Shown here piece after piece: positions 1-64,000 of a stretch of DNA of 64,000 bases (positions within the stretch are counted from its first letter, which is position 1; each line of letters starts with the position of its first letter). The position numbers were made by a program, and so were the translations under genes. Source of the stretch: Gordonia sp. X0973 (lineage in GTDB: Bacteria; Actinomycetota; Actinomycetes; Mycobacteriales; Mycobacteriaceae); NCBI RefSeq assembly GCF_013348785.1, contig NZ_CP054691.1:2790001-2854000 (forward strand), given 5' to 3'. The notes beneath the pieces were generated by a model that saw only the letters and a program-made list of their open reading frames with translations, was not told the DNA's origin and ran no database searches.

Positions 1-1142
1 AGGTGTCCGCGCAGCAGCTTGTCGACGCTGCTGCGGGCCAACCGCTGCGACGAGTACTCGGCGTAGCGGTCCCGGCCCATCGACAGGCTCGCGTAGCCGA
101 AGGTGCCCCAGGGCACGTTGTTCCACTGCTTGTTGCCCCAACCCAGGTACTCCAGCGAGCCCTGATCGCCGACGGCGTTGGTGAGATCCCATTCGACGAA
201 TTGCTGGGTGGCCGACCCGGACAGCATCAGCCCGGCCAGTCCGCGACCGAGGCCGCGGTAGACCGCGCCCGGCGTGCCGTCGCCGAAGATGGTGCGCTGC
301 GCGCCGACATACCGGCCGACGGGGAAGACGCGCGCGAACGGGATCAGTGTCCCCTCGCCGTGCTCGTGGCCCAGGGCGCGCAGGAGAGCGACGTCGGTGG
401 CGCGGGCCGAACCGGTCTGGCTGGCCACGATCTCACCGAGCATGGCCAGCGCATTGGCGCGGGTGCCGGTGATCGCCGAATCGGGCAGCGTCTCGAAGAT
501 GTCGGGGGTCACCATGAACACACCCATGAGGCGCGGGTCGACGCCCTGCACGAGGGTGAGGATGCGGCAGACGTCGAGCGCCATCGACGCCCCGGCGCCG
601 CCGGCCATCGAGGAGACGACGAGCACGATCGGCTGGTCGTTGGAGCTGTAGGCCCCGGCGCCCGGGATCTTCAGCGAGCGCATCTCGGTGTCGGTGGGGT
701 TGGTGAACAGTTCGTCCCAGGCGCGCTGCAGCGCCTTGCGGACGGTGTCGACCCGGCTCAGCGTGATCATCCGGCCCAGTGCGCGGTATTGGCCGGCGCC
801 GGTGGACAGCGGCGTGTAGACGGTCTCCGGGTCGCGCGGCGCCCAGGTGGCGATCGTGTCGAGTTCGTTGTTCGCGACGAGGCGCTGGGTCATGGCGTTG
901 TCGAGGACCTTGTAGCTGTCGCTCTCCGGGCCGGTGCCGACGTAGACCCCGCCCTGGTCGGGCACGGTTCCGACGCCGGGGACCCCCGACGGCGACGTCG
1001 GGACGTCGAGGTGCACGAACTGCCAACCCGAGGGCAGTTTGTCGATCCCGTGGGCCCGCAGGTCCGACTTCAGCTGATCCATCATGTAGGCCAGCGCGGC
1101 TCCACCGGAACCACCGCAGCCGACCACCAGAAAGCGCTTCAT
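1..1142 (-). CDS. Tubulin-like protein, Tubulin_2 type (C-terminus beyond the window)
   Basis: The reading frame is open from an ATG at 1142 to the left edge, so at least 380 residues are present and the C-terminus is missing. The protein begins MKRFLVVGCGGSGGAALAYM, a glycine-rich nucleotide-binding start. A second glycine-rich segment, SSMAGGAGASMALDV, lies about 165 residues in and resembles the GTP-binding signature loop of FtsZ/tubulin relatives. I assign it to the tubulin-like family represented by Pfam Tubulin_2, by recognition only. The start has an AGAGGA ribosome-binding site about 12 bases upstream. It is the third gene of a minus-strand operon, 66 bp after the vWA gene. FtsZ/tubulin-like proteins beside vWA proteins have been proposed in the literature to act in membrane remodelling; the role here is inferred. 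A polymerising GTPase is likely but not shown. Confidence 0.72.
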   Translation of the reverse strand, partial: MKRFLVVGCGGSGGAALAYMMDQLKSDLRAHGIDKLPSGWQFVHLDVPTSPSGVPGVGTVPDQGGVYVGTGPESDSYKVLDNAMTQRLVANNELDTIATWAPRDPETVYTPLSTGAGQYRALGRMITLSRVDTVRKALQRAWDELFTNPTDTEMRSLKIPGAGAYSSNDQPIVLVVSSMAGGAGASMALDVCRILTLVQGVDPRLMGVFMVTPDIFETLPDSAITGTRANALAMLGEIVASQTGSARATDVALLRALGHEHGEGTLIPFARVFPVGRYVGAQRTIFGDGTPGAVYRGLGRGLAGLMLSGSATQQFVEWDLTNAVGDQGSLEYLGWGNKQWNNVPWGTFGYASLSMGRDRYAEYSSQRLARSSVDKLLRGH

Positions 1143-1208
1143 CTCGTTATCAATCCTCTTCGCGAACTATTTGTCCATCTGCGGCCCACCCCGAACCGGG
1201 CGGCAGCC

Positions 1209-4052
1209 TCACCGTTGGAACGGGTTGAAATCCGTCCCGGCCTGGCCCGGCTGCCCCGCCGGACCCGGTTGCGGGTTCGGTTGCGGGTTCGATTGTGCCG
1301 GATCGGTCGGAGCGGCCGTCGGTCCGGCGGGGGATGCGGCCGGCGGGCCGTAGGGATTGACCGGCCCGGCTCCGCCCGGTCGCGGCGGGCCGAATGCCCC
1401 CGGCGCGGGCGGCGGCACCGGAGCGCCGAACGGATCGGCACCGGGTCCGCGGCCACCGCTGCCGAAGGGATCGGCACCGGCGGGTCCGGCCGCGGCGGCA
1501 CCGGCCTGGGCGCGCAGCGTCGCGAGCCCGGGTCCGAGGTGCTCGGTGATCTCCTCGGTGAACCGGGCGAGCACCGGCTCCCCCGCGTCGGCACCGGCCA
1601 GCACGACCACCGTCGCCCGGTCCGGCGCGCCGTTGGGGTCGTGCAGGATGAACCACCGGTTGTGGACCGCCAGTGGCAGCTTGGCATCCGGGTTCGGCCC
1701 CACCGTCTCGCCGCTCTTGCCCGCGGCGCCGACCGTCCCCGGCGCACTCGCCTGCACGTATCCGGTACCGAACGGCGACCGTCCGACGCGGGTGTCCAGA
1801 CTGATCCCGTCACCGAGGTCGAGGTGCCGCGACGCAGCGGCCGTCCCCGGCACCATGCGCACCAGATCGGTGTCGGCGAAGGCGAAGGGCTCGCCGTCGC
1901 GCAACACGCTGGAGCCGCTGATCGTCACCGGAATCGCCTGGGCGCGCAGCGACCGGGCCGGGATGCGGGCCGTCCACCACTTGGCCAGGTAGGCCAGGCC
2001 GAGCGGGATCAACGGGCCCAGGAGCAAGGCCGCCAACACCCCGAGCAGGGTGTTCGCCGCGTTCTGCGTCTTCGCCAGACTCGCCGTGAACTGCACGTCC
2101 ATCGACTGCGGGTCACCCTTGCCGTCGGCCTTGGCGACCTTCACGGTCACCGTGCCGTTGGCTTCGCCGCGGGCCTGGTTCGGCACGTGCAGCGTGAGCG
2201 GCAGTTGCCCGTCGTCCCCGCCGTCGGAGGTCTTGATACAGGATTCGCGGCTCGACGCCGACGAGGTGACCGACAGCCCCTCGGCCGGTGCCGCGGCGAT
2301 CTTGGCCGCCCCCTGCGGCTCCACCCACACGCAGCCCGCCCCGGTGATCCGCACGTTCACCGTCGCCTCGCCGGCCCCGGTCACGGTGCCGAAGTCGACC
2401 CGCGGCTGCACCTGCGGGTAGCCCGCGGGCGGGTTGATCACGGTGGGGATGTCGACGCCCTTGGGCACCAGCGGCGTCCCGGCCACCAATTTGCCCTTGG
2501 AATCACGGGCTGCGGCGGTCGTGACGGCCAACGTCAGGTGCAGCGTCGCCGCCCCCGGCGGCACCCCGGTGAGATCGAGGGTGTGCTTCTCGGTCAGCTT
2601 GTCCTTGGGCACCTCCGAGGCGATCGGGATGGTCTTCCCGTTCCGGGTGACCAGGCTCGCGTCAAAGGTGACGGTGCCGGGCAGGTCGGCCACGTCGACC
2701 GCCTCGTTCTTCTTGTTCGTGACGGTGAACAGCATCGCCTCGTGCTTGGCACCGCTGCGCAGCTTGTAGTTGCCGTTGCCCGGCCACTGCGGCGTGAGGT
2801 CGCCGTAGATGCGGATATTCGACTGGGTCTGCGCATCGGTCTTGCCGGGCGAGACGAACACCAGCGCCCACACACCGCGCCACTTCGCCTTGCCCGAGTT
2901 GGACATCTCGATGGAGACCGACTTATCCGTCGGCGAGGTGAAGTCCACGGCTACGCCGTTGACGTCGACGTGGCCGGATGCGCCCTTGAGTCGGTGCTCG
3001 TGACCGTCGGGGGAGACCAGGACCGGCGTCAGCCCCTTGGTGGTCGCGTCGGCGATGATGCTGACGCTCGACACCGACTGGTCCAGGACGAACACGTGCT
3101 TGGCGCTGTCGCAGACGCGGTTGTTGTCGCAGGCGCCGCGCTTGGTCTCGACGCCGGTACCGCCGCCGAGCCGCGCGAAGGCCATGACCAGGTCGTTGAT
3201 GTCGGTCACGCGATAGAACGCGCCCGGGACCGGTTCGGTGACCGTGCCGCAGGTGCGACCGCCGGGACCCTTGCCGGTGGCGATCGACTGCAGCAGGTTG
3301 AACTGGGAGGCCTTGGCGTCGGCGTCGAGTCCGATCGCGACGGTGATCACGCCGGAGGTGCGCAACTGGTCGGCGATGCCGCCCGGCCGGCACAGGGCCT
3401 GCTCGGCGGCCTTCTTCATCGCGTCGCGATCGGCCGGCGTGTGCAACTGCTGGCCGGGGGCGAATTCCTTGTCGACCTGATCGCGGTTCTGATAGTCGAA
3501 GTCGAGGGATCCGTCGGTGAACCACACCATCATCTGACATCCGGGCGCCGCATCGGGAGTGCGCTTGGCGGCCAGCGCGGCCGACGCATCGGTCAGCGCG
3601 GTCGCATAGTCGGTGTCCCGGCCGGTGTTGCTGGTCGCGAGGGTCATCAGACCCTCGTTCACCTTGGTCATCGCGTCGCGGTTCAGCGGCGTCCAATCGG
3701 TGACGACGCGGTACCGGTCGGCGAAGGCCGCCACCGAGAGGTCGAGTCGGGCACCGTCTCGCTCGGCGGCCAGCTGCAGCTGGCGGGCCAATTCCTTGGC
3801 CGCCGCGACCCGGGCCGCCTGCGCGTCGCTCTTCTGCAGGCTCAACGACTCGTCGATGAGGAACAGCACCTGCCCGCTGCGCTGCCCGGCCACGCAGGAG
3901 GCGAACCGCGACACCGCGGCCTCACCCTCCGGCGCCGCGTGTGCTGCGGTCCCCGCCAGTAGTCCGAGCGGGGCGAGCAACCCCGCCAGCGCCACGGCCG
4001 CCAGCCATCGCGTCACCTTCACCGGACCACCGCCACTACTCCCCCTCGACAT
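1209..4052 (-). CDS. Secreted/membrane-anchored vWA-domain protein
   Basis: A 947-residue protein. A hydrophobic signal segment lies at about residues 15-39 and ends AAHA-A. The vWA domain follows, with an intact metal-ion-dependent adhesion site D67-x-S69-x-S71 (LIDESLSLQK). Beta-rich extracellular sequence continues to one membrane helix near residues 650-678 (LLGVLAALLLGPLIPLGLAY). The C-terminal part is cytoplasmic and includes a Gly/Pro/Ala-rich tail ending DFNPFQR. The ATG at 4052 directly abuts the TAG of the upstream gene, with GGAAGG 8 bases before it. An in-frame GTG ten codons later would give a tidier signal peptide, so the start is not certain. An outside metal-binding face joined to an inside tail could couple an external ligand to the cytoplasmic tubulin-like partner encoded next; that is inference. 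Confidence 0.8.
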   Translation of the reverse strand: MSRGSSGGGPVKVTRWLAAVALAGLLAPLGLLAGTAAHAAPEGEAAVSRFASCVAGQRSGQVLFLIDESLSLQKSDAQAARVAAAKELARQLQLAAERDGARLDLSVAAFADRYRVVTDWTPLNRDAMTKVNEGLMTLATSNTGRDTDYATALTDASAALAAKRTPDAAPGCQMMVWFTDGSLDFDYQNRDQVDKEFAPGQQLHTPADRDAMKKAAEQALCRPGGIADQLRTSGVITVAIGLDADAKASQFNLLQSIATGKGPGGRTCGTVTEPVPGAFYRVTDINDLVMAFARLGGGTGVETKRGACDNNRVCDSAKHVFVLDQSVSSVSIIADATTKGLTPVLVSPDGHEHRLKGASGHVDVNGVAVDFTSPTDKSVSIEMSNSGKAKWRGVWALVFVSPGKTDAQTQSNIRIYGDLTPQWPGNGNYKLRSGAKHEAMLFTVTNKKNEAVDVADLPGTVTFDASLVTRNGKTIPIASEVPKDKLTEKHTLDLTGVPPGAATLHLTLAVTTAAARDSKGKLVAGTPLVPKGVDIPTVINPPAGYPQVQPRVDFGTVTGAGEATVNVRITGAGCVWVEPQGAAKIAAAPAEGLSVTSSASSRESCIKTSDGGDDGQLPLTLHVPNQARGEANGTVTVKVAKADGKGDPQSMDVQFTASLAKTQNAANTLLGVLAALLLGPLIPLGLAYLAKWWTARIPARSLRAQAIPVTISGSSVLRDGEPFAFADTDLVRMVPGTAAASRHLDLGDGISLDTRVGRSPFGTGYVQASAPGTVGAAGKSGETVGPNPDAKLPLAVHNRWFILHDPNGAPDRATVVVLAGADAGEPVLARFTEEITEHLGPGLATLRAQAGAAAAGPAGADPFGSGGRGPGADPFGAPVPPPAPGAFGPPRPGGAGPVNPYGPPAASPAGPTAAPTDPAQSNPQPNPQPGPAGQPGQAGTDFNPFQR

Positions 4053-4691
4053 CTACAGCCTTCCGATCCAGAAGCCCACCGCGAGCGCCGTCACCGCGAT
4101 GGCGATGACCACCACCGCGAGGGCCACCGTCCACAACACCCCGGTGGAGCTCGGGCGCGAGTACACCGTCGCGGTCTTGCGCAAGGTGTCGACCGCGATG
4201 AAGCGGGCGATGAGCCAGATGGCGATCGGCCCGGCCAACAACCAGCCGAGGAGCGCCCACCACTGGCCCCAGCCGACCGCGCCGACGACGGCGCCGATCG
4301 CCGCGACCCCGCCGGCGAGGATCAACAGACCGTTCGGCGGCGTCGCCAGTGTCAGCGCCCCCGCACCGGATGCCTCCGCACCCGGCCGCGCGAGCGGGTC
4401 CTGGCGCTCGTATCCGGCCGTTGCCAGACCCGTGTCGAAGACCTGCCCGGCCTCGTGCCGACCTCCACCGGAGGCCGGCGCCTCGTGGCGGCCCGGGGCG
4501 TCGACGGGACGCCCGAACCGGGGCTGGTTCGGGGCCGGCGACTGCACCGGATTCGGATCGTTCGTCGGTGTCCACGGCTGCCCGCCGCCCGCGGGCGGCT
4601 GGTATCCACCGGGATACGCCCCGGGTTCGGGGCGCGGTTGCCCCGGGTCGGCGCCCGGGCCGAAAGGATTGAACGTTGACACGCTGGCCAT
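4053..4691 (-). CDS. Proline-rich membrane protein of the tubulin/vWA operon
   Basis: A 212-residue protein of unknown function. The N-terminal half, about 100 residues, is Pro/Gly/Gln-rich and probably disordered, beginning MASVSTFNPFGPGADPG. The C-terminal half holds about three membrane helices: NGLLILAGGVAAIGAVVGAV, then WWALLGWLLAGPIAIWLIA, then VLWTVALAVVVIAIAVTALA. The ATG at 4691 was chosen because GGAAG lies just upstream; in-frame starts further upstream lack this and would run into the divergent gene's control region. Its stop codon touches the start of the vWA gene, which suggests co-translation and a shared complex. The FNPF motif near its N-terminus recurs at the extreme C-terminus of the vWA protein. 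Confidence 0.7.
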   Translation of the reverse strand: MASVSTFNPFGPGADPGQPRPEPGAYPGGYQPPAGGGQPWTPTNDPNPVQSPAPNQPRFGRPVDAPGRHEAPASGGGRHEAGQVFDTGLATAGYERQDPLARPGAEASGAGALTLATPPNGLLILAGGVAAIGAVVGAVGWGQWWALLGWLLAGPIAIWLIARFIAVDTLRKTATVYSRPSSTGVLWTVALAVVVIAIAVTALAVGFWIGRL

Positions 4692-4800
4692 GCTTCCATA
4701 CGCCGGTAACATTCGGGTGACCTCACCAAATGATCGTCGCGGCGCGTCGTGGGCCGCCAAACCCTCGCCGTGCGGACGCCCTTCTGGCAGTATCGCAACG

Positions 4801-5199
4801 ATGATCCCCTTCCTGTGGCGCACCGCCACCACCGGCGTAACCCTGTGGCTCACCACCCTCCTCATCCCGGGCAGTCTCAAGTTCGATTGGGGGACGGCTA
4901 CCGCCACGTGGCAGAAGGTGGGGATCGTCGCCATCGTCGCGGTGATCTTCGGCGTCGTGAACGCCTTCATCAAGCCGTTCGTCCAGGTGTTGTCGATCCC
5001 CTTCTACATCCTGACCCTGGGCCTGTTCGGAATCATCATCAACGCCTTCATGTTGTGGATCGTCTCCTGGTTCACCCAGAAGGTCACCCACTGGGGATTG
5101 GTGGTCAACAACTTCTGGTGGTCGGCGATCTGGGCGGCCATCATCGTCGCGATCGTCGGCATGGTCGTCAGCGCGGTCGCCGACGCCGTCGCGAAGTAG
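4801..5199 (+). CDS. Phage-holin-4 superfamily (YvlD-like) membrane protein
   Basis: A 132-residue protein that is almost entirely hydrophobic, with about four membrane segments: near the N-terminus, VGIVAIVAVIFGVVNAFIKP, FYILTLGLFGIIINAFMLWI, and a last one ending IVAIVGMVVSAVADAV. The NAFIKPFVQVLSIPFYILTLG segment is typical of the family annotated Phage_holin_4_2 in chromosomal, non-phage contexts. Despite the name, no lysis role is implied: nothing phage-like lies nearby. The ATG at 4801 lacks a strong ribosome-binding site. It is divergent from the tubulin/vWA operon across about 110 bp, where I see no clear operator. The following lipoprotein gene starts 8 bp later, so the two are probably co-transcribed. 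Confidence 0.75.
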   Translation: MIPFLWRTATTGVTLWLTTLLIPGSLKFDWGTATATWQKVGIVAIVAVIFGVVNAFIKPFVQVLSIPFYILTLGLFGIIINAFMLWIVSWFTQKVTHWGLVVNNFWWSAIWAAIIVAIVGMVVSAVADAVAK

Positions 5200-5207
5200 G
5201 GATGGGC

Positions 5208-5933
5208 ATGTCGCTGCGCGTGACCGCCGTCGCCACCGCCGCCGTCGTCGCCGGGGCGCTGCTCGCCGGGTGCTCGTCGACGCCCTCGAACGTCGACAGC
5301 GCGCGTTCGGTGACCGTCGTCGGAACCGGCAAGGTCACCGGCGTGCCGGACACGCTCAGCGCCACCATCGGCGTCGAGGCGGAGGCCCCCGACGTCTCGG
5401 CGGCGATCAACACCGCGTCGGACAAGATCGCCAAGATCACCGAGGCGGCCGTCGCGGCCGGGGTGGAGAAGAAGGATATCCAGACGCAGCAGGTGTCGAT
5501 CCAGCCGCGCTACTCCTCCCCCGGTGCCGCCGGCGGCACGACGACGATCAGCGGATACGAGGCGAGCAACACCGTCTCCATCAAGGTGCGCGACCTGTCC
5601 AAGGCGTCGAAGGTCCTCGGCGACACGGTGACCGCCGGTGGCAACAACACCCGGCTGTCCGGGGTGTCCTTCGCCATCGACGACAATTCCGCGCTTCTGC
5701 GCAACGCCCGCGAGGCCGCCTTCGCCGACGCACGGGCCCGCGCCGACCAGTACGCCCGCCTCTCCGGTGACAAACTCGGCAAAGCCCTCGTCATCACCGA
5801 GGCGAATACGGCCACCGACACCCCCGCCCCGTCGTACCGCTCGGCCCCCGACGTCGCCGCCGCACCCATCCCCGTCGAACCGGGTCAGCAGACGCTGAGC
5901 TATTCGGTCACCGTGAAGTTCGCGCTGACCTGA
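5208..5933 (+). CDS. SIMPL-domain lipoprotein
   Basis: A 241-residue exported lipoprotein. The signal peptide ends in the lipobox LLAGC, so Cys22 would be lipidated and the protein anchored outside the membrane. The mature part matches the SIMPL (DUF541) family: VTVVGTGKVTGVPDTLSATI near the start, then repeated Ala-rich helices, and a closing strand TLSYSVTVKFALT. SIMPL proteins are periplasmic or extracytoplasmic and poorly understood biochemically. Two ATGs lie 6 bases apart; 5208 is preferred because TAGGG sits about 10 bases before it, while 5202 is too close. Its TGA overlaps the ATG of the next gene. Confidence 0.82.
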   Translation: MSLRVTAVATAAVVAGALLAGCSSTPSNVDSARSVTVVGTGKVTGVPDTLSATIGVEAEAPDVSAAINTASDKIAKITEAAVAAGVEKKDIQTQQVSIQPRYSSPGAAGGTTTISGYEASNTVSIKVRDLSKASKVLGDTVTAGGNNTRLSGVSFAIDDNSALLRNAREAAFADARARADQYARLSGDKLGKALVITEANTATDTPAPSYRSAPDVAAAPIPVEPGQQTLSYSVTVKFALT

Positions 5934-6421
5934 TGAATCCGGCGCTGGAACCGTGGGCGAACTTCAATGTCGCCGTGGCCGGGGCCAGTGCGGCGTTGGC
6001 CGGTCTGATCATCGTCGCGATGTCGGTCAACCTCGACGGGATCCTCGCCGCACCAGCCATCGTCGCGCGGGGCGGCGCCGCCATCGGCGCGCTGGTCCTC
6101 GCGGTCATGGCGGCGTGCTTGACACTCGTCCCCGGCCAATCCCTGTTCGCCCTCGGCCTCGAGATCCTGCTCGGCGCGGTGGCCGCCCTCGCGATGGCGC
6201 TCGCCGCCGCGCGCGACATCTATCGGGTCCATCCCCCGCGACGACGACTGCCGTTCAAGTTGGCGATGAGCATGCTCTCGCCGGTCCTGTTCACCATCGG
6301 CGCGTCGCTGCTGCTGGCCGGCAATGCGGCCGGGTTGAACTGGGTGGCCGCCGGGGCCGTCGTGTCCATCGTGGCCGGCGTCGGGATCGGATGGATCACG
6401 CTGATCGAGATCCGGCGCTGA
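5933..6421 (+). CDS. Small integral membrane protein, unknown function
   Basis: A 162-residue protein with about five hydrophobic helices separated by short loops; the clearest are [20 protein letters not shown], a long pair around residues 44-93, and two near the C-terminus. The ATG overlaps the upstream stop codon by one base (TGATG), so translation is probably coupled to the SIMPL lipoprotein. The family is not recognised beyond a generic actinobacterial membrane protein. No catalytic motif is visible. Confidence 0.7.
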
Positions 6422-6428
6422 GTCGGCG

Positions 6429-6878
6429 ATGCGAGCGGTAGTCCAGCGCGTCGGCTCGGCCCGGGTCCTCGTCGACGACGAGGTGGTCGGCGAGCTGGCG
6501 CTATCCGACGGCGACCAGGGGCTACTGGTCCTCGTCGGTGCCACGCACGCCGATACCGTCGAGCAGTCGCACGCCCTGGCCGACAAGATCTGGCGGCTGC
6601 GAATCCTCGACGGCCCGGATGGCACCGCGTCGAGCGCGGCCGACCTCGGGGCGCCGCTCCTCGTCGTCAGCCAGTTCACCCTCTACGCCAACACGGAGAA
6701 GGGCCGCCGACCGTCCTGGAGCGCGGCTGCGCCGGGAGCGGTGGCCGCACCCCTCGTCGACGCCGTGGTCGAGCACCTCCGGGTGGCGGGGGCGAGTGTG
6801 GCGACCGGCCGCTTCGGGGCGCATATGCAGGTCGAATCGGTCAACGACGGTCCGGTGACCATCCTGCTGGAGGTGTGA
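6429..6878 (+). CDS. dtd: D-aminoacyl-tRNA deacylase
   Basis: A 149-residue protein, full length for the family. Dtd hydrolyses D-amino acids wrongly attached to tRNA, and also Gly-tRNAAla, in the cytoplasm. The start [20 protein letters not shown] is characteristic. The two family motifs are visible: SQFTLYA (residues about 79-85), which carries the catalytic Thr of the dimer interface, and a C-terminal [11 protein letters not shown] in place of the usual N-x-GPVT. It starts 7 bp after the membrane protein and converges with map, leaving 6 bp between the stop codons. Confidence 0.95.
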
Positions 6879-6884
6879 GGGGGC

Positions 6885-7679
6885 CTAGGGGCGGGTCGTC
6901 AGGATGCGCGGACCGTCCGCGGTGACCGCGATGGTGTGCTCCCAGTGCGCGGCACGGCTGCCGTCGTCGGTGACGACGGTCCAGTCGTCGTCGAGCACGC
7001 TGGTCTCCTCGGTGCCGAGGGTGAGCATCGGCTCGACGGCCAGCGTCGACCCGACCACGAGGCGCGGGCCGCGGCCCGGCTCGCCCTCGTTCGCCAGGAA
7101 GGGCTCCATGTGCATCTCGCGGCCGATGGCGTGGCCGCCGTAGCCGGCGACGATGCCGAAATGCCTGTTGAACTTCTCGCGCGCGGCGAGTGTTCCGAGC
7201 TCGATGGCGTGGGAGACGTCGGTGAGACGGGCGCCCTCCACCATCGCGGCGATACCCGCCTCCAGCGACAGCCGCGTCGCCTCGCTCAGCTCCTCGTCGG
7301 CGCGCGAGAGGGTGCCGACGCCGTAGGTCCACGCCGAATCGCCGTGCCAGCCGTCGAGGATGGCGCCGCAGTCGATGGACACGAGATCACCGTCGGCGAG
7401 GACGACGTCCTTCGACGGGATGCCGTGCACGACGACATCGTTGACCGAGCTGCAGATCGAGCCGGGGAAACCGTGGTAGCCCTTGAACGAGGGCACGGCC
7501 CCGGCCCCTCGGATCACCGATTCGGCCACCTCGTCGAGTTCGAGGGTCGAGACGCCGGGCGCCGAGGCCTCCCGGACGGCGACGAGTGCGCGGCCCACCA
7601 CCTCGCCGGCGGCGGCCATCGCGTCGAGCTCGCCGGCCGAGCGGAACGGGACGACTCCGCGTCGACCGAAGAGACCCAT
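6885..7679 (-). CDS. map: Methionine aminopeptidase, type I
   Basis: A 264-residue cytoplasmic enzyme that removes the N-terminal Met from new proteins. All five dinuclear-metal ligands are present when aligned with the E. coli enzyme: D103 ([10 protein letters not shown]), D114 (HGDSA), H183 (GYGGHAIGR), E216 (AVEPML) and E247 (HWEHTI). The substrate-contact His of VVHGIP is H85. There is no long N-terminal SH3-like extension. It is the last gene of secY-adk-map, starting 3 bp after the adk stop; this linkage to the ribosomal cluster is common in actinobacteria. Confidence 0.96.
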
Positions 7680-7682
7680 CGG

Positions 7683-8234
7683 TTAGACGTCTGGCTTGTC
7701 GTCGATGCCGAGCGCGGCCAACACGCGCCGGTGCACCTCGTGGATGTCGCCGACGGCGTCGATGGTCGTGACCTCGTCGCCGTAGAAGTCGAGCAGCGGA
7801 GCGGTCTCGGTCGCGTACACCGCGAGGCGGTTGCGGATGACTTCCTCGCTGTCGTCGGCGCGCCCGCGGGCGAGCATCCGCTCGACGACCACGTCGGCGT
7901 CGACGGTGAACGAGAGCACCGCATCGAGCTTCACGCCCATCGCGGTCAACGCCTCGGCCTGCTCGATCGAGCGCGGGAAGCCGTCGAGGATGAACCCGCG
8001 GGCGGCGTCCGGCTCGGCGATGCGGTTGCGCACCATGTCCACGGTCACCTCGGAGGGCACCAGATCGCCGGCGTCGAGGTAGCGCTTGGCCTCGATGCCG
8101 ATGGCCGTGCCCTGCGCGATGTTGGCGCGGAACAGGTCACCGGTGGAGATGTGCGGGATACCGAGCGCCTCGGAGAGCAATTCGGCCTGGGTACCCTTGC
8201 CGGCTCCGGGAGGGCCGAGGATCACGAGCTTCAA
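7683..8234 (-). CDS. adk: Adenylate kinase, short-LID form
   Basis: A 183-residue enzyme that interconverts ATP + AMP and 2 ADP. The P-loop GPPGAGKGT lies at residues 7-15 and the AMP-site signature [13 protein letters not shown] near residues 81-93. The LID is short, with no zinc-binding Cys cluster, as in the mycobacterial type. The start codon overlaps the secY stop (ATGA), so translation is coupled to SecY. Confidence 0.96.
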
Positions 8235-9568
8235 TTGAGGAACCCTTCGTACTTGCGCTGCATCAACTGGCTGTTGACCTGCTTCACGGTGTCGAGGGCG
8301 ACCACGACCATGATCAGCAGCGCGGTGCCGCCGAACGGAAGGTTCTGCACGCCTCCGGAGTTGCCGACGTTGAGGAACAGGTTAGGCAGGATCGCGATCA
8401 CACCGAGGTAGATCGAACCGGGAAGGGTGATCCGCGAGAGCACGTAGCCGAGGTAGTCGGCCGTCGGCTGACCGGGGCGGATGCCCGGGATGAAGCCGCC
8501 GTACTTCTTCATGTCGTCGGCCCGCTCCTGCGGGTTGAAGGTGACGGCGACGTAGAAGTAGGTGAAGAAGATGATCAGCAGGAAGTAGACGACGATGTAG
8601 ACCGTCGAGGTCGGGTTCGCCAGGTGCTGGTCGATGAACTGCTGCCAGCCCTTCGCGTTGTCGCCCTTCGTCAGGTTGCTGACCAGCATCGGCAGGTACA
8701 GCAGCGAGGACGCGAAGATGACGGGGATGACGCCGGCCTGGTTGACCTTCAACGGCAGGTAGGTAGAGGAACCGCCGTACATCTTGCGGCCGACCATGCG
8801 CTTGGCGTACTGCACCGGGATGCGGCGCTGCCCCATCTCGATGAACACCACGCCGCCGACGATGACGAGACCGGCGACCAGGACCAGGGCGAAGGCGAGT
8901 CCGCCGCGGTCGTTGAGGATCATCTTGCCCTCGGCCGGGATGCGCGCCACGATTCCGGCGGAGATCAGCAGCGACATGCCGTTGCCGATGCCGCGCTCGG
9001 TGATGAGCTCGCCGAACCACATGACGACCATGGCGCCGGCCACCATCACGACCACGATCAGGGACAGGCCCCAGATCGACTTGTCGTGGATGATCTGGTC
9101 CGGGTAGCAACCCGCGGCACCCTCTTTGCCCTGCAGCAGGCTGCCGCTGGAGCCGAGCGCCACGATGCCGGTGGCCTGCAGGACCGCCAGGCCCACCGTC
9201 AGGTACCGGGTGTACTGCGTCATCTTGGCCTGACCGGCCTGGCCTTCCTTGCGAAGGTCCTCGAAGCGGGGGATGACGACGGTGAGCAGCTGCACGATGA
9301 TGCTCGCCGTGATGTAGGGCATGATGCCGATCGCGAACACCGACAGCTGCAGCAGTGCGCCGCCGGAGAACATGTTGATCAGCGAGTACAGGTCCTCCGC
9401 GCCCTTCTTGCCACCGGAGTTGTGCAGACAGTTCTGCACGATCCCGAAGTCGACTCCCGGCGACGGGAGGGTGGCGCCGAGCCGGTACAGCACAAGGATA
9501 AAGAGGACGAAGAGGATCTTCTTCCTCAGTTCCGGGGTGCGGAACACGGCGATCAGGGGGGAGAACAC
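8231..9568 (-). CDS. secY: Protein translocase channel subunit SecY
   Basis: A 445-residue integral membrane protein with about ten membrane helices, the central pore of the Sec export machine. Typical segments are visible: the N-terminal helix [20 protein letters not shown], the conserved [18 protein letters not shown], and the cytoplasmic loop with [20 protein letters not shown]. The start is GTG at 9568, supported by a perfect AGGAGG 5 bases upstream. A promoter-like sequence lies about 70 bases before the start, so secY-adk-map may be expressed separately from the ribosomal genes. Confidence 0.97.
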
Positions 9569-9621
9569 TAATTCCTCCTAGTGGCGACCACTTCGGTATG
9601 GGCCTGCAGGATTATTTGTCG

Positions 9622-9642
9622 CGGGCAACGCTGGAAACTCTA
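9622..9642 (-). promoter_or_regulatory. Putative secY promoter with TTGCCCG start element
   Basis: On the minus strand an extended -10 (TGTTAGAGT; hexamer at 9637-9642) is followed 8 bases later by TTGCCCG (9622-9628). The same TTGCCCG element follows the -10-like hexamers upstream of rpsH and rplN. No good -35 is visible here, but the TG extension could compensate. Confidence 0.5.
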
Positions 9643-9647
9643 ACAGT

Positions 9648-9664
9648 GTCCGCCAGCGGCGGAC
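9648..9664 (-). terminator. Hairpin between rplO and secY (attenuator or terminator without U-tract)
   Basis: A perfect inverted repeat GTCCGCC-AGC-GGCGGAC with 7-bp arms and a 3-base loop. Transcripts reading from rplO towards secY meet it just before the putative secY promoter. There is no T-run, so it could be an attenuator, a processing site or a Rho-assisted terminator. Confidence 0.4.
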
Positions 9665-9713
9665 CGGCGAGCAACGCGGTACGCGCTGCCCGGCCGGCCC
9701 GCCGACTGGGGTA

Positions 9714-10154
9714 TCAGAGTTCGGTGGTGCTACCGCCGGCGGCGGCGATCTTGTCCTTCGCCGACGACGAGAACTTGTTGGCGGTGATGTCGAGCTTCAC
9801 CGACAGTTCGCCGTCACCGAGAACCTTGACCAGCTGGTTCTTGCGGACCGCACCCTTGGCGACGAGATCCTCGACGCCCACGGTGCCGCCCTTGGGGAAG
9901 AGCTCGGCGAGATCGCCGACGTTGACGACCTGGTACTCGACCCGGTTGCGGTTGGTGAAGCCCTTCAGCTTCGGCAGCCGCATGTGGATCGGCATCTGGC
10001 CGCCCTCGAAGCCGGCCGGCACGTTCTTGCGGGCCTTGGTGCCCTTGGTGCCGCGGCCGGCGGTCTTGCCCTTCGAGCCCTCACCGCGACCCACGCGGGT
10101 CTTCTCGGTCTTCGCACCCGGAGCGGGCCGAAGGTGGTGGAGTTTGATGGTCAT
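9714..10154 (-). CDS. rplO: 50S ribosomal protein L15
   Basis: A 146-residue large-subunit protein. It has the basic glycine-rich N-terminal arm typical of L15 ([20 protein letters not shown], then [10 protein letters not shown]) and the globular part ending [14 protein letters not shown]. It directly follows rpmD with a 2-bp gap. It is the last ribosomal gene of this half of the spc operon; the 145-bp gap to secY holds a hairpin and a promoter-like element. Confidence 0.97.
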
Positions 10155-10156
10155 TC

Positions 10157-10357
10157 TTAAACCTCTTCGACGGTCACGAGGTGCCGGACCACATTGATCA
10201 GGCCCCGCGTCTGCGGGTTGTCCTCGCGGGTGACGGTCTTGCGGATGCCCTTGAGGCCAAGGGTGCGCAGGCTGTCACGCTGGTTGCTCTTGGTACCGAT
10301 GGTGCTTTTGATCTGGGTGATCTTCAGCTGGCCCACTTCAGTCTCCTTCTTGGCCAT
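10157..10357 (-). CDS. rpmD: 50S ribosomal protein L30
   Basis: A 66-residue large-subunit protein of the usual bacterial size. The core [20 protein letters not shown] followed by [12 protein letters not shown] is diagnostic. The ATG at 10357 was chosen over longer in-frame extensions because those would run far into rpsE. It lies 5 bp after the rpsE stop. Confidence 0.96.
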
Positions 10358-10362
10358 GACGG

Positions 10363-11031
10363 TCACGCTCCCTTGGTCGTGGCCGCGGCAGCGGCGACCG
10401 CGCGGGCGCGCAGCATGCCGGCCGGAGCCACGTCCTCGATGGGCAGACCGCGACGCGCGGCGACCTCTTCGGGACGCTGCAGCAGCTTGAGGGCCGCCAC
10501 GGTGGCGTGCACGACGTTGATGGCGTTGTCGGAGCCGAGGCTCTTGGCCAGGACGTCGGAGACGCCCGCGCACTCGAGCACGGCGCGCACCGCGCCACCG
10601 GCGATCACACCGGTACCCGGGCTGGCCGGGCGGAGGAGCACGACGCCGGCCGCGGCCTCGCCCTGCACCGGGTGGGTGACCGTCCCGCCGATCATCGGGA
10701 CGCGGAAGAAGTTCTTGCGAGCCTCTTCGACGCCCTTCTGGATCGCGGCCGGGACTTCCTTGGCCTTGCCGTAGCCGACGCCGACCATGCCCTGGCCGTC
10801 GCCGACCACCACGAGGGCGGTGAAGCTGAACCGACGGCCGCCCTTGACGACCTTCGACACGCGGTTGATCGTGACGACGCGCTCGAGGTGGTTGCGCTCC
10901 TCGCGGTCACGGCCCCCGCGGTTGTCGCGACGATCGCCGCGGCCTCCGCGACGGTCGCCGCCGCGCTCGTTGCTGTTGGGGTTGTTGCTGTTGGCGGGAC
11001 CGTTCCCGCCGTCACGCTGACGTCCGGGCAT
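10363..11031 (-). CDS. rpsE: 30S ribosomal protein S5
   Basis: A 222-residue small-subunit protein. The S5 N-terminal RNA-binding core [20 protein letters not shown] is clear, followed by [13 protein letters not shown] and the C-terminal domain. A low-complexity N-terminal tail of about 45 residues rich in Asn, Gly, Arg and Asp precedes the core, as in mycobacterial S5. The ATG at 11031 has GGAGGG 8 bases upstream; the longer frame starting with TTG at 11061 has no comparable site. Confidence 0.95.
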
Positions 11032-11074
11032 CAGAGGGTCCCTCCGTTGTTGATCAGGCAAATAGTGATGGTCA

Positions 11075-11476
11075 TCAGAACTTCAGGCCTCCCTCGCGGG
11101 CGGCGTCGGCGAGCGCCGCGATCCGGCCGTGGTAGCCGTGGCCACCGTGGTCGAACACGACGGTCTCGACGCCGGCAGCCTTGGCGCGGCTGGCGATGAG
11201 TTCGCCGACCTTGGTGGCCTGGGCCGACTTGTCGACGCCGGCCGCACGCACGTCGGCCTCGATCGACGACGCCGCGGCCAGCGTGTTGCCGGCCAGGTCG
11301 TCGACGAGCTGCACGTGGATGTGGCGGCTGCTGCGCTTCACGACCAGGCGCGGACGCTCCGGGGTGCCCGCGATCTTCTTGCGGAGCCGGAAGTGGCGTC
11401 GGGTGGTGGCGGTGCGGCGACGCGTCGAAGCGTCCTTGCCGACCGGCTTGCGGTTCACTGTTGCGGTTTCACTCAT
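11075..11476 (-). CDS. rplR: 50S ribosomal protein L18
   Basis: A 133-residue 5S-rRNA-binding protein. The family motif [20 protein letters not shown] and the C-terminal [20 protein letters not shown] are typical. It lies 3 bp after rplF. Confidence 0.97.
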
Positions 11477-11479
11477 GGC

Positions 11480-12016
11480 TTACTTACCCGTCTTTCCGAC
11501 CTTGCGGCGGACCTGCTCGCCTTCGAAGCGGATGCCCTTGCCCTTGTAGGGGTCCGGACGCCGCAGGCGGCGGATGTTCGCCGAGATCTGGCCGACTTGC
11601 TGCTTGTCAATGCCCGACACCGTGAACTTCGTCGGCGATTCCACCGCGAAGGTGATGCCCTCGGGCGCCGCGATGGGCACCGGGTGGCTGTAGCCGAGCG
11701 CGAACTCGAGGTCGCGGCCCTTGGCGGCCACGCGGTAGCCGACGCCGAAGATCTCCAACTTGCGGGTGTACCCCTCGGTGACACCGACGACGAGGTTGTT
11801 GATCAGGCTGCGCGACAGACCGTGCAGGGCACGGTTGCGGCGCTCGTCATTGGGCCGGGTGACGACGATCTGGTTGTCCTCGACGGCGACCGCGATGGGC
11901 TCGCTGACGGTGACGGACAGTTCGCCCTTGGGGCCCTTGACCTTCACGTCCTGGCCGTCGACGTTGACGTCGACACCGGCCGGGATGGCGATGGGGTTCT
12001 TACCGATACGCGACAT
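11480..12016 (-). CDS. rplF: 50S ribosomal protein L6
   Basis: A 178-residue large-subunit protein near the GTPase centre. It starts [15 protein letters not shown], and the L6 signature [16 protein letters not shown] lies near the C-terminus. It follows rpsH after 12 bp. Confidence 0.97.
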
Positions 12017-12028
12017 GTGCTCCGCCCC

Positions 12029-12427
12029 TTACCAGACGTAGGCGAGGACTTCGCCGCCCACGCCCTGGTTGGCTGCCTGACGGTCGGTGAGCAGGCCCGA
12101 CGACGTGGAGATGATGGCCACGCCGAGGCCGCCCAGCACCTTGGGCAGGTTGGTCGATTTCGCGTACACCCGGAGACCCGGCTTGGACACGCGGCGCAGG
12201 CCGGCGATGCTGCGCTCGCGGCTCGGGCCGTACTTGAGGTTCACGACGAGCTTCTTGCCGACCTCCGCGTCTTCGACGCGGTAGTCGGTGATGTAGCCCT
12301 CTTTCTTGAGGATCTCGGCGATGTTCGTCTTGATCTTCGACGACGGCAGGCTCACCTCGTCGTGGTACGCCGAGTTGGCGTTGCGCAGACGGGTCAAGAA
12401 GTCTGCGATGGGGTCAGTCATGGTCAT
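12029..12427 (-). CDS. rpsH: 30S ribosomal protein S8
   Basis: A 132-residue small-subunit protein. The N-terminus [20 protein letters not shown] is almost invariant in the order, which favours the ATG at 12427 over the in-frame ATG at 12421. The C-terminus carries the rRNA-binding [20 protein letters not shown]. In E. coli S8 is the translational repressor of the spc operon. Here rpsH is the first gene of a separate transcription unit instead of following rpsN directly. A 15-base palindrome abuts its start codon. Confidence 0.96.
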
Positions 12428-12442
12428 GGTTGACCGTCAACC
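12428..12442 (-). promoter_or_regulatory. Palindrome between ribosome-binding site and rpsH start
   Basis: GGTTGAC-G-GTCAACC on the minus strand, with 7-bp arms and one central base, immediately before the rpsH ATG. It overlaps the end of the only candidate ribosome-binding site (GAAAGG). As RNA it could fold and affect initiation; as DNA it could be a protein site. Function is unknown. Confidence 0.35.
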
Positions 12443-12608
12443 TTTCTCGTAGCGGTTCCCATGCAGCGGCGGACTGGGTTTCCCCAGGTCACCGGTGGGC
12501 CTACCACGAAGTGGAGTTGTGCGTAGGTTCTTCCCTATCGATGCCATTGGCTTTTCGCCGGCACCGACGGGGTATGAAGTTGTGACTCCCGGGGGGCACA
12601 GTTCACCC

Positions 12609-12651
12609 CGGGCAACCGTTTCAGTGTAGGGAATCACCAGCCCAGACCCAA
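12609..12651 (-). promoter_or_regulatory. Putative promoter of the rpsH-rplO transcription unit
   Basis: On the minus strand: TTGGGT (12646-12651), a 17-base spacer, TACACT (12623-12628), then 7 bases and TTGCCCG (12609-12615). It closely resembles the sequence before rplN. It would give an rpsH leader of about 190 nt. A 7-bp GC-rich inverted repeat (CCCGGGG/CCCCGGG, 12588-12612) lies around the predicted start. The same intergenic region (12428-12722) must hold the narG promoter; an 8-base palindrome TGATATCA at 12682-12689 is the only candidate regulator site I see. Confidence 0.55.
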
Positions 12652-12722
12652 ATCGGGACCAAGGTCGGAAGATTCACGCGTTGATATCACGCCGGCGAAT
12701 TTTGCGGACTAATGTCCGTTTT

Positions 12723-15700
12723 ATGAGCCGCCCAGCCCAGGTTCAAGGTAGATCGGCACAGGCCCTGCTCGATGTCGGGAGGTTCTTCACCCGCTGGGCC
12801 GAGACTGAAGACAGACGTGCGGTGTTCCGGGAGGGCGGCCGCGCCGGTGACGTCTTTTATCGGGACCGCTGGAGTCACGACAAGATCGTGCGGTCGACCC
12901 ACGGCGTCAACTGCACCGGGTCGTGCTCGTGGAAGGTCTACGTCAAGGACGGCATCATCACCTGGGAGACCCAGGAGACCGACTATCCGTCGGTGGGTCC
13001 CGACCGGCCCGAGTACGAGCCGCGCGGATGCCCTCGCGGCGCCGCGTTCTCGTGGTACACCTACTCGCCGACGCGGGTGCGCCACCCATACGCGCGCGCC
13101 GTGCTCGTCGAGATGTACCGGGAGGCGAAGGCGAAACTCGGCGACCCGGTGCTCGCGTGGGCCGACGTGACCGGTGACCCGTTGCGGCGCCGGGCCTATC
13201 AGCGGGCACGCGGGCGCGGCGGCCTGATCCGGGTCGATTGGGACGAGGCGATAGAGATGGCCGCGGCCGCCCACGTGCACACGATCAAGACCTACGGACC
13301 CGACCGCTGCACCGGCTTCTCCCCCATTCCGGCGATGTCCATGGTCTCCCACTGCGTCGGCACCCGTTTCGTCCAACTCCTCGGCGGCGTGATGACGTCC
13401 TTCTACGACTGGTACGCCGATCTTCCGGTCGCCAGCCCGCAGGTGTTCGGCGATCAGACCGACGTCCCCGAATCGGGCGACTGGTGGGACGCGACCTACC
13501 TGATGATGTGGGGCTCCAACGTCCCGGTGACCCGCACCCCGGACGCGCACTGGATGGCCGAGGTCCGCTATCGCGGCACCAAGGTCGTGACCGTGTCCCC
13601 CGACTACGCCGACAACACCAAGTTCGCCGACGAATGGCTTCCGGCGCAGGCCGGAACCGACGGCGCGCTCGCGATGGCGATGGGACACGTCATCCTCAAG
13701 GAGTTCTTCGTCGACCGGACCACCCCGTTCTTCACCGACTACGTACGCAAGTTCACCGACTTGCCGTTCCTCGTCGGCCTCGACGAACAGGACCACGACG
13801 GGCAACGGGTCCTCGTGCCGGGCAAGTTCGTCACCGCCGACGAAGTGGGCCTTGGCACCGCAGACGAAGACGAATGGAAGACCGTCTTCCTCGACGATGC
13901 GACCGGCGCGGTCGTCGCGCCCAACGGATCGATGGGCTTCCGCTACGCCGACTCGGGGCGGGGCCGCTGGAATCTCGACCTGCAGGGCCGCGTGCCGCGA
14001 TTGAGTCTGTACGACGATGATGACGCCGAGCCGGTGGCGATCAGCGTGGCGGCCTTCGATGCCCCGGACGGAAGCGGCTCGGTGCTGCGCCGCGGCGTCC
14101 CGGCGCGCCGCATCGGCGGACGCCTCGTCACCACCGTGTACGACCTCATGCTCGCCCAATACGGCGTCGGGCGCGACGGACTCCCCGGTGAATGGGCCGA
14201 CGGCTACGACGACGCCGACACGCCCTACACGCCGGCGTGGCAGGCCGCGATCACCAGCGTTCCGGCCCAGTCCGCGATTCGAATCGCGCGCGAGTTCGCC
14301 GCGAATGCGGTTGACTCCCAAGGGCGTTCGATGATCATCATGGGCGCGGGCATCTGCCAGTGGTTCCACGGCGACGTGACCTACCGGGCCATCCTCGCCC
14401 TGCTGAACCTGACCGGCAGCATGGGCCGCAACGGCGGCGGCTGGGCGCACTACGTGGGCCAGGAGAAGTGCCGACCGATCACCGGGTGGATCTCCTTGGC
14501 CAACGGTTTGGATTGGTCGCGCCCGCCTCGAACCCAACCGGGCACGTCGTTCTGGTACATGCACACCGACCAGTGGCGCAACGACGGCTATTCGACGACC
14601 ACTCTGGCCTCTCCCCTGTCCCGCGGCGTTCTCGACCATCCGCATACCGCCGACGCGATCGCTCAGTCGGCCCGATTGGGCTGGATGCCGTTCTATCCGC
14701 AGTTCTCCGCCAATCCACTCGCCGTCGCCGAGGACGCGCTCGCCGCGGTCGACGCGGGCGAAGCGCCCGACGTCGGCACCTGGGTCGCGCGGCAGCTCGC
14801 CGACGGGGCCCTCACCCCGTCGATCGAAGACATCGATGCACCGGAGAGCTGGCCGCGCACGCTGGTTCTGTGGCGATCCAATCTGCTCGGCTCGTCGGCG
14901 AAGGGAGACGAGTACTTCCTGCGCCACCTGCTCGGCACACAACACAATGTGTTGGGGACCGAGGACTCGGACACCCCGCGGCCGGCGGAGGTCCGCTGGC
15001 ACGCCGAGGCGCCCGAGGGCAAGCTCGACCTGCTGCTGTCCGCGGACTTCCGGATGACCTCGACGACGCTGATGAGCGACATCGTGCTGCCGGCGGCCAC
15101 CTGGTACGAGAAGCACGACCTGAGCTCGACCGACATGCACCCTTTCGTGCACGCCTTCACCCCCGCGATCGACCCGCCGTGGGAGGCCAAGAGCGACTTC
15201 GAGTTGTTCCACCTCCTCGCGGCGGAGGTGGCGAGACAGGCCGAGAAGCACCTGGGGACGGTGCACGACCTGGTGGTGACGCCCAACCAGCACGACACCC
15301 CGGGCGAGACCGCCAATCCGCACGGCCGCGTCCAGGATTGGGCCGGTACCCCGGACCCGGGTGTCCCGGGGCGGAACCTGCCGCAGTTCACCGTGGTCGA
15401 GCGCGACTACACGGCGCTCGCCGACAAACTCGCCTCGGTCGGCCCCCTCGCCGACCGACTCGGCTTCACCGTCAAGAACCTCACGTTCGACGTGGGGTCG
15501 CAGCTGGCCAAGCTCGCCGCCAAGAACGGCGTCATGATGCGTCCGGACGGGAGCGACAGCGTCGTCGACGGTCGGCCCGCGATCGACACCGACGAAAAAT
15601 TGGCCGAGGCGATCTTGATGTTCTCCGGCACCACCAACGGTGAGCTCGCCGTCGACGGTTTCCGCAAGCTCGAGGAGCGGACCGGCAAGAGCTTCGTCGA

Positions 15701-16451
15701 CCTGGCCGTCGGCTCGGAGGAGAAGCGCATCACCTTCGCCGACACGCAGGCGGCCCCGCAGCCGGTGATCACCTCGCCGGAATGGTCGGGTTCGGAGACC
15801 GGCGGGCGACGGTACGCGCCGTTCACCATGAACGTCGAGCGGGAGAAACCGTTCCACACTTTGACCGGACGAATGCACTTCTACCTCGACCACGATTGGA
15901 TGCTCGACATCGGCGAGGCGCTGCCCGTCTATCGCCCGCCCCTGGACATGCACCGACTGTTCGGCGAACCCCGACTGGGCCCGACCGGCGAGATGGAGAT
16001 CGCGGTCCGGTATCTCACGCCGCACAACAAATGGTCGATCCACTCCGAGTACCAGGACAACCTGTTCATGCTGTCGCTGTCGCGAGGCGGACCCGCGGCC
16101 TGGTTGTCGCCGGCCGACGCCGAAGCGATCGGCGTCGTCGACAACGACTGGATCGAATGCGTGAGCGCCAACGGCGTCTTCGTCGGGCGGGCCGTCGTCA
16201 GCCATCGCATCCCGGCCGGTGTCACCTACGTCCACCACGCGCAGGAGCGGACGATCGACGTCCCGAAGTCGGAGGCGACGGGCCGACGCGGCGGCATCCA
16301 CAACTCCGTCACCCGACTATTGGTCAAGCCGTCGCACCTGATCGGCGGGTACGCCCAACTCTCCTACGCATTCAACTATCTGGGACCGACGGGGAATCAG
16401 CGCGACATCGTCTCAACCATCCGCAAACGCAGTCAGGAGGTGACGTACTGA
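12723..16451 (+). CDS. narG: Respiratory nitrate reductase, alpha (catalytic) subunit
   Basis: A 1242-residue molybdopterin enzyme reducing nitrate to nitrite on the cytoplasmic side of the membrane. The FS0 iron-sulfur ligands H60, C64, C68 (HGVNCTGSCSW) and C103 have the same spacing as E. coli H49, C53, C57, C92. The segment SFYDWYADLP (residues 226-235) contains the Asp that coordinates molybdenum in NarG. The length fits mycobacterial NarG. The ATG at 12723 has no clear ribosome-binding site; the frame stays open to 12681, so the start is uncertain. The stop overlaps narH by one base. It is first in the operon narG-narH-narJ-narI-narK, which lies between two halves of a ribosomal operon. 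Confidence 0.95.
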   Translation: MSRPAQVQGRSAQALLDVGRFFTRWAETEDRRAVFREGGRAGDVFYRDRWSHDKIVRSTHGVNCTGSCSWKVYVKDGIITWETQETDYPSVGPDRPEYEPRGCPRGAAFSWYTYSPTRVRHPYARAVLVEMYREAKAKLGDPVLAWADVTGDPLRRRAYQRARGRGGLIRVDWDEAIEMAAAAHVHTIKTYGPDRCTGFSPIPAMSMVSHCVGTRFVQLLGGVMTSFYDWYADLPVASPQVFGDQTDVPESGDWWDATYLMMWGSNVPVTRTPDAHWMAEVRYRGTKVVTVSPDYADNTKFADEWLPAQAGTDGALAMAMGHVILKEFFVDRTTPFFTDYVRKFTDLPFLVGLDEQDHDGQRVLVPGKFVTADEVGLGTADEDEWKTVFLDDATGAVVAPNGSMGFRYADSGRGRWNLDLQGRVPRLSLYDDDDAEPVAISVAAFDAPDGSGSVLRRGVPARRIGGRLVTTVYDLMLAQYGVGRDGLPGEWADGYDDADTPYTPAWQAAITSVPAQSAIRIAREFAANAVDSQGRSMIIMGAGICQWFHGDVTYRAILALLNLTGSMGRNGGGWAHYVGQEKCRPITGWISLANGLDWSRPPRTQPGTSFWYMHTDQWRNDGYSTTTLASPLSRGVLDHPHTADAIAQSARLGWMPFYPQFSANPLAVAEDALAAVDAGEAPDVGTWVARQLADGALTPSIEDIDAPESWPRTLVLWRSNLLGSSAKGDEYFLRHLLGTQHNVLGTEDSDTPRPAEVRWHAEAPEGKLDLLLSADFRMTSTTLMSDIVLPAATWYEKHDLSSTDMHPFVHAFTPAIDPPWEAKSDFELFHLLAAEVARQAEKHLGTVHDLVVTPNQHDTPGETANPHGRVQDWAGTPDPGVPGRNLPQFTVVERDYTALADKLASVGPLADRLGFTVKNLTFDVGSQLAKLAAKNGVMMRPDGSDSVVDGRPAIDTDEKLAEAILMFSGTTNGELAVDGFRKLEERTGKSFVDLAVGSEEKRITFADTQAAPQPVITSPEWSGSETGGRRYAPFTMNVEREKPFHTLTGRMHFYLDHDWMLDIGEALPVYRPPLDMHRLFGEPRLGPTGEMEIAVRYLTPHNKWSIHSEYQDNLFMLSLSRGGPAAWLSPADAEAIGVVDNDWIECVSANGVFVGRAVVSHRIPAGVTYVHHAQERTIDVPKSEATGRRGGIHNSVTRLLVKPSHLIGGYAQLSYAFNYLGPTGNQRDIVSTIRKRSQEVTY

Positions 16452-18106
16452 TGCGAGTCATGGCGCAGGTCGCCATGGTGATGAACCTGGACAAATGCAT
16501 CGGCTGCCACACGTGCTCGGTGACGTGCAAACAGGCCTGGACCAACCGCGCGGGAACCGAATACGTGTGGTTCAACAACGTCGAGACGCGGCCCGGCCAA
16601 GGCTATCCGCGTCGCTACGAGGACCAGGAGCGCTGGCGAGGCGGGTGGAAGGTGAACCGCCGCGGCCAACTGCGGCTGCGCACCGGCGGGCGGTTGCAGA
16701 AACTGGCCACGATCTTCTTCAGCCCGGTTCAGCCAACGCTCGACGACTACTACGAACCGTGGACCTACGACTACGAGAACCTCATCAGCGCACCGCTGGG
16801 CGACGATATCCCGGTGGCGCGACCCAAGTCGCTCATCACCGGCCAGGATATGAAGATCACCTGGTCGGCGAACTGGGATGACAATCTCGGCGGGTCGGCT
16901 GCCACCGAGCGGTTGGACCCCGTTCTGGACAAACTCCGCCAGGAGGCCGGCGACAAGGTCAAGTTCTCTTTCGAGCAGACCTTCATGTTCTACCTGCCGC
17001 GCATCTGCGAGCACTGCCTGAACCCGTCGTGCATGGCGTCGTGCCCGTCGGGCGCCATCTACAAGCGCGAGGAAGACGGCATCGTTCTCGTCGACCAGGA
17101 TCGCTGTCGGGGTTGGCGCCAGTGCATCACCGGGTGCCCGTACAAGAAGATCTACTACAACCATCGCACCGGCAAAGCCGAGAAGTGCACCTTCTGCTAC
17201 CCCCGTATCGAGGTCGGCCAGCCGACGGTCTGCTCCGAGACGTGTGTCGGCCGGCTGCGCTACATCGGCCTCTTCCTGTACGACGCGGATCGGGTCACCG
17301 AGGCGGCTTCGGTCGCCGACGAGCAGGACCTTTACGAGGCACAACTCGACCTGATGCTCGATCCCGCCGATCCCGAGATCATCGCCGCGGCCCGCGCCGA
17401 GGGGATTCCCGACGACTGGCTTGAGGCGGCGCGGCGCTCCCCGGTGTATGCCCTGGCGAAGAAGTACCGCGTCGCGCTGCCGCTGCATCCGGAGTACCGC
17501 ACCATGCCGATGGTTTGGTACGTCCCCCCGCTGTCGCCGATCGTCGACCTGTTGACCGAGCAGGGCCACGACGGGGAAAGCCACACCAATCTGTTCGGGG
17601 CGATCGACGCGCTGCGCATCCCCGTCGAGTACCTGGCCGAGTTGTTCACCGCCGGCGACTCCGACGTCGTGACCGGCGTGTTGCGCAAGCTGGCCGCGAT
17701 GCGTTCGTACATGCGCGATGTCGCCCTGGGCCGCGAGCCGAATGCGCTCATCCCCGCGTCGGTGGGGATGAGCGAAGAGTCCCTCGTCGAGATGTATCAC
17801 CTGATGGCGATCGCGAAGTACGCCGACCGCTACGTCATCCCGACGGCGCATCGCGAGGAGGCCCACGGGCTCGAGGAGATGGCCTGCTCCCTGGACTACG
17901 AGGACGGCCCGGGCATGTATGAATCCGGTCCGTTCGGAGAGGCGAGCGGACGCCCGACGCCGGTCTCGGTCGAGACCTTCCAGGCTCTGAAGCAACGGCA
18001 GACGTCGGACCGCGCCGCCGACGAGGACACGCTGCGCGGACGGGTCAATCTCCTCAACTGGGACGGCAACGGCAGTCCGCCCGGCCTGTTCCCCGGGGGA
18101 TCGTGA
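16451..18106 (+). CDS. narH: Respiratory nitrate reductase, beta (iron-sulfur) subunit
   Basis: A 551-residue electron-transfer subunit carrying four iron-sulfur clusters between NarI hemes and NarG. The first cluster motif has C16, C19, C22 and C26 (CIGCHTCSVTC), the same numbering as E. coli NarH. CEHCLNPSCMASCP and CTFCYPRIEVG follow. In CRGWRQCITGCP a Trp replaces one Cys, the known NarH feature that makes this a [3Fe-4S] cluster. Start and stop overlap narG and narJ by one base each (TGATG). Confidence 0.96.
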   Translation: MRVMAQVAMVMNLDKCIGCHTCSVTCKQAWTNRAGTEYVWFNNVETRPGQGYPRRYEDQERWRGGWKVNRRGQLRLRTGGRLQKLATIFFSPVQPTLDDYYEPWTYDYENLISAPLGDDIPVARPKSLITGQDMKITWSANWDDNLGGSAATERLDPVLDKLRQEAGDKVKFSFEQTFMFYLPRICEHCLNPSCMASCPSGAIYKREEDGIVLVDQDRCRGWRQCITGCPYKKIYYNHRTGKAEKCTFCYPRIEVGQPTVCSETCVGRLRYIGLFLYDADRVTEAASVADEQDLYEAQLDLMLDPADPEIIAAARAEGIPDDWLEAARRSPVYALAKKYRVALPLHPEYRTMPMVWYVPPLSPIVDLLTEQGHDGESHTNLFGAIDALRIPVEYLAELFTAGDSDVVTGVLRKLAAMRSYMRDVALGREPNALIPASVGMSEESLVEMYHLMAIAKYADRYVIPTAHREEAHGLEEMACSLDYEDGPGMYESGPFGEASGRPTPVSVETFQALKQRQTSDRAADEDTLRGRVNLLNWDGNGSPPGLFPGGS

Positions 18107-18852
18107 TGGGCGGCCCATTCGGGCGCGCCCTGCGGCGGCGCGCAACCACCGCGGATCACCGGGTGATTCACCAGGTCGCGTCGTGGTGCCTGCAGTACCC
18201 CGACGACGAGTTGATCGCGCGCCTCGGGCTCCTGCGCGGCGCGCTCGACGAACAACCCGCGTCTGCGGCCGTCGACGCCCTGCACCGATTCGTCGCCCAT
18301 CTGACCGAGGCGGATCCGGCGGAGTTGCGGCGCGACTACGTGAACGAATTCGACCTGTCCCGACACCAGACCCTCTATCTCACCTACTGGTCCCACGGCG
18401 ACACGCGCCGTCGGGGCGACGCGCTCACCGCGATCAAACGCCGATACCGCGAGGCCGGGTTCCTGGTCGACACCCACGGCGAACTGACCGACTACTTGCC
18501 CATGGTGTTGGAGTTCGCCGCCCGCGTCGACCCGTCTTCGGGCCTCGAACTGCTGGTGGAGCACCGCGCGTCCGTCGAGTTGATTCGGCTCGCCCTGCGC
18601 GAGAAGGAGTCGCCCTACGCCGATGTGCTCTTCGCGGTCTGCGCCACGCTGCCCGGCGACTCGCCGCCGGACAAGGCGAGCGCCCTGGCGATGCGCGGCG
18701 CGGCAGCGCGTTCGGACGTCGTCGAGCAGGTCGGACTCGACTCCGGCGATCCGCGATTGATGCCGTTGTTCACGAAGTCCGAGTTCGCCGGCTCGGCACC
18801 CAAACCGGTCGACGGCGCCGACCGCCGTCGCGAGGAGGTGGCCCGACGATGA
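18106..18852 (+). CDS. narJ: Nitrate reductase assembly chaperone NarJ
   Basis: A 248-residue cytoplasmic chaperone of the NarJ/NarW family, which holds apo-NarGH during molybdenum-cofactor insertion and is not part of the final enzyme. The N-terminal HQVASWCLQYPDDELIARL and the mid-protein DYVNEFDLSRHQTLYLTYWS followed by HGDTRRRGDAL match the family. GGGGGA lies about 9 bases before the ATG, which overlaps the narH stop. Its C-terminus overlaps narI by four bases (ATGA). Confidence 0.93.
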   Translation: MGGPFGRALRRRATTADHRVIHQVASWCLQYPDDELIARLGLLRGALDEQPASAAVDALHRFVAHLTEADPAELRRDYVNEFDLSRHQTLYLTYWSHGDTRRRGDALTAIKRRYREAGFLVDTHGELTDYLPMVLEFAARVDPSSGLELLVEHRASVELIRLALREKESPYADVLFAVCATLPGDSPPDKASALAMRGAAARSDVVEQVGLDSGDPRLMPLFTKSEFAGSAPKPVDGADRRREEVARR

Positions 18853-19598
18853 GTGTCTTCCTCTGGGGCGTCGTCCCGTATCTGGCGTTGATCGCCGTCG
18901 TCGGAGGCACGATCTGGCGATTCCGCTACGACAGGTTCGGCTGGACGACCCGCTCGTCCGAACTGTACGAGTCGCGGCTGCTGCGGATCGGATCGCCGCT
19001 GTTCCACTACGGGATCTTGATGGTGATCGCGGGACACGCGATCGGACTGGTCATTCCCGAGTCGTGGACGGCTGCCATCGGGATCAGCGAGTCCACCTAT
19101 CACTGGGTCGCCGCGGGCGGCGGGGTGATCGCAGCGGTGGCGACGCTCGTCGGAGTCGCAATCCTCGTGTACCGCCGTCGAACGGTCGGTCCGGTGTTCG
19201 CCGCGACCACCGCGAACGACAAGCTGATGTACCTCGTATTGATCTCGGCTTTGATCGCCGGCACGTACATCACCGTCGTCGGAATGGTCGATCCCCACGG
19301 TCCCGGGGTGAACTATCGCGAAACCGTCGCACCGTGGTTCCGCTCGATTTTCGTGCTGCGCCCCGACATTGACGCGATGGAGGCGGCCCCGTTGCGGTTC
19401 CACGTGCATGTTCTGATCGGCATGGTGCTGTTCATCTTGGTGCCGTTCACGCGGTTGGTGCACATATTCACCGCACCGCTGCACTACCTGTTCCGCCCCT
19501 ACATCGTCTATCGCAGCCGGGATAGCCGCCCAACGTCGGGAACGGGCCGCGCCGAGGCATGGGCCCCGATCGGCACAAAGGATCGAGCACGACGATGA
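18849..19598 (+). CDS. narI: Respiratory nitrate reductase, gamma (cytochrome b) subunit
   Basis: A 249-residue membrane protein with five helices that oxidises quinol and carries two b hemes. The four heme-ligand histidines align with E. coli H56, H66, H187 and H205: here H53 and H63 (LFHYGILMVIAGHAIG), H187 (FHVHVLIG) and H205 (RLVHIF). Starts and ends are ATGA overlaps with narJ and narK, so all five nar genes are probably translationally coupled. Confidence 0.95.
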   Translation: MSVFLWGVVPYLALIAVVGGTIWRFRYDRFGWTTRSSELYESRLLRIGSPLFHYGILMVIAGHAIGLVIPESWTAAIGISESTYHWVAAGGGVIAAVATLVGVAILVYRRRTVGPVFAATTANDKLMYLVLISALIAGTYITVVGMVDPHGPGVNYRETVAPWFRSIFVLRPDIDAMEAAPLRFHVHVLIGMVLFILVPFTRLVHIFTAPLHYLFRPYIVYRSRDSRPTSGTGRAEAWAPIGTKDRARR

Positions 19599-20839
19599 CG
19601 ACCACCAACACTGGACCCACGTCGGCCTCGGACACGTTGCGCGCGGACCAGACCCGCAACCTGGTTCTCGCCACAGCGGCGTTCACGATCACCTTCTGGG
19701 CGTGGAACCTCATCGCGCCGCTGGGCGTGTTCTACGCGAGCCCGGGCGAGATGGGCCTGGATTCGACGCAGAAGTCGATCCTCATCTCGGTCCCCATCCT
19801 CGTCGGATCACTGGGCCGCATCGTCGTCGGCGTGCTCACCCCGCGGTTCGGTGGACGCGTCATGTTCACCTCACTGCTGTTGTTGTCGGCACCCTTCGTC
19901 ATTCTCGTGGCGGTCGCCGGTGAGCTGAAGTCCTATCCGCTGATGATCGTGATCGGCTTCTTCCTCGGTGTGGCCGGAACGAGCTTCGCGGCGGGCATCC
20001 CGTTCCTGAACAACTGGTACGAGCCCGCGCGGCGCGGATTCGCCACCGGCGTCTTTGGCGCCGGGATGGGCGGGACAGCCCTGTCTGCATTCTTCACACC
20101 CCGTTTCAAGGAGTGGTTCGGCTACTTCCCGACGCACCTCATCATCGCCGTCGCTCTGGTCGTCGTTGCCGCGGTCTGCTGGGTGATGATGCGCGACGCA
20201 CCGAGCTGGGCACCGAATCGCGAGCGTCCGCTGCCCAAGCTCGTCGACGCGCTCAAGCTGCCGATCACCTGGCAGATGGCCTTTCTCTACGCAGCCGCCT
20301 TCGGTGGTTTCGTGGCCTTCTCCACCTACTTGCCCACCTACCTCAACGACGTCTACGAGATCACCGACCTCAAGTCCGCTGGCGCCCGCACCGCCGGATT
20401 CGCCATCGCCGCGGTCGTGGCAAGGCCGCTCGGCGGCTCCCTCTCCGACCGTTTCGGTCCGCGCCCGATCACCGCGATCTCCTGTGGCGGTGCCGCGGTC
20501 CTGGCGATCTGGATGATCACCAAACCCGCGATGCCGTGGCTGGCCGGCGTCGACTTCATCCTCATGGCCGTGATGATGGGAATGGGTGCCGGATCGGTCT
20601 TCGCCTGGGTGGCCGTCGCCTCCCCGGCCGCACGGGTCGGCGCGGTGACCGGCCTCGTCGGAGCCGCCGGAGGACTCGGTGGCTTCTTCCCGCCGCTGGT
20701 GATGGGTGCGACATACGACGACGCCACTCGCTCCTACACGGTAGGACTCTCGCTCTTGGTCGCGTTCGCTGCTGCGGCCTGCCTCTTCACCATCTTCGGC
20801 ATACCGCGCCAGAAGGACGACGACCAACCCGATCCCTAA
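19595..20839 (+). CDS. narK: Nitrate/nitrite transporter of the major facilitator family
   Basis: A 414-residue membrane protein with about 12 helices. Family signatures include ILVGSLGRIVVGVLTPRFGG in the first half, the glycine-rich GIPFLNNWYEPARRGFATG, and AVVARPLGGSLSDRFGPRPI in the second half. The two conserved nitrate-binding arginines probably lie in the GR(I)VVG and VVARPLGG helices. It would import nitrate and/or export nitrite for NarGHI. The ATG overlaps the narI stop. It converges with a TetR gene, leaving 25 bp with no clear terminator. Confidence 0.92.
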   Translation: MTTTNTGPTSASDTLRADQTRNLVLATAAFTITFWAWNLIAPLGVFYASPGEMGLDSTQKSILISVPILVGSLGRIVVGVLTPRFGGRVMFTSLLLLSAPFVILVAVAGELKSYPLMIVIGFFLGVAGTSFAAGIPFLNNWYEPARRGFATGVFGAGMGGTALSAFFTPRFKEWFGYFPTHLIIAVALVVVAAVCWVMMRDAPSWAPNRERPLPKLVDALKLPITWQMAFLYAAAFGGFVAFSTYLPTYLNDVYEITDLKSAGARTAGFAIAAVVARPLGGSLSDRFGPRPITAISCGGAAVLAIWMITKPAMPWLAGVDFILMAVMMGMGAGSVFAWVAVASPAARVGAVTGLVGAAGGLGGFFPPLVMGATYDDATRSYTVGLSLLVAFAAAACLFTIFGIPRQKDDDQPDP

Positions 20840-20864
20840 GGGAGGCCGCGACCGGGGACCTTGG

Positions 20865-21506
20865 TCAGGACACCGCGAAACGTTCGGCGATCGAGTCCAG
20901 CACGAGGTCCAGGCCGTAGCGATACTCGTCGGCGAATCGGTAGCCGGATTCCATGATCGCAGCGCCGAGCTCGGCCAGATGCGGGTACAACTCCATCGGC
21001 ATCGCCTCGGTGAACTCCCCGACGAAGTCGTCGGCACTCTCGCTGAATGGGAGGTTCATCTCGGTGAGCACGAATCCGTAGACGTACGAGTCGATCGCCG
21101 AGAACGTATGCGAGGCGAGTTCGACGGAGAAGCCATTCCGGCGCAGACACCCGAGCACGGCATTGTGATGAGTCAACAGTGCCGGGCCAGGGGTCCGGCG
21201 GGACTCCACCAATCCCAACGCCCACGGATGGGCGGACAGGACCTCTCGAGCGGAGTCGGCACGACGGGCCATCCCCGCGCGCCATTCGTCGTCGACGGTC
21301 GGTAGCTCGATGCGGGCGAAGATCCAGTCGACCATCGCATCGAGGAGGGAGTCCTTGTCGGAGACGTGGTGATACAGCGACATCGCCTCGACGCCCAGTT
21401 CGCGCCCGACGTTGCGCATGCTGACCTGGGCCAACCCTCCCTGATCGGCGACCGCGACGGCGGCGTCGACGATCCTCTCGGGACTGAGGCGGGCACGCAC
21501 CACCAC
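20865..21506 (-). CDS. TetR-family transcriptional regulator
   Basis: A 213-residue repressor-type protein. The N-terminal helix-turn-helix lies at residues 8-53 (SPERIVDAAVAVADQGG, then VSMRNVGRELGVEAMSLYHH). The C-terminal ligand/dimer domain resembles the TetR_C_1 type. The start is GTG at 21506 with AGAGGA about 8-12 bases upstream; several GTG codons follow in a row, so the exact start could be one or two codons later. It is divergent from an oxidoreductase gene across 84 bp containing two identical palindromes, its likely operators, so it probably represses that gene and itself. The inducer is unknown. Confidence 0.9.
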   Translation of the reverse strand: MVVRARLSPERIVDAAVAVADQGGLAQVSMRNVGRELGVEAMSLYHHVSDKDSLLDAMVDWIFARIELPTVDDEWRAGMARRADSAREVLSAHPWALGLVESRRTPGPALLTHHNAVLGCLRRNGFSVELASHTFSAIDSYVYGFVLTEMNLPFSESADDFVGEFTEAMPMELYPHLAELGAAIMESGYRFADEYRYGLDLVLDSIAERFAVS

Positions 21507-21526
21507 GGGGCGATCCTCTCTGCCTG

Positions 21527-21580
21527 TTGCATGCTTACACCCGTAAGGCTAGCATTCAACCACAGACTTACACCCGTAAG
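21527..21580 (+). promoter_or_regulatory. Oxidoreductase promoter with two palindromic TetR operators
   Basis: A good promoter is visible: TTGCAT (21527-21532), a 17-base spacer and TAGCAT (21550-21555). The palindrome CTTACACCCGTAAG, with 5-bp arms and a 4-base centre, occurs twice without change. One copy fills the -35/-10 spacer (21534-21547) and the other lies just downstream (21567-21580), 33 bases apart. The second copy also touches the ribosome-binding site AAGGAG. This placement fits repression by blocking RNA polymerase. Confidence 0.75.
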
Positions 21581-21590
21581 GAGAACCGCC

Positions 21591-22535
21591 ATGCGCGCTG
21601 CCATCGCCCAGGATTACGGCCCACCCGAGGTCGTCTCGGTGAAAGACGTACCGGTCCCCCGTCCCGGCACCAAGGACCTCCTCGTCCGCGTCACCGCCGC
21701 CGCGGTCACGTCGGGCGATGCCCGTATCCGCGGGGCCGACTTCCCGGCCGGTTTCGGCGTGCTCTCGCGGCTCGCGCTCGGGTTCACGCGACCGCGCAAC
21801 TCGGTGCTCGGCGGCGCCTTCTCCGGAGTGGTGACCGAAGTCGGCACGAAGACCGACGGATTCGCCGTCGGCGACGAGGTGTGCGGGATGACCGGCGTAT
21901 CGATGGGCACCCACGCCGAATACGTCGTCGCGCCCGCCAAGAAGACGTCTCACAAACCACCCCGGGTGAGTCACGAGGATGCTGCCGGCCTGTTGTTCGG
22001 CGCGACGGCGGCGAACCACTTTCTGCGAGTGTCGCAGACCGGCTCCGACTCGACGGTTCTGATCAACGGAGCGTCGGGCGCCATCGGTACGAGCGCGATC
22101 CAGCTCGCGAAACTACGCGGCGCCACGGTGACCGCGGTGACGAGCACCCGCAACGCTGCGCTCGTGCGGGATCTCGGCGCTGACGAGGTCATCGACTACA
22201 CCGTCTCGCCGATCACCGCGTCGGGCCGACGTTTCGACGTCGTCATCGACGCTGTGGGGAATCTGGACCGCAAGTCCGGCCGAGACCTCCTGTCCGAGAA
22301 CGGGATTCTGGTCCTCGGTGTCGCCAGCCTCGGTGACAACCTCTGTGCGCGCGGCAATGTCAAAGCCGGCGTCGTCCCCGAACGCGCCGACGACTTCGCG
22401 CACCTGCTATCCCTGGTCGCCGACGGCAGACTCCGCGTCGTCATCGATGAATCGCTCCCGCTCGACGACATCGTCGCCGCCCACCGTCGCGTCGACTCGG
22501 GGCGCAAGGTCGGCAATATCGTCATCACGTGCTGA
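21591..22535 (+). CDS. Zinc-independent quinone-oxidoreductase-like MDR enzyme
   Basis: A 314-residue medium-chain dehydrogenase/reductase. The N-terminal GroES-like domain starts MRAAIAQDYGPPEVVSVKDV. The Rossmann part carries the NADPH loop INGASGAIGTSAIQLAK. The structural and catalytic zinc-ligand Cys clusters of alcohol dehydrogenases are absent, which favours a quinone- or enone-reductase type. AAGGAG lies 6-11 bases before the ATG. Control by the divergent TetR protein is likely and suggests a response to an electrophile, drug or similar small molecule. The substrate is unknown. Confidence 0.88.
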   Translation: MRAAIAQDYGPPEVVSVKDVPVPRPGTKDLLVRVTAAAVTSGDARIRGADFPAGFGVLSRLALGFTRPRNSVLGGAFSGVVTEVGTKTDGFAVGDEVCGMTGVSMGTHAEYVVAPAKKTSHKPPRVSHEDAAGLLFGATAANHFLRVSQTGSDSTVLINGASGAIGTSAIQLAKLRGATVTAVTSTRNAALVRDLGADEVIDYTVSPITASGRRFDVVIDAVGNLDRKSGRDLLSENGILVLGVASLGDNLCARGNVKAGVVPERADDFAHLLSLVADGRLRVVIDESLPLDDIVAAHRRVDSGRKVGNIVITC

Positions 22536-22555
22536 CGCCTCGGTACGGTGGGCAG

Positions 22556-22801
22556 ATGGCACGCAAACGTTGGAGCGACCTGTCCCCCAAGGCGAAGGGC
22601 GCCGTCGTCGGTCTCGCCGCCGTCGATGCCGGACTGCGCGCGTGGGCGCTGCGCGACCTGGCCAGCAGAACCAAGGACCAGGTCAACGGTCCGAAGATGC
22701 TGTGGCAGTCGGGCATGGCGGTCGTCAACTCTGCCGGCATCCTGCCGCTCGTCTACCTGGTGCGGGGCCGCCGATCGACGCCCGACACGCAGACCGCCTG
22801 A
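22556..22801 (+). CDS. Small membrane-associated protein, PLDc_N-like
   Basis: An 81-residue protein starting MARKRWSDLSPKAKGAVVGL. A hydrophobic helix near residues 12-30 is followed by KDQVNGPKMLWQSGMAV and a second helix ending LPLVYLVRGRRS. The pattern resembles the short PLDc_N-type proteins common in actinobacteria; the role is unknown. GGTGGG precedes the ATG by about 6 bases. It lies 20 bp after the oxidoreductase and may be co-transcribed. Confidence 0.65.
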   Translation: MARKRWSDLSPKAKGAVVGLAAVDAGLRAWALRDLASRTKDQVNGPKMLWQSGMAVVNSAGILPLVYLVRGRRSTPDTQTA

Positions 22802-22814
22802 TCCACGGCCGACC

Positions 22815-23400
22815 ATGAAGCCACGGACCGCCGCCGTCAGCGTCGCGATACTCGCGACGGTTCTCGGCCTCGCCGGATGCGATCGATCGTCGTCGCCGAA
22901 TACCCCCGCCCAGGTCACCGTCACGTCGACGATCACCCAGAGCGCACCGGGGAATCCGGCACCGTCGACGGGTGAGGAAGCGCAGACCCCGGGCGCGGGC
23001 GGCGCGAATCCCGCCGACTATCAGGGGACGGGCGGCTACTACTTCGTCTCACCGTCGGGCAAATGGCATTGCGCCATCCTGACCGACACCCGGCAGGCGG
23101 GCTGCAACGGCACCATGCCGCCGATGGCACCGAACGTGCCGGGCGCGGGCGCACCCGATGCGATGGTGCGGCCCAACGCCATCGTCGTGGGCACGGGACC
23201 GGGCATGGGCCCAGTTCATGTCCTTCGGTGGCGCCGACCTGCAGATGTTGGGGCCGAATACGAACCCCCTCCCCTACGGCCAGACGCTCACCGTCGGCGA
23301 TTTCCGCTGCTCTGTGGAAACCGACACCGGCGTCACCTGCGACAACACGCTGAGCCATCACGGATTCACCATCTCCGACCACACGTTCGACCTGCGCTGA
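22815..23400 (+). pseudogene. Frameshifted putative lipoprotein gene
   Basis: The frame opened by the ATG at 22815 encodes a signal peptide with lipobox LGLAGC (Cys22), a Thr/Ser/Pro-rich linker and the domain YYFVSPSGKWHCAILTDTRQ, as in mycobacterial-type exported lipoproteins. After NAIVVGTGPGMG near 23205 this frame turns into Arg/Pro-rich sequence. The family-like continuation (QFMSFGGADLQMLGPN, then YGQTLTVGDFRCSV, ending SDHTFDLR at 23400) lies in another frame. Removing one base from ATGGGCCCAG at about 23205-23211 restores a single 194-residue protein. Either a real one-base insertion has broken the gene or the sequence has an error there. Uncorrected, the first frame would run to 23447. 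Confidence 0.75.
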
Positions 23401-23443
23401 CGCACAGCGCAGCGGATGCGGATCGATCATCAGAAGGAAACAC

Positions 23444-23965
23444 GTGAACACGGAGGACCTACGAGCCGGCCTCAGCAGTATCGCCGCGCACGAGCTATTC
23501 GACTCCCTCCCCGCGGTGTCGGTCGCCGAAATCCTCGGCCGCTGGCACGGATCGGAATTGCCGACCGGTCACCCGATGGACGGCCTGCTCGCCTTGTCCG
23601 GGTGGTACGGCAAAGAGTTCATCGACGCCGAAACCGTTCACCCGCTGCTCTTCGGCGACGATCCGGAACACCTCTACGCGGTGAACCCGAAACTCGTCCC
23701 GCTGCGCACCTTGAACCGGCTCGGATCCAAGGTTCCGCGCATCATGCCACCCGGTGGGCGCTCCTCCTTCCGCGCGATGCGGACGACCAAGCCGCGAGCA
23801 CGTCTGCGGACCGTGGAGTACCGCGGGCTCGGCAGCGCTGCGATGGTCTACGACGACATTCCGGTCATCGACCATTTCCGGCGACTCGACGAGACGACCC
23901 TCCTCGGCGCCATGGACCAACGCGGATCCGACGAGACCTACTTCTTCCTCCTGGAACGCGAGTGA
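23444..23965 (+). CDS. GXWXG/DUF4334 domain protein
   Basis: A 173-residue protein. LGRWHGSELP near residues 31-40 is the GXWXG motif. The rest (NPKLVPLRTLNRLG, RTVEYRGLGSAAMVYDDIPV, FFLLERE) matches the DUF4334 type found fused to it. The biochemical function is unknown. The start is GTG at 23444, with AGAAGGA 6-12 bases upstream. Its TGA overlaps an in-frame GTG of the next gene. Confidence 0.85.
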   Translation: MNTEDLRAGLSSIAAHELFDSLPAVSVAEILGRWHGSELPTGHPMDGLLALSGWYGKEFIDAETVHPLLFGDDPEHLYAVNPKLVPLRTLNRLGSKVPRIMPPGGRSSFRAMRTTKPRARLRTVEYRGLGSAAMVYDDIPVIDHFRRLDETTLLGAMDQRGSDETYFFLLERE

Positions 23966-23970
23966 CTGCG

Positions 23971-24507
23971 ATGCGCCCACTCCGGTACTCGATCAACGTC
24001 ACCGTCGACGGGTGTTGCGATCATCTGGCCGGGCGCCCGGACGAGGAGTTGCACGACTACACCGCGGCGATCATGGGCCGCGCCGACACGCTGCTCTTCG
24101 GACGCGTCGTCTACGAGATGATGGAATCCGCGTGGCGCGTGCCCGACGACGAGCAATCCGACGACCCGTTCGTCGCGACGATCAACGCGATGCCGAAATA
24201 CGTCGTCTCCCGCACCCTCTCGACCGTCGACTGGAACGCACAGCTGGTGCGCGGCGACCTGCGTGCGGCCGTCACCGAGTTGAAGGAACAGCCGGGCACG
24301 GGCATCTACACGGGTGGTGTCACGTTGCCACTCGCGCTGGCACAGCTGGGGCTGATCGACGAGTACGAATTCATCGTGCACCCACGGATCGCCGGTCGCG
24401 GTCCGACGCCGTTCGCCGGTCTGCGCGAATTCGTCGACCTGCGGTTGATCGGTCGAACCGAACTCGCCTCCGGCGCCGTGGCCCTCCGCTACGAGCCGCA
24501 GCGCTAG
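23971..24507 (+). CDS. Dihydrofolate-reductase-like (RibD C-terminal) protein
   Basis: A 178-residue protein of the bacterial RibD-C/DHFR-like fold. Family features are the start MRPLRYSINVTVDGCCDH, then GRADTLLFGRVVYEMM, KYVVSRTLSTVDW and the substrate-side loop YTGGVTLPLALAQLGLIDEY. Such stand-alone proteins are probably NADPH-dependent reductases, but the substrate is usually unknown. A GTG at 23962 would overlap the previous stop by four bases and is an equally possible start. It converges with the F420-type gene, 6 bp apart. Confidence 0.85.
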   Translation: MRPLRYSINVTVDGCCDHLAGRPDEELHDYTAAIMGRADTLLFGRVVYEMMESAWRVPDDEQSDDPFVATINAMPKYVVSRTLSTVDWNAQLVRGDLRAAVTELKEQPGTGIYTGGVTLPLALAQLGLIDEYEFIVHPRIAGRGPTPFAGLREFVDLRLIGRTELASGAVALRYEPQR

Positions 24508-24513
24508 CCACCG

Positions 24514-25437
24514 CTAGGCGTCGAGCTTCCTCAGCAATGCCCGGGTACGGTCGCGCACCTGCTCGTCGCGATCGAAGACGATGCCGACGTATTCGTCGAC
24601 TCCGGCATCGACGAGTTCGTTGATCCGCGCGGTCACGGCGGCCTCGCCGCCGACGATCGCCGCGTCGACGGGGGTGTCGTAGCCCTCCCGGTCGAGCATC
24701 GCTCGATACGACGGGAGGTTGTTGTACATGGCGAACTGCTTGGCCGCAGTTGCCTTCGACGTCTCCACGTCGTCGGTCACGGCGACGGGCAGGAAGGCGA
24801 CGGTCCGCACCTCCGACGACGAGCGGCCCGCCTCCTCCGCGGCGGTGCGCAGGCTGGGGATGATGTGGTCGCGCAGCGTCTTAGGCCCCGTCATCCAGGT
24901 CACCGTTCCGGCCGTCCGCCGCCCGGCGAGGTCGAGCATCTTCGGCCCGAGCGCGGCCAGATAGACCGGCGGCGCGGGTACTTCGGTGAGGCTCATGTCG
25001 CCGCGGGTCGTCGTGAACTCGCCGTCGACTGCGGCCTGCTTCTCGTCGAGCAGCGGCAGCAGGCCGTCGAGATAGTCCGACGTCCGGGCCACCGCCCGGC
25101 TGAACGGGATCCCCCACATGCCTTCGGTGACGATCTTGTGCGAGAGCCCCAACCCGAGCGTCAACCGACCGCCGGTCACCGCGTTGACGGTCAGCGCGCG
25201 CTGCGCGAGGTTCATCGGGATCTGCGTTTGGATCGGCAGGACGCCGGTGCCGAACTCGATCCGCGGTACTTCTCGACCGGCCAACGCCAGCACGGTCAGC
25301 GTGTCGGCGTCGCGCGGCATCTGCGTCGCCCAGATGCGTTTGAAGCCCTCCGACTCGAATTTCGCCAGCTCCGCGATGTAGGAGTCGAGGTGCAAGGTCT
25401 TGCGGCTGTCCACCGCGTGCATGATGGTGATCTCCAC
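24514..25437 (-). CDS. F420-type luciferase-like monooxygenase family oxidoreductase
   Basis: A 307-residue TIM-barrel oxidoreductase of the LLM class. It has the barrel start MHAVDSRKTLHLDSYIAELA, then VPRIEFGTGVLPIQTQIPMN and the conserved GRLTLGLGLSHKIVTEGMWG. The order uses coenzyme F420, and this subfamily is usually annotated F420-dependent, though FMN use is not excluded. The start is GTG at 25437. The frame stays open further upstream only because it crosses the tandem repeats at 25481-25598, so the longer version is rejected. Confidence 0.85.
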   Translation of the reverse strand: MEITIMHAVDSRKTLHLDSYIAELAKFESEGFKRIWATQMPRDADTLTVLALAGREVPRIEFGTGVLPIQTQIPMNLAQRALTVNAVTGGRLTLGLGLSHKIVTEGMWGIPFSRAVARTSDYLDGLLPLLDEKQAAVDGEFTTTRGDMSLTEVPAPPVYLAALGPKMLDLAGRRTAGTVTWMTGPKTLRDHIIPSLRTAAEEAGRSSSEVRTVAFLPVAVTDDVETSKATAAKQFAMYNNLPSYRAMLDREGYDTPVDAAIVGGEAAVTARINELVDAGVDEYVGIVFDRDEQVRDRTRALLRKLDA

Positions 25438-25480
25438 GGGTTCCAACGTAGCCGTCCGACGGGGAGGGTTGGCGAGATCG

Positions 25481-25598
25481 GTTGCGAGGTCTCGATACGG
25501 TTCCTCGCCTATCGGCTCGGATCCACTCGACCACCCAGTCGTTGCGGGGTCTCGATACGGTTCCTCGGCTAGCGCCTCGGATCCACTCGACCACCCAG
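25481..25598. repeat. Two tandem copies of a 58-base intergenic repeat (60-base period)
   Basis: Copies at 25481-25538 and 25541-25598 share GGTCTCGATACGGTTCCTCG at the left and CGGATCCACTCGACCACCCA at the right and differ at a few internal bases. A shortened third relic (about 25602-25630) keeps only the two ends. The ends are partly inverted (GGTC.CGA against TCGACC). Related elements with GGTCTCGATAC and ACTCGACCA ends are, from memory, scattered in genomes of this order. They lie in the 278-bp gap between the F420-type gene and rpsN. Confidence 0.75.
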
Positions 25599-25638
25599 AA
25601 GGTTGCGGGGTCGTCTGTCCACTCGACCACGTCAACGC

Positions 25639-25675
25639 ACGACGACCCCGCCTCTTGTCGAGGCGGGGTCGTCGT
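25639..25675 (-). terminator. Strong hairpin terminator after rpsN
   Basis: A perfect inverted repeat with 16-bp arms (ACGACGACCCCGCCTC and its complement) and a 5-base loop TTGTC. It lies about 40 bases after the rpsN stop on the minus strand. No T-run follows, as is common in high-GC actinobacteria. It would end the rplN-rplX-rplE-rpsN transcript. Confidence 0.75.
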
Positions 25676-25689
25676 ATCGTTCGTGAAGC

Positions 25690-25710
25690 GGCCCGGAACG
25701 GATCCGGGCC
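25690..25710 (-). terminator. Second hairpin directly after rpsN
   Basis: GGCCCGGA and TCCGGGCC arms of 8 bp around a 5-base loop, 5 bases after the rpsN stop. With the larger hairpin it makes a double termination or RNA-stabilising structure. Confidence 0.5.
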
Positions 25711-25715
25711 TCAGC

Positions 25716-25901
25716 TCACCAGCTGGACTTCTGCACGCCCGGCAGCTCGCCGGCGTGCGCCATCTCGCGCAGGCACACTCGGCACAGGCCGAACTTGCGG
25801 TACACCGAGTGCGGACGGCCGCACTTGTTGCAGCGCGTGTAGGCGCGCACGGCGAACTTGGGCTTCTTGTTGGCCTTGTTGACCAGAGCCTTCTTTGCCA
25901 T
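25716..25901 (-). CDS. rpsN: 30S ribosomal protein S14, zinc-binding (type Z)
   Basis: A 61-residue small-subunit protein. The zinc site [20 protein letters not shown] is intact (C24, C27, C40, C43), so this is the short zinc-dependent form (also named rpsZ). It is the last gene of the proximal half of the spc operon, 15 bp after rplE. The usual next gene, rpsH, lies about 13 kb away. Confidence 0.97.
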
Positions 25902-25916
25902 CAGATTTCCCTACCG

Positions 25917-26492
25917 TCAGTTCTTCGCGTTGTTGTCTTTGAACGGGAAGCCGAGCGCGCGGAGCAGCGCACGACCCTCGTCGTCGTTGGTGGCCGACGT
26001 GACAACGGTGATGTCCATACCGCGCGGTCGGTCGATCGAGTCGATGTTGATCTCGTGGAACATCGACTGCTCGTTGAGCCCGAAGGTGTAGTTGCCGTTG
26101 CCGTCGAACTGGCGGTCGCTCAGGCCGCGGAAGTCGCGGATACGCGGGAGGGCGATCGACACGAGGCGGTCGAGGAACTCCCACATGCGGTCGCCGCGCA
26201 GCGTGACGCGCGCACCGATCGGCATGCCCTCGCGCAGCTTGAACTGCGCGATCGACTTGCGGGCCTTGCGGATCTCCGGCTTCTGACCGGTGATCAGCTC
26301 CAGATCCTTGACCGCGCCGTTGATGAGCTTGGAGTCGCGGGCGGCGTCGCCGACACCCATGTTGACGACGACCTTCACCACGCCCGGGATCTGCATGACG
26401 TTGTCATAGCTGAACTCCTTGTTGAGGGAGTCCTTGATCTCTTCGCGGTAGCGGGCCTTCAGCCGGGGCTGCACTTTTTCGGAAGTGGTCAT
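25917..26492 (-). CDS. rplE: 50S ribosomal protein L5
   Basis: A 191-residue protein of the central protuberance that binds 5S rRNA. Signatures are [20 protein letters not shown] near the N-terminus and [20 protein letters not shown] near the C-terminus. It lies one base after rplX. Confidence 0.97.
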
Positions 26493-26493
26493 C

Positions 26494-26811
26494 TCAGATG
26501 TCCTTCCCGTTCTTGCGGGAAATCCGGACGCGCTTGCCGGTCTCCTCGTCGGTCCGGTAACCCACGCGGGTGGGGTTGCCGTCGGAGTCCACGACCATCA
26601 CGTTTGAGACGTGGATGGAGGCTTCCTGGGTCACGATGCCCCCGGAGGAGGCGCCGCGCTCGTCAGCCGAGGCGGCGGTGTGCTTCTTGATGCGGTTCAC
26701 GCCCTCGACGAGGACTCGCTGCTGCTTCGGGAAGGCCTGGATGACCTTGCCCTTGGCGCCCTTGTCCTTGCCGGAGACGACGATCACGGTGTCGCCCTTG
26801 TGCACCTTCAT
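26494..26811 (-). CDS. rplX: 50S ribosomal protein L24
   Basis: A 105-residue assembly-initiating large-subunit protein. The KOW motif is visible at the start ([20 protein letters not shown]), followed by [13 protein letters not shown]. It lies one base after rplN. Confidence 0.97.
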
Positions 26812-26812
26812 G

Positions 26813-27184
26813 TCAGAGCACCTCCGGAGCCAGCGAAACGATCTTCATGAAGCGCTTGTCGCGCAGCTCGCGGCCGACCGGGCCGAAGATGCGGGTACCG
26901 CGCGGGTCGGTGTTGTCACCCTTGAGGATGACGGCGGCGTTCTCGTCGAAACGGATGTAGCTGCCGTCCGGACGGCGCCGCTCTTTGATGGTGCGGACGA
27001 TGACGGCCTTGACGACCTCGCCCTTCTTGATGTTGCCGCCCGGGATGGCGTCCTTGACGGTGGCGACGATGACGTCGCCGATCCCGGCGTATCGCCGCGA
27101 GGAGCCGCCCAGCACGCGGATGCACAAGATTTCCTTGGCTCCGGTGTTGTCGGCGACCCGCAGGCGAGATTCCTGCTGAATCAC
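26813..27184 (-). CDS. rplN: 50S ribosomal protein L14
   Basis: A 123-residue large-subunit protein starting [20 protein letters not shown]. The family motif [20 protein letters not shown] is present. The start is GTG at 27184 with AGGAG about 7 bases upstream; the in-frame extension upstream has no similarity to L14. It is the first gene of the spc operon and has its own promoter-like sequence about 160 bases upstream. The S10-operon genes that would normally precede it are not in the window. Confidence 0.96.
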
Positions 27185-27334
27185 TCGGTTCTCCTGACCT
27201 GGATTTTTTGCCCGCCGGATTTCCGACCCGACGTGCACGGTCTGCTGCCGCCGGACACGCGCCTGCCAGGGGTTTTCCGGTCTCCCGGAGCACTCCAGTG
27301 GGTTCGCATGCCGACTCGCGACGCAGATGCGCCG

Positions 27335-27378
27335 CGGGCAACCGCTTCAGTCTAAGGGAAACCGCAGGTCGGGGCCAA
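27335..27378 (-). promoter_or_regulatory. Putative promoter of rplN-rplX-rplE-rpsN
   Basis: On the minus strand: TTGGCC (27373-27378), an 18-base spacer, TAGACT (27349-27354), 7 bases, then TTGCCCG (27335-27341). The -10/TTGCCCG arrangement is shared with the rpsH and secY upstream regions. It implies an rplN leader of about 155 nt. The rest of the 27185-27402 gap shows no gene. Confidence 0.6.
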
Positions 27379-27402
27379 ATCGTGGTCCGGGTGCCCCGAC
27401 GG

Positions 27403-28524
27403 TCAGCGGAAGTACCCCGCGACCGCGGCCAGGGTGTCCCCCATCGCCATCGGCACCACTCCCCCGTGGTCGGTGGGATAGGTCCGCATCGTCACGGCCG
27501 CGCCCCCGCCGCGCAGCTCGTCGACGAGGGTCTGGGTGCCGATCGCCGGGATGACCGGGTCGAGCACCCCCTGCTGGATCAGGATCGGCCGGCGCCAGCC
27601 CGTCGTCGGGATGTCGGCGTAGTCGCGCAACGCGCGCACGAAGGCGGTGCCGTCGACCGGGGTCCGATAGAAGGTCCCGGGCGCGACGGTCGTCATCGCG
27701 TTCGCGAGTTCGCCCGCGCACACGGTTCGCGCCGTGGTCAGCCACCGCTTCCCGGTCGGCGTCAGGTATCCCAGCGGATTGACGTCGGGCCGCGCATGCG
27801 CGAGTCCGCTCATCAGGTAGAGCGCGAACCCGTAGTAGCTGTTCAGCACGCTGAGGTTGGGCACCCCGGGCCGCTGGATCGTCGAGAAGATCTTCGAGAC
27901 CTGGCTGTACGGCGCGAGTGCGACCACGCCGCGGACGTCCAGGTCGGGTGCGTAGCGCGGTGCGAGTCGAGTTGCCCACAGCGCCGCGTGACCGCCCTGG
28001 GAATGGCCGACGGCGACCCAGCGTCTCCCGACTCCCGAGTCGACGTCGCGCGCGGCGCGCACCACGTCGATCACGTCGTGGGCCGCTGCCCGACCGCCCA
28101 GATACTCCGCTTCGGCGCCCGCGCCGGCGTAGTCGGTCGCCGCGACGACGTACCCGTGGCGCAGGGCCGCCGCGATCAGCGGCTGGTCGCGGTCTTGCAC
28201 CCGGCCGGTCATGAGGCTCGGCGCGCACTGCGGCGCGATACCCGTCGTGCCGTGCGCCCAGGAGATGACGGGCCAGCCACCGCGCGGCGCGGCGCCGCGC
28301 GGGAAGTAGACCGCGCCGGTGCTGCGCGCCGGGCGCCCGTTCTGATCGCGGGTGGCGTAGAGCAGCCGCACCCCGCGGGCCGCCCCCGACGGCAGGTCGG
28401 CGGCGGCAAGCGCCGACGTCGAGAGGACCGCCCCGTCCGCGGGCGCCGCGCCGGCCTGGGCCGGCACGACGACCGACGCTCCGACCGCCAGCCACAGGCC
28501 GACCAACAGGGAGTACAGACGCAT
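27403..28524 (-). CDS. Secreted lipase of the LIP family
   Basis: A 373-residue alpha/beta-hydrolase with a signal peptide at residues 1 to about 27 (LLVGLWLAVGASVVVPAQAG, cut near AGA-AP). The nucleophile S175 lies in GHSQGG; D322 (GVLDPVIP) and H353 (TDHGG) complete a likely triad. YYGFALYLMSGLAH and the cap region fit the secretory lipase (LIP) family, which hydrolyses triacylglycerols or other esters outside the cell. It is divergent from the esterase gene across 133 bp. Its stop lies 25 bp beyond the rplN promoter, so it is probably unrelated to the ribosomal genes. Confidence 0.88.
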   Translation of the reverse strand: MRLYSLLVGLWLAVGASVVVPAQAGAAPADGAVLSTSALAAADLPSGAARGVRLLYATRDQNGRPARSTGAVYFPRGAAPRGGWPVISWAHGTTGIAPQCAPSLMTGRVQDRDQPLIAAALRHGYVVAATDYAGAGAEAEYLGGRAAAHDVIDVVRAARDVDSGVGRRWVAVGHSQGGHAALWATRLAPRYAPDLDVRGVVALAPYSQVSKIFSTIQRPGVPNLSVLNSYYGFALYLMSGLAHARPDVNPLGYLTPTGKRWLTTARTVCAGELANAMTTVAPGTFYRTPVDGTAFVRALRDYADIPTTGWRRPILIQQGVLDPVIPAIGTQTLVDELRGGGAAVTMRTYPTDHGGVVPMAMGDTLAAVAGYFR

Positions 28525-28657
28525 GCCGCGATGCTACCCAACCCGTCGCCGACACCACCGTCGCCGCGGACGCGACGACGAATGCCCAGGTGATTGCCAG
28601 GATCGGATGTAAACCTGGACCTGTACACTCGTGCCGAACTTTGCCGAAGGGAATCCT

Positions 28658-29686
28658 GTGTCGTCTGCCGTCTTGAGGACTGTCGTGGGATTGGCCCTCG
28701 CCTTCGCCGCCACGGTGTCGGCCGTACCCGCGGCACACGCGGAGGACGGCAGCCGGATCGTCAGCGCCCGGTCGACCGGTGTGCAGGAGGAGTCGCTGGT
28801 CGTCTACGCGGCCTCTATGAAGCGCGAGGTACCCCTCACCGTCCTGCTGCCGAAGGACACCGCGAAACCGCGACCGGTCCTCTACCTCCTCAACGGGGTC
28901 GGCGGCGGCGAGCGCGTCAAGACGGCCGACGGCACCAAGGGGTCGTCGTGGGGCGACTACACGACCTATCGGAAGTTCTTCCGCGACAAGAACGTCTACG
29001 TCGTCACGCCGATGTCGGGCCGCTTCTCCTACTACACCGACTGGCGCGAACCCGACCCCCAGCTGGGTATCCAGAAATGGCAGACCTTCCTCACCGAGGA
29101 ATTGCCGCCGCTGATCGACCAGCACTACGGGACGGCGCGCCGGAACGCGATCGCCGGGCTCTCGATGGGCGGCACCTCGGTGTTCAATCTGGCGATCGCG
29201 AATCACAGGCTCTACCGCTCGGTTGCCGCCTTCAGCGGCTGCGCGCGGACCAGCGACCCGATCGGCCAGCAATACGTCAAGCTCACCATCAACGACAACG
29301 CCCGCAACAGGCGCGCCGAAAAGATGTGGGGACCCGTCGGCGGTCCCGGCTGGCTGGCGAACGATCCGTACGTGCAGGCCCCCCGCCTGCGCGGCATCAA
29401 GATCTACATGACGACCGGTTCCGGCCTGCCCGGCGAGAACGACACGCTCGAACGGCAGGACGTCAAGAACGGCGGGCCGCACTGGCTGGCCGACCAGATC
29501 CTCTCCGGCGGCGTCATCGAGGCCGCGGTGAACCTGTGCACCCAGCAGATGGCCCAGCGGCTCTCCTCGATCGGCATCCCCTACCGCCTGACGGTCCGGC
29601 CGACGGGGACCCACGCCTGGAGCTATTGGCAGCAGGACCTGTACAACACCTGGCCCGCGCTCGCGCGCGACCTGGCCACCTCCTGA
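28658..29686 (+). CDS. Secreted antigen-85-like esterase/mycolyltransferase
   Basis: A 342-residue secreted alpha/beta-hydrolase. The signal peptide ends AAHA-ED after residue 28. The nucleophile S169 lies in GLSMGG and H319 in GTHAWSYW, the pattern of Esterase_D/antigen 85 proteins that move mycolic acids onto trehalose or arabinogalactan. The acidic triad member is probably in GLPGENDT. The start is GTG at 28658 with AAGGGA about 8 bases upstream; a GTG 27 bases earlier lacks this. A possible -10 (TACACT, 28624-28629) lies just upstream. It converges with the NRPS genes: only 10 bp separate the stops. It could be a plain cell-envelope enzyme or act on the NRPS product; there is no evidence either way. 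Confidence 0.85.
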   Translation: MSSAVLRTVVGLALAFAATVSAVPAAHAEDGSRIVSARSTGVQEESLVVYAASMKREVPLTVLLPKDTAKPRPVLYLLNGVGGGERVKTADGTKGSSWGDYTTYRKFFRDKNVYVVTPMSGRFSYYTDWREPDPQLGIQKWQTFLTEELPPLIDQHYGTARRNAIAGLSMGGTSVFNLAIANHRLYRSVAAFSGCARTSDPIGQQYVKLTINDNARNRRAEKMWGPVGGPGWLANDPYVQAPRLRGIKIYMTTGSGLPGENDTLERQDVKNGGPHWLADQILSGGVIEAAVNLCTQQMAQRLSSIGIPYRLTVRPTGTHAWSYWQQDLYNTWPALARDLATS

Positions 29687-29696
29687 CGCCTCCGGA

Positions 29697-32600
29697 CTAA
29701 TCCGGGTCCCGACGCTCCTCCGTCGTGTGCGCCGCCGCATCCAGCCCGTCCTGCACGGCGGGTCCGATGACCGCGAGGGAGTCGGCATCGGCCATGCCCA
29801 GATGATGGGTGTCGACGTCGACGTTGATCACGCGGCCGGTGACGCGACCACGCCAGCCCGCGGCGACCGTCGCCGGATCCGCTTTGTCCGCGGTGGCGGT
29901 GAAGACGTGCAGATCGCCGTCGAAAACCGGCGGCTCGTACGCCGATCCGATCCGGGCGGCATTGGCGAAGCTGTCCATCACCCGGTCGACCTGGCCGGGC
30001 CGCAGCAGCCCCATCTTCTCGATCTGGTCGCGGACCACCTCGGCGACCTCCTCGGCGCTCTCGACTGTGACGCCCTCGTCGAGCTGGAACAGCTCGCGCC
30101 AGCCGCCCAAGAGGTCACCGACATCGGGGGTCGGCGCCCCGTCCGTTTCGGCGGTCCCCGTATCGGCCGGCGCACCCTCCTCGGCCACGGCGGCATCCAT
30201 CAAGCCCAGATAGGCCACCGATTCGCCGGCCGCCTGCAGGGCCACGGCGACCGCGTGGGCCACGTGTCCGCCGATGGACCACCCGAGCAGATGGTAGGGG
30301 CCGCGCGGTTGGACCGCGCGGATCTCGCGCACGTAGCGCTGCGCCAACTCCGGAACCGACGAGGCCTCCGGCTCGTCGAGCACGACGTGCGGGTCCTGCA
30401 ATCCGTAGACGGGTCGGTTCGCCACATAGGGCGCCAGTCCGCCGTAGAACCAGGCCAATCCGCCTGCCGGGTGGATGCAGAACAGCGGCGGCGCGCCGCC
30501 GTCGGCGCGCAGGGTGATCAGCACGTCGTTGACCACGCCGGCCGATCCGGCCAGGGCAGCGGCCACTCCGCGCGGCGTCGGGTCGGCGAACAGCGTGGCC
30601 AGGGACAGATCGGCATCGGCCCGGTTGCGCAGCGCGCCGACGACCCGCGTGGCCGAGAGCGAGTTGCCGCCCGCGTCGAAGAAGCTCTGCGCCACGCTGA
30701 CGCGGTCGACGCCGAGTACCTCGGCGAACACTTCGGCGACGAGGCGTTCGACCTCGTTCGCCGGCGGCTCGTAGCCGCCGGTGTCGTCGGGGAACTCCGG
30801 TTCCGGGAGTCGGCGGCGGTCGAGTTTGCCGATGACCGTCAGCGGCAGTTCGTCGATGACGACCAGGGCGGCCGGGACCATATAGGCGGGTAGCCGCAGG
30901 CGCAGGGCATCGGCCACGGCGGCGACATCCACCGCCGCCCCCGGCTCGGCGACCAGATACCCGGCCAACCGGCTGCGGCCGTGCCGGTCGGTCACGCCGA
31001 TCGTCACCGCCGTGGCGACGCCGGGTTGTTCGGCGAGCGCGGCGTCGATCTCGCCCAGCTCGACGCGCTGGCCGTTGATCTTGACCTGGTGGTCGGAGCG
31101 CCCGACGAATTCCAGCTCGGCCGGATCCCCGGTCCAGCGCACCAGGTCACCGGTGCGGTACATCCGCTGCCCCGCGTAGTCGCCGAAGGGGTTGGCGACG
31201 AACCGGGCCGCGGTCAGCCCCGGTTGGCCGTGGTAGCCGCGCGCCAGCTTGTCGCCGAGGAGGTATAGCTCACCGACGACACCGCGACCGACCGACCGGA
31301 GCCGCTCGTCGAGGACGACGGCACCCATCCCGGGCACCGGTCGGCCGATGCGGATCGGCCGCCCGGCGGTCAAGATCGCTCCGGTGGCCGACACGGTGGT
31401 CTCCGTCGGGCCGTAGCCGTTGAAGAGTTCGCGGCCCGGCGCCCAGCGCGCCACCACCTCGGGCGCGACCGCCTCCCCGGCGGTGCCGAGGTGGCGAAGC
31501 GAGGACGCGCGCGCGGGGTCCATCGTGGCCAGCACGGCCGGGGTGATCACCGCGTCGGTGACCCGATGCCGGGAGATCACCTCGACCAGTCCCTCGCCGG
31601 CGTAGACGTCGGCCGGTGCCACGACGAGGGTGAGCCCGAGGCCGAACGCGGCGAACAGCTCGAAGAAGGCCCCGTCGAAGCCGATGGCCGCGACGGCCAG
31701 GACCCGGGTGTCGGGAAGCTCGCGCGTCCACTCGCGATGCTGCTGGTTGAGCCGGGACAAACCGCGGTGGCTCACCGCGACGGCCTTGGGCCGCCCCGTC
31801 GACCCGGAGGTGTAGACGAGGTAGGCGAGCGAGTCGACGCCGCACCTCCCGCTCAGCTCCGCGTCGGCGACGGGGAGGTCCGGGTGCCCCGAGACGCTGC
31901 GGACGGTGAGGTCGGCGGCCGGGGTGATCGCGGCATCCGGTCGCGGCGCGAGGTCGCCGACGGTGATCAGCCGCTGACCGGCGAATTCGAAGACGTCCCG
32001 ATCGGCGCGACGCACCGCGATCAGCAGCGGGTCGGCGTCGGCCACCATATGCGCCAGGCGCTCGGGCGGCAGCCCCGGATCCAGCGGCAGGTAGGCCGCG
32101 CCGGCCTTCAGGATCGCGGTGATGAGGACCGCGGCCTCCAACGACCGCGGCATCCCGATACCGATGACGGTCTCCGGTCCGGCGCCCCGACCGATCAGCT
32201 CGCGCGCGAGCCGGTTGGTCAGCGACTCGAATCCGGCGTAGTCGAGCGCGCGGTCGGCTTCGACGACCGCTGGCCGACGGGGGTCGAGCGCGCGCCGGGC
32301 GAAGATCTCGCGCGCCGTCGCGGGCGCCAGGGGGTTCCGGTCGCCCAGCACCGGCACGAGGTCGCGACGGTCCTGCTCGTCGAGGATGTCGATGTCGGCG
32401 ACGACCGCATCGGGATCGGCGGTGACGGCGTCGAGGATCGCCAGGAAGGTGTCGCGGAACGCCGCGATCGTCGCCTCGTCGAACAATGCCGTGGCATAGG
32501 TGAGTCCGCCGCGCAGGCCGCGCCCGGCCGTCTCGGTGAATGCCGCCTGCAGATCGACCTTCGCGATCGGCGCCGGATCGTCGATCACCCGCAGCTCGGT

Positions 32601-33700
32601 GCCGCCGTCGGCCGCCGTATCCCCGGCGGCGGCGCCGCCGGCGTCGACGAGGTAGTTGATCCCCACCTGGAACAACGGGGCATGGGCGGTCGACCGGTTG
32701 GGCGCGAGGGCTTCCACCACCTGCTCGAAGGGCACGTCGGCGTGGGTGAAGGCCTCCATCGCGACGCCCGAGACCTGTTGCAGGAGGGCCCGGCCGCTGT
32801 CGCCGCCGCCGTGGCGGGTGCGCAATACGACGGTGTTGACGAACATGCCGACCAGGTCGTCGAGGGCTTCTTGCCCCCGCCCGGCGACCGCCGCGCCGAT
32901 GGCGACGTCATCGGTGCTCGCCAGCCGGGCGACCGTGGCGGCCAGGGCGGCGTGCAGGACCATGAACGGGGTGACCCCCTCCCGCGCGGCGGTCGTATGG
33001 ACCGCCGCGGACCGCTGCGGACCGAAGTCGAAGACCAGCTGGGCGCCGGACAGATCCGCGACCGCCGGGCGCCGACGGTCCGCGGGCAGGTCGACGACCT
33101 CGGGCAGTTCGGCGAGGGTCTGCGACCAGTACCGGATCTGGGCGGCGAGGATCGACCCCTCGTCGTCGGGGTCGCCGAGTTGCTCGCGCTGCCACAGCGC
33201 GTAGTCGGCGTACTGGATCGGCAGCGGCGCCCACGTCGGTGTCACACCGTTGGCTCGGGCCGCGTAGGCCGCGCCGAGGTCGCGGGTGAAGACCGGCATC
33301 GATTCGGCGTCGGTGGCGATGTGGTGGACCACGATGACCAGCACGTGGTCGGCACCGTCGGCGGCGACGCGCGCACGGATCGGCAGGTCGGTGCCGACGT
33401 CGAATCCGCGAGCGCCGACGGCGAGCGCCTCCTCGGCCGTGTCGGTGACGGCCCAGTCGAACCGCGCCGCGGCGTCCCGCTCGTCGACGATCTGCGCGAC
33501 CGGCGTGCCGTCGACCACCGGGTAGACGGTGCGCAGCACCTCGTGACGGGAGACGACGTCGACGAGTGCGGCGCGCAGAGCCTCGACATCCAGGCCGCCG
33601 GGCACCCGCAGCGCGACCGGGATGTTGTAGGCCGGCGACGCCGGGTCGAACCGGTTGAGGAACCACATCCGCTGCTGCGCGTAGGCGAGCGGGATGTGCT
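29697..33700 (-). other. NRPS module 10 with thioesterase (C-A10-T10-TE)
   Basis: The C domain has HHIATDAES, with Ala where HHxxxDG has Gly. The A10 code is about D G F V G A G V S K. T10 is [10 protein letters not shown]. The TE (GWSIGG) hydrolyses or cyclises the product. Confidence 0.68.
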
Positions 33701-36700
33701 CGGGTCGGGGGCCGGCGACCAGCGGCGCACGGGTGGCGGCCGTCCCCACGCGCGCGGCGAGCCCGCGCACCGTGGGCGCCTCGAAGACGTCGCGGACCGT
33801 GACATCCGCGCCGAGCGCCTCGCCGACCCGCGCGGCCACCCTGGTCGCCGAGAGCGAGTTCCCGCCGATGTCGAAGAACGAGTCGGTGACCCCCACCCGG
33901 TCCAGGTGCAGGACCGCCGCGACGACGTCGGCGATGGTCTCCTCGATGGGGCTGGTCGGCTCGATCAGCGCGGTGACGGCGAACTCGGGTTCCGGCAGCG
34001 CCTTGCGGTCCAGCTTGCCCGCGGCGTTGAGCACGACGTCGTCGAGGCCGACCCACACCGTTGGCACCATGTAGCCGGGCAGGGCGGCGCGCACGGTTTC
34101 CCCGATGGCCTGCGACGACACCGACGACGGGCTGTAATACCCGACGAGGTGCTGCTCGCCGGAGGATGTCTCGTGCACCGTGGCGGCGACGTGGACGACG
34201 CCGGGGGCCCGCCCCATGACCGCTTCGATCTCGCCGAGTTCCACCCGCTGGCCGCGCAGCTTCACCTGGAAGTCGGTGCGACCGAGATACTCCAGCACAC
34301 CATCGGGGCGGCGGCGCACCAGGTCGCCGGTCCGGTACATCCGGGCGCCGGGCTCGCCGAACGGGTCGGCGACGAATCGGTCGGCGGTCAGGTCGGGCCG
34401 GGCCGCGTAGCCGCGCGCGAGTTGGACCCCGCCCAGATACAGCTCGCCGGCGACCCCCTCGGGCACCCGCCGCAACCGCGAGTCCAGGACGATGGCCGAC
34501 GAGTTCCAGACCGGCGTGCCGATCGCCACCGACGTCGCGGAGCCGTCCACCGACTCGATCGGTTCGGCGGTGATTTCCACGGCGGCCTCGGTGGGGCCGT
34601 ACAGGTTGAACAGCAGGGATTGCGGCAGCGCGTCACGCACCGCGGCGGCGCTCGCCGGCGGCAGCGCCTCCCCGGTGAAGGACATGATGCGGACCGAGTC
34701 GAGTTCGGCCAGTCGGGCCGGTCCGACGACGTCGAGGAAGGCACCGAGCATCGACGGGACGAAATGCACCATCGTCGCCCGCGCGCGGGAGATCGCATCG
34801 GCCAGCGCCCGCGGATCCAGGTGCGTCTGCGGCCCCAGCACCAGCATCCGGGCGCCGGTCATCAGCGGGGCGAACAACTCGGGAACCGACACGTCGAAGG
34901 TGTACGGGGTCTTCAGGACGACGACGTCGCCCTCGTCGATCGGGAGCGCCGCCAGCCCCCACCACAGTCGGTTGAGCACTGCCGCGTGACTGAGCGTCAC
35001 CCCCTTGGGCACACCGGTCGAGCCCGACGTGAACAGCGTGTAGACGGCGTTGTCTGCACTGACGGCGCCACGGCGCTCCGCCGCCGTCAGTAGCGCCTCC
35101 TCTCCGAGAGGTTCGTCGGCGGTGAAGTCCAGCACGCGGGCGCCGCGGCTGCCGGCGACCTCGACGACGGCCGGTGCCGCGCCCACCGCGTCGGCGGTGA
35201 GCACCACCGACACCCCGGCCGCGTCGAGCATGTGTTCCACCCGTTGCGCCACCGCGCCGGTGTCGACCGGGACGTACTGTCCGCCGGCCGCGACGATCGC
35301 GTGGATGGCGATCACCATCTCGATCGACCGGGGGATGGACAGCGCGACCGCGTCGTCGGGGCCCACCCCGGCGGCGATCAACCGCCTGGCCAACTGCGAC
35401 ACCCGCGCACCGAATGCGCGGTAGGTCAGCTCGCGGCCGTCCTCGGCGACCAGGGCGACGGCCTCCGGGGTGGCCTCGATCTGGGCGAAGACCGCGTCGG
35501 TCACCAGCGGCAGAGCCGGCACGTCGCGCCGCTCGCCCGACTCGACACGTTCGAGCCGGGCCGCCTCCGGCGCCTGCAGGATCTCGATGTCGCCGACGGC
35601 CCGCGCGGGATCGGCGGTGGCCTCGGCGAGGACGGTGACGAGGCGGTCGGCGAAGCGGGCCACGGTGGCGGCGTCGAACAGATCGGTGGCGTACTCCAAT
35701 CCGAGCGACCACGGCTGGCCCGCGGCCCCCGCGGACACCTGCACGGTCAGATCGACGCGCGAACTCACCGTCGGCGCCTCGACCTGCTCGATCGACAATC
35801 CCGGTAGGTCGACACCCGTCGAAAGGCCGCCGAGCCGGTTGAAGAAGACCAGCACCTGGGTCAGCGGGGCGAAGGCCTCCGACCGCACCGGGTTGAGGGC
35901 GTCGACCAGCGATTCGAAGGGGACGTCGGCATTGGCGAAGGCCGACGTGTCGATCGTCTTCACCTTCTCGAGGAAGTCGGCGAAGCGCTCCTTCGGGTCG
36001 ACCGCGGTCCGCAACACCAGCGTGTTCACGAACATGCCGACCAGCGGGTCCAGGACGGCCCGTCCCCGCCCGGCGCTGGACGCGCCGATCGCCACGTCGT
36101 CCGCGGCGGCCAATCGGCCGATCAGCGCCGCGAGGGCGGCGTGGAAGACCATGAACTCGGTGGCACCGCTCGCGCGCGCCAGCCGCTCGATTCCGCTGAC
36201 GACCGACGCCGGGATCTCGGCACGCACCAGGGCGCCCCGATGCGTCGCGACCGGCGGCCGGGGGCGGTCGCCGGGTAGCTCGACCAGGTCGGGCAGCCCG
36301 GCGAGTTCCCGCTGCCAATAGTCGAATTGGCCGGCGAGCACCGAATCCTCGTCGGCCACCGTCCCCAGTTCGCGCTGCTGCCAGAGGGCGAAGTCGGCGA
36401 ACTGCACCTCCAGCGGCTCGAAGCCGGGGTCGCGACCGGCGGACCGGGCGGCGTAGGCCCGGACCAGGTCGCCGGTCAGCGGTTGCAGGGATTCGCCGTC
36501 GGCGGCGATGTGGTGTGCCACCACCGCGAGGACCACCCCGTCGGCGCCGGGCCACACCCGCACCCGCACGGGCCACTGCCGCGACACGTCGAAACCGGTC
36601 GTGACGGCGCTCTCGATCCCGGCGAAGGAGTCGACGACCTGCCAGTCCAGGTGCTGGGCCGCCGAGTCGGCGGCGGCGATCACGGCCGTCGGCGCACCGT

Positions 36701-39700
36701 CGACCGCGGGGTAGACGGTGCGCAGCACCTCGTGACGGTCGACGACGTCGTCGAAGGCGGCGCGCAGCGCCGCCAGGTCCACGTCGCCGACCAGCCGCAG
36801 GACCAACGGGATGTTGTAGGCGGGTGAGGCCGGCTCGAATTGGTTGAGGAACCACATCCGCTGCTGCGCGAACGACAACGGGATCTCGTCGGGTCGCGGC
36901 ACCACGGCGACCACCGGTGCCAAAGCGGCGCCGGTAGCGGCGGTGGCGATGCGTGCCAGATCCCGCACCGTCGGGGCCTCGAATACGTCGCGGACGCCCA
37001 CCTCGGTGCCGAAGGCCTCACCGACGCGGGCGGCCAGCCGGGTGGCCGACAACGAGTTGCCGCCCAGGTCGAAGAAGGAGGCGGTGGCCCCGACGCCGTC
37101 GACCTCGATGTCCAGCAGGTCGGCGACGATCGCCGCCACGGTGTGTTCGGCGTCGGTGGCCGGCTCGACGTAGTCGTCGGCGGCCGCGAAGACCGGCTCC
37201 GGCAGCGCCGCCGTGTCGAGTTTGCCGACCGGGGTCATCGGGAGTTCGTCGATCACCGTGATGCTTCCGGGCACCATGTAGGCCGGCAGCGCCGCGGCGG
37301 CATGGGTCCGCACCCGGTCGACGTCGAGTGCGCGCCCGGGCACCGGGACCAGATAGGCGGCCAGGGCGGTGGCGCTCGACCCGCCGACTCCGACTACGGC
37401 GGCGGACGCCACGTCCGCGTGCGCGGCGAGCACGCCCTGGATCTCGCCCAGCTCGATGCGCAGGCCGCGCAGCTTCACCTGGTCGTCGGAGCGACCGACG
37501 TATTCGATGCTCGGCGTCCCGTCCTCCCCGCGCACCCAGCGCACGACGTCACCGGTGCGGTACATCCGCTCCCCCGGCTCGCCGTGCGGATTCGCGACGA
37601 AGCGCTCCGCACTCAGCCCGGGCCGGTCGAGGTAGCCGCGGCTCAGCCCGGCGCCGGCGACGTAGAGTTCGCCGGCCACCCCGTAGGGGACGGGTTGGAG
37701 TCGACCATCGAGGACGAGGAGCGCGATGCCGGGGATCGCCCCGCCCAGCAGCACGGGTCCGCCCGTGTCCCGCAGCGGCGGGGACAGGGTGACGCCGATG
37801 GTGGTCTCGGTCGGCCCGTAGAGGTTGTGGACCACGACATGCGGCGCCCAGCGGCCGACGAGGGCGGCGGGCACGGCCTCGCCGCCGGCCATCAGGGCCT
37901 TGAGATCGGGCAGGTCCCGCGGGTCGAGGGTCGCCAGGACCGAGGGGGTGAGGAAGCCGTGCTCGACCCGCTGCTCGGTCATCCACGCCTGGAGCTCGGC
38001 GCCGCCGACGGCCTGGGTCGGCCGGTAGGCGATGGTGCCCCGAGCCGTCACGGCCATCAGGTATTCCAGCACCGAGGCGTCGAAGCTCGGCGAGGCGAAC
38101 CCGAGGACCCGCGCACCCCGCTCGACGCGCAGACCCGCGTGTTGGGCGGCGGCGAAGTTCGCCAGGCCGCGATGGCTGACCGAGACCCCCTTCGGGCGCC
38201 CGGTCGAGCCGGAGGTGTAGATGACATAGGCCAGGTTGTCGGCGTCGACGGGGGCGGCGAGTTCCGCGGCGCGCAGCGGCTCGGAAGATTGTGCGGCGAT
38301 GTCGGGGAGCAGCCGCGTCCCGCCGATGTTCGCCGTAGCGGGGGCGCCGTCGGGGGGCTCGATGCCGTCGACGGTGAGCGCCAACACCGCGCCCGAGTCT
38401 TCGAGCATGTTCGCGACGCGCTGCGGCGGATAGTCGGGGTCGATGGAGACGTAGGCGGCACCGGTCTTGGCCACCGCCCAGACCGCGGTGTAGGCCATCG
38501 CCGAACGTGGGATGAGCAGTGCGACGATCTGCTCGGCGCCGACGCCCCGGGCGATCAGCCAGCGGGCCAGGCGCGTGGAGCGCTCGTCGAGTTCGCGATA
38601 GGTGAGCTGGACGCCGAGTCCGTCGACGACGGCGACGGTATCCGGAGCATCGGCGACGGCGGCCGCGAACAGATCGGCCAGCAGCACCGGCGGGACGGCG
38701 CGACCGGTGGTCATCGGCACCAGTTCCCGCTGTTCGGCGTCGTCGAGCAGCGGTACCGCCCCGACCGGTGTGTCGGGTGCGGCGACCAGGGCGCCGAGGA
38801 TCGCGACGATCCGCCTGCCGAGGGCGGAAACCGAATCGTCGGTGAACAGGTCGGCGGCATAGGCGATGCGGCCACCCCACGGCTGCCCGGCGGGCGCGAC
38901 CCCGACGCCGACGGTGAGGTCGACCCGCGCCGGCTCCTCGGCGAGGGTGAGCGGCTCCACCGCGAGACCGCCAGGCAGGGTGAGCCCGGCGGTGTCCCCG
39001 GCGCCGTCTTCGACGGTGAGCAGGACCTGGGCCAGCGGCGCGAAGGCCTCCGAGCGCGTCGGCGCCAATTCGGTCACCAGGTATTCGAACGGCAGATGCG
39101 CGTGCTCGAAGGCCGCGAGGTCGACGTCGCGCACCTGGTCGAGGAGTTCGCCCAGCGGCACGCCCGGGTCCACGGCGGTGCGCAGCACCAGGGTGTTGAC
39201 GAACATGCCGACCAGGCCGTCGAGTTCCCGGCGCCCGCGACCGGCCACCGGTGAGCCGATGACGATGTCGCCGGTGCCCGACAGCCGGGCCAGGAGGGCG
39301 GCCAGCGCGGTGTGGACCACCATGAACGGGGTGACGCGGTGCTCGCGGGAGAACTCGGCGATCGCGGCGGCGAGGTCGGCCGGGATCTCGAATCCGACGC
39401 TGGCGCCCCGGGTCGAGGCGACCGCCGGGCGCGGGAAGTCCGTTGGCAGTTCGAGCAGGTCGGGGGCCGCCTCCAGGTTCTTGCGCCAGTAGTCCAGCTC
39501 GGCACCGAGCACCGATCCCGAGTCGTCGGCCGACCCGAGGACCCGCTCCTCCCAGATGGCGACGTCGGCGACCTGGATCGGCAACGGGTCTGCCTGACTC
39601 TCCCCGCCGGCGGCGGTGGCCGCGTAGGCCGCGATCAGGGCACGGGCGAGGACGCCGCCGGACTGCCCGTCGCCGGCGATGTGGTGGATCATGACGAGCA

Positions 39701-42700
39701 GGATGTGCTCGTCGTCGGCGACGGGCTGCAGCCGCACCCGGATGGGCAGTTCGTCGACGAGGTCGAAGCCGTCGGTGGCCGCCGCCTCGAGTGCGGCGCG
39801 GTCCCCGACCACCGCCCAGTCGACCAGTTCCGCGGCGTCGTCGGCCGGGAGGACCAGTTGGTGGGGCACGCCGTCGTGGGCGGGGAAGAGCGTGCGCAGC
39901 ACCTCGTGGCGGGAAAGCACGACGTCGAGTGCGGCACGCAGCGCGTCGATGTCGAGCGGGCCGCGCACGCGCAGGCCGATCGGGATGTTGTAGGCCCCCG
40001 AGGCCGGGTCGAAGCGGTTGATGAACCACATGCGGCGTTGCGCGTTGGTGAGGGGGATCCGGGCGGGGCGCGGTTCGGCGGCGGTGATCGGCGGCAGACC
40101 GGCGGGGGCGTCGCCACCGACGCCGCGCAGGAGTTCCCGCACCGTCGGCGCCTCGAACACGTCGCGGACCGAGATGTCGACACCGAGGGCGTCCCCCGCC
40201 CGCGCGGCGAGCTTCGTCGCCGACAACGAGTTGCCGCCCAGGTCGAAGAAGGATTCGGTGACGCTGACCTCGGACAGGCCGAGGACTTCGGCGTACGCGG
40301 CGGCCACCGCCGCCTCCCGCGGATTCCGCGGTGCGACGAATTCGGCGGCCAGGGCGGTGAAATCGGGGGCGGGCAACGCCTTTCGGTCCAATTTGCCCGC
40401 GGAGTTGAGCACGACGTCGTCCAGCGGCACCCACACCGTCGGCACCATGTACGACGGCAGGACCGCGCCCACGGCGGCCTTGACCGACGCCACGTCGACC
40501 TCCGGCCCCCCGGCGGCACTGACGTAGCCGACGAGGTGTTCGGTGCCACCCGGCCCGGCGACGACGGTCGCGGCGGCGTGCACGACGCCGGGAGCGGCGG
40601 CCATCGCCGACTCGATCTCGCCGAGTTCGATGCGCTGCCCGCGCAGTTTCACCTGGAAATCGGTGCGGCCCAGGTACTCCAGCCCACCCGATGCGTTCCA
40701 CCGCACCAGGTCGCCGGTGCGGTACATCCGCTCCCCCGGCGCGCCGAGCGGGTTCGCCACGAAGCGCTCGGCGGTCAGGTCGCCGCGCGCAGCATATCCG
40801 CGGGCCAGCTGAACCCCGCCCAGATACAGCTCGCCGGCCACCCCCGGCGGCACCGGGGCCAGCCGGGCGTCCAACACCAGCGCCGTCGAGTTCCACACCG
40901 GTGCCCCGATCGGCACGACCGCGCCGACCTCGGTCACCCGCTGGTAGGTGATCTCCACCGCCGCCTCGGTCGGGCCGTACAGATTCCACAGGTCCACGTC
41001 GAGGGAGTCGAGGACCTGTGCTGCGACGGCCGGGGGCAGCGCCTCGCCGGTCGTCGAGACGTAGCGCAGCTCGGTCAGGCGGGCCAGTTGCTCGCGCGGC
41101 ACCACGTCGAGGAAGACCGAGAGCATCGACGGCACGAAATGCACCGAGGTGACCCGCTGCGACTCCAGCAGCTGCGCGAGGTAGCGGGGGTCGGCATGGC
41201 CGCCGGGACGGGCGATCACCAGGGTCGCCCCGGCCAGTATCGGCGCGAACAGCTCGGTGACCGAGCAGTCGAAGGTATAGGGCGTCTTCTGCACGACGAC
41301 GTCGTCGGCGCGCCACGCGATCTCGTCGAGCCCCCACCACAAGCGGTTGAGCACAGCCTCGTGGGTCAGGGTCACACCCTTGGGCCGGCCGGTCGATCCG
41401 GAGGTGAACAGCGTGTAGACCGCGTGGTCGGGTCGCAGCGGCGTGAGTCGCTGCGCGTCGGTGATCGGCACGATGCCCGGGTCGAAACCGCCGGAGGCAT
41501 CGACGATCACCAGCTGGGCGCCGGCCGCCCGGGCGGTCTGGGCGACGGTTCCGGACTCGTCGCCGGGGCCCACCAGCACCGTGCGCGCCCCCACCGTGGC
41601 GAGCATGTACTCGACGCGATCGGCGGGGGTCTGCGGGTCGATCGGCACGTACTGCCCGCCCGCGGCGATCACCCCGTGCAGTGCCACCAGCATCTCCACC
41701 GACCGCGGCAGGCACACCGCCACCGCGTCCTCGGGGCCGATCCCCGCGTCGACCAGTCGCCGACCCAGTTCGGCGACGCGGGCGGCGAATTCGCCGTAGG
41801 TCACCGACCGGTCCTCGAATACCAGCGCGACGGCCTCGGGATTCGCGGCCGCCCGCCGCACCAGGTGATCGGGCAGCAAGGTCGGGTCGACCTCGCGCAC
41901 CGCTCCGCTCTCCCACTGCGCCACCCGCCGCCGTTCGTCGTCGTCGAGGAGCGCGATGTCGCCCACCGGGAGCTCCGGCGCGGTGGCCAAGGCGGTGAGC
42001 ACGGCGACGAAGCGGTCGGCCAGCCGCTGCGCGGAATGGGCGTCGTACAGGTCGGTGGCGAAGGGCAGCCGCCCGGTCCAGCCGCCGTCGGCATCGGGGG
42101 CGAGAACGAAGGTGAGGTCGTTCTGCACCGCCGTGGTGGGTGCGGCGACGGGATCGACGGTCAGGCCGGCGACCTCCTGCGCTTGCCCCGCGGCACCGTC
42201 GGCGAAGTTCTGGAAGGCCAACTGGATCCCGAAGAGCGGCGTGTGAGCCTCGGTGCGCGTCGGCGCGAGTTCTTCGACGAGGTATTCGAAGGGGATGTCG
42301 GCATTGGCCAGTGCGCGCTCGTCGGCGGCGCGCACGGTGCCGATCAGTGCGCGCGCGTCGGCGGCCGGGTCGACCAGGGTCCGCAGCACCAGGGTGTTGA
42401 CGAACATGCCGACCATGCCGGCCGTCTCCGGGTCGCCGCGCCCGGCGACGGGCGTGCCGATCACCACGTCGTCGGTGCCGGCCAGGCGGGAGATCAGTGC
42501 GGCGAGGGCGGCGTGGACCACCATGAAGTCGGTGGCCCCGACGGACCGGGCCAGGTCGCCGACCGCGGCCACGACCCCCGCCGGAACGGCGAAGTCGACC
42601 GAGCCGCCGGCCTGGGTCGCCACCGGCGGTCGCGGGCGGTCGCCGGGGATCTCGACGATCTCCGGGATGCCCGCCAGCTCTTCGCGCCAATGCTCGAATT

Positions 42701-45700
42701 GCCGGGAAAGCTCGGAGCCCGGATCGCTCACCGACCCGAGGCGCTCGCGCTGCAGCAACGCGACGTCGGCGAATTGCAGCGGCAACCGCTCCCAGCCCGG
42801 TTCGCGGCCGGAGACACGGGCGGCGTAGGCCGTCATGAGGTCGGCACCGAGGATGCCCAGCGAGACGCCGTCGGCGGCGATGTGGTGCACGACCGAGGCC
42901 AGCACCTGCGCATCACCATCGGTGAACAGCGCGACGCGGACCGGGATCTGGCGCGTGACGTCGAAGGTCTGTCCGAGGAATTCCGCGACCGCGGTACCGA
43001 CGTCGGCGACGACGCGGCGGGAGAATCCGATCTCCACCACCGCCGTATCGAGGTCGACGATCTCCTGGACGGGATCGCGCCCGTCGTCGCCGGCCGGGTA
43101 GCGGGTCCGCAACACCTCGTGCCGCCCGAGCAAGTCATTGACCGCCGCGGCCATCGCCGCGTCCTCGACGTCGCCGGTGATGCGCATGGCCAGCGGCAGG
43201 TTGTAGGCGGTGGTGTCCGGGTCGAAGGTGTTGAGGAACCACATCCGCTGCTGGGCCAACGACAACGGCAGCCGGTCGGGACGTTCGGGCCGCTCGGCGA
43301 CGGATACTTCGCCGAGGCCGATGGCCCCGTCCAGGTCGAGGGCGCGGGCCAGCGCCGCCGGAGTCGGGTTGTCGAAGAGCAGGCGCACACCGACGCGCTC
43401 GCCGGTCAGCGCCGTGAGCCGCCCGGCCAGCTGGGTCGCGGTCAGCGAGTTGCCGCCGATGTCGAAGAACCCGGCGTCGGCACTGACCTCCGACAATCCG
43501 AGCACGTCGGCGAAGACGTCGACGAGGACTTCCTCCGCCGCGGTCGCGGCCGGGCGGAACCCGGTGTCGGCGGTGAACTCCGGCGCGGGCAGCGCGTTGC
43601 GGTCGAGCTTGCCCGCGGTGTTGAGCACGATGTCGTCCAGCGGCACCCACACCGTCGGGTGCATGTATTCGGGCAGGGCCAGCGCGACGGCGGCGGCCAC
43701 GGTCGGCGGCGCGACATCGGCCGGCGCGTAGTAGCCGACCAGGTGCTCGCCGCCGCCCGGTGCGGTGACGACGGTCGCGGCGGCGTGCACGACGCCCGGA
43801 GCGGCGGCGATCGCCGACTCGATCTCACCCAGTTCGATGCGCTGCCCGCGCAGCTTCACCTGGAAGTCGGTCCGGCCCAGGTACTCCAGCCGATCGCCGC
43901 CGCCGGCCGCGCCGGGCAGGATTCGCACCAGGTCGCCGGTCCGGTACAGCCGCGATCCCGGCCCGCCGAACGGGTCGGCGACGAAGCGCTCGGCGGTGAG
44001 GTCGGCGCGAGCGGCATATCCGCGGGCCAGCTGGACCCCGCCCAGGTAGAGCTCGCCCGGCATCCCCGGCGGCACCGGGCGCAGCCTCTCGTCGAGGACG
44101 TAGGCCGTCGAGTTCCACATCGGCACGCCGATCCCGACGCGCTCCCCCACCGTCTCGATCTGCTCGTAGGTGATCTCGATAGCCGCCTCGGTGGGGCCGT
44201 AGAGGTTGTAGAAGTCGGCACCCGGGACGAGTTCGCGGGTGCGCGCGGCGACCGCCGGGGGCAGCGCCTCACCGGTCGTGTAGATCCAGCGCAGACTCGA
44301 CAGCGTCAGATCGGTCCCGCTCCCGCCGTTGGCCAGGCCCCCGACGACGTCGTTGAACACCGAGAGCATCGACGGCACGAAGTGGATCGAGGTGACACCG
44401 GCGGAGGCGACCAGCTCGGCGAGGTAGACCGGATCGGCATGCCCACCCGGCTCGGCGATGACGACCTGGGCGCCGACCATGAAGGCCTCGAAGAGTTCGG
44501 GGACCGAGCAGTCGAAGGTATAGGGCGTCTTCAGCATCACGACGTCGTCGGCGGCCCACCCGAACTCGTCGTTGCCCCAGTACAGGCGGTTGAGGACCGC
44601 CTCGTGCGACAGCGTGACCCCCTTGGGCACGCCGGTGGAGCCCGAGGTGAACAGGGTGTAGGCGGCGTGGGCGGGGCGCAGCGGGGCGCGCCGGTCGGCA
44701 TCGGTGACGGGCACATCGGCGGCCGCCGGATCGACCGGTCCATCCGCGTCGACGGCGACGACCCGCGCGCTCGTCCCGCGCAACGGCTCCACCCGCGGGT
44801 CGACGACCAGGGCCAAGGACACCCCGGCGGTGTCGAACATCTGCTGGGTGCGCTCCGGCGGCGCCTCGGTGTCGACCGGCACGTACTGCCCGCCGGCGGC
44901 GACGATCGCGTGCAGCGCGACGAGCATCTCGACCGAGCGGGGCATGCAGACCGCGACGGCGTCCTCGGGTCCGACGCCGAGCCCGATCAGTTCCCGCGCG
45001 AGGGAGTTCACCCGCGCGCCGAATTCCCGGTAGTCGACGACCCGGTCGCGCAGGCGCAGTGCCGGGGCATCCGGGGTCGCCGCGACCTGTGCGGCGAGGG
45101 TATCGGGCAGCGTCGTGCGCGCCACCTCGACGACCGGTCCGCGCGCCCGCGCCAACGCCTCGGTCCGGGCGCGCTCCGACGCCGGGTCGATGTCGCCGAG
45201 GCGGCGGGCCGGATCGGCGACCATGACCCGCAGGATCTGGCGGTACACGTCGGCGAAGGCCTCGACCTGTGCGCCGGTGAACTCGCCCGGCAGGTACTTC
45301 AGGGTCGCCGAGATGTCGTCGGCGACCGGCTGCGTGTACAGGTTCAACGGGTAGTGCGAGGCGTCGGCCATCGCGATGTCACTGATCGCGACGTCACCCG
45401 GTGTCGCCGCCTCGATCCCGGCGACGTCGATCGGATAGGACTCGTGCAGGGTCAGGGTGTCGAAGAGGACGTTCTGGCCGACGGCGGCGGAGATCTCGGC
45501 CAGGCTCACGTGCTGGTGGTCGAGGACGTCGACCTTGGCGCGCTGCATCCCGTCGAGCAGTTCGGCCACGGTGCGGTCGGGGGCGATCCGGGCCGCGACC
45601 GGAAGCGTGTTGATGAACAGGCCGATCATCGATTCGACGCCGTCGAGCCCGGCCGGGCGGCCGGACACCGTCTCGCCGAAGCACACCGTGCGATTGCCGG

Positions 45701-47270
45701 TCAGCCGCGAGAGGAACACCGCCCAGGCCGCCTGCAGGATCGTGCTGGGGGTGACCTGCTGCTCGCGGCCCAGCGCGCCCAGTTCCGCGGTCAGATCGGC
45801 ACCCAACCCGAAGCGGAATTCGGCGGGGGGCTCGTCGGCGCTGACGCCGGCACCGGTGCCGACGAGGGTGGGGCCGTCGAGGTCGGCGAGGAGATCGCGC
45901 CAGGCCGCGAGGCCGGCCTCCCGGTCGGTGTCGGCGAGGTGGGCCAGGTAGTCGGCGAAGTCGGGCTCGTCGGGAACCGCGGGCGCACCGGTCCCGTACA
46001 GCGAGAGCAGGTCGGCCAGCACCAGTGGGCCCGACCATCCGTCGAAGAGGATGTGGTGGTTCGTGACGACGAGGCTGTCGTGGTCGTGCCCGGCGGCCAG
46101 GACGAACCGTACAACGGGCGGCGCGGCGAGGTCGAACGGCCGGTAGCGCTCCGCACCGGCGAGGGCGGCGACCGCCGCCGCGTCGGGAGTCTCGTGTATC
46201 TCGAAGGGCAGCGACACCGAATCCGGGACGACCGCCGCGATGGCCCCGCTCTCGGTGCGGATATAGCCGGAGCGCAGGACGCGGTGCCGGTCCAGCAGGG
46301 CGGCGACCGCGGTGCGCAGCCGCTCCCGGTCGAGGTGGCCGGTGAACTCGATGACGGCCTGCGTCGAATAGACGTCGAGGCCCTGCGCATCGTCGGCGAC
46401 CAATTCGTGCTGGAAGTAGAACCCGCGCTGCAACGGGGAGAGCCCCCACACCTGCGCTTCGGGATAGGTGCGCGCCAGCGCGTCGAGATCGGCCTGGGTG
46501 AGACCCGATCCGGGCACGTCGGACGGGCTGAGCCCGATTCCGCCCGCCCGGGCCGCGGCGACGATCCCGCCCAGTTCGGCGGCCCAGCGGGCACCGATGT
46601 CGGAGGCGGCGGCGAGGTCGAGGACGGTGTCGTCGTATCCGATGTCGGCGACGAGTTCGCGCCCACCCTCGCCCGGTACCGCGCTGACGGTGAACGCCAG
46701 CGCGTTGGCCGGGCGCATCCGGCCGCTGACAGTCGCCGGGAGCGACGGCCCGTCGGCGGCGGGCACCAGGTCGTCGGCCAGCTCGTCGGCGGAGTCGGGG
46801 GTCGCGGCGGCGGCCGTGCCGGCGCCGAGGAAGTTGAACCCGATACTGGGCAGCGGTCGGCGTGCCAGTTCCGGATCGGGTTCCGGCCCGTAGCGGAGCA
46901 TGCCGAATCCGGCGCCGTCGGGTTGCCCGGCGATCTCCTCCTTGGCCGCCTTGACGGCGTGGACGGCATCGGCGCCGGGGTCGAGTAGCACCGGCGCGAT
47001 GGTGGTGAACCAGCCGACGGTCCGCGTCAGGTCGGCCTGGCCCGTCTGGTGCGCCAGGACCGTGTGGTCGCGGCCGTGTCCCTCGAGCTGCACCGAGATC
47101 GGCCGGTCGTCGACGATTCCGGCGGCGCACTGGTAGCCGCGCACCGCCCGGGCCAGGGCGGCCAGCATGATCTCGGTGCTGCCGGTGCGGAACGCTTTCG
47201 GCGCGGTGCCCAGGACCGCTTCGGCGACATCGGCCGGCACGCGCAGGCGCGTCGTTCGGGCCGCGCTCAT
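29697..47270 (-). CDS. Five-module NRPS: E(C-half)-[C-A-T]x5-TE
   Basis: A 5857-residue nonribosomal peptide synthetase. It begins with the second half of an epimerization domain (EGHGR near 47080, then TVGWFTT), whose first half ends the upstream gene. Five C-A-T modules follow. A-domain ATP loops (TSGSTG) lie near 44,640, 41,400, 38,200, 35,020 and 31,800; T-domain serines (GGNSL) near 43,450, 40,230, 37,055, 33,865 and 30,670. It ends in a type I thioesterase with GWSIGG (Ser5665, codon 30276-30278), a downstream Asp (GLMDAA) and His (THHLGM), so it releases the finished peptide. The first C domain is DCL-like ([10 protein letters not shown]), matching a D-residue from the split E. The ATG overlaps the upstream TGA (ATGA) and GGAGG lies 4 bases before it. 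Earlier in-frame codons only read through upstream NRPS sequence in the wrong frame. Confidence 0.93.
33750..36895 (-). other. NRPS module 9 (C-A9-T9)
   Basis: C domain with HHIAADGES. The A9 code is about D V P H S T L V E K, the fifth EntF-like domain and close to A2. Confidence 0.68.
36950..40070 (-). other. NRPS module 8 (C-A8-T8)
   Basis: C domain with HHIAGDGQS. The A8 code is about D A L F M G L I G K, differing from A3 at one position, so both should load the same residue. Confidence 0.68.
40120..43290 (-). other. NRPS module 7 (C-A7-T7)
   Basis: C domain with HHIAADGVS. The A7 code is about D C T H S T L V E K, EntF-like and very similar to A1. T7 is GGNSLSATK. Confidence 0.68.
43330..46480 (-). 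other. NRPS module 6 (C-A6-T6)
   Basis: A DCL-type C domain ([20 protein letters not shown]). The A6 code is about D C P H Y T L I E K, EntF-like. T6 is [10 protein letters not shown]. Confidence 0.68.
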
Positions 47271-50200
47271 CGGTCCTCCCCCGGATTCGTCGGTGCCAAT
47301 ACCGTCGGCGTCTGCGGCAGCCGGTCGAGCCAATAGCCGGTCTCGTCGCGGCGCGCGGCCGCCTCCCGCGCGACGGCGGTGTACCAGCCGCGCACCGAGG
47401 TCACCTCCGGGCGCAGGTCGATCGGGCTGCCGCCACGGTGCTGCGCCCAGGCCGTAGCGAGGTCTTCGACGAGGATAGGCCAGGACACCACGTCGACCCC
47501 GAGGTGGTGAACGGCGAGCACGATGCGGCCGTCGCCGGCGGAGTCGCGCACCAGCACGGCGGCGACGAGGAGCCCGACGGCCGGGTTCAGGTGGGCCAGG
47601 GCGTCGGCGTGGGCCGCACGGATCTCGTCGTCGAACGCCGGGCTGCCCGCCGCCGCGTCGCAGACCCGGTGCGCGATCCACACCGCGTCCTCCGCGTCGA
47701 CCACCCCGGTTCGCAGGATCGCGTGCTGGAAGTCCTGGTCGAGGGTGGCGCGCAGCGCCGGGTGCGCCTGCGCGACCGCTCCCACGACGACGCGCAGCGC
47801 ATCGGCGTCGAGTGCGCGCGGCGCGGTGAACACGATCGCCTGCGAGAAGTCGGCGTAGTCGCTCGGCCCGTCGGCCGACTCGGCCATCCACGCGACGATC
47901 GGCGGCAGCGGCACCTCGCCGTCGGCGCCGCCGTCGGGTTCGGGCAGCGCCGGTGCCGTCGATCCGTCCGTGGCTACCCGGGCCATCGCGCGCACCGTGC
48001 GGTGCTCGAAAATCTCGCGCGGGGTCAGCGGCAGCCCGGCCGCCTTGGCCGCCGACGCCAATTGGATCGACATGATCGAGTCGCCGCCGAGCGCGAAGAA
48101 GGATTCGGTGACCGACACCCCGTCGCGGCCGAGCAGGCCGGCCACGATGTCGGCCAGAGTGGCCTCGGCCTCGGTCTCCGGTGCGGCGAACTCGCCGGCG
48201 ACCGGGGCGCCGGGCACCGGCAGCGCGGCACGGTCCAGCTTCCCCGACCGCGTCATGGGCAGTTCGTCGATGGTGAGGAGTTGCCCGGGCACCATGTGGG
48301 CCGGGAGCAGCAGCGCCGCCGCGGCGGTGACCGCCTCGATGTCGGGGGCCGGGGCCGCCTGGTCGGCGACGAGGTATCCGACGAGGCGGGTCACGCCGTG
48401 GTCGTCGTCGATGCCGACCACGACGGCCTGCGCGACGCCCGGCTGCGCGGCGAGGACCGCCTGGATCTCGCCGAGCTCGACGCGCTGCCCGTTGATCTTG
48501 ATCTGGTCGTCGGCACGGCCGGCGAACTCCAGGTCGCCCGAGGCACCGCGGCGAACCAGGTCGCCGGTGGCGTAGAGGCGGGCCCCCGGCTCACCGTGGG
48601 GGTCGGCGACGAACCTGCTGGCGGTCAGCCCGGGGCGGCGCGCATAGCCGCGGGCGAGCCCGGCGGCCGACAGGTACAGCTCGCCGACCACGCCCTGGGG
48701 CACCTCGTGCAACCGGGCGTCGAGGACCCGCGCGGTGAAGCCCTCGATGGCGCGGCCGATGGTGACCGGCTTGTCGGGCAGCATGCGTGCCCGGGTGGCC
48801 CACACCGTCGTCTCCGACGGGCCGTAGAAGTTGAACAGCCGCCGCCCCCGCGCGGCCCACCGCTCGACGAGCGGCGGCGGGCAGGCCTCGCCGGCGGTGG
48901 CCAGGTTGCGCACGGTCTCCGCACTCGCCGGGTCCAGCGAGGACAGCACGGAAGGGGTGATCACCATGTCGGTGACCTGGCCGTCCGCGATCACCTGGTC
49001 GAGGGCCGGGCCGGCGTAGTCGTCGGCCGGCGCGATCACCAGGGTGTGCCCGGCGGCGACGGCCCAGATCATCTCGAAGAAGGAGGCGTCGAAGCTGGGC
49101 GAGGCGACGTGCAGCACGCGGGTGTCCGGGTCGTCGGCCCGGCTGCCGGTGATCGAGCGGTGCGCGGCGACGAGGTCGGCGATACCGGCGTTGCCGACCG
49201 CGACGGCCTTGGGCTGCCCGGTCGAGCCGGAGGTGTAGATGAGGTAGGCCAGGGTCGCCAGGGTGACCGACCCGCGGCGCTGAGAGTCGAGCACCGGCGA
49301 GTCGTCACCGGAGGCGAGTAGGTCCTGCACGGTCACCCAGTCACAGCCGCCGCCCAAGCCGGTGCCCGCATCGATCCCCAGCGCCGCGGCGCTGTCGTCG
49401 AGCATGAAGGCGATGCGCTCGGCCGGGTAGGCCGGATCGACGGGCAGGTAGGCGGCCCCCGACTTCACGACGCCCCAGACGGCGACGACGAAGTCGATCG
49501 ATCGGGGCAGGCCGATCGCCACCACGTCCTCGGGTCCGAGGCCGCGTTCGATCAGGGCGTGTGCGACGCAGTTGGTGCGCGCCTCGAAGGTGGCGTAGTC
49601 GAGCTGCTCGTCGCCGCAGATCAGCGCCGGGTGGGTGGGGTCGAGATCACGGCTCGCGAGGACGTCGACGAGGGTGCCCGCCGCGCTGGTGCCCCCAACC
49701 GCCCGACGGCTCCCCGGCTCCGGCAGGCGCGTCGCGACCGCCGGAGGCGACGACGCTTCCCCGACGATGTCGATGTCGCCGACAGCGACAGTCGGGTCGG
49801 CGACGGCCGCGGCGACGATGCGCTGCCACACCTCGGCGAACCGGCGGATCGTCCCCTCGTCGAAGAGTGCTGTGGCATAGGAGAATTCGAGGAAGGACTC
49901 GGTCTCGCCGTGCAGCACGCTGAGCGTCAGGTCGACCTTCTCCTCGTCGATGTCGACCGGCAGCGGTTCGACGGTGATGCCGGCGCGGCGCAGTTCCGCG
50001 CTTTGCAACCCGTCGTCGTCGGTCACCGTCAGCGCGATCTGGAACAACGGGGCGTGTGCGGTCGACCGTTCCGGCGCCAGCTCCTCCACCAACTGCTCGA
50101 AGGGCACGTCGGCGTTGTCGAAGGCTTCCAGGTCGGTGCGGCGCACCTGCGCCAACAGCTCCGCGACCGACGCCCCGGCGTCGATCCGGGTGCGCAGCAC

Positions 50201-51090
50201 GAGGGTGTTGACGAACATGCCGATGAGGTCGTGCAGCGCCGCGTCCGCGCGCCCGTCGATGGGGGTGCCGAGGACGACGTCGTCGGTGGCGGCCAACCGG
50301 GCGACGGTCGCGGCGAACAGGGCGTGGTGCGCCATGAAGCCGGTGACGCCGTGTGCGGCGGCGAAGCCCTCGATCCCGGCGCGCAGGTCGGCCGGGATCG
50401 GGAGGCGCACCCGGGCGCCGGCGCGGTCGGCGACGGCCGGGCGCGGGCGGTCCATCGGGAGGTCGGTGACGGCGGGCAGGCCGGCCAACCGGTCGCGCCA
50501 ATAGGCGAATTGCCCGCCCATCGCCGAGTCCGGGTCGTCCGGATGGCCGAGTTCGTCGAGCTGCCACAGCGCGTAGTCGCCGTATTGGACGGGCAGGTCG
50601 GGCAGCGGAACCGGCGCCGCACCGACGCGCGTCTCGTAGGCGGCGACGAGGTCGCGCAGGAAGATCGGGCCGGATTGGCCGTCGAAGGCGATGTGATGCA
50701 CGACGATCAGCAGGTCGGTCGTGCCGTCGGCGGTGTCGTCATACCAGCGACCGCGGATCGGCAGTTCGGTGGCGACGTCGAATCCCCGCCCCGCGTCGGC
50801 GACCAGTTCCGGCGCCGACTCGACCCGGCGCCAATCGAGCCGTCGCCGGGCGTCGGCGGGGGTGAGGATCTCCTGCCGGGGACCGGCGGCGGGATCGGCG
50901 GGGAACACCGTGCGCAGCACCTCGTGGCGATCGAGGACGTCGCCGAGCGCGGCGTGCAGCGCGTCGAGGTCGACGGCGCCGCGCAGCCGCACCGGGATCG
51001 GGATGTTGTACGCGGGTGAGGCGGTGTCGAATTGGTTGAGGAACCACATGCGCCGCTGGGTGGCCGAGAGCGGGAGCGGATCGGGCCGCT
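46560..51090 (-). other. NRPS module 5 (C-A5-T5-E2), split across two genes
   Basis: C domain with [10 protein letters not shown]5 code about D A F V A A F V W K; T5 [11 protein letters not shown]2 is complete only when the end of the upstream protein ([10 protein letters not shown]) and the start of the downstream protein (EGHGRDH) are taken together. The break is at 47267-47270. Confidence 0.7.
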
Positions 51091-54000
51091 CGCGCAGCAC
51101 CGGCCGCGACGGCAGGTCGCCGCGGAGTTCCTCGGCGCGGCGGGCCAGATCGCGGACGGTGGCCAATTCGAAGGCGTCGCGCACCGTCAGCGACGACCCC
51201 AGCGCCGCGTTGATCCGCGCCACGAGCCGGGCGCCGGAGAGGGAGCTGCCGCCGAGGTCGAAGAAGGAATCGTCGGCGCCCACCTCGGCCACGTCGAGCA
51301 GCTCGCCCATGATCGCGGCCACCGCGCGCTCCGCCTCGGTGGACGGCACCGCACCGCGGCCCGCCGCGGCGACGAACTGCGGCGCGGGCAGTCGGTCGCG
51401 GTCGACCTTGCCGATCGCGGTGAGCGGGAGTGCGTCGAGCGGCACGTAGACCGACGGCACCATGTAGGCGGGCAGCGACGCGCGCAGCGCCTCGGACACC
51501 GCGTCGGCGTCGAAATCGACTCCGGGTGCGGCGACGACGTAGCCGACCAGCCGGGCGTGACCCGCCGGATCGGTGGCCCCGACGGTGTACGACTGGTCGA
51601 TTGCATCCAGCGCCTGCAGGGCGTGGTCGATCTCGGCCAATTCGATCCGCAGGCCGTTGATCTTCACCTGGAAATCGGTGCGCCCGGCGTATTCGAGCTG
51701 CGGGCCGTCCAGCCCGTCGGGGATCACCCAACGGACCAGGTCGCCGGTGGCATACATCCGGTCCCCTGCCTTCGCGGGGCTCCCCGGGCCGGTGGTCGAC
51801 GCGGCGTACGGGTTCGCGACGAAACGGGACGCGGTGAGCCCGAACCGGTTCCAGTAGCCGTTGGCGACGCCGTCGCCCATCAGATACAGCTCGCCGACGA
51901 CGCCGACGGGGACGGGTCGCAGCCGCGGGTCGAGGACGACCGCGGCCATCCCCTCGACGGGCTCGCCGACGAGCACCGGGTGCTCGGGACGCAGGTCGAA
52001 AAGGGTCGAGACGACGGTGGTCTCGGTCGGGCCGTAGTTGTTCTGCAGGGTGATCCCCGCGCCGGTGACCCGCTCCACCAGCTCCGGCGGGCAGGCCTCG
52101 CCGCCGGTCTCCAGCCGCTTCAGGGTGGGCACGCGTTCGACCTCGGTGATCGCGAGCACCGCCGGGGTGAAGACCGCATCGGTCACCCGACCCGCGTTCA
52201 TGACGTCGACGAGTTCGTCGCCGCCCACCACGTCGGCGGGGACGACGACCACGGTGTTGCCCGCCGCCACCGGGGTGAGGTAGTCGAGCAGTGCGGCGTC
52301 GAAGCTGGGCGAGAGCAGGTGCAGGACCCGCGCATCCTCGTCGTCGGGCCAATCCTGGGCGAAGGCGAGGATGTTCGCGATTCCGCGGTGGCTGACGGCG
52401 ACGGCCTTGGGCAGACCGGTGGAGCCGGAGGTGAAGATCAGATAGGCCGTGTCGTCGACGCGGGAGGGACGGATGCGCTCGGCCGCGGCGACGGACTCGG
52501 CGGACAGCTCGGCCAGCGCCACGTCGGTCTGCGGGGCGTCGATCACGATCGGCTCGACGGCCGGAGCAGCGGCGACCACCGCCTCGCGGTCGCGCAGTCG
52601 TGTCAGCACGGCGTGCGCATCCGCGTCGGCGAGCATGAAGGCGATCCGGTCGGGCGGCAGCTTGGGATCGACCGGGAGGTAGGCGGCGCCGGTCTTCATG
52701 ACGGCGGTGATGCCGATGACCGAGTCGGCCGAGCGCGCCATGACCACCGCGACGGTGTGGCCCGGGCCGAGGCCGCGGCCGATCAGCAGCCGCGCGAGAC
52801 GGTTGGTCAACGCCTCGAACTCGTCGAAGGTCCACTGCCGCTCACCCTCGATCACGGCGATCCGGTCGCCGGTCAACCTCCGCGCGTCGAGGATCTCGGT
52901 GATGGTGCGGCGCGGGCGGCTGGGCAGGCGCGAGCGCCGCGGCAGCAGTTCGACGTGCTCGGTGGCGGTGAGGAGGTCGATGTCGCCGACGGGCTGGCCG
53001 TCGCGGCGGGTCAGCGCCTCGAGGACCGTACGCCAGATGGTGCCGAAGCGGCGCACCGTGGACTCGTCGAACAGCGCGGTCGCGTAGGCCATACCGGCCC
53101 GCAGGCGCCCGCCAGCGGAGGTGACGACCTCGTCCACCTCGAGGACCAGGTCGACCTGCGCGGGCATCGCCCCGGTGTCGAGGGGGGTGACGTCGATACC
53201 GGCCCGCAACAGCGGGTCCTTCTCGGTCGCGGCAGTGGAATTGAAGGTGAAACCGATTTGGTAGAGCGGGGAGTGCGCGGTGGACCGCGGCGGGGCCAGG
53301 ATCTCCACCAGCTGCTCGAAGGGCACGTCGGCGTTCGCCATATCCGCGACGTCGCCCGCCCGGACCCGGGCCAGCAGGGCGTCGGCGTCCTCCTGGGGTA
53401 CCACCTGGGTGCGCAGCACGACGGTGTTGACGAACATGCCGACCAGTTCGTCCAGTTCGCGCTGCCCGCGGTTGCCCGCTGCGGCGCCGATGGCGATGTC
53501 GGCGCTGCCGGTCAGCCGTGCGACGGTGACCGCGAGGGCGGCGTGCAGGACCATGAAGGTCGTCGTCCCGGTGCGAGCGGCGAGTTCGGCCACGGCGCGG
53601 GCCAGCTCATCCGGCAACTCGATCGCGACGCGGCCGCCGGTGTGGTCGAACACCGCGGGGCGCGGTCGGTCGAAGGGCAGGTCGAGCGACTCGGGCAGAT
53701 CGGCCAGGCGCTCGCGCCAATACCCGACCTGGCGCCCCACCACCGAATCGGGATCGTCGGCCGCCCCCAGCGCCGACTGCTGCCAGAGCGCGACGTCGGC
53801 GAAGCGCACCGCTAGCGGCGGCAACGGATTCGGGCCGCCCCGGGAGCGGCTGACGTAGGCCGCGACCAGGTCGCGGGCGAGCACCGGCATGGACTGGCCG
53901 TCGGCGGCGATGTGGTGGACGGCGAGCACGACCACCGCGCTGCCCGGCGACTCGACGACGACGCGGGCCCGCACCGGGATCTGGCTCGCCACGTCGAAGC

Positions 54001-57000
54001 CTCGGGCGGCGGCGGACATGGCCTGCTCGACGGTGCCGACGACCTCCCAGTCCAGTTCGGCCGCCGCCTCGTCGAGGGGGCGGATCACCTGCCTCGGCAC
54101 GCCGTCGGCGGCGGGGAACACGGTGCGCAGCAGTTCGTGGCGTCCGACGACGTCGAGCAGGGCCGCGCGCACCGCGTCGACGTCCACCGCGCCGCGCAAC
54201 CGCAACGCGATGGGGATGTTGTAGGCGCCCGACTCCGGGTCGAATCGGTTGATGAACCACATCCGCTGCTGGGCGGAGGAGAGGGGCACGACCTCGGGCA
54301 GCGGTTCCACCCGGCTGATCGGCGGGAGCGCCGAATTCGCCGCCCCGGCGGTCAGCCCGGCCAGGCCGCGCACGGTCGGCTCGTCGAAGACGTCGCGCAC
54401 CGACACGGCGTGGCCCAACGCGTCGGCCAGCCGGGCCGCCAGCCGAGCCGCGCTCAGCGAGTTGCCCCCGAGGGAGAAGAAGGAGTCGGTCGCACCGACC
54501 CGGTCGAGGCCGAGGAGTTCGGCGACGGTGGCGGCCACCGCGCGCTCGGCGTCGGTGGCGGGTTCGATGAATTCACCGGATCGCGCGACCTCCGGTGCGG
54601 GCAGGGCGCCGCGGTCCAGTTTGCCCACCGGGGTCAGCGGCAGGTCGTCGATCACCGTCACCGTCGCCGGCACCAGGTGGCTGGGCAGGGCGGCGCCCAA
54701 CCGCTCGCGGACGGTCTCCCCGGTGACCGCCGCTCCCGGTTCGCCGACGACGTAGGCGGCCAACGATGCGACGACGTTCTCGCCGGACTCGGCGATGCCG
54801 CCGTCCTCGCGGACCCCGACGACGACGGCGCTGCCCACCCCGTCGAGTGCCCCGATCGCCGCCTCGATCTCGCCCAGTTCGATGCGCAGCCCGCGCAGCT
54901 TGATCTGGTCGTCGTTGCGGCCGCGGTAGCGCAGGACCAACCGGCCGGCGCCGTCGCGGTGCCAGGCGACGACGTCGCCGGTGCGGTACATGCGGTCGCC
55001 GTCGGCGCCGAGCGGGTTGGCGACGAAGCGGTCGGCGGTCAGCCCGGGTCGGTCGAGGTAGCCGCGCGAAAGCGCGTTGCCGTAGACGTAGAGCTCGCCC
55101 GGGAAGCCGAGGGGCACCGGGCGCAGCCGCTCGTCGAGCACGGCCAATCCGACACCGTCCAGCGGCGCGCCCAGCACCACCGGCTCGCCGGGTACGAGCG
55201 GGGCGCTGATCGTGATGCCGATGGTGGTCTCGGTGGGACCGTAGAGGTTCTGCAGGCGGTGCTGCGACCACCCGGCAACGAGCGACCGCGGCACCGCCTC
55301 GCCGCCGACGAAGAGGGCCCGCAGGGTCGGCCACGCGTGCGGGTCGAGCGAGGCGACCACCGACGGCGTGAGGAATCCGTGGGTCACGCCGCCGTCGGCG
55401 ATGACCCGTTGCAGCGCGTCGCCCCCCACCGCGTCGGAGGGCCGGTAGACCAGGGCGGCGCCGGAGACGGTCGCCAGGAGGTATTCGAGGACCGAGGCGT
55501 CGAAGCTCGGCGAAGCGAAGGCCAGGACGCGCGCATCCGCGGTGATGTCGCTGCGCCGGGCCTCCTGCGCGGCGAAGTTGGCCAGTCCCCGATGGGTGAC
55601 CGCGACCCCCTTGGGCCTCCCCGTCGAGCCGGAGGTGAAGATCACGTAGGCGGTGTTGTCGACATGAGTGCGCGGCAGCTCCGGGATCGGCTCGGCGCTC
55701 GCGGCCCGGTAGCGGGCGACGAACTCCGCCCCGTCCACGCGGTGCCACCCGCCGGGTTCGCCCGGCAGGGCGGGCAGCTCGCCGACGGCGGTCACGGTGA
55801 GGCCGTGGCCCGCACCGCAGTCCGCCAACATGGCCGCGACCCGCGCCGACGGGTAGTCGGGGTCGATCGGCACGTATCCGCCGCCGGTCTTGGCGACCGC
55901 CCAGATGGCGATCAGCAGTTCCACCGATCGCGGGATGGCCAGGGCGACGAGTGTCTCGGGGCCGACCCCGTCGGCGAGCAATACCCGCGCCAACCGGTTG
56001 GACGCCTCGTCGAGCTTGCGATAGGACATCGACGAACGGCCGCTGACGACCGCCGTCTCGTCGGCGTGGCCGCGGGCCGCGGCGGCGAACAGCTCGCGCA
56101 GCAGCACCGGCGCCGTCCCGCCGACCATGTCGGGGCCGGGCGACGCGTCGGGTGCGGTCAGCGCCAGATCGCCCACCGATTCGGCGGTACCGGTGGCGAT
56201 CCCGCCCAGCACGGTGCGCACGGAGTCGACGACGGCGGCCGCCTCCTCGGCGGTGAACAGGTCGGGCAGGTATTTCAGCGTGAGCGCGAGGTCGCCGCCG
56301 GATGCGGGCGCGGCGGCCAGGGTCAACGGGTAGTGCGTGGCGTCGTCGGCACGCACGCCGACGATCTGCACGCCGAGGGAGCCCCCCGCGGCGGCGATTC
56401 CCTCCGCGTCGACCGGATAGGACTCGAAGACGGTCAGGGTGTCGAAGAGTTCGGGTTGCCCGGCCGCCGAGGCGATGTCGGTGAGCGAGAGGTGCTGGTG
56501 GTCGAGCACCGCGGCCTTGCGCGCGGTCAGCTCGGCCAGCGCCGCTGGAATCGGCTGGCGCTCGTCGACGGTGACGGCCACCGGAACGGTGTTGATGAGC
56601 AGGCCGATCATCGTCTCGGCACCGGGCAGTTCGGGCGGGCGGCCGGAGACGGTCTCGCCGAAGGCGACCGTGTCCACGCCGGTCAGCCGGTGCAACACCA
56701 CCGCCCACGCGAATTGCAGCAGCGTCGCGGTGGTGGTCTCGTGATCGCGGGCGAAGGCCGCCAGCGTTGCGCTGAGCCCCGGGCCGAGGTCGATGCGGTG
56801 ATCCACACTCGCCCCGACCGCGGACACCGCTCCGGGGGCCACCAGCGTCGGGCCGGTGACGTCGGCGAGGAAATCACGCCACACCTCCCGGCCGGCCTCG
56901 ACGTCGCGCTCGGCGAGCCACCCGAGGAAATCCCGGTAGTCCGAGGCGGCGCCACGGCTCGGTTCGCCGGCGTAGGCCGCGAAGAGTTCGGCCAGCACGA

Positions 57001-60000
57001 GCGGGCTCGACCACCCGTCGGCCAACAGGTGGTGATTGGTGACGACCAGTTCGGATATCCCGTCCGGCAGCAGCACGTGGACGAAGCGGATGAGCGGCGG
57101 CTCGGCCAGGTCGAATCCGGTTTGCTTCTCCGTGCGCGCCAGGTCGTCGGCCGTGGCCCGCGCCTGCTCCCGGTCATCGGCGCGCAGGTCGACGGTGCGC
57201 CACGCCGGCTCGACGTCGGGGGCGACGAGGGCGACCGCCTGTCCGTCGGTCGTGCGCGTGAAGGCGCTGCGCAACACGGCATGCCGCTCGAGCAGTCGGC
57301 GGGCGGCCCCGACGAGCCTCTCCTCGTCGAGGTCGCCGCTCAGCCGCACGACGGCCTGCATCACGTACGGATCGGCGGCGCCGGGTTCGTCGGCGGTCAA
57401 CTCGGACTGGAACAGCAGACCCTGTTGCAGCGGTGAGAGCGGCCAGATCTCGGCACCGGGATGCGCGCCTTCGATCGCGTCGATCTCCTCCTGCGCGAGG
57501 TCGATCCCGACGAGATCCGTCGGACTGCGCCCCGGGTCGCGCTCGGCGACGGTCGCGGCCAGCTCGGCCAGCACCTGCCCCAGCGCCTCGGCGATGGCGG
57601 TCGACTCTGCGGCGCCCAGCCCCGGCCCGGCCGCAGCGACATCGACGAGGAAGCGACGTCCGTCCGAACCCGTCTCGGTGTTGATGTTGACGGTCAGCGG
57701 CGCGACCGACATCTGTCCGTCCACCGAGCCGGGCAGCGCGGGCGCATCGGCCACGGGCGCGAAAGCGACGGACCCGGGACCGTCGGACTCCGCCGTCGCG
57801 GTCGCGGCACCCGAGCCGAGGTAGTTGAAGACGATCGGCGGGAGCGGCGCGGCGGCGATCTGCTCGTCGCGACCGGGTCCCCAGCGCAGCGGACCGAATC
57901 CGATGCCGTCGTCGGGGCGGACGGCGACCGCCGTCTTGACGGCTTTGACGGCGTGGACGAGGTCGCCGGTGAGGACCGATGTCGCGACGGCGACCGGTGA
58001 GACGCTGGTGAACCATCCGACCGTGCTCGACAGGTCGGCTCCGAGTGCGATGGATTCGACGCGGCCGTGCCCCTCGATCAGTGCCGCGGCCCAGTCGGCA
58101 CCGGAGTCGTCGCGCCGTGCGACGGCGATCAGCAGCGCGGCGAGCAGGATGTCGTCGACGCCGGTGCGGAACGTCTCGGCGACGCGGCGCAACACCGCCT
58201 CGGTGACCGCGGGCGGTACCTCCGCGCGGATGCCGACGGCCTCCGCGACCAGGGGGCGGCGGTCGGTGGACAACAGCGCGGCGGCGGGCAGGTGCGCGCG
58301 CCACAGCGCGACCTCCTCCCGGCGGTCCGCGCCGGTCTCGGTGAGGACCCGCGCCCACCGGCGCATGGAGGTCCCCGCCGCAGGCGGGAGGTCGATCGGG
58401 CCACCGGCGGCCAATGCGGCCCCGGCCGTCACCAGGTCGCCGACGACGGTCCGCCAGGACACCGCATCGACCGCGGCGTGATGGATGGCGAGCACCAGCC
58501 GACCGTCGCCCCCGGCCGGCCGGATCCCGGCCGCGGCGACCATCGCCCCGGTCGTCGGGTCCAGCAACGACAACGCGACGCGGTGCGCCCGCCGGATCTC
58601 CTCGTCGAATTCGGCCGTCCCGGGGCGCGCCACCGTCTCCTCGACGAGGACGCGATCGGCGACCGGCATCCCCGATCCGGCGGTCATCGTCCACTTCCCA
58701 TCCTGCTCGGCCAGGCGTGCCGACAGCATCGGGTGGCGGGAGACCACCGCGTCGAGGGCCGCGGCGACGTCGGCGGCGGAAACGGCGGCGGGCAGGGCGA
58801 GCACCACCGACTGCGAGTAGTCGCGGAAGGCGCCGGGGGTCGGCGCATTCTCCAGCATCCAGCCGATCGTGGGGGTGAGGTCGACCTCGCCCACCGCGCC
58901 GCCGGGTAGTTCGTCGAGGCGCACGGCCTCGGCGCTGCCCGCCCGGGCGGCCAGGGCCCGCACGGTCCGTTGTTCGAAGATGTCGCGGGGGCCGACCTCG
59001 TAGCCCTCGCCCCGCAGCAGCGAGGCGAGCTGGATCGACATGATCGAGTCGCCGCCGAGGGCGAAGAAGGAATCGGTGACGCCGACCTCGTCGACGCCCA
59101 GGACGCCGGCGACGATCTCGGCGATGCGGGCCTCGGCGGGCGAGGCCGGGGCCACGCGATCGGCGCCGGCCGTCGCACTGAAGTCGGGGGCGGGCAGGGC
59201 GCGACGGTCGAGCTTGCCCGCGGTGTTGAGCCGCACGTCGTCGAGCACCTGCCAGACGGTGGGCACCATGTAGGCGGGTAGGGCCTGCTCGACGACGGAC
59301 CCGGCGGTCTCGATGTCGATATCGTGTCCGGCGAGGTAGGCGACGAGGTGTTCGGCGCCGCTGGACGCGGTCGCGACGGTGGCCGCGGCGTGGACGACGC
59401 CGGGGACCTGGGCCAGTACCGATTCGACCTCGCCCAATTCGATGCGCTGCCCGCGCAGCTTCACCTGGAAATCGATCCGCCCCAGGTATTCGAGGGCGCC
59501 GTCGCCGTTACGGGCGACGAGGTCGCCGGTGCGGTACATCCGGGCGCCGGGGGCGCCGTGCGGGTCGGCGACGAACCGCTCGGCGGTCTGGTCCGGGCGC
59601 GCCGCATAGCCCCGGGCCAACTGCACGCCGGCCAGGTAGAGCTCGCCGGGGACCCCGGGTCCCACCTGGGCGAGCCGGGAGTCGAGGACATAGGTGGCCG
59701 TGTTCCACACCGGGTAGCCGATCGGCACGGTGCGGCCGACGGTGTGCAGGTCGGCGTGGCTGACCTCGACCGCGGCCTCGGTCGGCCCGAACAGGTCGTG
59801 CAGCCCGGCGTGCGGCCAGATCTCGCGGGTCCGCTTGGCCAGCGACGGCGGCAGGGCCTCGCCGGAGGCGAAGACGTATCGAATGCCGTCCAGTGCTCGC
59901 AGGCGCCCGGCGTCGACCACGTCGAGGAAGACCGCGAGCATCGACGGGACGAAGTGCACCGAGGTGATGCCGCGGCTCTCCAGCACGCCGATCAGGTAGT

Positions 60001-63000
60001 CGGGATCGGCGTGCCCGCCGTCGCGGGCGATGAACATCGCCGCCCCCGCCAACGGCGGCGCGAAGAGTTCGGGCACCGACACGTCGAAGGTGTAGGGGGT
60101 CTTGAGGATGACGGTGTCCGCGGCGGAGAAGGGGAAGGTCGCCATCCCCCATCGGAGCCGGTTGAGCACCGACCGCTGCGAGACCGTGACGCCCTTGGGC
60201 CGACCGGTCGAGCCGGAGGTGAAGATCGTGTACGCCGCGTTGTCCGGGCGGACCGGCGCGCGCCGCTCGTCGTCGCGGATCGGGGCGCCGGACTCGGCGG
60301 TGACCGCCGCGGTCCCCGGGTCCACGTCCACCCGCGCGATGTCGCGGCCGAGGATCGGTGTCGGGTCGTCGCCCGGCCCGACGAGCACGACGCGCACCCC
60401 GGCGTCGGCGAACATGTAGTCGGCGCGATCCGCCGGCAGCGCGGTGTCGACCGGGACGTATTGGCCGCCCGCTGCGAGGACCGCGTGGATCGCCACGACC
60501 ATGCCGAGGCCGCGCGGCATGCACACGGCCACGGCGGTGTCTGGGCCGACGCCGTGCTCGGCCATCAGGATCCGGGCGTGATGGGCGACCAGGGCGGCGA
60601 ACCGGGAATTGGTGACCTGCTCGTCGTCGGTGACGAATCCCACGGCCTCGGGGTGGGCGCGCAGGGCGTGGTCGAGCGCGTCGGGCAGGGTCTGTGGTTC
60701 CACGGCGACGTCGGGGCCGACCGACGCGGCCACGACGGCGGCCCGCTGGGCGTCGTCGAGCAGCGCGATGTCGCCCAGCGGCACCCCGTCGCCCCCGGCG
60801 GCCAGCGCGCGCAGGATCTGTTCCAGCGCCCGGGCGAACCAGCCCGCGGTCGACTCGTCGAAGAGGTCGGCTGCGTAGACGAGCGTTCCGCGCATCCCCT
60901 CGTCGTGCCGGTCGGCGATGCCGAAGGTCACGTCGTATTTGGCGGCCTCGACGCCGGGATCGACCGGGGTCAGGGTGAGGTCGTCGATCGTGATCGGCGG
61001 CTGTTCCCGCGCGACGAACACCAGCAGCACCTGGGCGAGGGGCTCGAACGAATCCGAGCGCACCGGGTCGAGGGCCTCGACGACCTTCTCGAAGGGCAGG
61101 TCGGCGTGGTCGAAGGCGGCGAGGTCGCGATCGCGGATCTGGGCGAGGAAATCCGCGGCGGTGGTCGCCGGGTCGAATTCCGCGCGCAGCACGAGGGTGT
61201 TGACGAACATGCCGACCAATCGGTCCAGTTCGCCGAGTCCCCGCCCGGCGACCGGGGTGGCGACGGTGATGTCCGCGGTGCCCGACAGCCGCGCCAGCAG
61301 GGTGGCGACGGCGGCGTGGACAACCATGAACATCGAGGCGCCGTGGCGACGGCCCAGGTCGTCGAGGGCGGCGCGGACCTCGCCGTCGACGGCGAACCCG
61401 ACCGATCCACTCGCCCCGGACCCGGCGGCGGGTCGCGGCCGGTCCGCGGGCAGGTCGAGGACCTCCGGGGAGCCGGCGAGTTCCGCGGCCCAGAACCGGG
61501 TCTGGCGTGCCTGCACCGAATCGTCGTCCCCGGCGTCGCCGAGCACCGCCGCCTGCCACAGGGCGTAGTCGGCGTACTGCAGCGGCAGCGGCGCCCACCC
61601 GGGCGCGTCCCCGGCGACCCGCGCCCGATAGGCGACGACGAGATCGGCGGCCAGCACCGGTCCGGATTCCCCGTCGGCGGCGATGTGATGGGCGACGACG
61701 ACCACGCGCGCCCGGTCGGCGGCCTCGCGGATCACGCGGAACCGGATCGGCAGTTCGCGCCCGACGTCGAATCCTTGGGCCAGGACCGCCGCGACGTCCG
61801 ACGAGGCGTCGGGTGCCGCGACCACCTCGAAGTCCAGGCGGGGCAGCGCCTCCTGCGCGTCGAGGATCAGCTGGTAGGGATGACCCGTTGCGTCGGCCGG
61901 GTAGACGGTGCGCAACACCTCGTGGCGGACGAGGACGTCGGCCGCGGCCGCGCGCAGCGCCTCGTCGTCGAGCGGGCCGTCGACGGTGAAGACCACCGGG
62001 ATGTTGTAGGCGGGCGAGGAGGTGTCGAACTGGTTGATGAACCACATCCGCTGCTGGGCGGGTGAGAGCGGAAGCACCTCCGGGCGCGGCATCGGGCCCA
62101 ACGGCACCGCGGGTGCCTGCGCGTCCGACGACGCGACCGCGGCGTCCACCACGGCGGCGAGCTCGCGCACCGTCGGCGCGTCGAAGAGCGCCCGGACGCC
62201 CAGGTCGACGCCGAATGCCGCGCCGACGCGTGCGACGACGCGCGTCGCGGACAGCGAGTTCCCCCCGATGTCGAAGAACGAGTCGGCGGCACCGACGCGT
62301 TCGATGCCGACGACCTCGGCGAAGGTCGCGGCGATCGCCTCCTGCGTCGCGGTCTCCGGCGCGAGGTACTCCCCCGCGTCGAACGTCGGAGCGGGAAGGG
62401 CGTTGCGGTCCAGCTTGCCCGCCGAGTTGCGCGGCACGTCGTCGAGCAGCATCCACACCGTCGGCCGCATGAACTCGGGCAGCGGCCCGGCGATCGACGC
62501 CCGCACCGCGTCGAGATCGAGGTCGGCGGCGCCGCCGTCCCCGCCGGCGAGATAGGCGACGAGGTGCTCGCCGCCGTCGGGACCGGTGGCGACGGTGGCC
62601 GCCGCGTGGACGACGCCGGGGGCCTGGGTGAGCGCCGCCTCGATCTCTCCGAGTTCGACGCGCTGGCCGCGCAGCTTCACCTGGAAGTCGGTGCGCCCCA
62701 GGTATTCCAGGTCGCCGTCGCGGTTGCGGCGCACCAGGTCACCGGTGCGGTAGATGCGGCCGCCGTCTCCCCCGAAGGGGTCGGCGACGAACCTCTCTGC
62801 CGTCAGATCCGGCCGGGCGGCGTAGCCGCGGGCCAACTGCACGCCGCCGACGTAGAGCTCTCCGGGCACGCCGTCGGGGACGGGGTGTAGCCGGGCGTCG
62901 AGCACGTAGGCGGTGGAGTTCCACACCGGCACGCCGATCGGCACCGTCAGCCGGTGCGCCTCGTGGATGTCGGCGTAGGTGATCTCGATGGCGGCCTCGG

Positions 63001-64000
63001 TGGGGCCGTAGAGGTTGTAGAGCTCCGCCTGCGGCAGGGTCTGCCGGACCTGGGCGGCGACCGACGGCGGCAGCGCCTCGCCGGTGGTGGAGATGATGCG
63101 CAGTCTGTCGAGTCGGGCCAGGCGGCTCGGTCCGGCCAGCTCGAGGAAGACCGCCAGCATCGACGGCACGAAATGCGCCATCGTCACGCCGTGCTCGGCC
63201 ATCAGATCGGCCATGTAGACGGGATCGAGATGACCGTCGGCGTCGGCGATCAGCAGCGGCGTGCCGTTCATCAGGGGTGCGAAGATCTCCGCCGCCGAGC
63301 AGTCGAAGGTATAGGGCGTCTTGAGGACCACCAGGTCGTTCGACGTTATGGGCAGCTGGTGCAGCCCCCAGCGCAGGCGGTTGTGCACGGCGGCGTGCGG
63401 CAGCGTCACGCCCTTGGGCCGACCGGTCGAGCCGGAGGTGAAGATCGTGTAGACCGCGTGCCCGGGGCGCAGCGGGGCGAGCCGGTCGGCGTCGGTGACC
63501 GGCGGCGCGTCGTCGGGCGCGGCAGCCTCGGCGTCGACGGCGATCACCGACAACCCGGCGGCGCTGCGCACCGCCTCGGGGCGCTCGGTATGCGCGGACA
63601 CGAGGACCAGCTCGGCACCGGCGGTGGCGACCATGTACTCGAACCGCTCCGCGGGGGTGTCCGCGTCGATCGGCACGTACTGTCCGCCCGCGGCCACCAC
63701 GGCGTGGATGGCGATCATCATCTCCACCGACCGCGGGATGCACACCGCGACGGCGACGTCCGGGCCGACGCCGTCGCCGATGAGTGCGCGTGCCAGCGTC
63801 GCGACCCGGCTGCCGAACTCCCGGTAGGTCATGGTGCGGTCGTCGTGGACCAGCGCCACCGCGTCGGGGGTGCGCGAAACCTGCCGCGCCACCGCGTCGG
63901 CCACCGTCTCGCGCGCGAGTTCGACCGCCTCACCCCGGCTCGTCGCGAGCACCTGCGCGCGCCCGGCGTCGGTCAACACCGGCACGTCGCCCACCGGCGC
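47267..64000 (-). CDS. NRPS with at least five modules; N-terminus beyond the window, ends mid-E domain
   Basis: The frame is open across the right edge, so the start and earlier modules are missing. About 5577 residues are visible: a C-domain tail, A1-T, C-A2-T-E, C-A3-T, C-A4-T, C-A5-T and the first half of a second E domain. TSGSTG loops lie near 63,430, 60,210, 55,630, 52,420 and 49,225; T-domain motifs near 62,250, 59,045, 54,465, 51,245 and 48,080. The two T domains before E domains read GGDSIMSIQ, the usual form for that position; the others read GGNS or GGSS. E1 is complete ([15 protein letters not shown]); the C after it is DCL-like ([11 protein letters not shown]). The protein stops after [10 protein letters not shown] and about 60 more residues. 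It would add five residues, the second and fifth epimerised. No MbtH-like gene is in the window. Confidence 0.93.
51130..54310 (-). other. NRPS module 4 (C-A4-T4)
   Basis: An LCL-like C domain (HHIAADGQS). The A4 code is about D A L V E G N V V K. The ATP loop is [13 protein letters not shown], shared in style with modules 5 and 10. T4 has GGSS instead of GGNS. The substrate is unknown. Confidence 0.65.
54350..57500 (-). other. NRPS module 3 (C-A3-T3)
   Basis: A DCL-type C domain ([20 protein letters not shown]) accepts the D-residue. The A3 code is about D A L F F G L I G K, nearly the same as module 8. The small/hydrophobic pattern resembles aliphatic-residue codes, but the substrate is not assigned. 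Confidence 0.68.
57540..62110 (-). other. NRPS module 2 (C-A2-T2-E1)
   Basis: The C domain has HHIAADGES. The A2 code is about D V P H F S L V E K, again EntF-like. T2 is [10 protein letters not shown] and the E domain has both HHxxxDxxSW and EGHGR. The residue added here should be D-configured. Confidence 0.7.
62150..63970 (-). other. NRPS module 1 (A1-T1 part)
   Basis: The adenylation and carrier domains of the first visible module; its C domain is mostly off the window. The specificity residues read by eye against GrsA are D C A H S T L I E K. HFVPSML and [11 protein letters not shown] place it with EntF-like (Ser-activating) A domains, but the code is not a standard Ser code, so the substrate is open. 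Confidence 0.7.

Follow-up and report, generated by a model that had tools for sequence, protein, structure and literature searches.

An epimerization domain divided between two overlapping nonribosomal peptide synthetase genes is kept in three Gordonia species

In the window, by which we mean the whole 64,000-nucleotide stretch of Gordonia sp. X0973 DNA that was analysed (contig NZ_CP054691.1, positions 2,790,001 to 2,854,000), an epimerization (E) domain is divided between the end of one nonribosomal peptide synthetase (NRPS), NRPS-B, and the start of the next, NRPS-C, and this split E domain is a real design that is kept in three Gordonia species. We consider it probable that this is a naturally split E domain whose halves would arise by coupled translation and whose lobes would join non-covalently, rebuild the epimerase and link the two megasynthases. 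According to this model, NRPS-B would contribute the N-lobe with the HHxxxDxxSW motif at its end, and NRPS-C the C-lobe with EGHGR and the E-COM-C connection at its start. Ribosomes finishing NRPS-B would restart at the overlapping ATG, aided by a purine-rich site, which would place both proteins in the same location in similar amounts. The two lobes would then associate non-covalently and re-form the active site between them, the rebuilt E domain would epimerize the residue on the last NRPS-B carrier while the association of the lobes holds the two megasynthases together, and the D-configured chain would be handed on to the C domain of NRPS-C, which is DCL-like.

The two NRPS genes lie on the minus strand and overlap by four bases, ATGA, at 47267–47270, which comprise the TGA stop of NRPS-B (47267–47269, minus strand) and the ATG start of NRPS-C (47268–47270, minus strand), the frame of NRPS-C being −1 relative to that of NRPS-B. 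A Shine-Dalgarno-like GGAGG (47275–47279, minus strand) is followed by ACCG and then by the ATG, so that the overlap and the GGAGG four bases 5' of the start codon are both found where an earlier note on this DNA had reported them. The C-terminal part of NRPS-B occupies 47267–64000 (minus strand); its start (G000:C1:2857492) lies outside the window, and with the sequence outside the window added the full-length protein has 6741 aa. NRPS-C (29697–47270, minus strand) has 5857 aa and an N-terminus inside the E domain. The HHxxxDxxSW active-site motif (47480–47509, minus strand) corresponds to residues 6662–6671 of the 6741 residues of NRPS-B, which leaves 70 residues to the C-terminus, and the EGHGR motif with the catalytic Glu (47070–47084, minus strand) corresponds to residues 63–67 of NRPS-C, preceded by 62 residues. 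The earlier note had put these distances at about 60 and about 55 residues, respectively.

The two halves, searched separately and never joined, add up to one E domain. The N-lobe half at the end of NRPS-B (47270–47923, minus strand) matches positions 26–205 of the Pfam Condensation profile, and the C-lobe half with the COM-like segment at the start of NRPS-C (46461–47270, minus strand) matches positions 251–356, with 21.9 bits (below the 30.6 cut-off); TIGR01720 gave 69.4 bits on the C-half (below the 74.2 cut-off). On NCBIfam NF004282, the upstream protein matches up to position 2993 and the downstream protein from position 3001. Against PvdL (9lcp), the N-half aligns to 58–295 and the C-half to 311–552, with about 14 junction residues here vs 15 in PvdL, and against the E domain of TycA (2xhg) the halves align to 12–217 and 232–407, with about 12 junction residues here vs 14 in TycA. 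These three alignments agree with the earlier proposal that the halves make up a complete E domain from which no linker has been lost, and given the end-to-end fit of the halves to profiles and solved E domains, the break therefore sits in the linker between the two lobes. In an AlphaFold2 model of the N-half (three sequences), confidence in the N-lobe extended as far as residue ~170 (block pLDDT means of 66–94 across residues 21–170), after which a low-confidence helix and tail followed, and the model of the C-half (three sequences) contained a strand from residue 5 and was weak overall (mean pLDDT 62.2). The top Foldseek matches of both models were entries containing E domains, as were all 13 matches of the C-half model at E ≤ 0.001. 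By sequence and structure, both halves are thus E-type rather than C-type, with the TIGR01720 score of the C-half below cut-off, and the best matches of both are one-chain E-domain entries. One-chain E domains (TycA E, 2xhg; GrsA E, 5isx; TycB3 E, 6ta8; PvdL E2, 9lcq) share the motifs and the fold; they are unbroken, whereas the Gordonia chain is broken between the lobes, with its halves on two proteins. Not being one continuous polypeptide as an ordinary E domain is, it was classified as a split variant.

Comparison of the locus in related genomes, which the earlier note had suggested, revealed two frames and the same break in two further species. In genome G026, the end of the upstream ORF and the start of the downstream ORF share the same ATGA overlap (L010, 1501–1504), and Gordonia sp. 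UBA7599 has the same break and the same overlap (L034, 8001–8004). Relative to the window species, the N-half is 71% identical in G026 and 64% in UBA7599, and the C-half 73% and 63%, respectively. When the start of NRPS-C was compared with the 59 genomes of the genus, G026 (71%) was the one close match beyond the own genome, the remaining rows among the matches listed showing at most 53% identity; for UBA7599, the best segment had 62% identity. All three genomes share the bases CGATGAGCG without any variation and have a purine-rich stretch 5' of the ATG, and the species differ in how long the end of NRPS-B is and in its sequence (the G026 tail is five codons shorter). The shared break, overlap and purine-rich stretch support the earlier suggestion of a real, coupled translation of two half-domains. 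About one C-A stretch of the window species, lying after the intact E domain and before the split one (NRPS-B residues ~4391–5370), has almost no aligned counterpart in UBA7599, and the latter seems to lack one module there.

Several features in the vicinity of the split domain would fit epimerization at this site. GGDS-type carriers accompany E domains. Among the carriers found by motif in NRPS-A, NRPS-B and NRPS-C, GGDSI carriers occur only before the two E domains, and the ten others are of the GGNSL (9/10) or GADSL (1/10) form; one carrier of NRPS-B that should lie around residue 5400 escaped the motif search. The carrier before the split E domain (LGGDSI, 48074–48091, minus strand) has the same form in G026 and UBA7599. 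The C domain after the split E domain (HHILFDG, 46038–46058, minus strand) shares 48% identity with the one that follows the intact E domain in NRPS-B (57428–58897, minus strand, used for comparison), grouping with it at a support of 1.00, and 24–27% with the other eleven C domains. A149, a starter-like C domain, also falls together with both after-E C domains, its branch being long (0.993). Section 3.2 of a review states that a DCL domain always follows an E domain (PMC11546977), and the grouping of the two C domains is expected if both are DCL domains.

The C-lobe motif differs among the three species, and the joint may not be an active epimerase in all of them. The His and Glu of the HHxxxDxxSW and EGHGR motifs are described as key catalytic residues (PMC12402864). 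HHxxxDxxSW is present in all three species (HHLAVDAVSW in G026, HHLGVDAVSW in UBA7599), and the window species has EGHGR with the catalytic Glu; in G026 (L010, 1687–1700) and UBA7599 (L034, 8187–8200), ERHGR replaces EGHGR and the Glu is kept. In a DNA pattern count with CGN arginine over 44 loci, EGHGR was found in 36, namely the window junction twice (L001, L002) and 34 others, which include the broken E domain of G110 described below (L043); ERHGR was found only in the split domains of G026 and UBA7599, and at L007 neither motif matched. The presence of ERHGR in two of the three species, and its absence from the 34 other EGHGR loci, counts against full activity and would favor a split E domain that is a joint alone, in which the lobes still associate and, in G026 and UBA7599 at the least, epimerization is reduced or gone. 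We consider this unlikely, as the Glu, HHxxxDxxSW and the GGDSI carrier are kept in all three species, while the window species has EGHGR and a next C domain of the after-E type. The best inference is that the E domain would act as a non-covalent joint between the proteins, the lobe interface being the only link between NRPS-B and NRPS-C that appears identifiable. The chances seem even that a catalytic domain has here been turned into a docking joint, the two lobes of the epimerase having to meet both to form the active site and to link the proteins, such that the line could not connect without an assembled epimerase; in G026 and UBA7599, the changed Glu motif is a hint of a joint that may outlast catalysis.

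It is considerably less probable that the halves do not assemble at all, the E domain being a remnant and the proteins meeting by other contacts. The weakness of the C-half model on its own would be in line with such a remnant, but all three species retain both halves, whose dN/dS between the window species and UBA7599 does not exceed that of the intact E domain. In this single species pair, NG86 dN was 0.275 for the N-half, 0.295 for the C-half and 0.340 for the intact E domain of NRPS-B (from the HH motif onward), with dS values of 0.782, 0.809 and 0.823, respectively; the A domain before the split E domain had a dN of 0.223 and a dS of 0.716, and the C domain after the intact E domain 0.366 and 0.692. 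Identities were 64% (N-half), 63% (C-half) and 57% (intact E). In this pair, dN is far below dS in both halves, as it is in the intact E domain, and the halves decay no faster than the latter. C domains are described as consisting of two subdomains, the C-terminal one extending a latch and a floor loop to the N-terminal one (PMC11546977), and an equivalent arrangement would offer a reason why the separate lobes could hold together.

Translation restart at the ATGA would be the simplest route to both proteins. The duplex energy with the 16S tail was −11.3 kcal/mol for the window, −15.5 kcal/mol for UBA7599 and −9.3 kcal/mol for G026, for which the 20-mer was set one base too far upstream. Random coding 20-mers (n = 3000) had a mean of −5.1 kcal/mol, and 3.9%, 0.7% and 8.9% of them reached the values of the window, UBA7599 and G026, respectively. 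With four bases between them, the GGAGG is rather near the ATG, which counts against the model, as do the shares of random 20-mers that reach the values of the window and G026. Alternatively, some ribosomes might shift frame at the overlap and additionally produce a fusion containing an entire E domain. The −1 frame of NRPS-C relative to NRPS-B would suit such a shift, and a G-run in G026 fits a slippery heptamer by eye; however, a search of the final 60 nt of the upstream frame found no slippery heptamer (X XXY YYZ) in either the window or UBA7599, so that no conserved heptamer precedes the stop, the invariant bases are those around the start codon, and the upstream tail of G026 is five codons shorter. 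As these 60 nt contain no heptamer in the window and UBA7599, programmed frameshifting was set aside as the principal explanation, and an additional fused product is highly improbable.

That the break reflects a sequencing error or a recent frameshift in a single gene is scarcely credible: 127 of the 129 paired E halves of the genus, in 54 genomes and among the matches listed, are in one frame, which would favor an error, but three separate genomes share the break, the overlap and the start codon, which rules out a sequencing error. The earlier note had named a one-base deletion, real or technical, as the alternative; its technical form is thereby eliminated, and the split may still have originated in an old one-base indel.

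The surveys behind these counts indicate how rare the split is. The genus survey covered 59 genomes, in which the best candidates were scored (18 per genome for the C-half, up to 51 for the N-half), and 137 C-half rows (those listed at E ≤ 1e-170) and 150 of a larger number of N-half rows were combined into 129 pairs, with 8 C-half and 21 N-half rows unpaired. The two out-of-frame pairs among the matches listed are those of the window species and G026; UBA7599, whose contig ends soon after the junction, had no C-half row at E ≤ 1e-170 and was counted as the third split case. Genome G051 of the survey, with its break at the same place, was taken to be UBA7599 itself and was not added as a fourth. 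Outside the genus, 348 genomes from a larger group were surveyed with the best 7 or 8 candidates scored in each. Here, 97 C-half and 131 N-half rows gave 48 pairs (49 and 83 unpaired, 14 own-genus rows having been excluded from each table), and all 48, in 25 genomes and among the matches listed, were in the same frame. In both surveys, frames were judged by coordinates and not by gene-by-gene reading. Within these surveys, the split is found in one lineage only. Three other loci were considered and rejected. In G022 (L040), the N-half lies in a short open frame, but the E domain is whole, the NRPS frame changing right after it, between E and C (2956–3100). The C-half of G158 (L044) is located at a contig end. 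In G110, which belongs to another genus of the same family, the N-half of an E domain is in one frame and its C-half in another, the two frames overlapping over a long stretch (L043, 1044–1827), and the downstream frame continues, by eye, into a reductase-like domain. No start codon was seen at this junction, and the locus was read as a frameshift, decay or an error and not as a second ATGA split.

Breaks between NRPS domains and COM docking of proteins that end in an E domain are already known. In the literature searched, beyond whose reach most subscription journals lay, no E or C domain with a natural internal break was found. The nearest natural parallel in that literature is the dehydratase (DH) domain of the cremimycin polyketide synthase, which is split into CmiP3 and CmiP2 and is active when artificially connected (PMC11284099). 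As with the split E domain, a catalytic domain of an assembly line is divided over two proteins; the cremimycin case concerns a PKS dehydratase of another fold, whereas the Gordonia case concerns an NRPS E domain with an ATGA shared by three genomes. COM domains, too, connect one NRPS protein to another beside an E domain, at E|C borders. A 2025 paper suggests that trans-COM pairs emerged from cis-COM when genes were split, and it locates the trans-COM split where the COM helix ends, after the E domain (PMC12402864); the Gordonia break lies about 250 residues earlier, inside the E domain. In NRPS-C, the E C-lobe, the COM-like segment and the C domain follow one another in one unbroken chain, and the junction is thus not a trans-COM docking pair, in which the break comes after the COM helix at the E|C border. 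The earlier idea of an E domain that acts as a joint in place of docking domains is refined by this COM-like segment: as it stays uncut in NRPS-C, the break is inside E and not at the usual COM site. XUC engineering units have a boundary inside C domains, between the donor and acceptor subdomains, and thus use an inter-lobe position, as the split E domain does (PMC11546977, PMC10443035); the XUC boundary is an engineered exchange point in C domains, whereas the Gordonia break is natural, lies in an E domain and is left as two chains. In SyrB1/SyrE, one NRPS module is also spread over two proteins, with a break between domains and not, as here, inside one (PMC8949500).

A conserved break at this position would mean that an E domain tolerates an open linker between its lobes, near the site of the XUC boundary in C domains, and would provide a natural, testable split site that keeps the E C-lobe, the COM-like segment and the C domain together. 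Docking and catalysis would in this case depend on one interface. Together with the split DH of cremimycin, the split E domain suggests that both kinds of assembly line can divide a catalytic domain. NRPS-A (2671 aa) lies upstream of NRPS-B, and at their border, outside the window (L036, 6893–7890, minus strand), the two genes overlap by GTGA; NRPS-A ends with a C domain and about 120 residues that have no Pfam match and by eye resemble the start of an A domain, and in NRPS-B about 120 residues stand ahead of the first A domain match.
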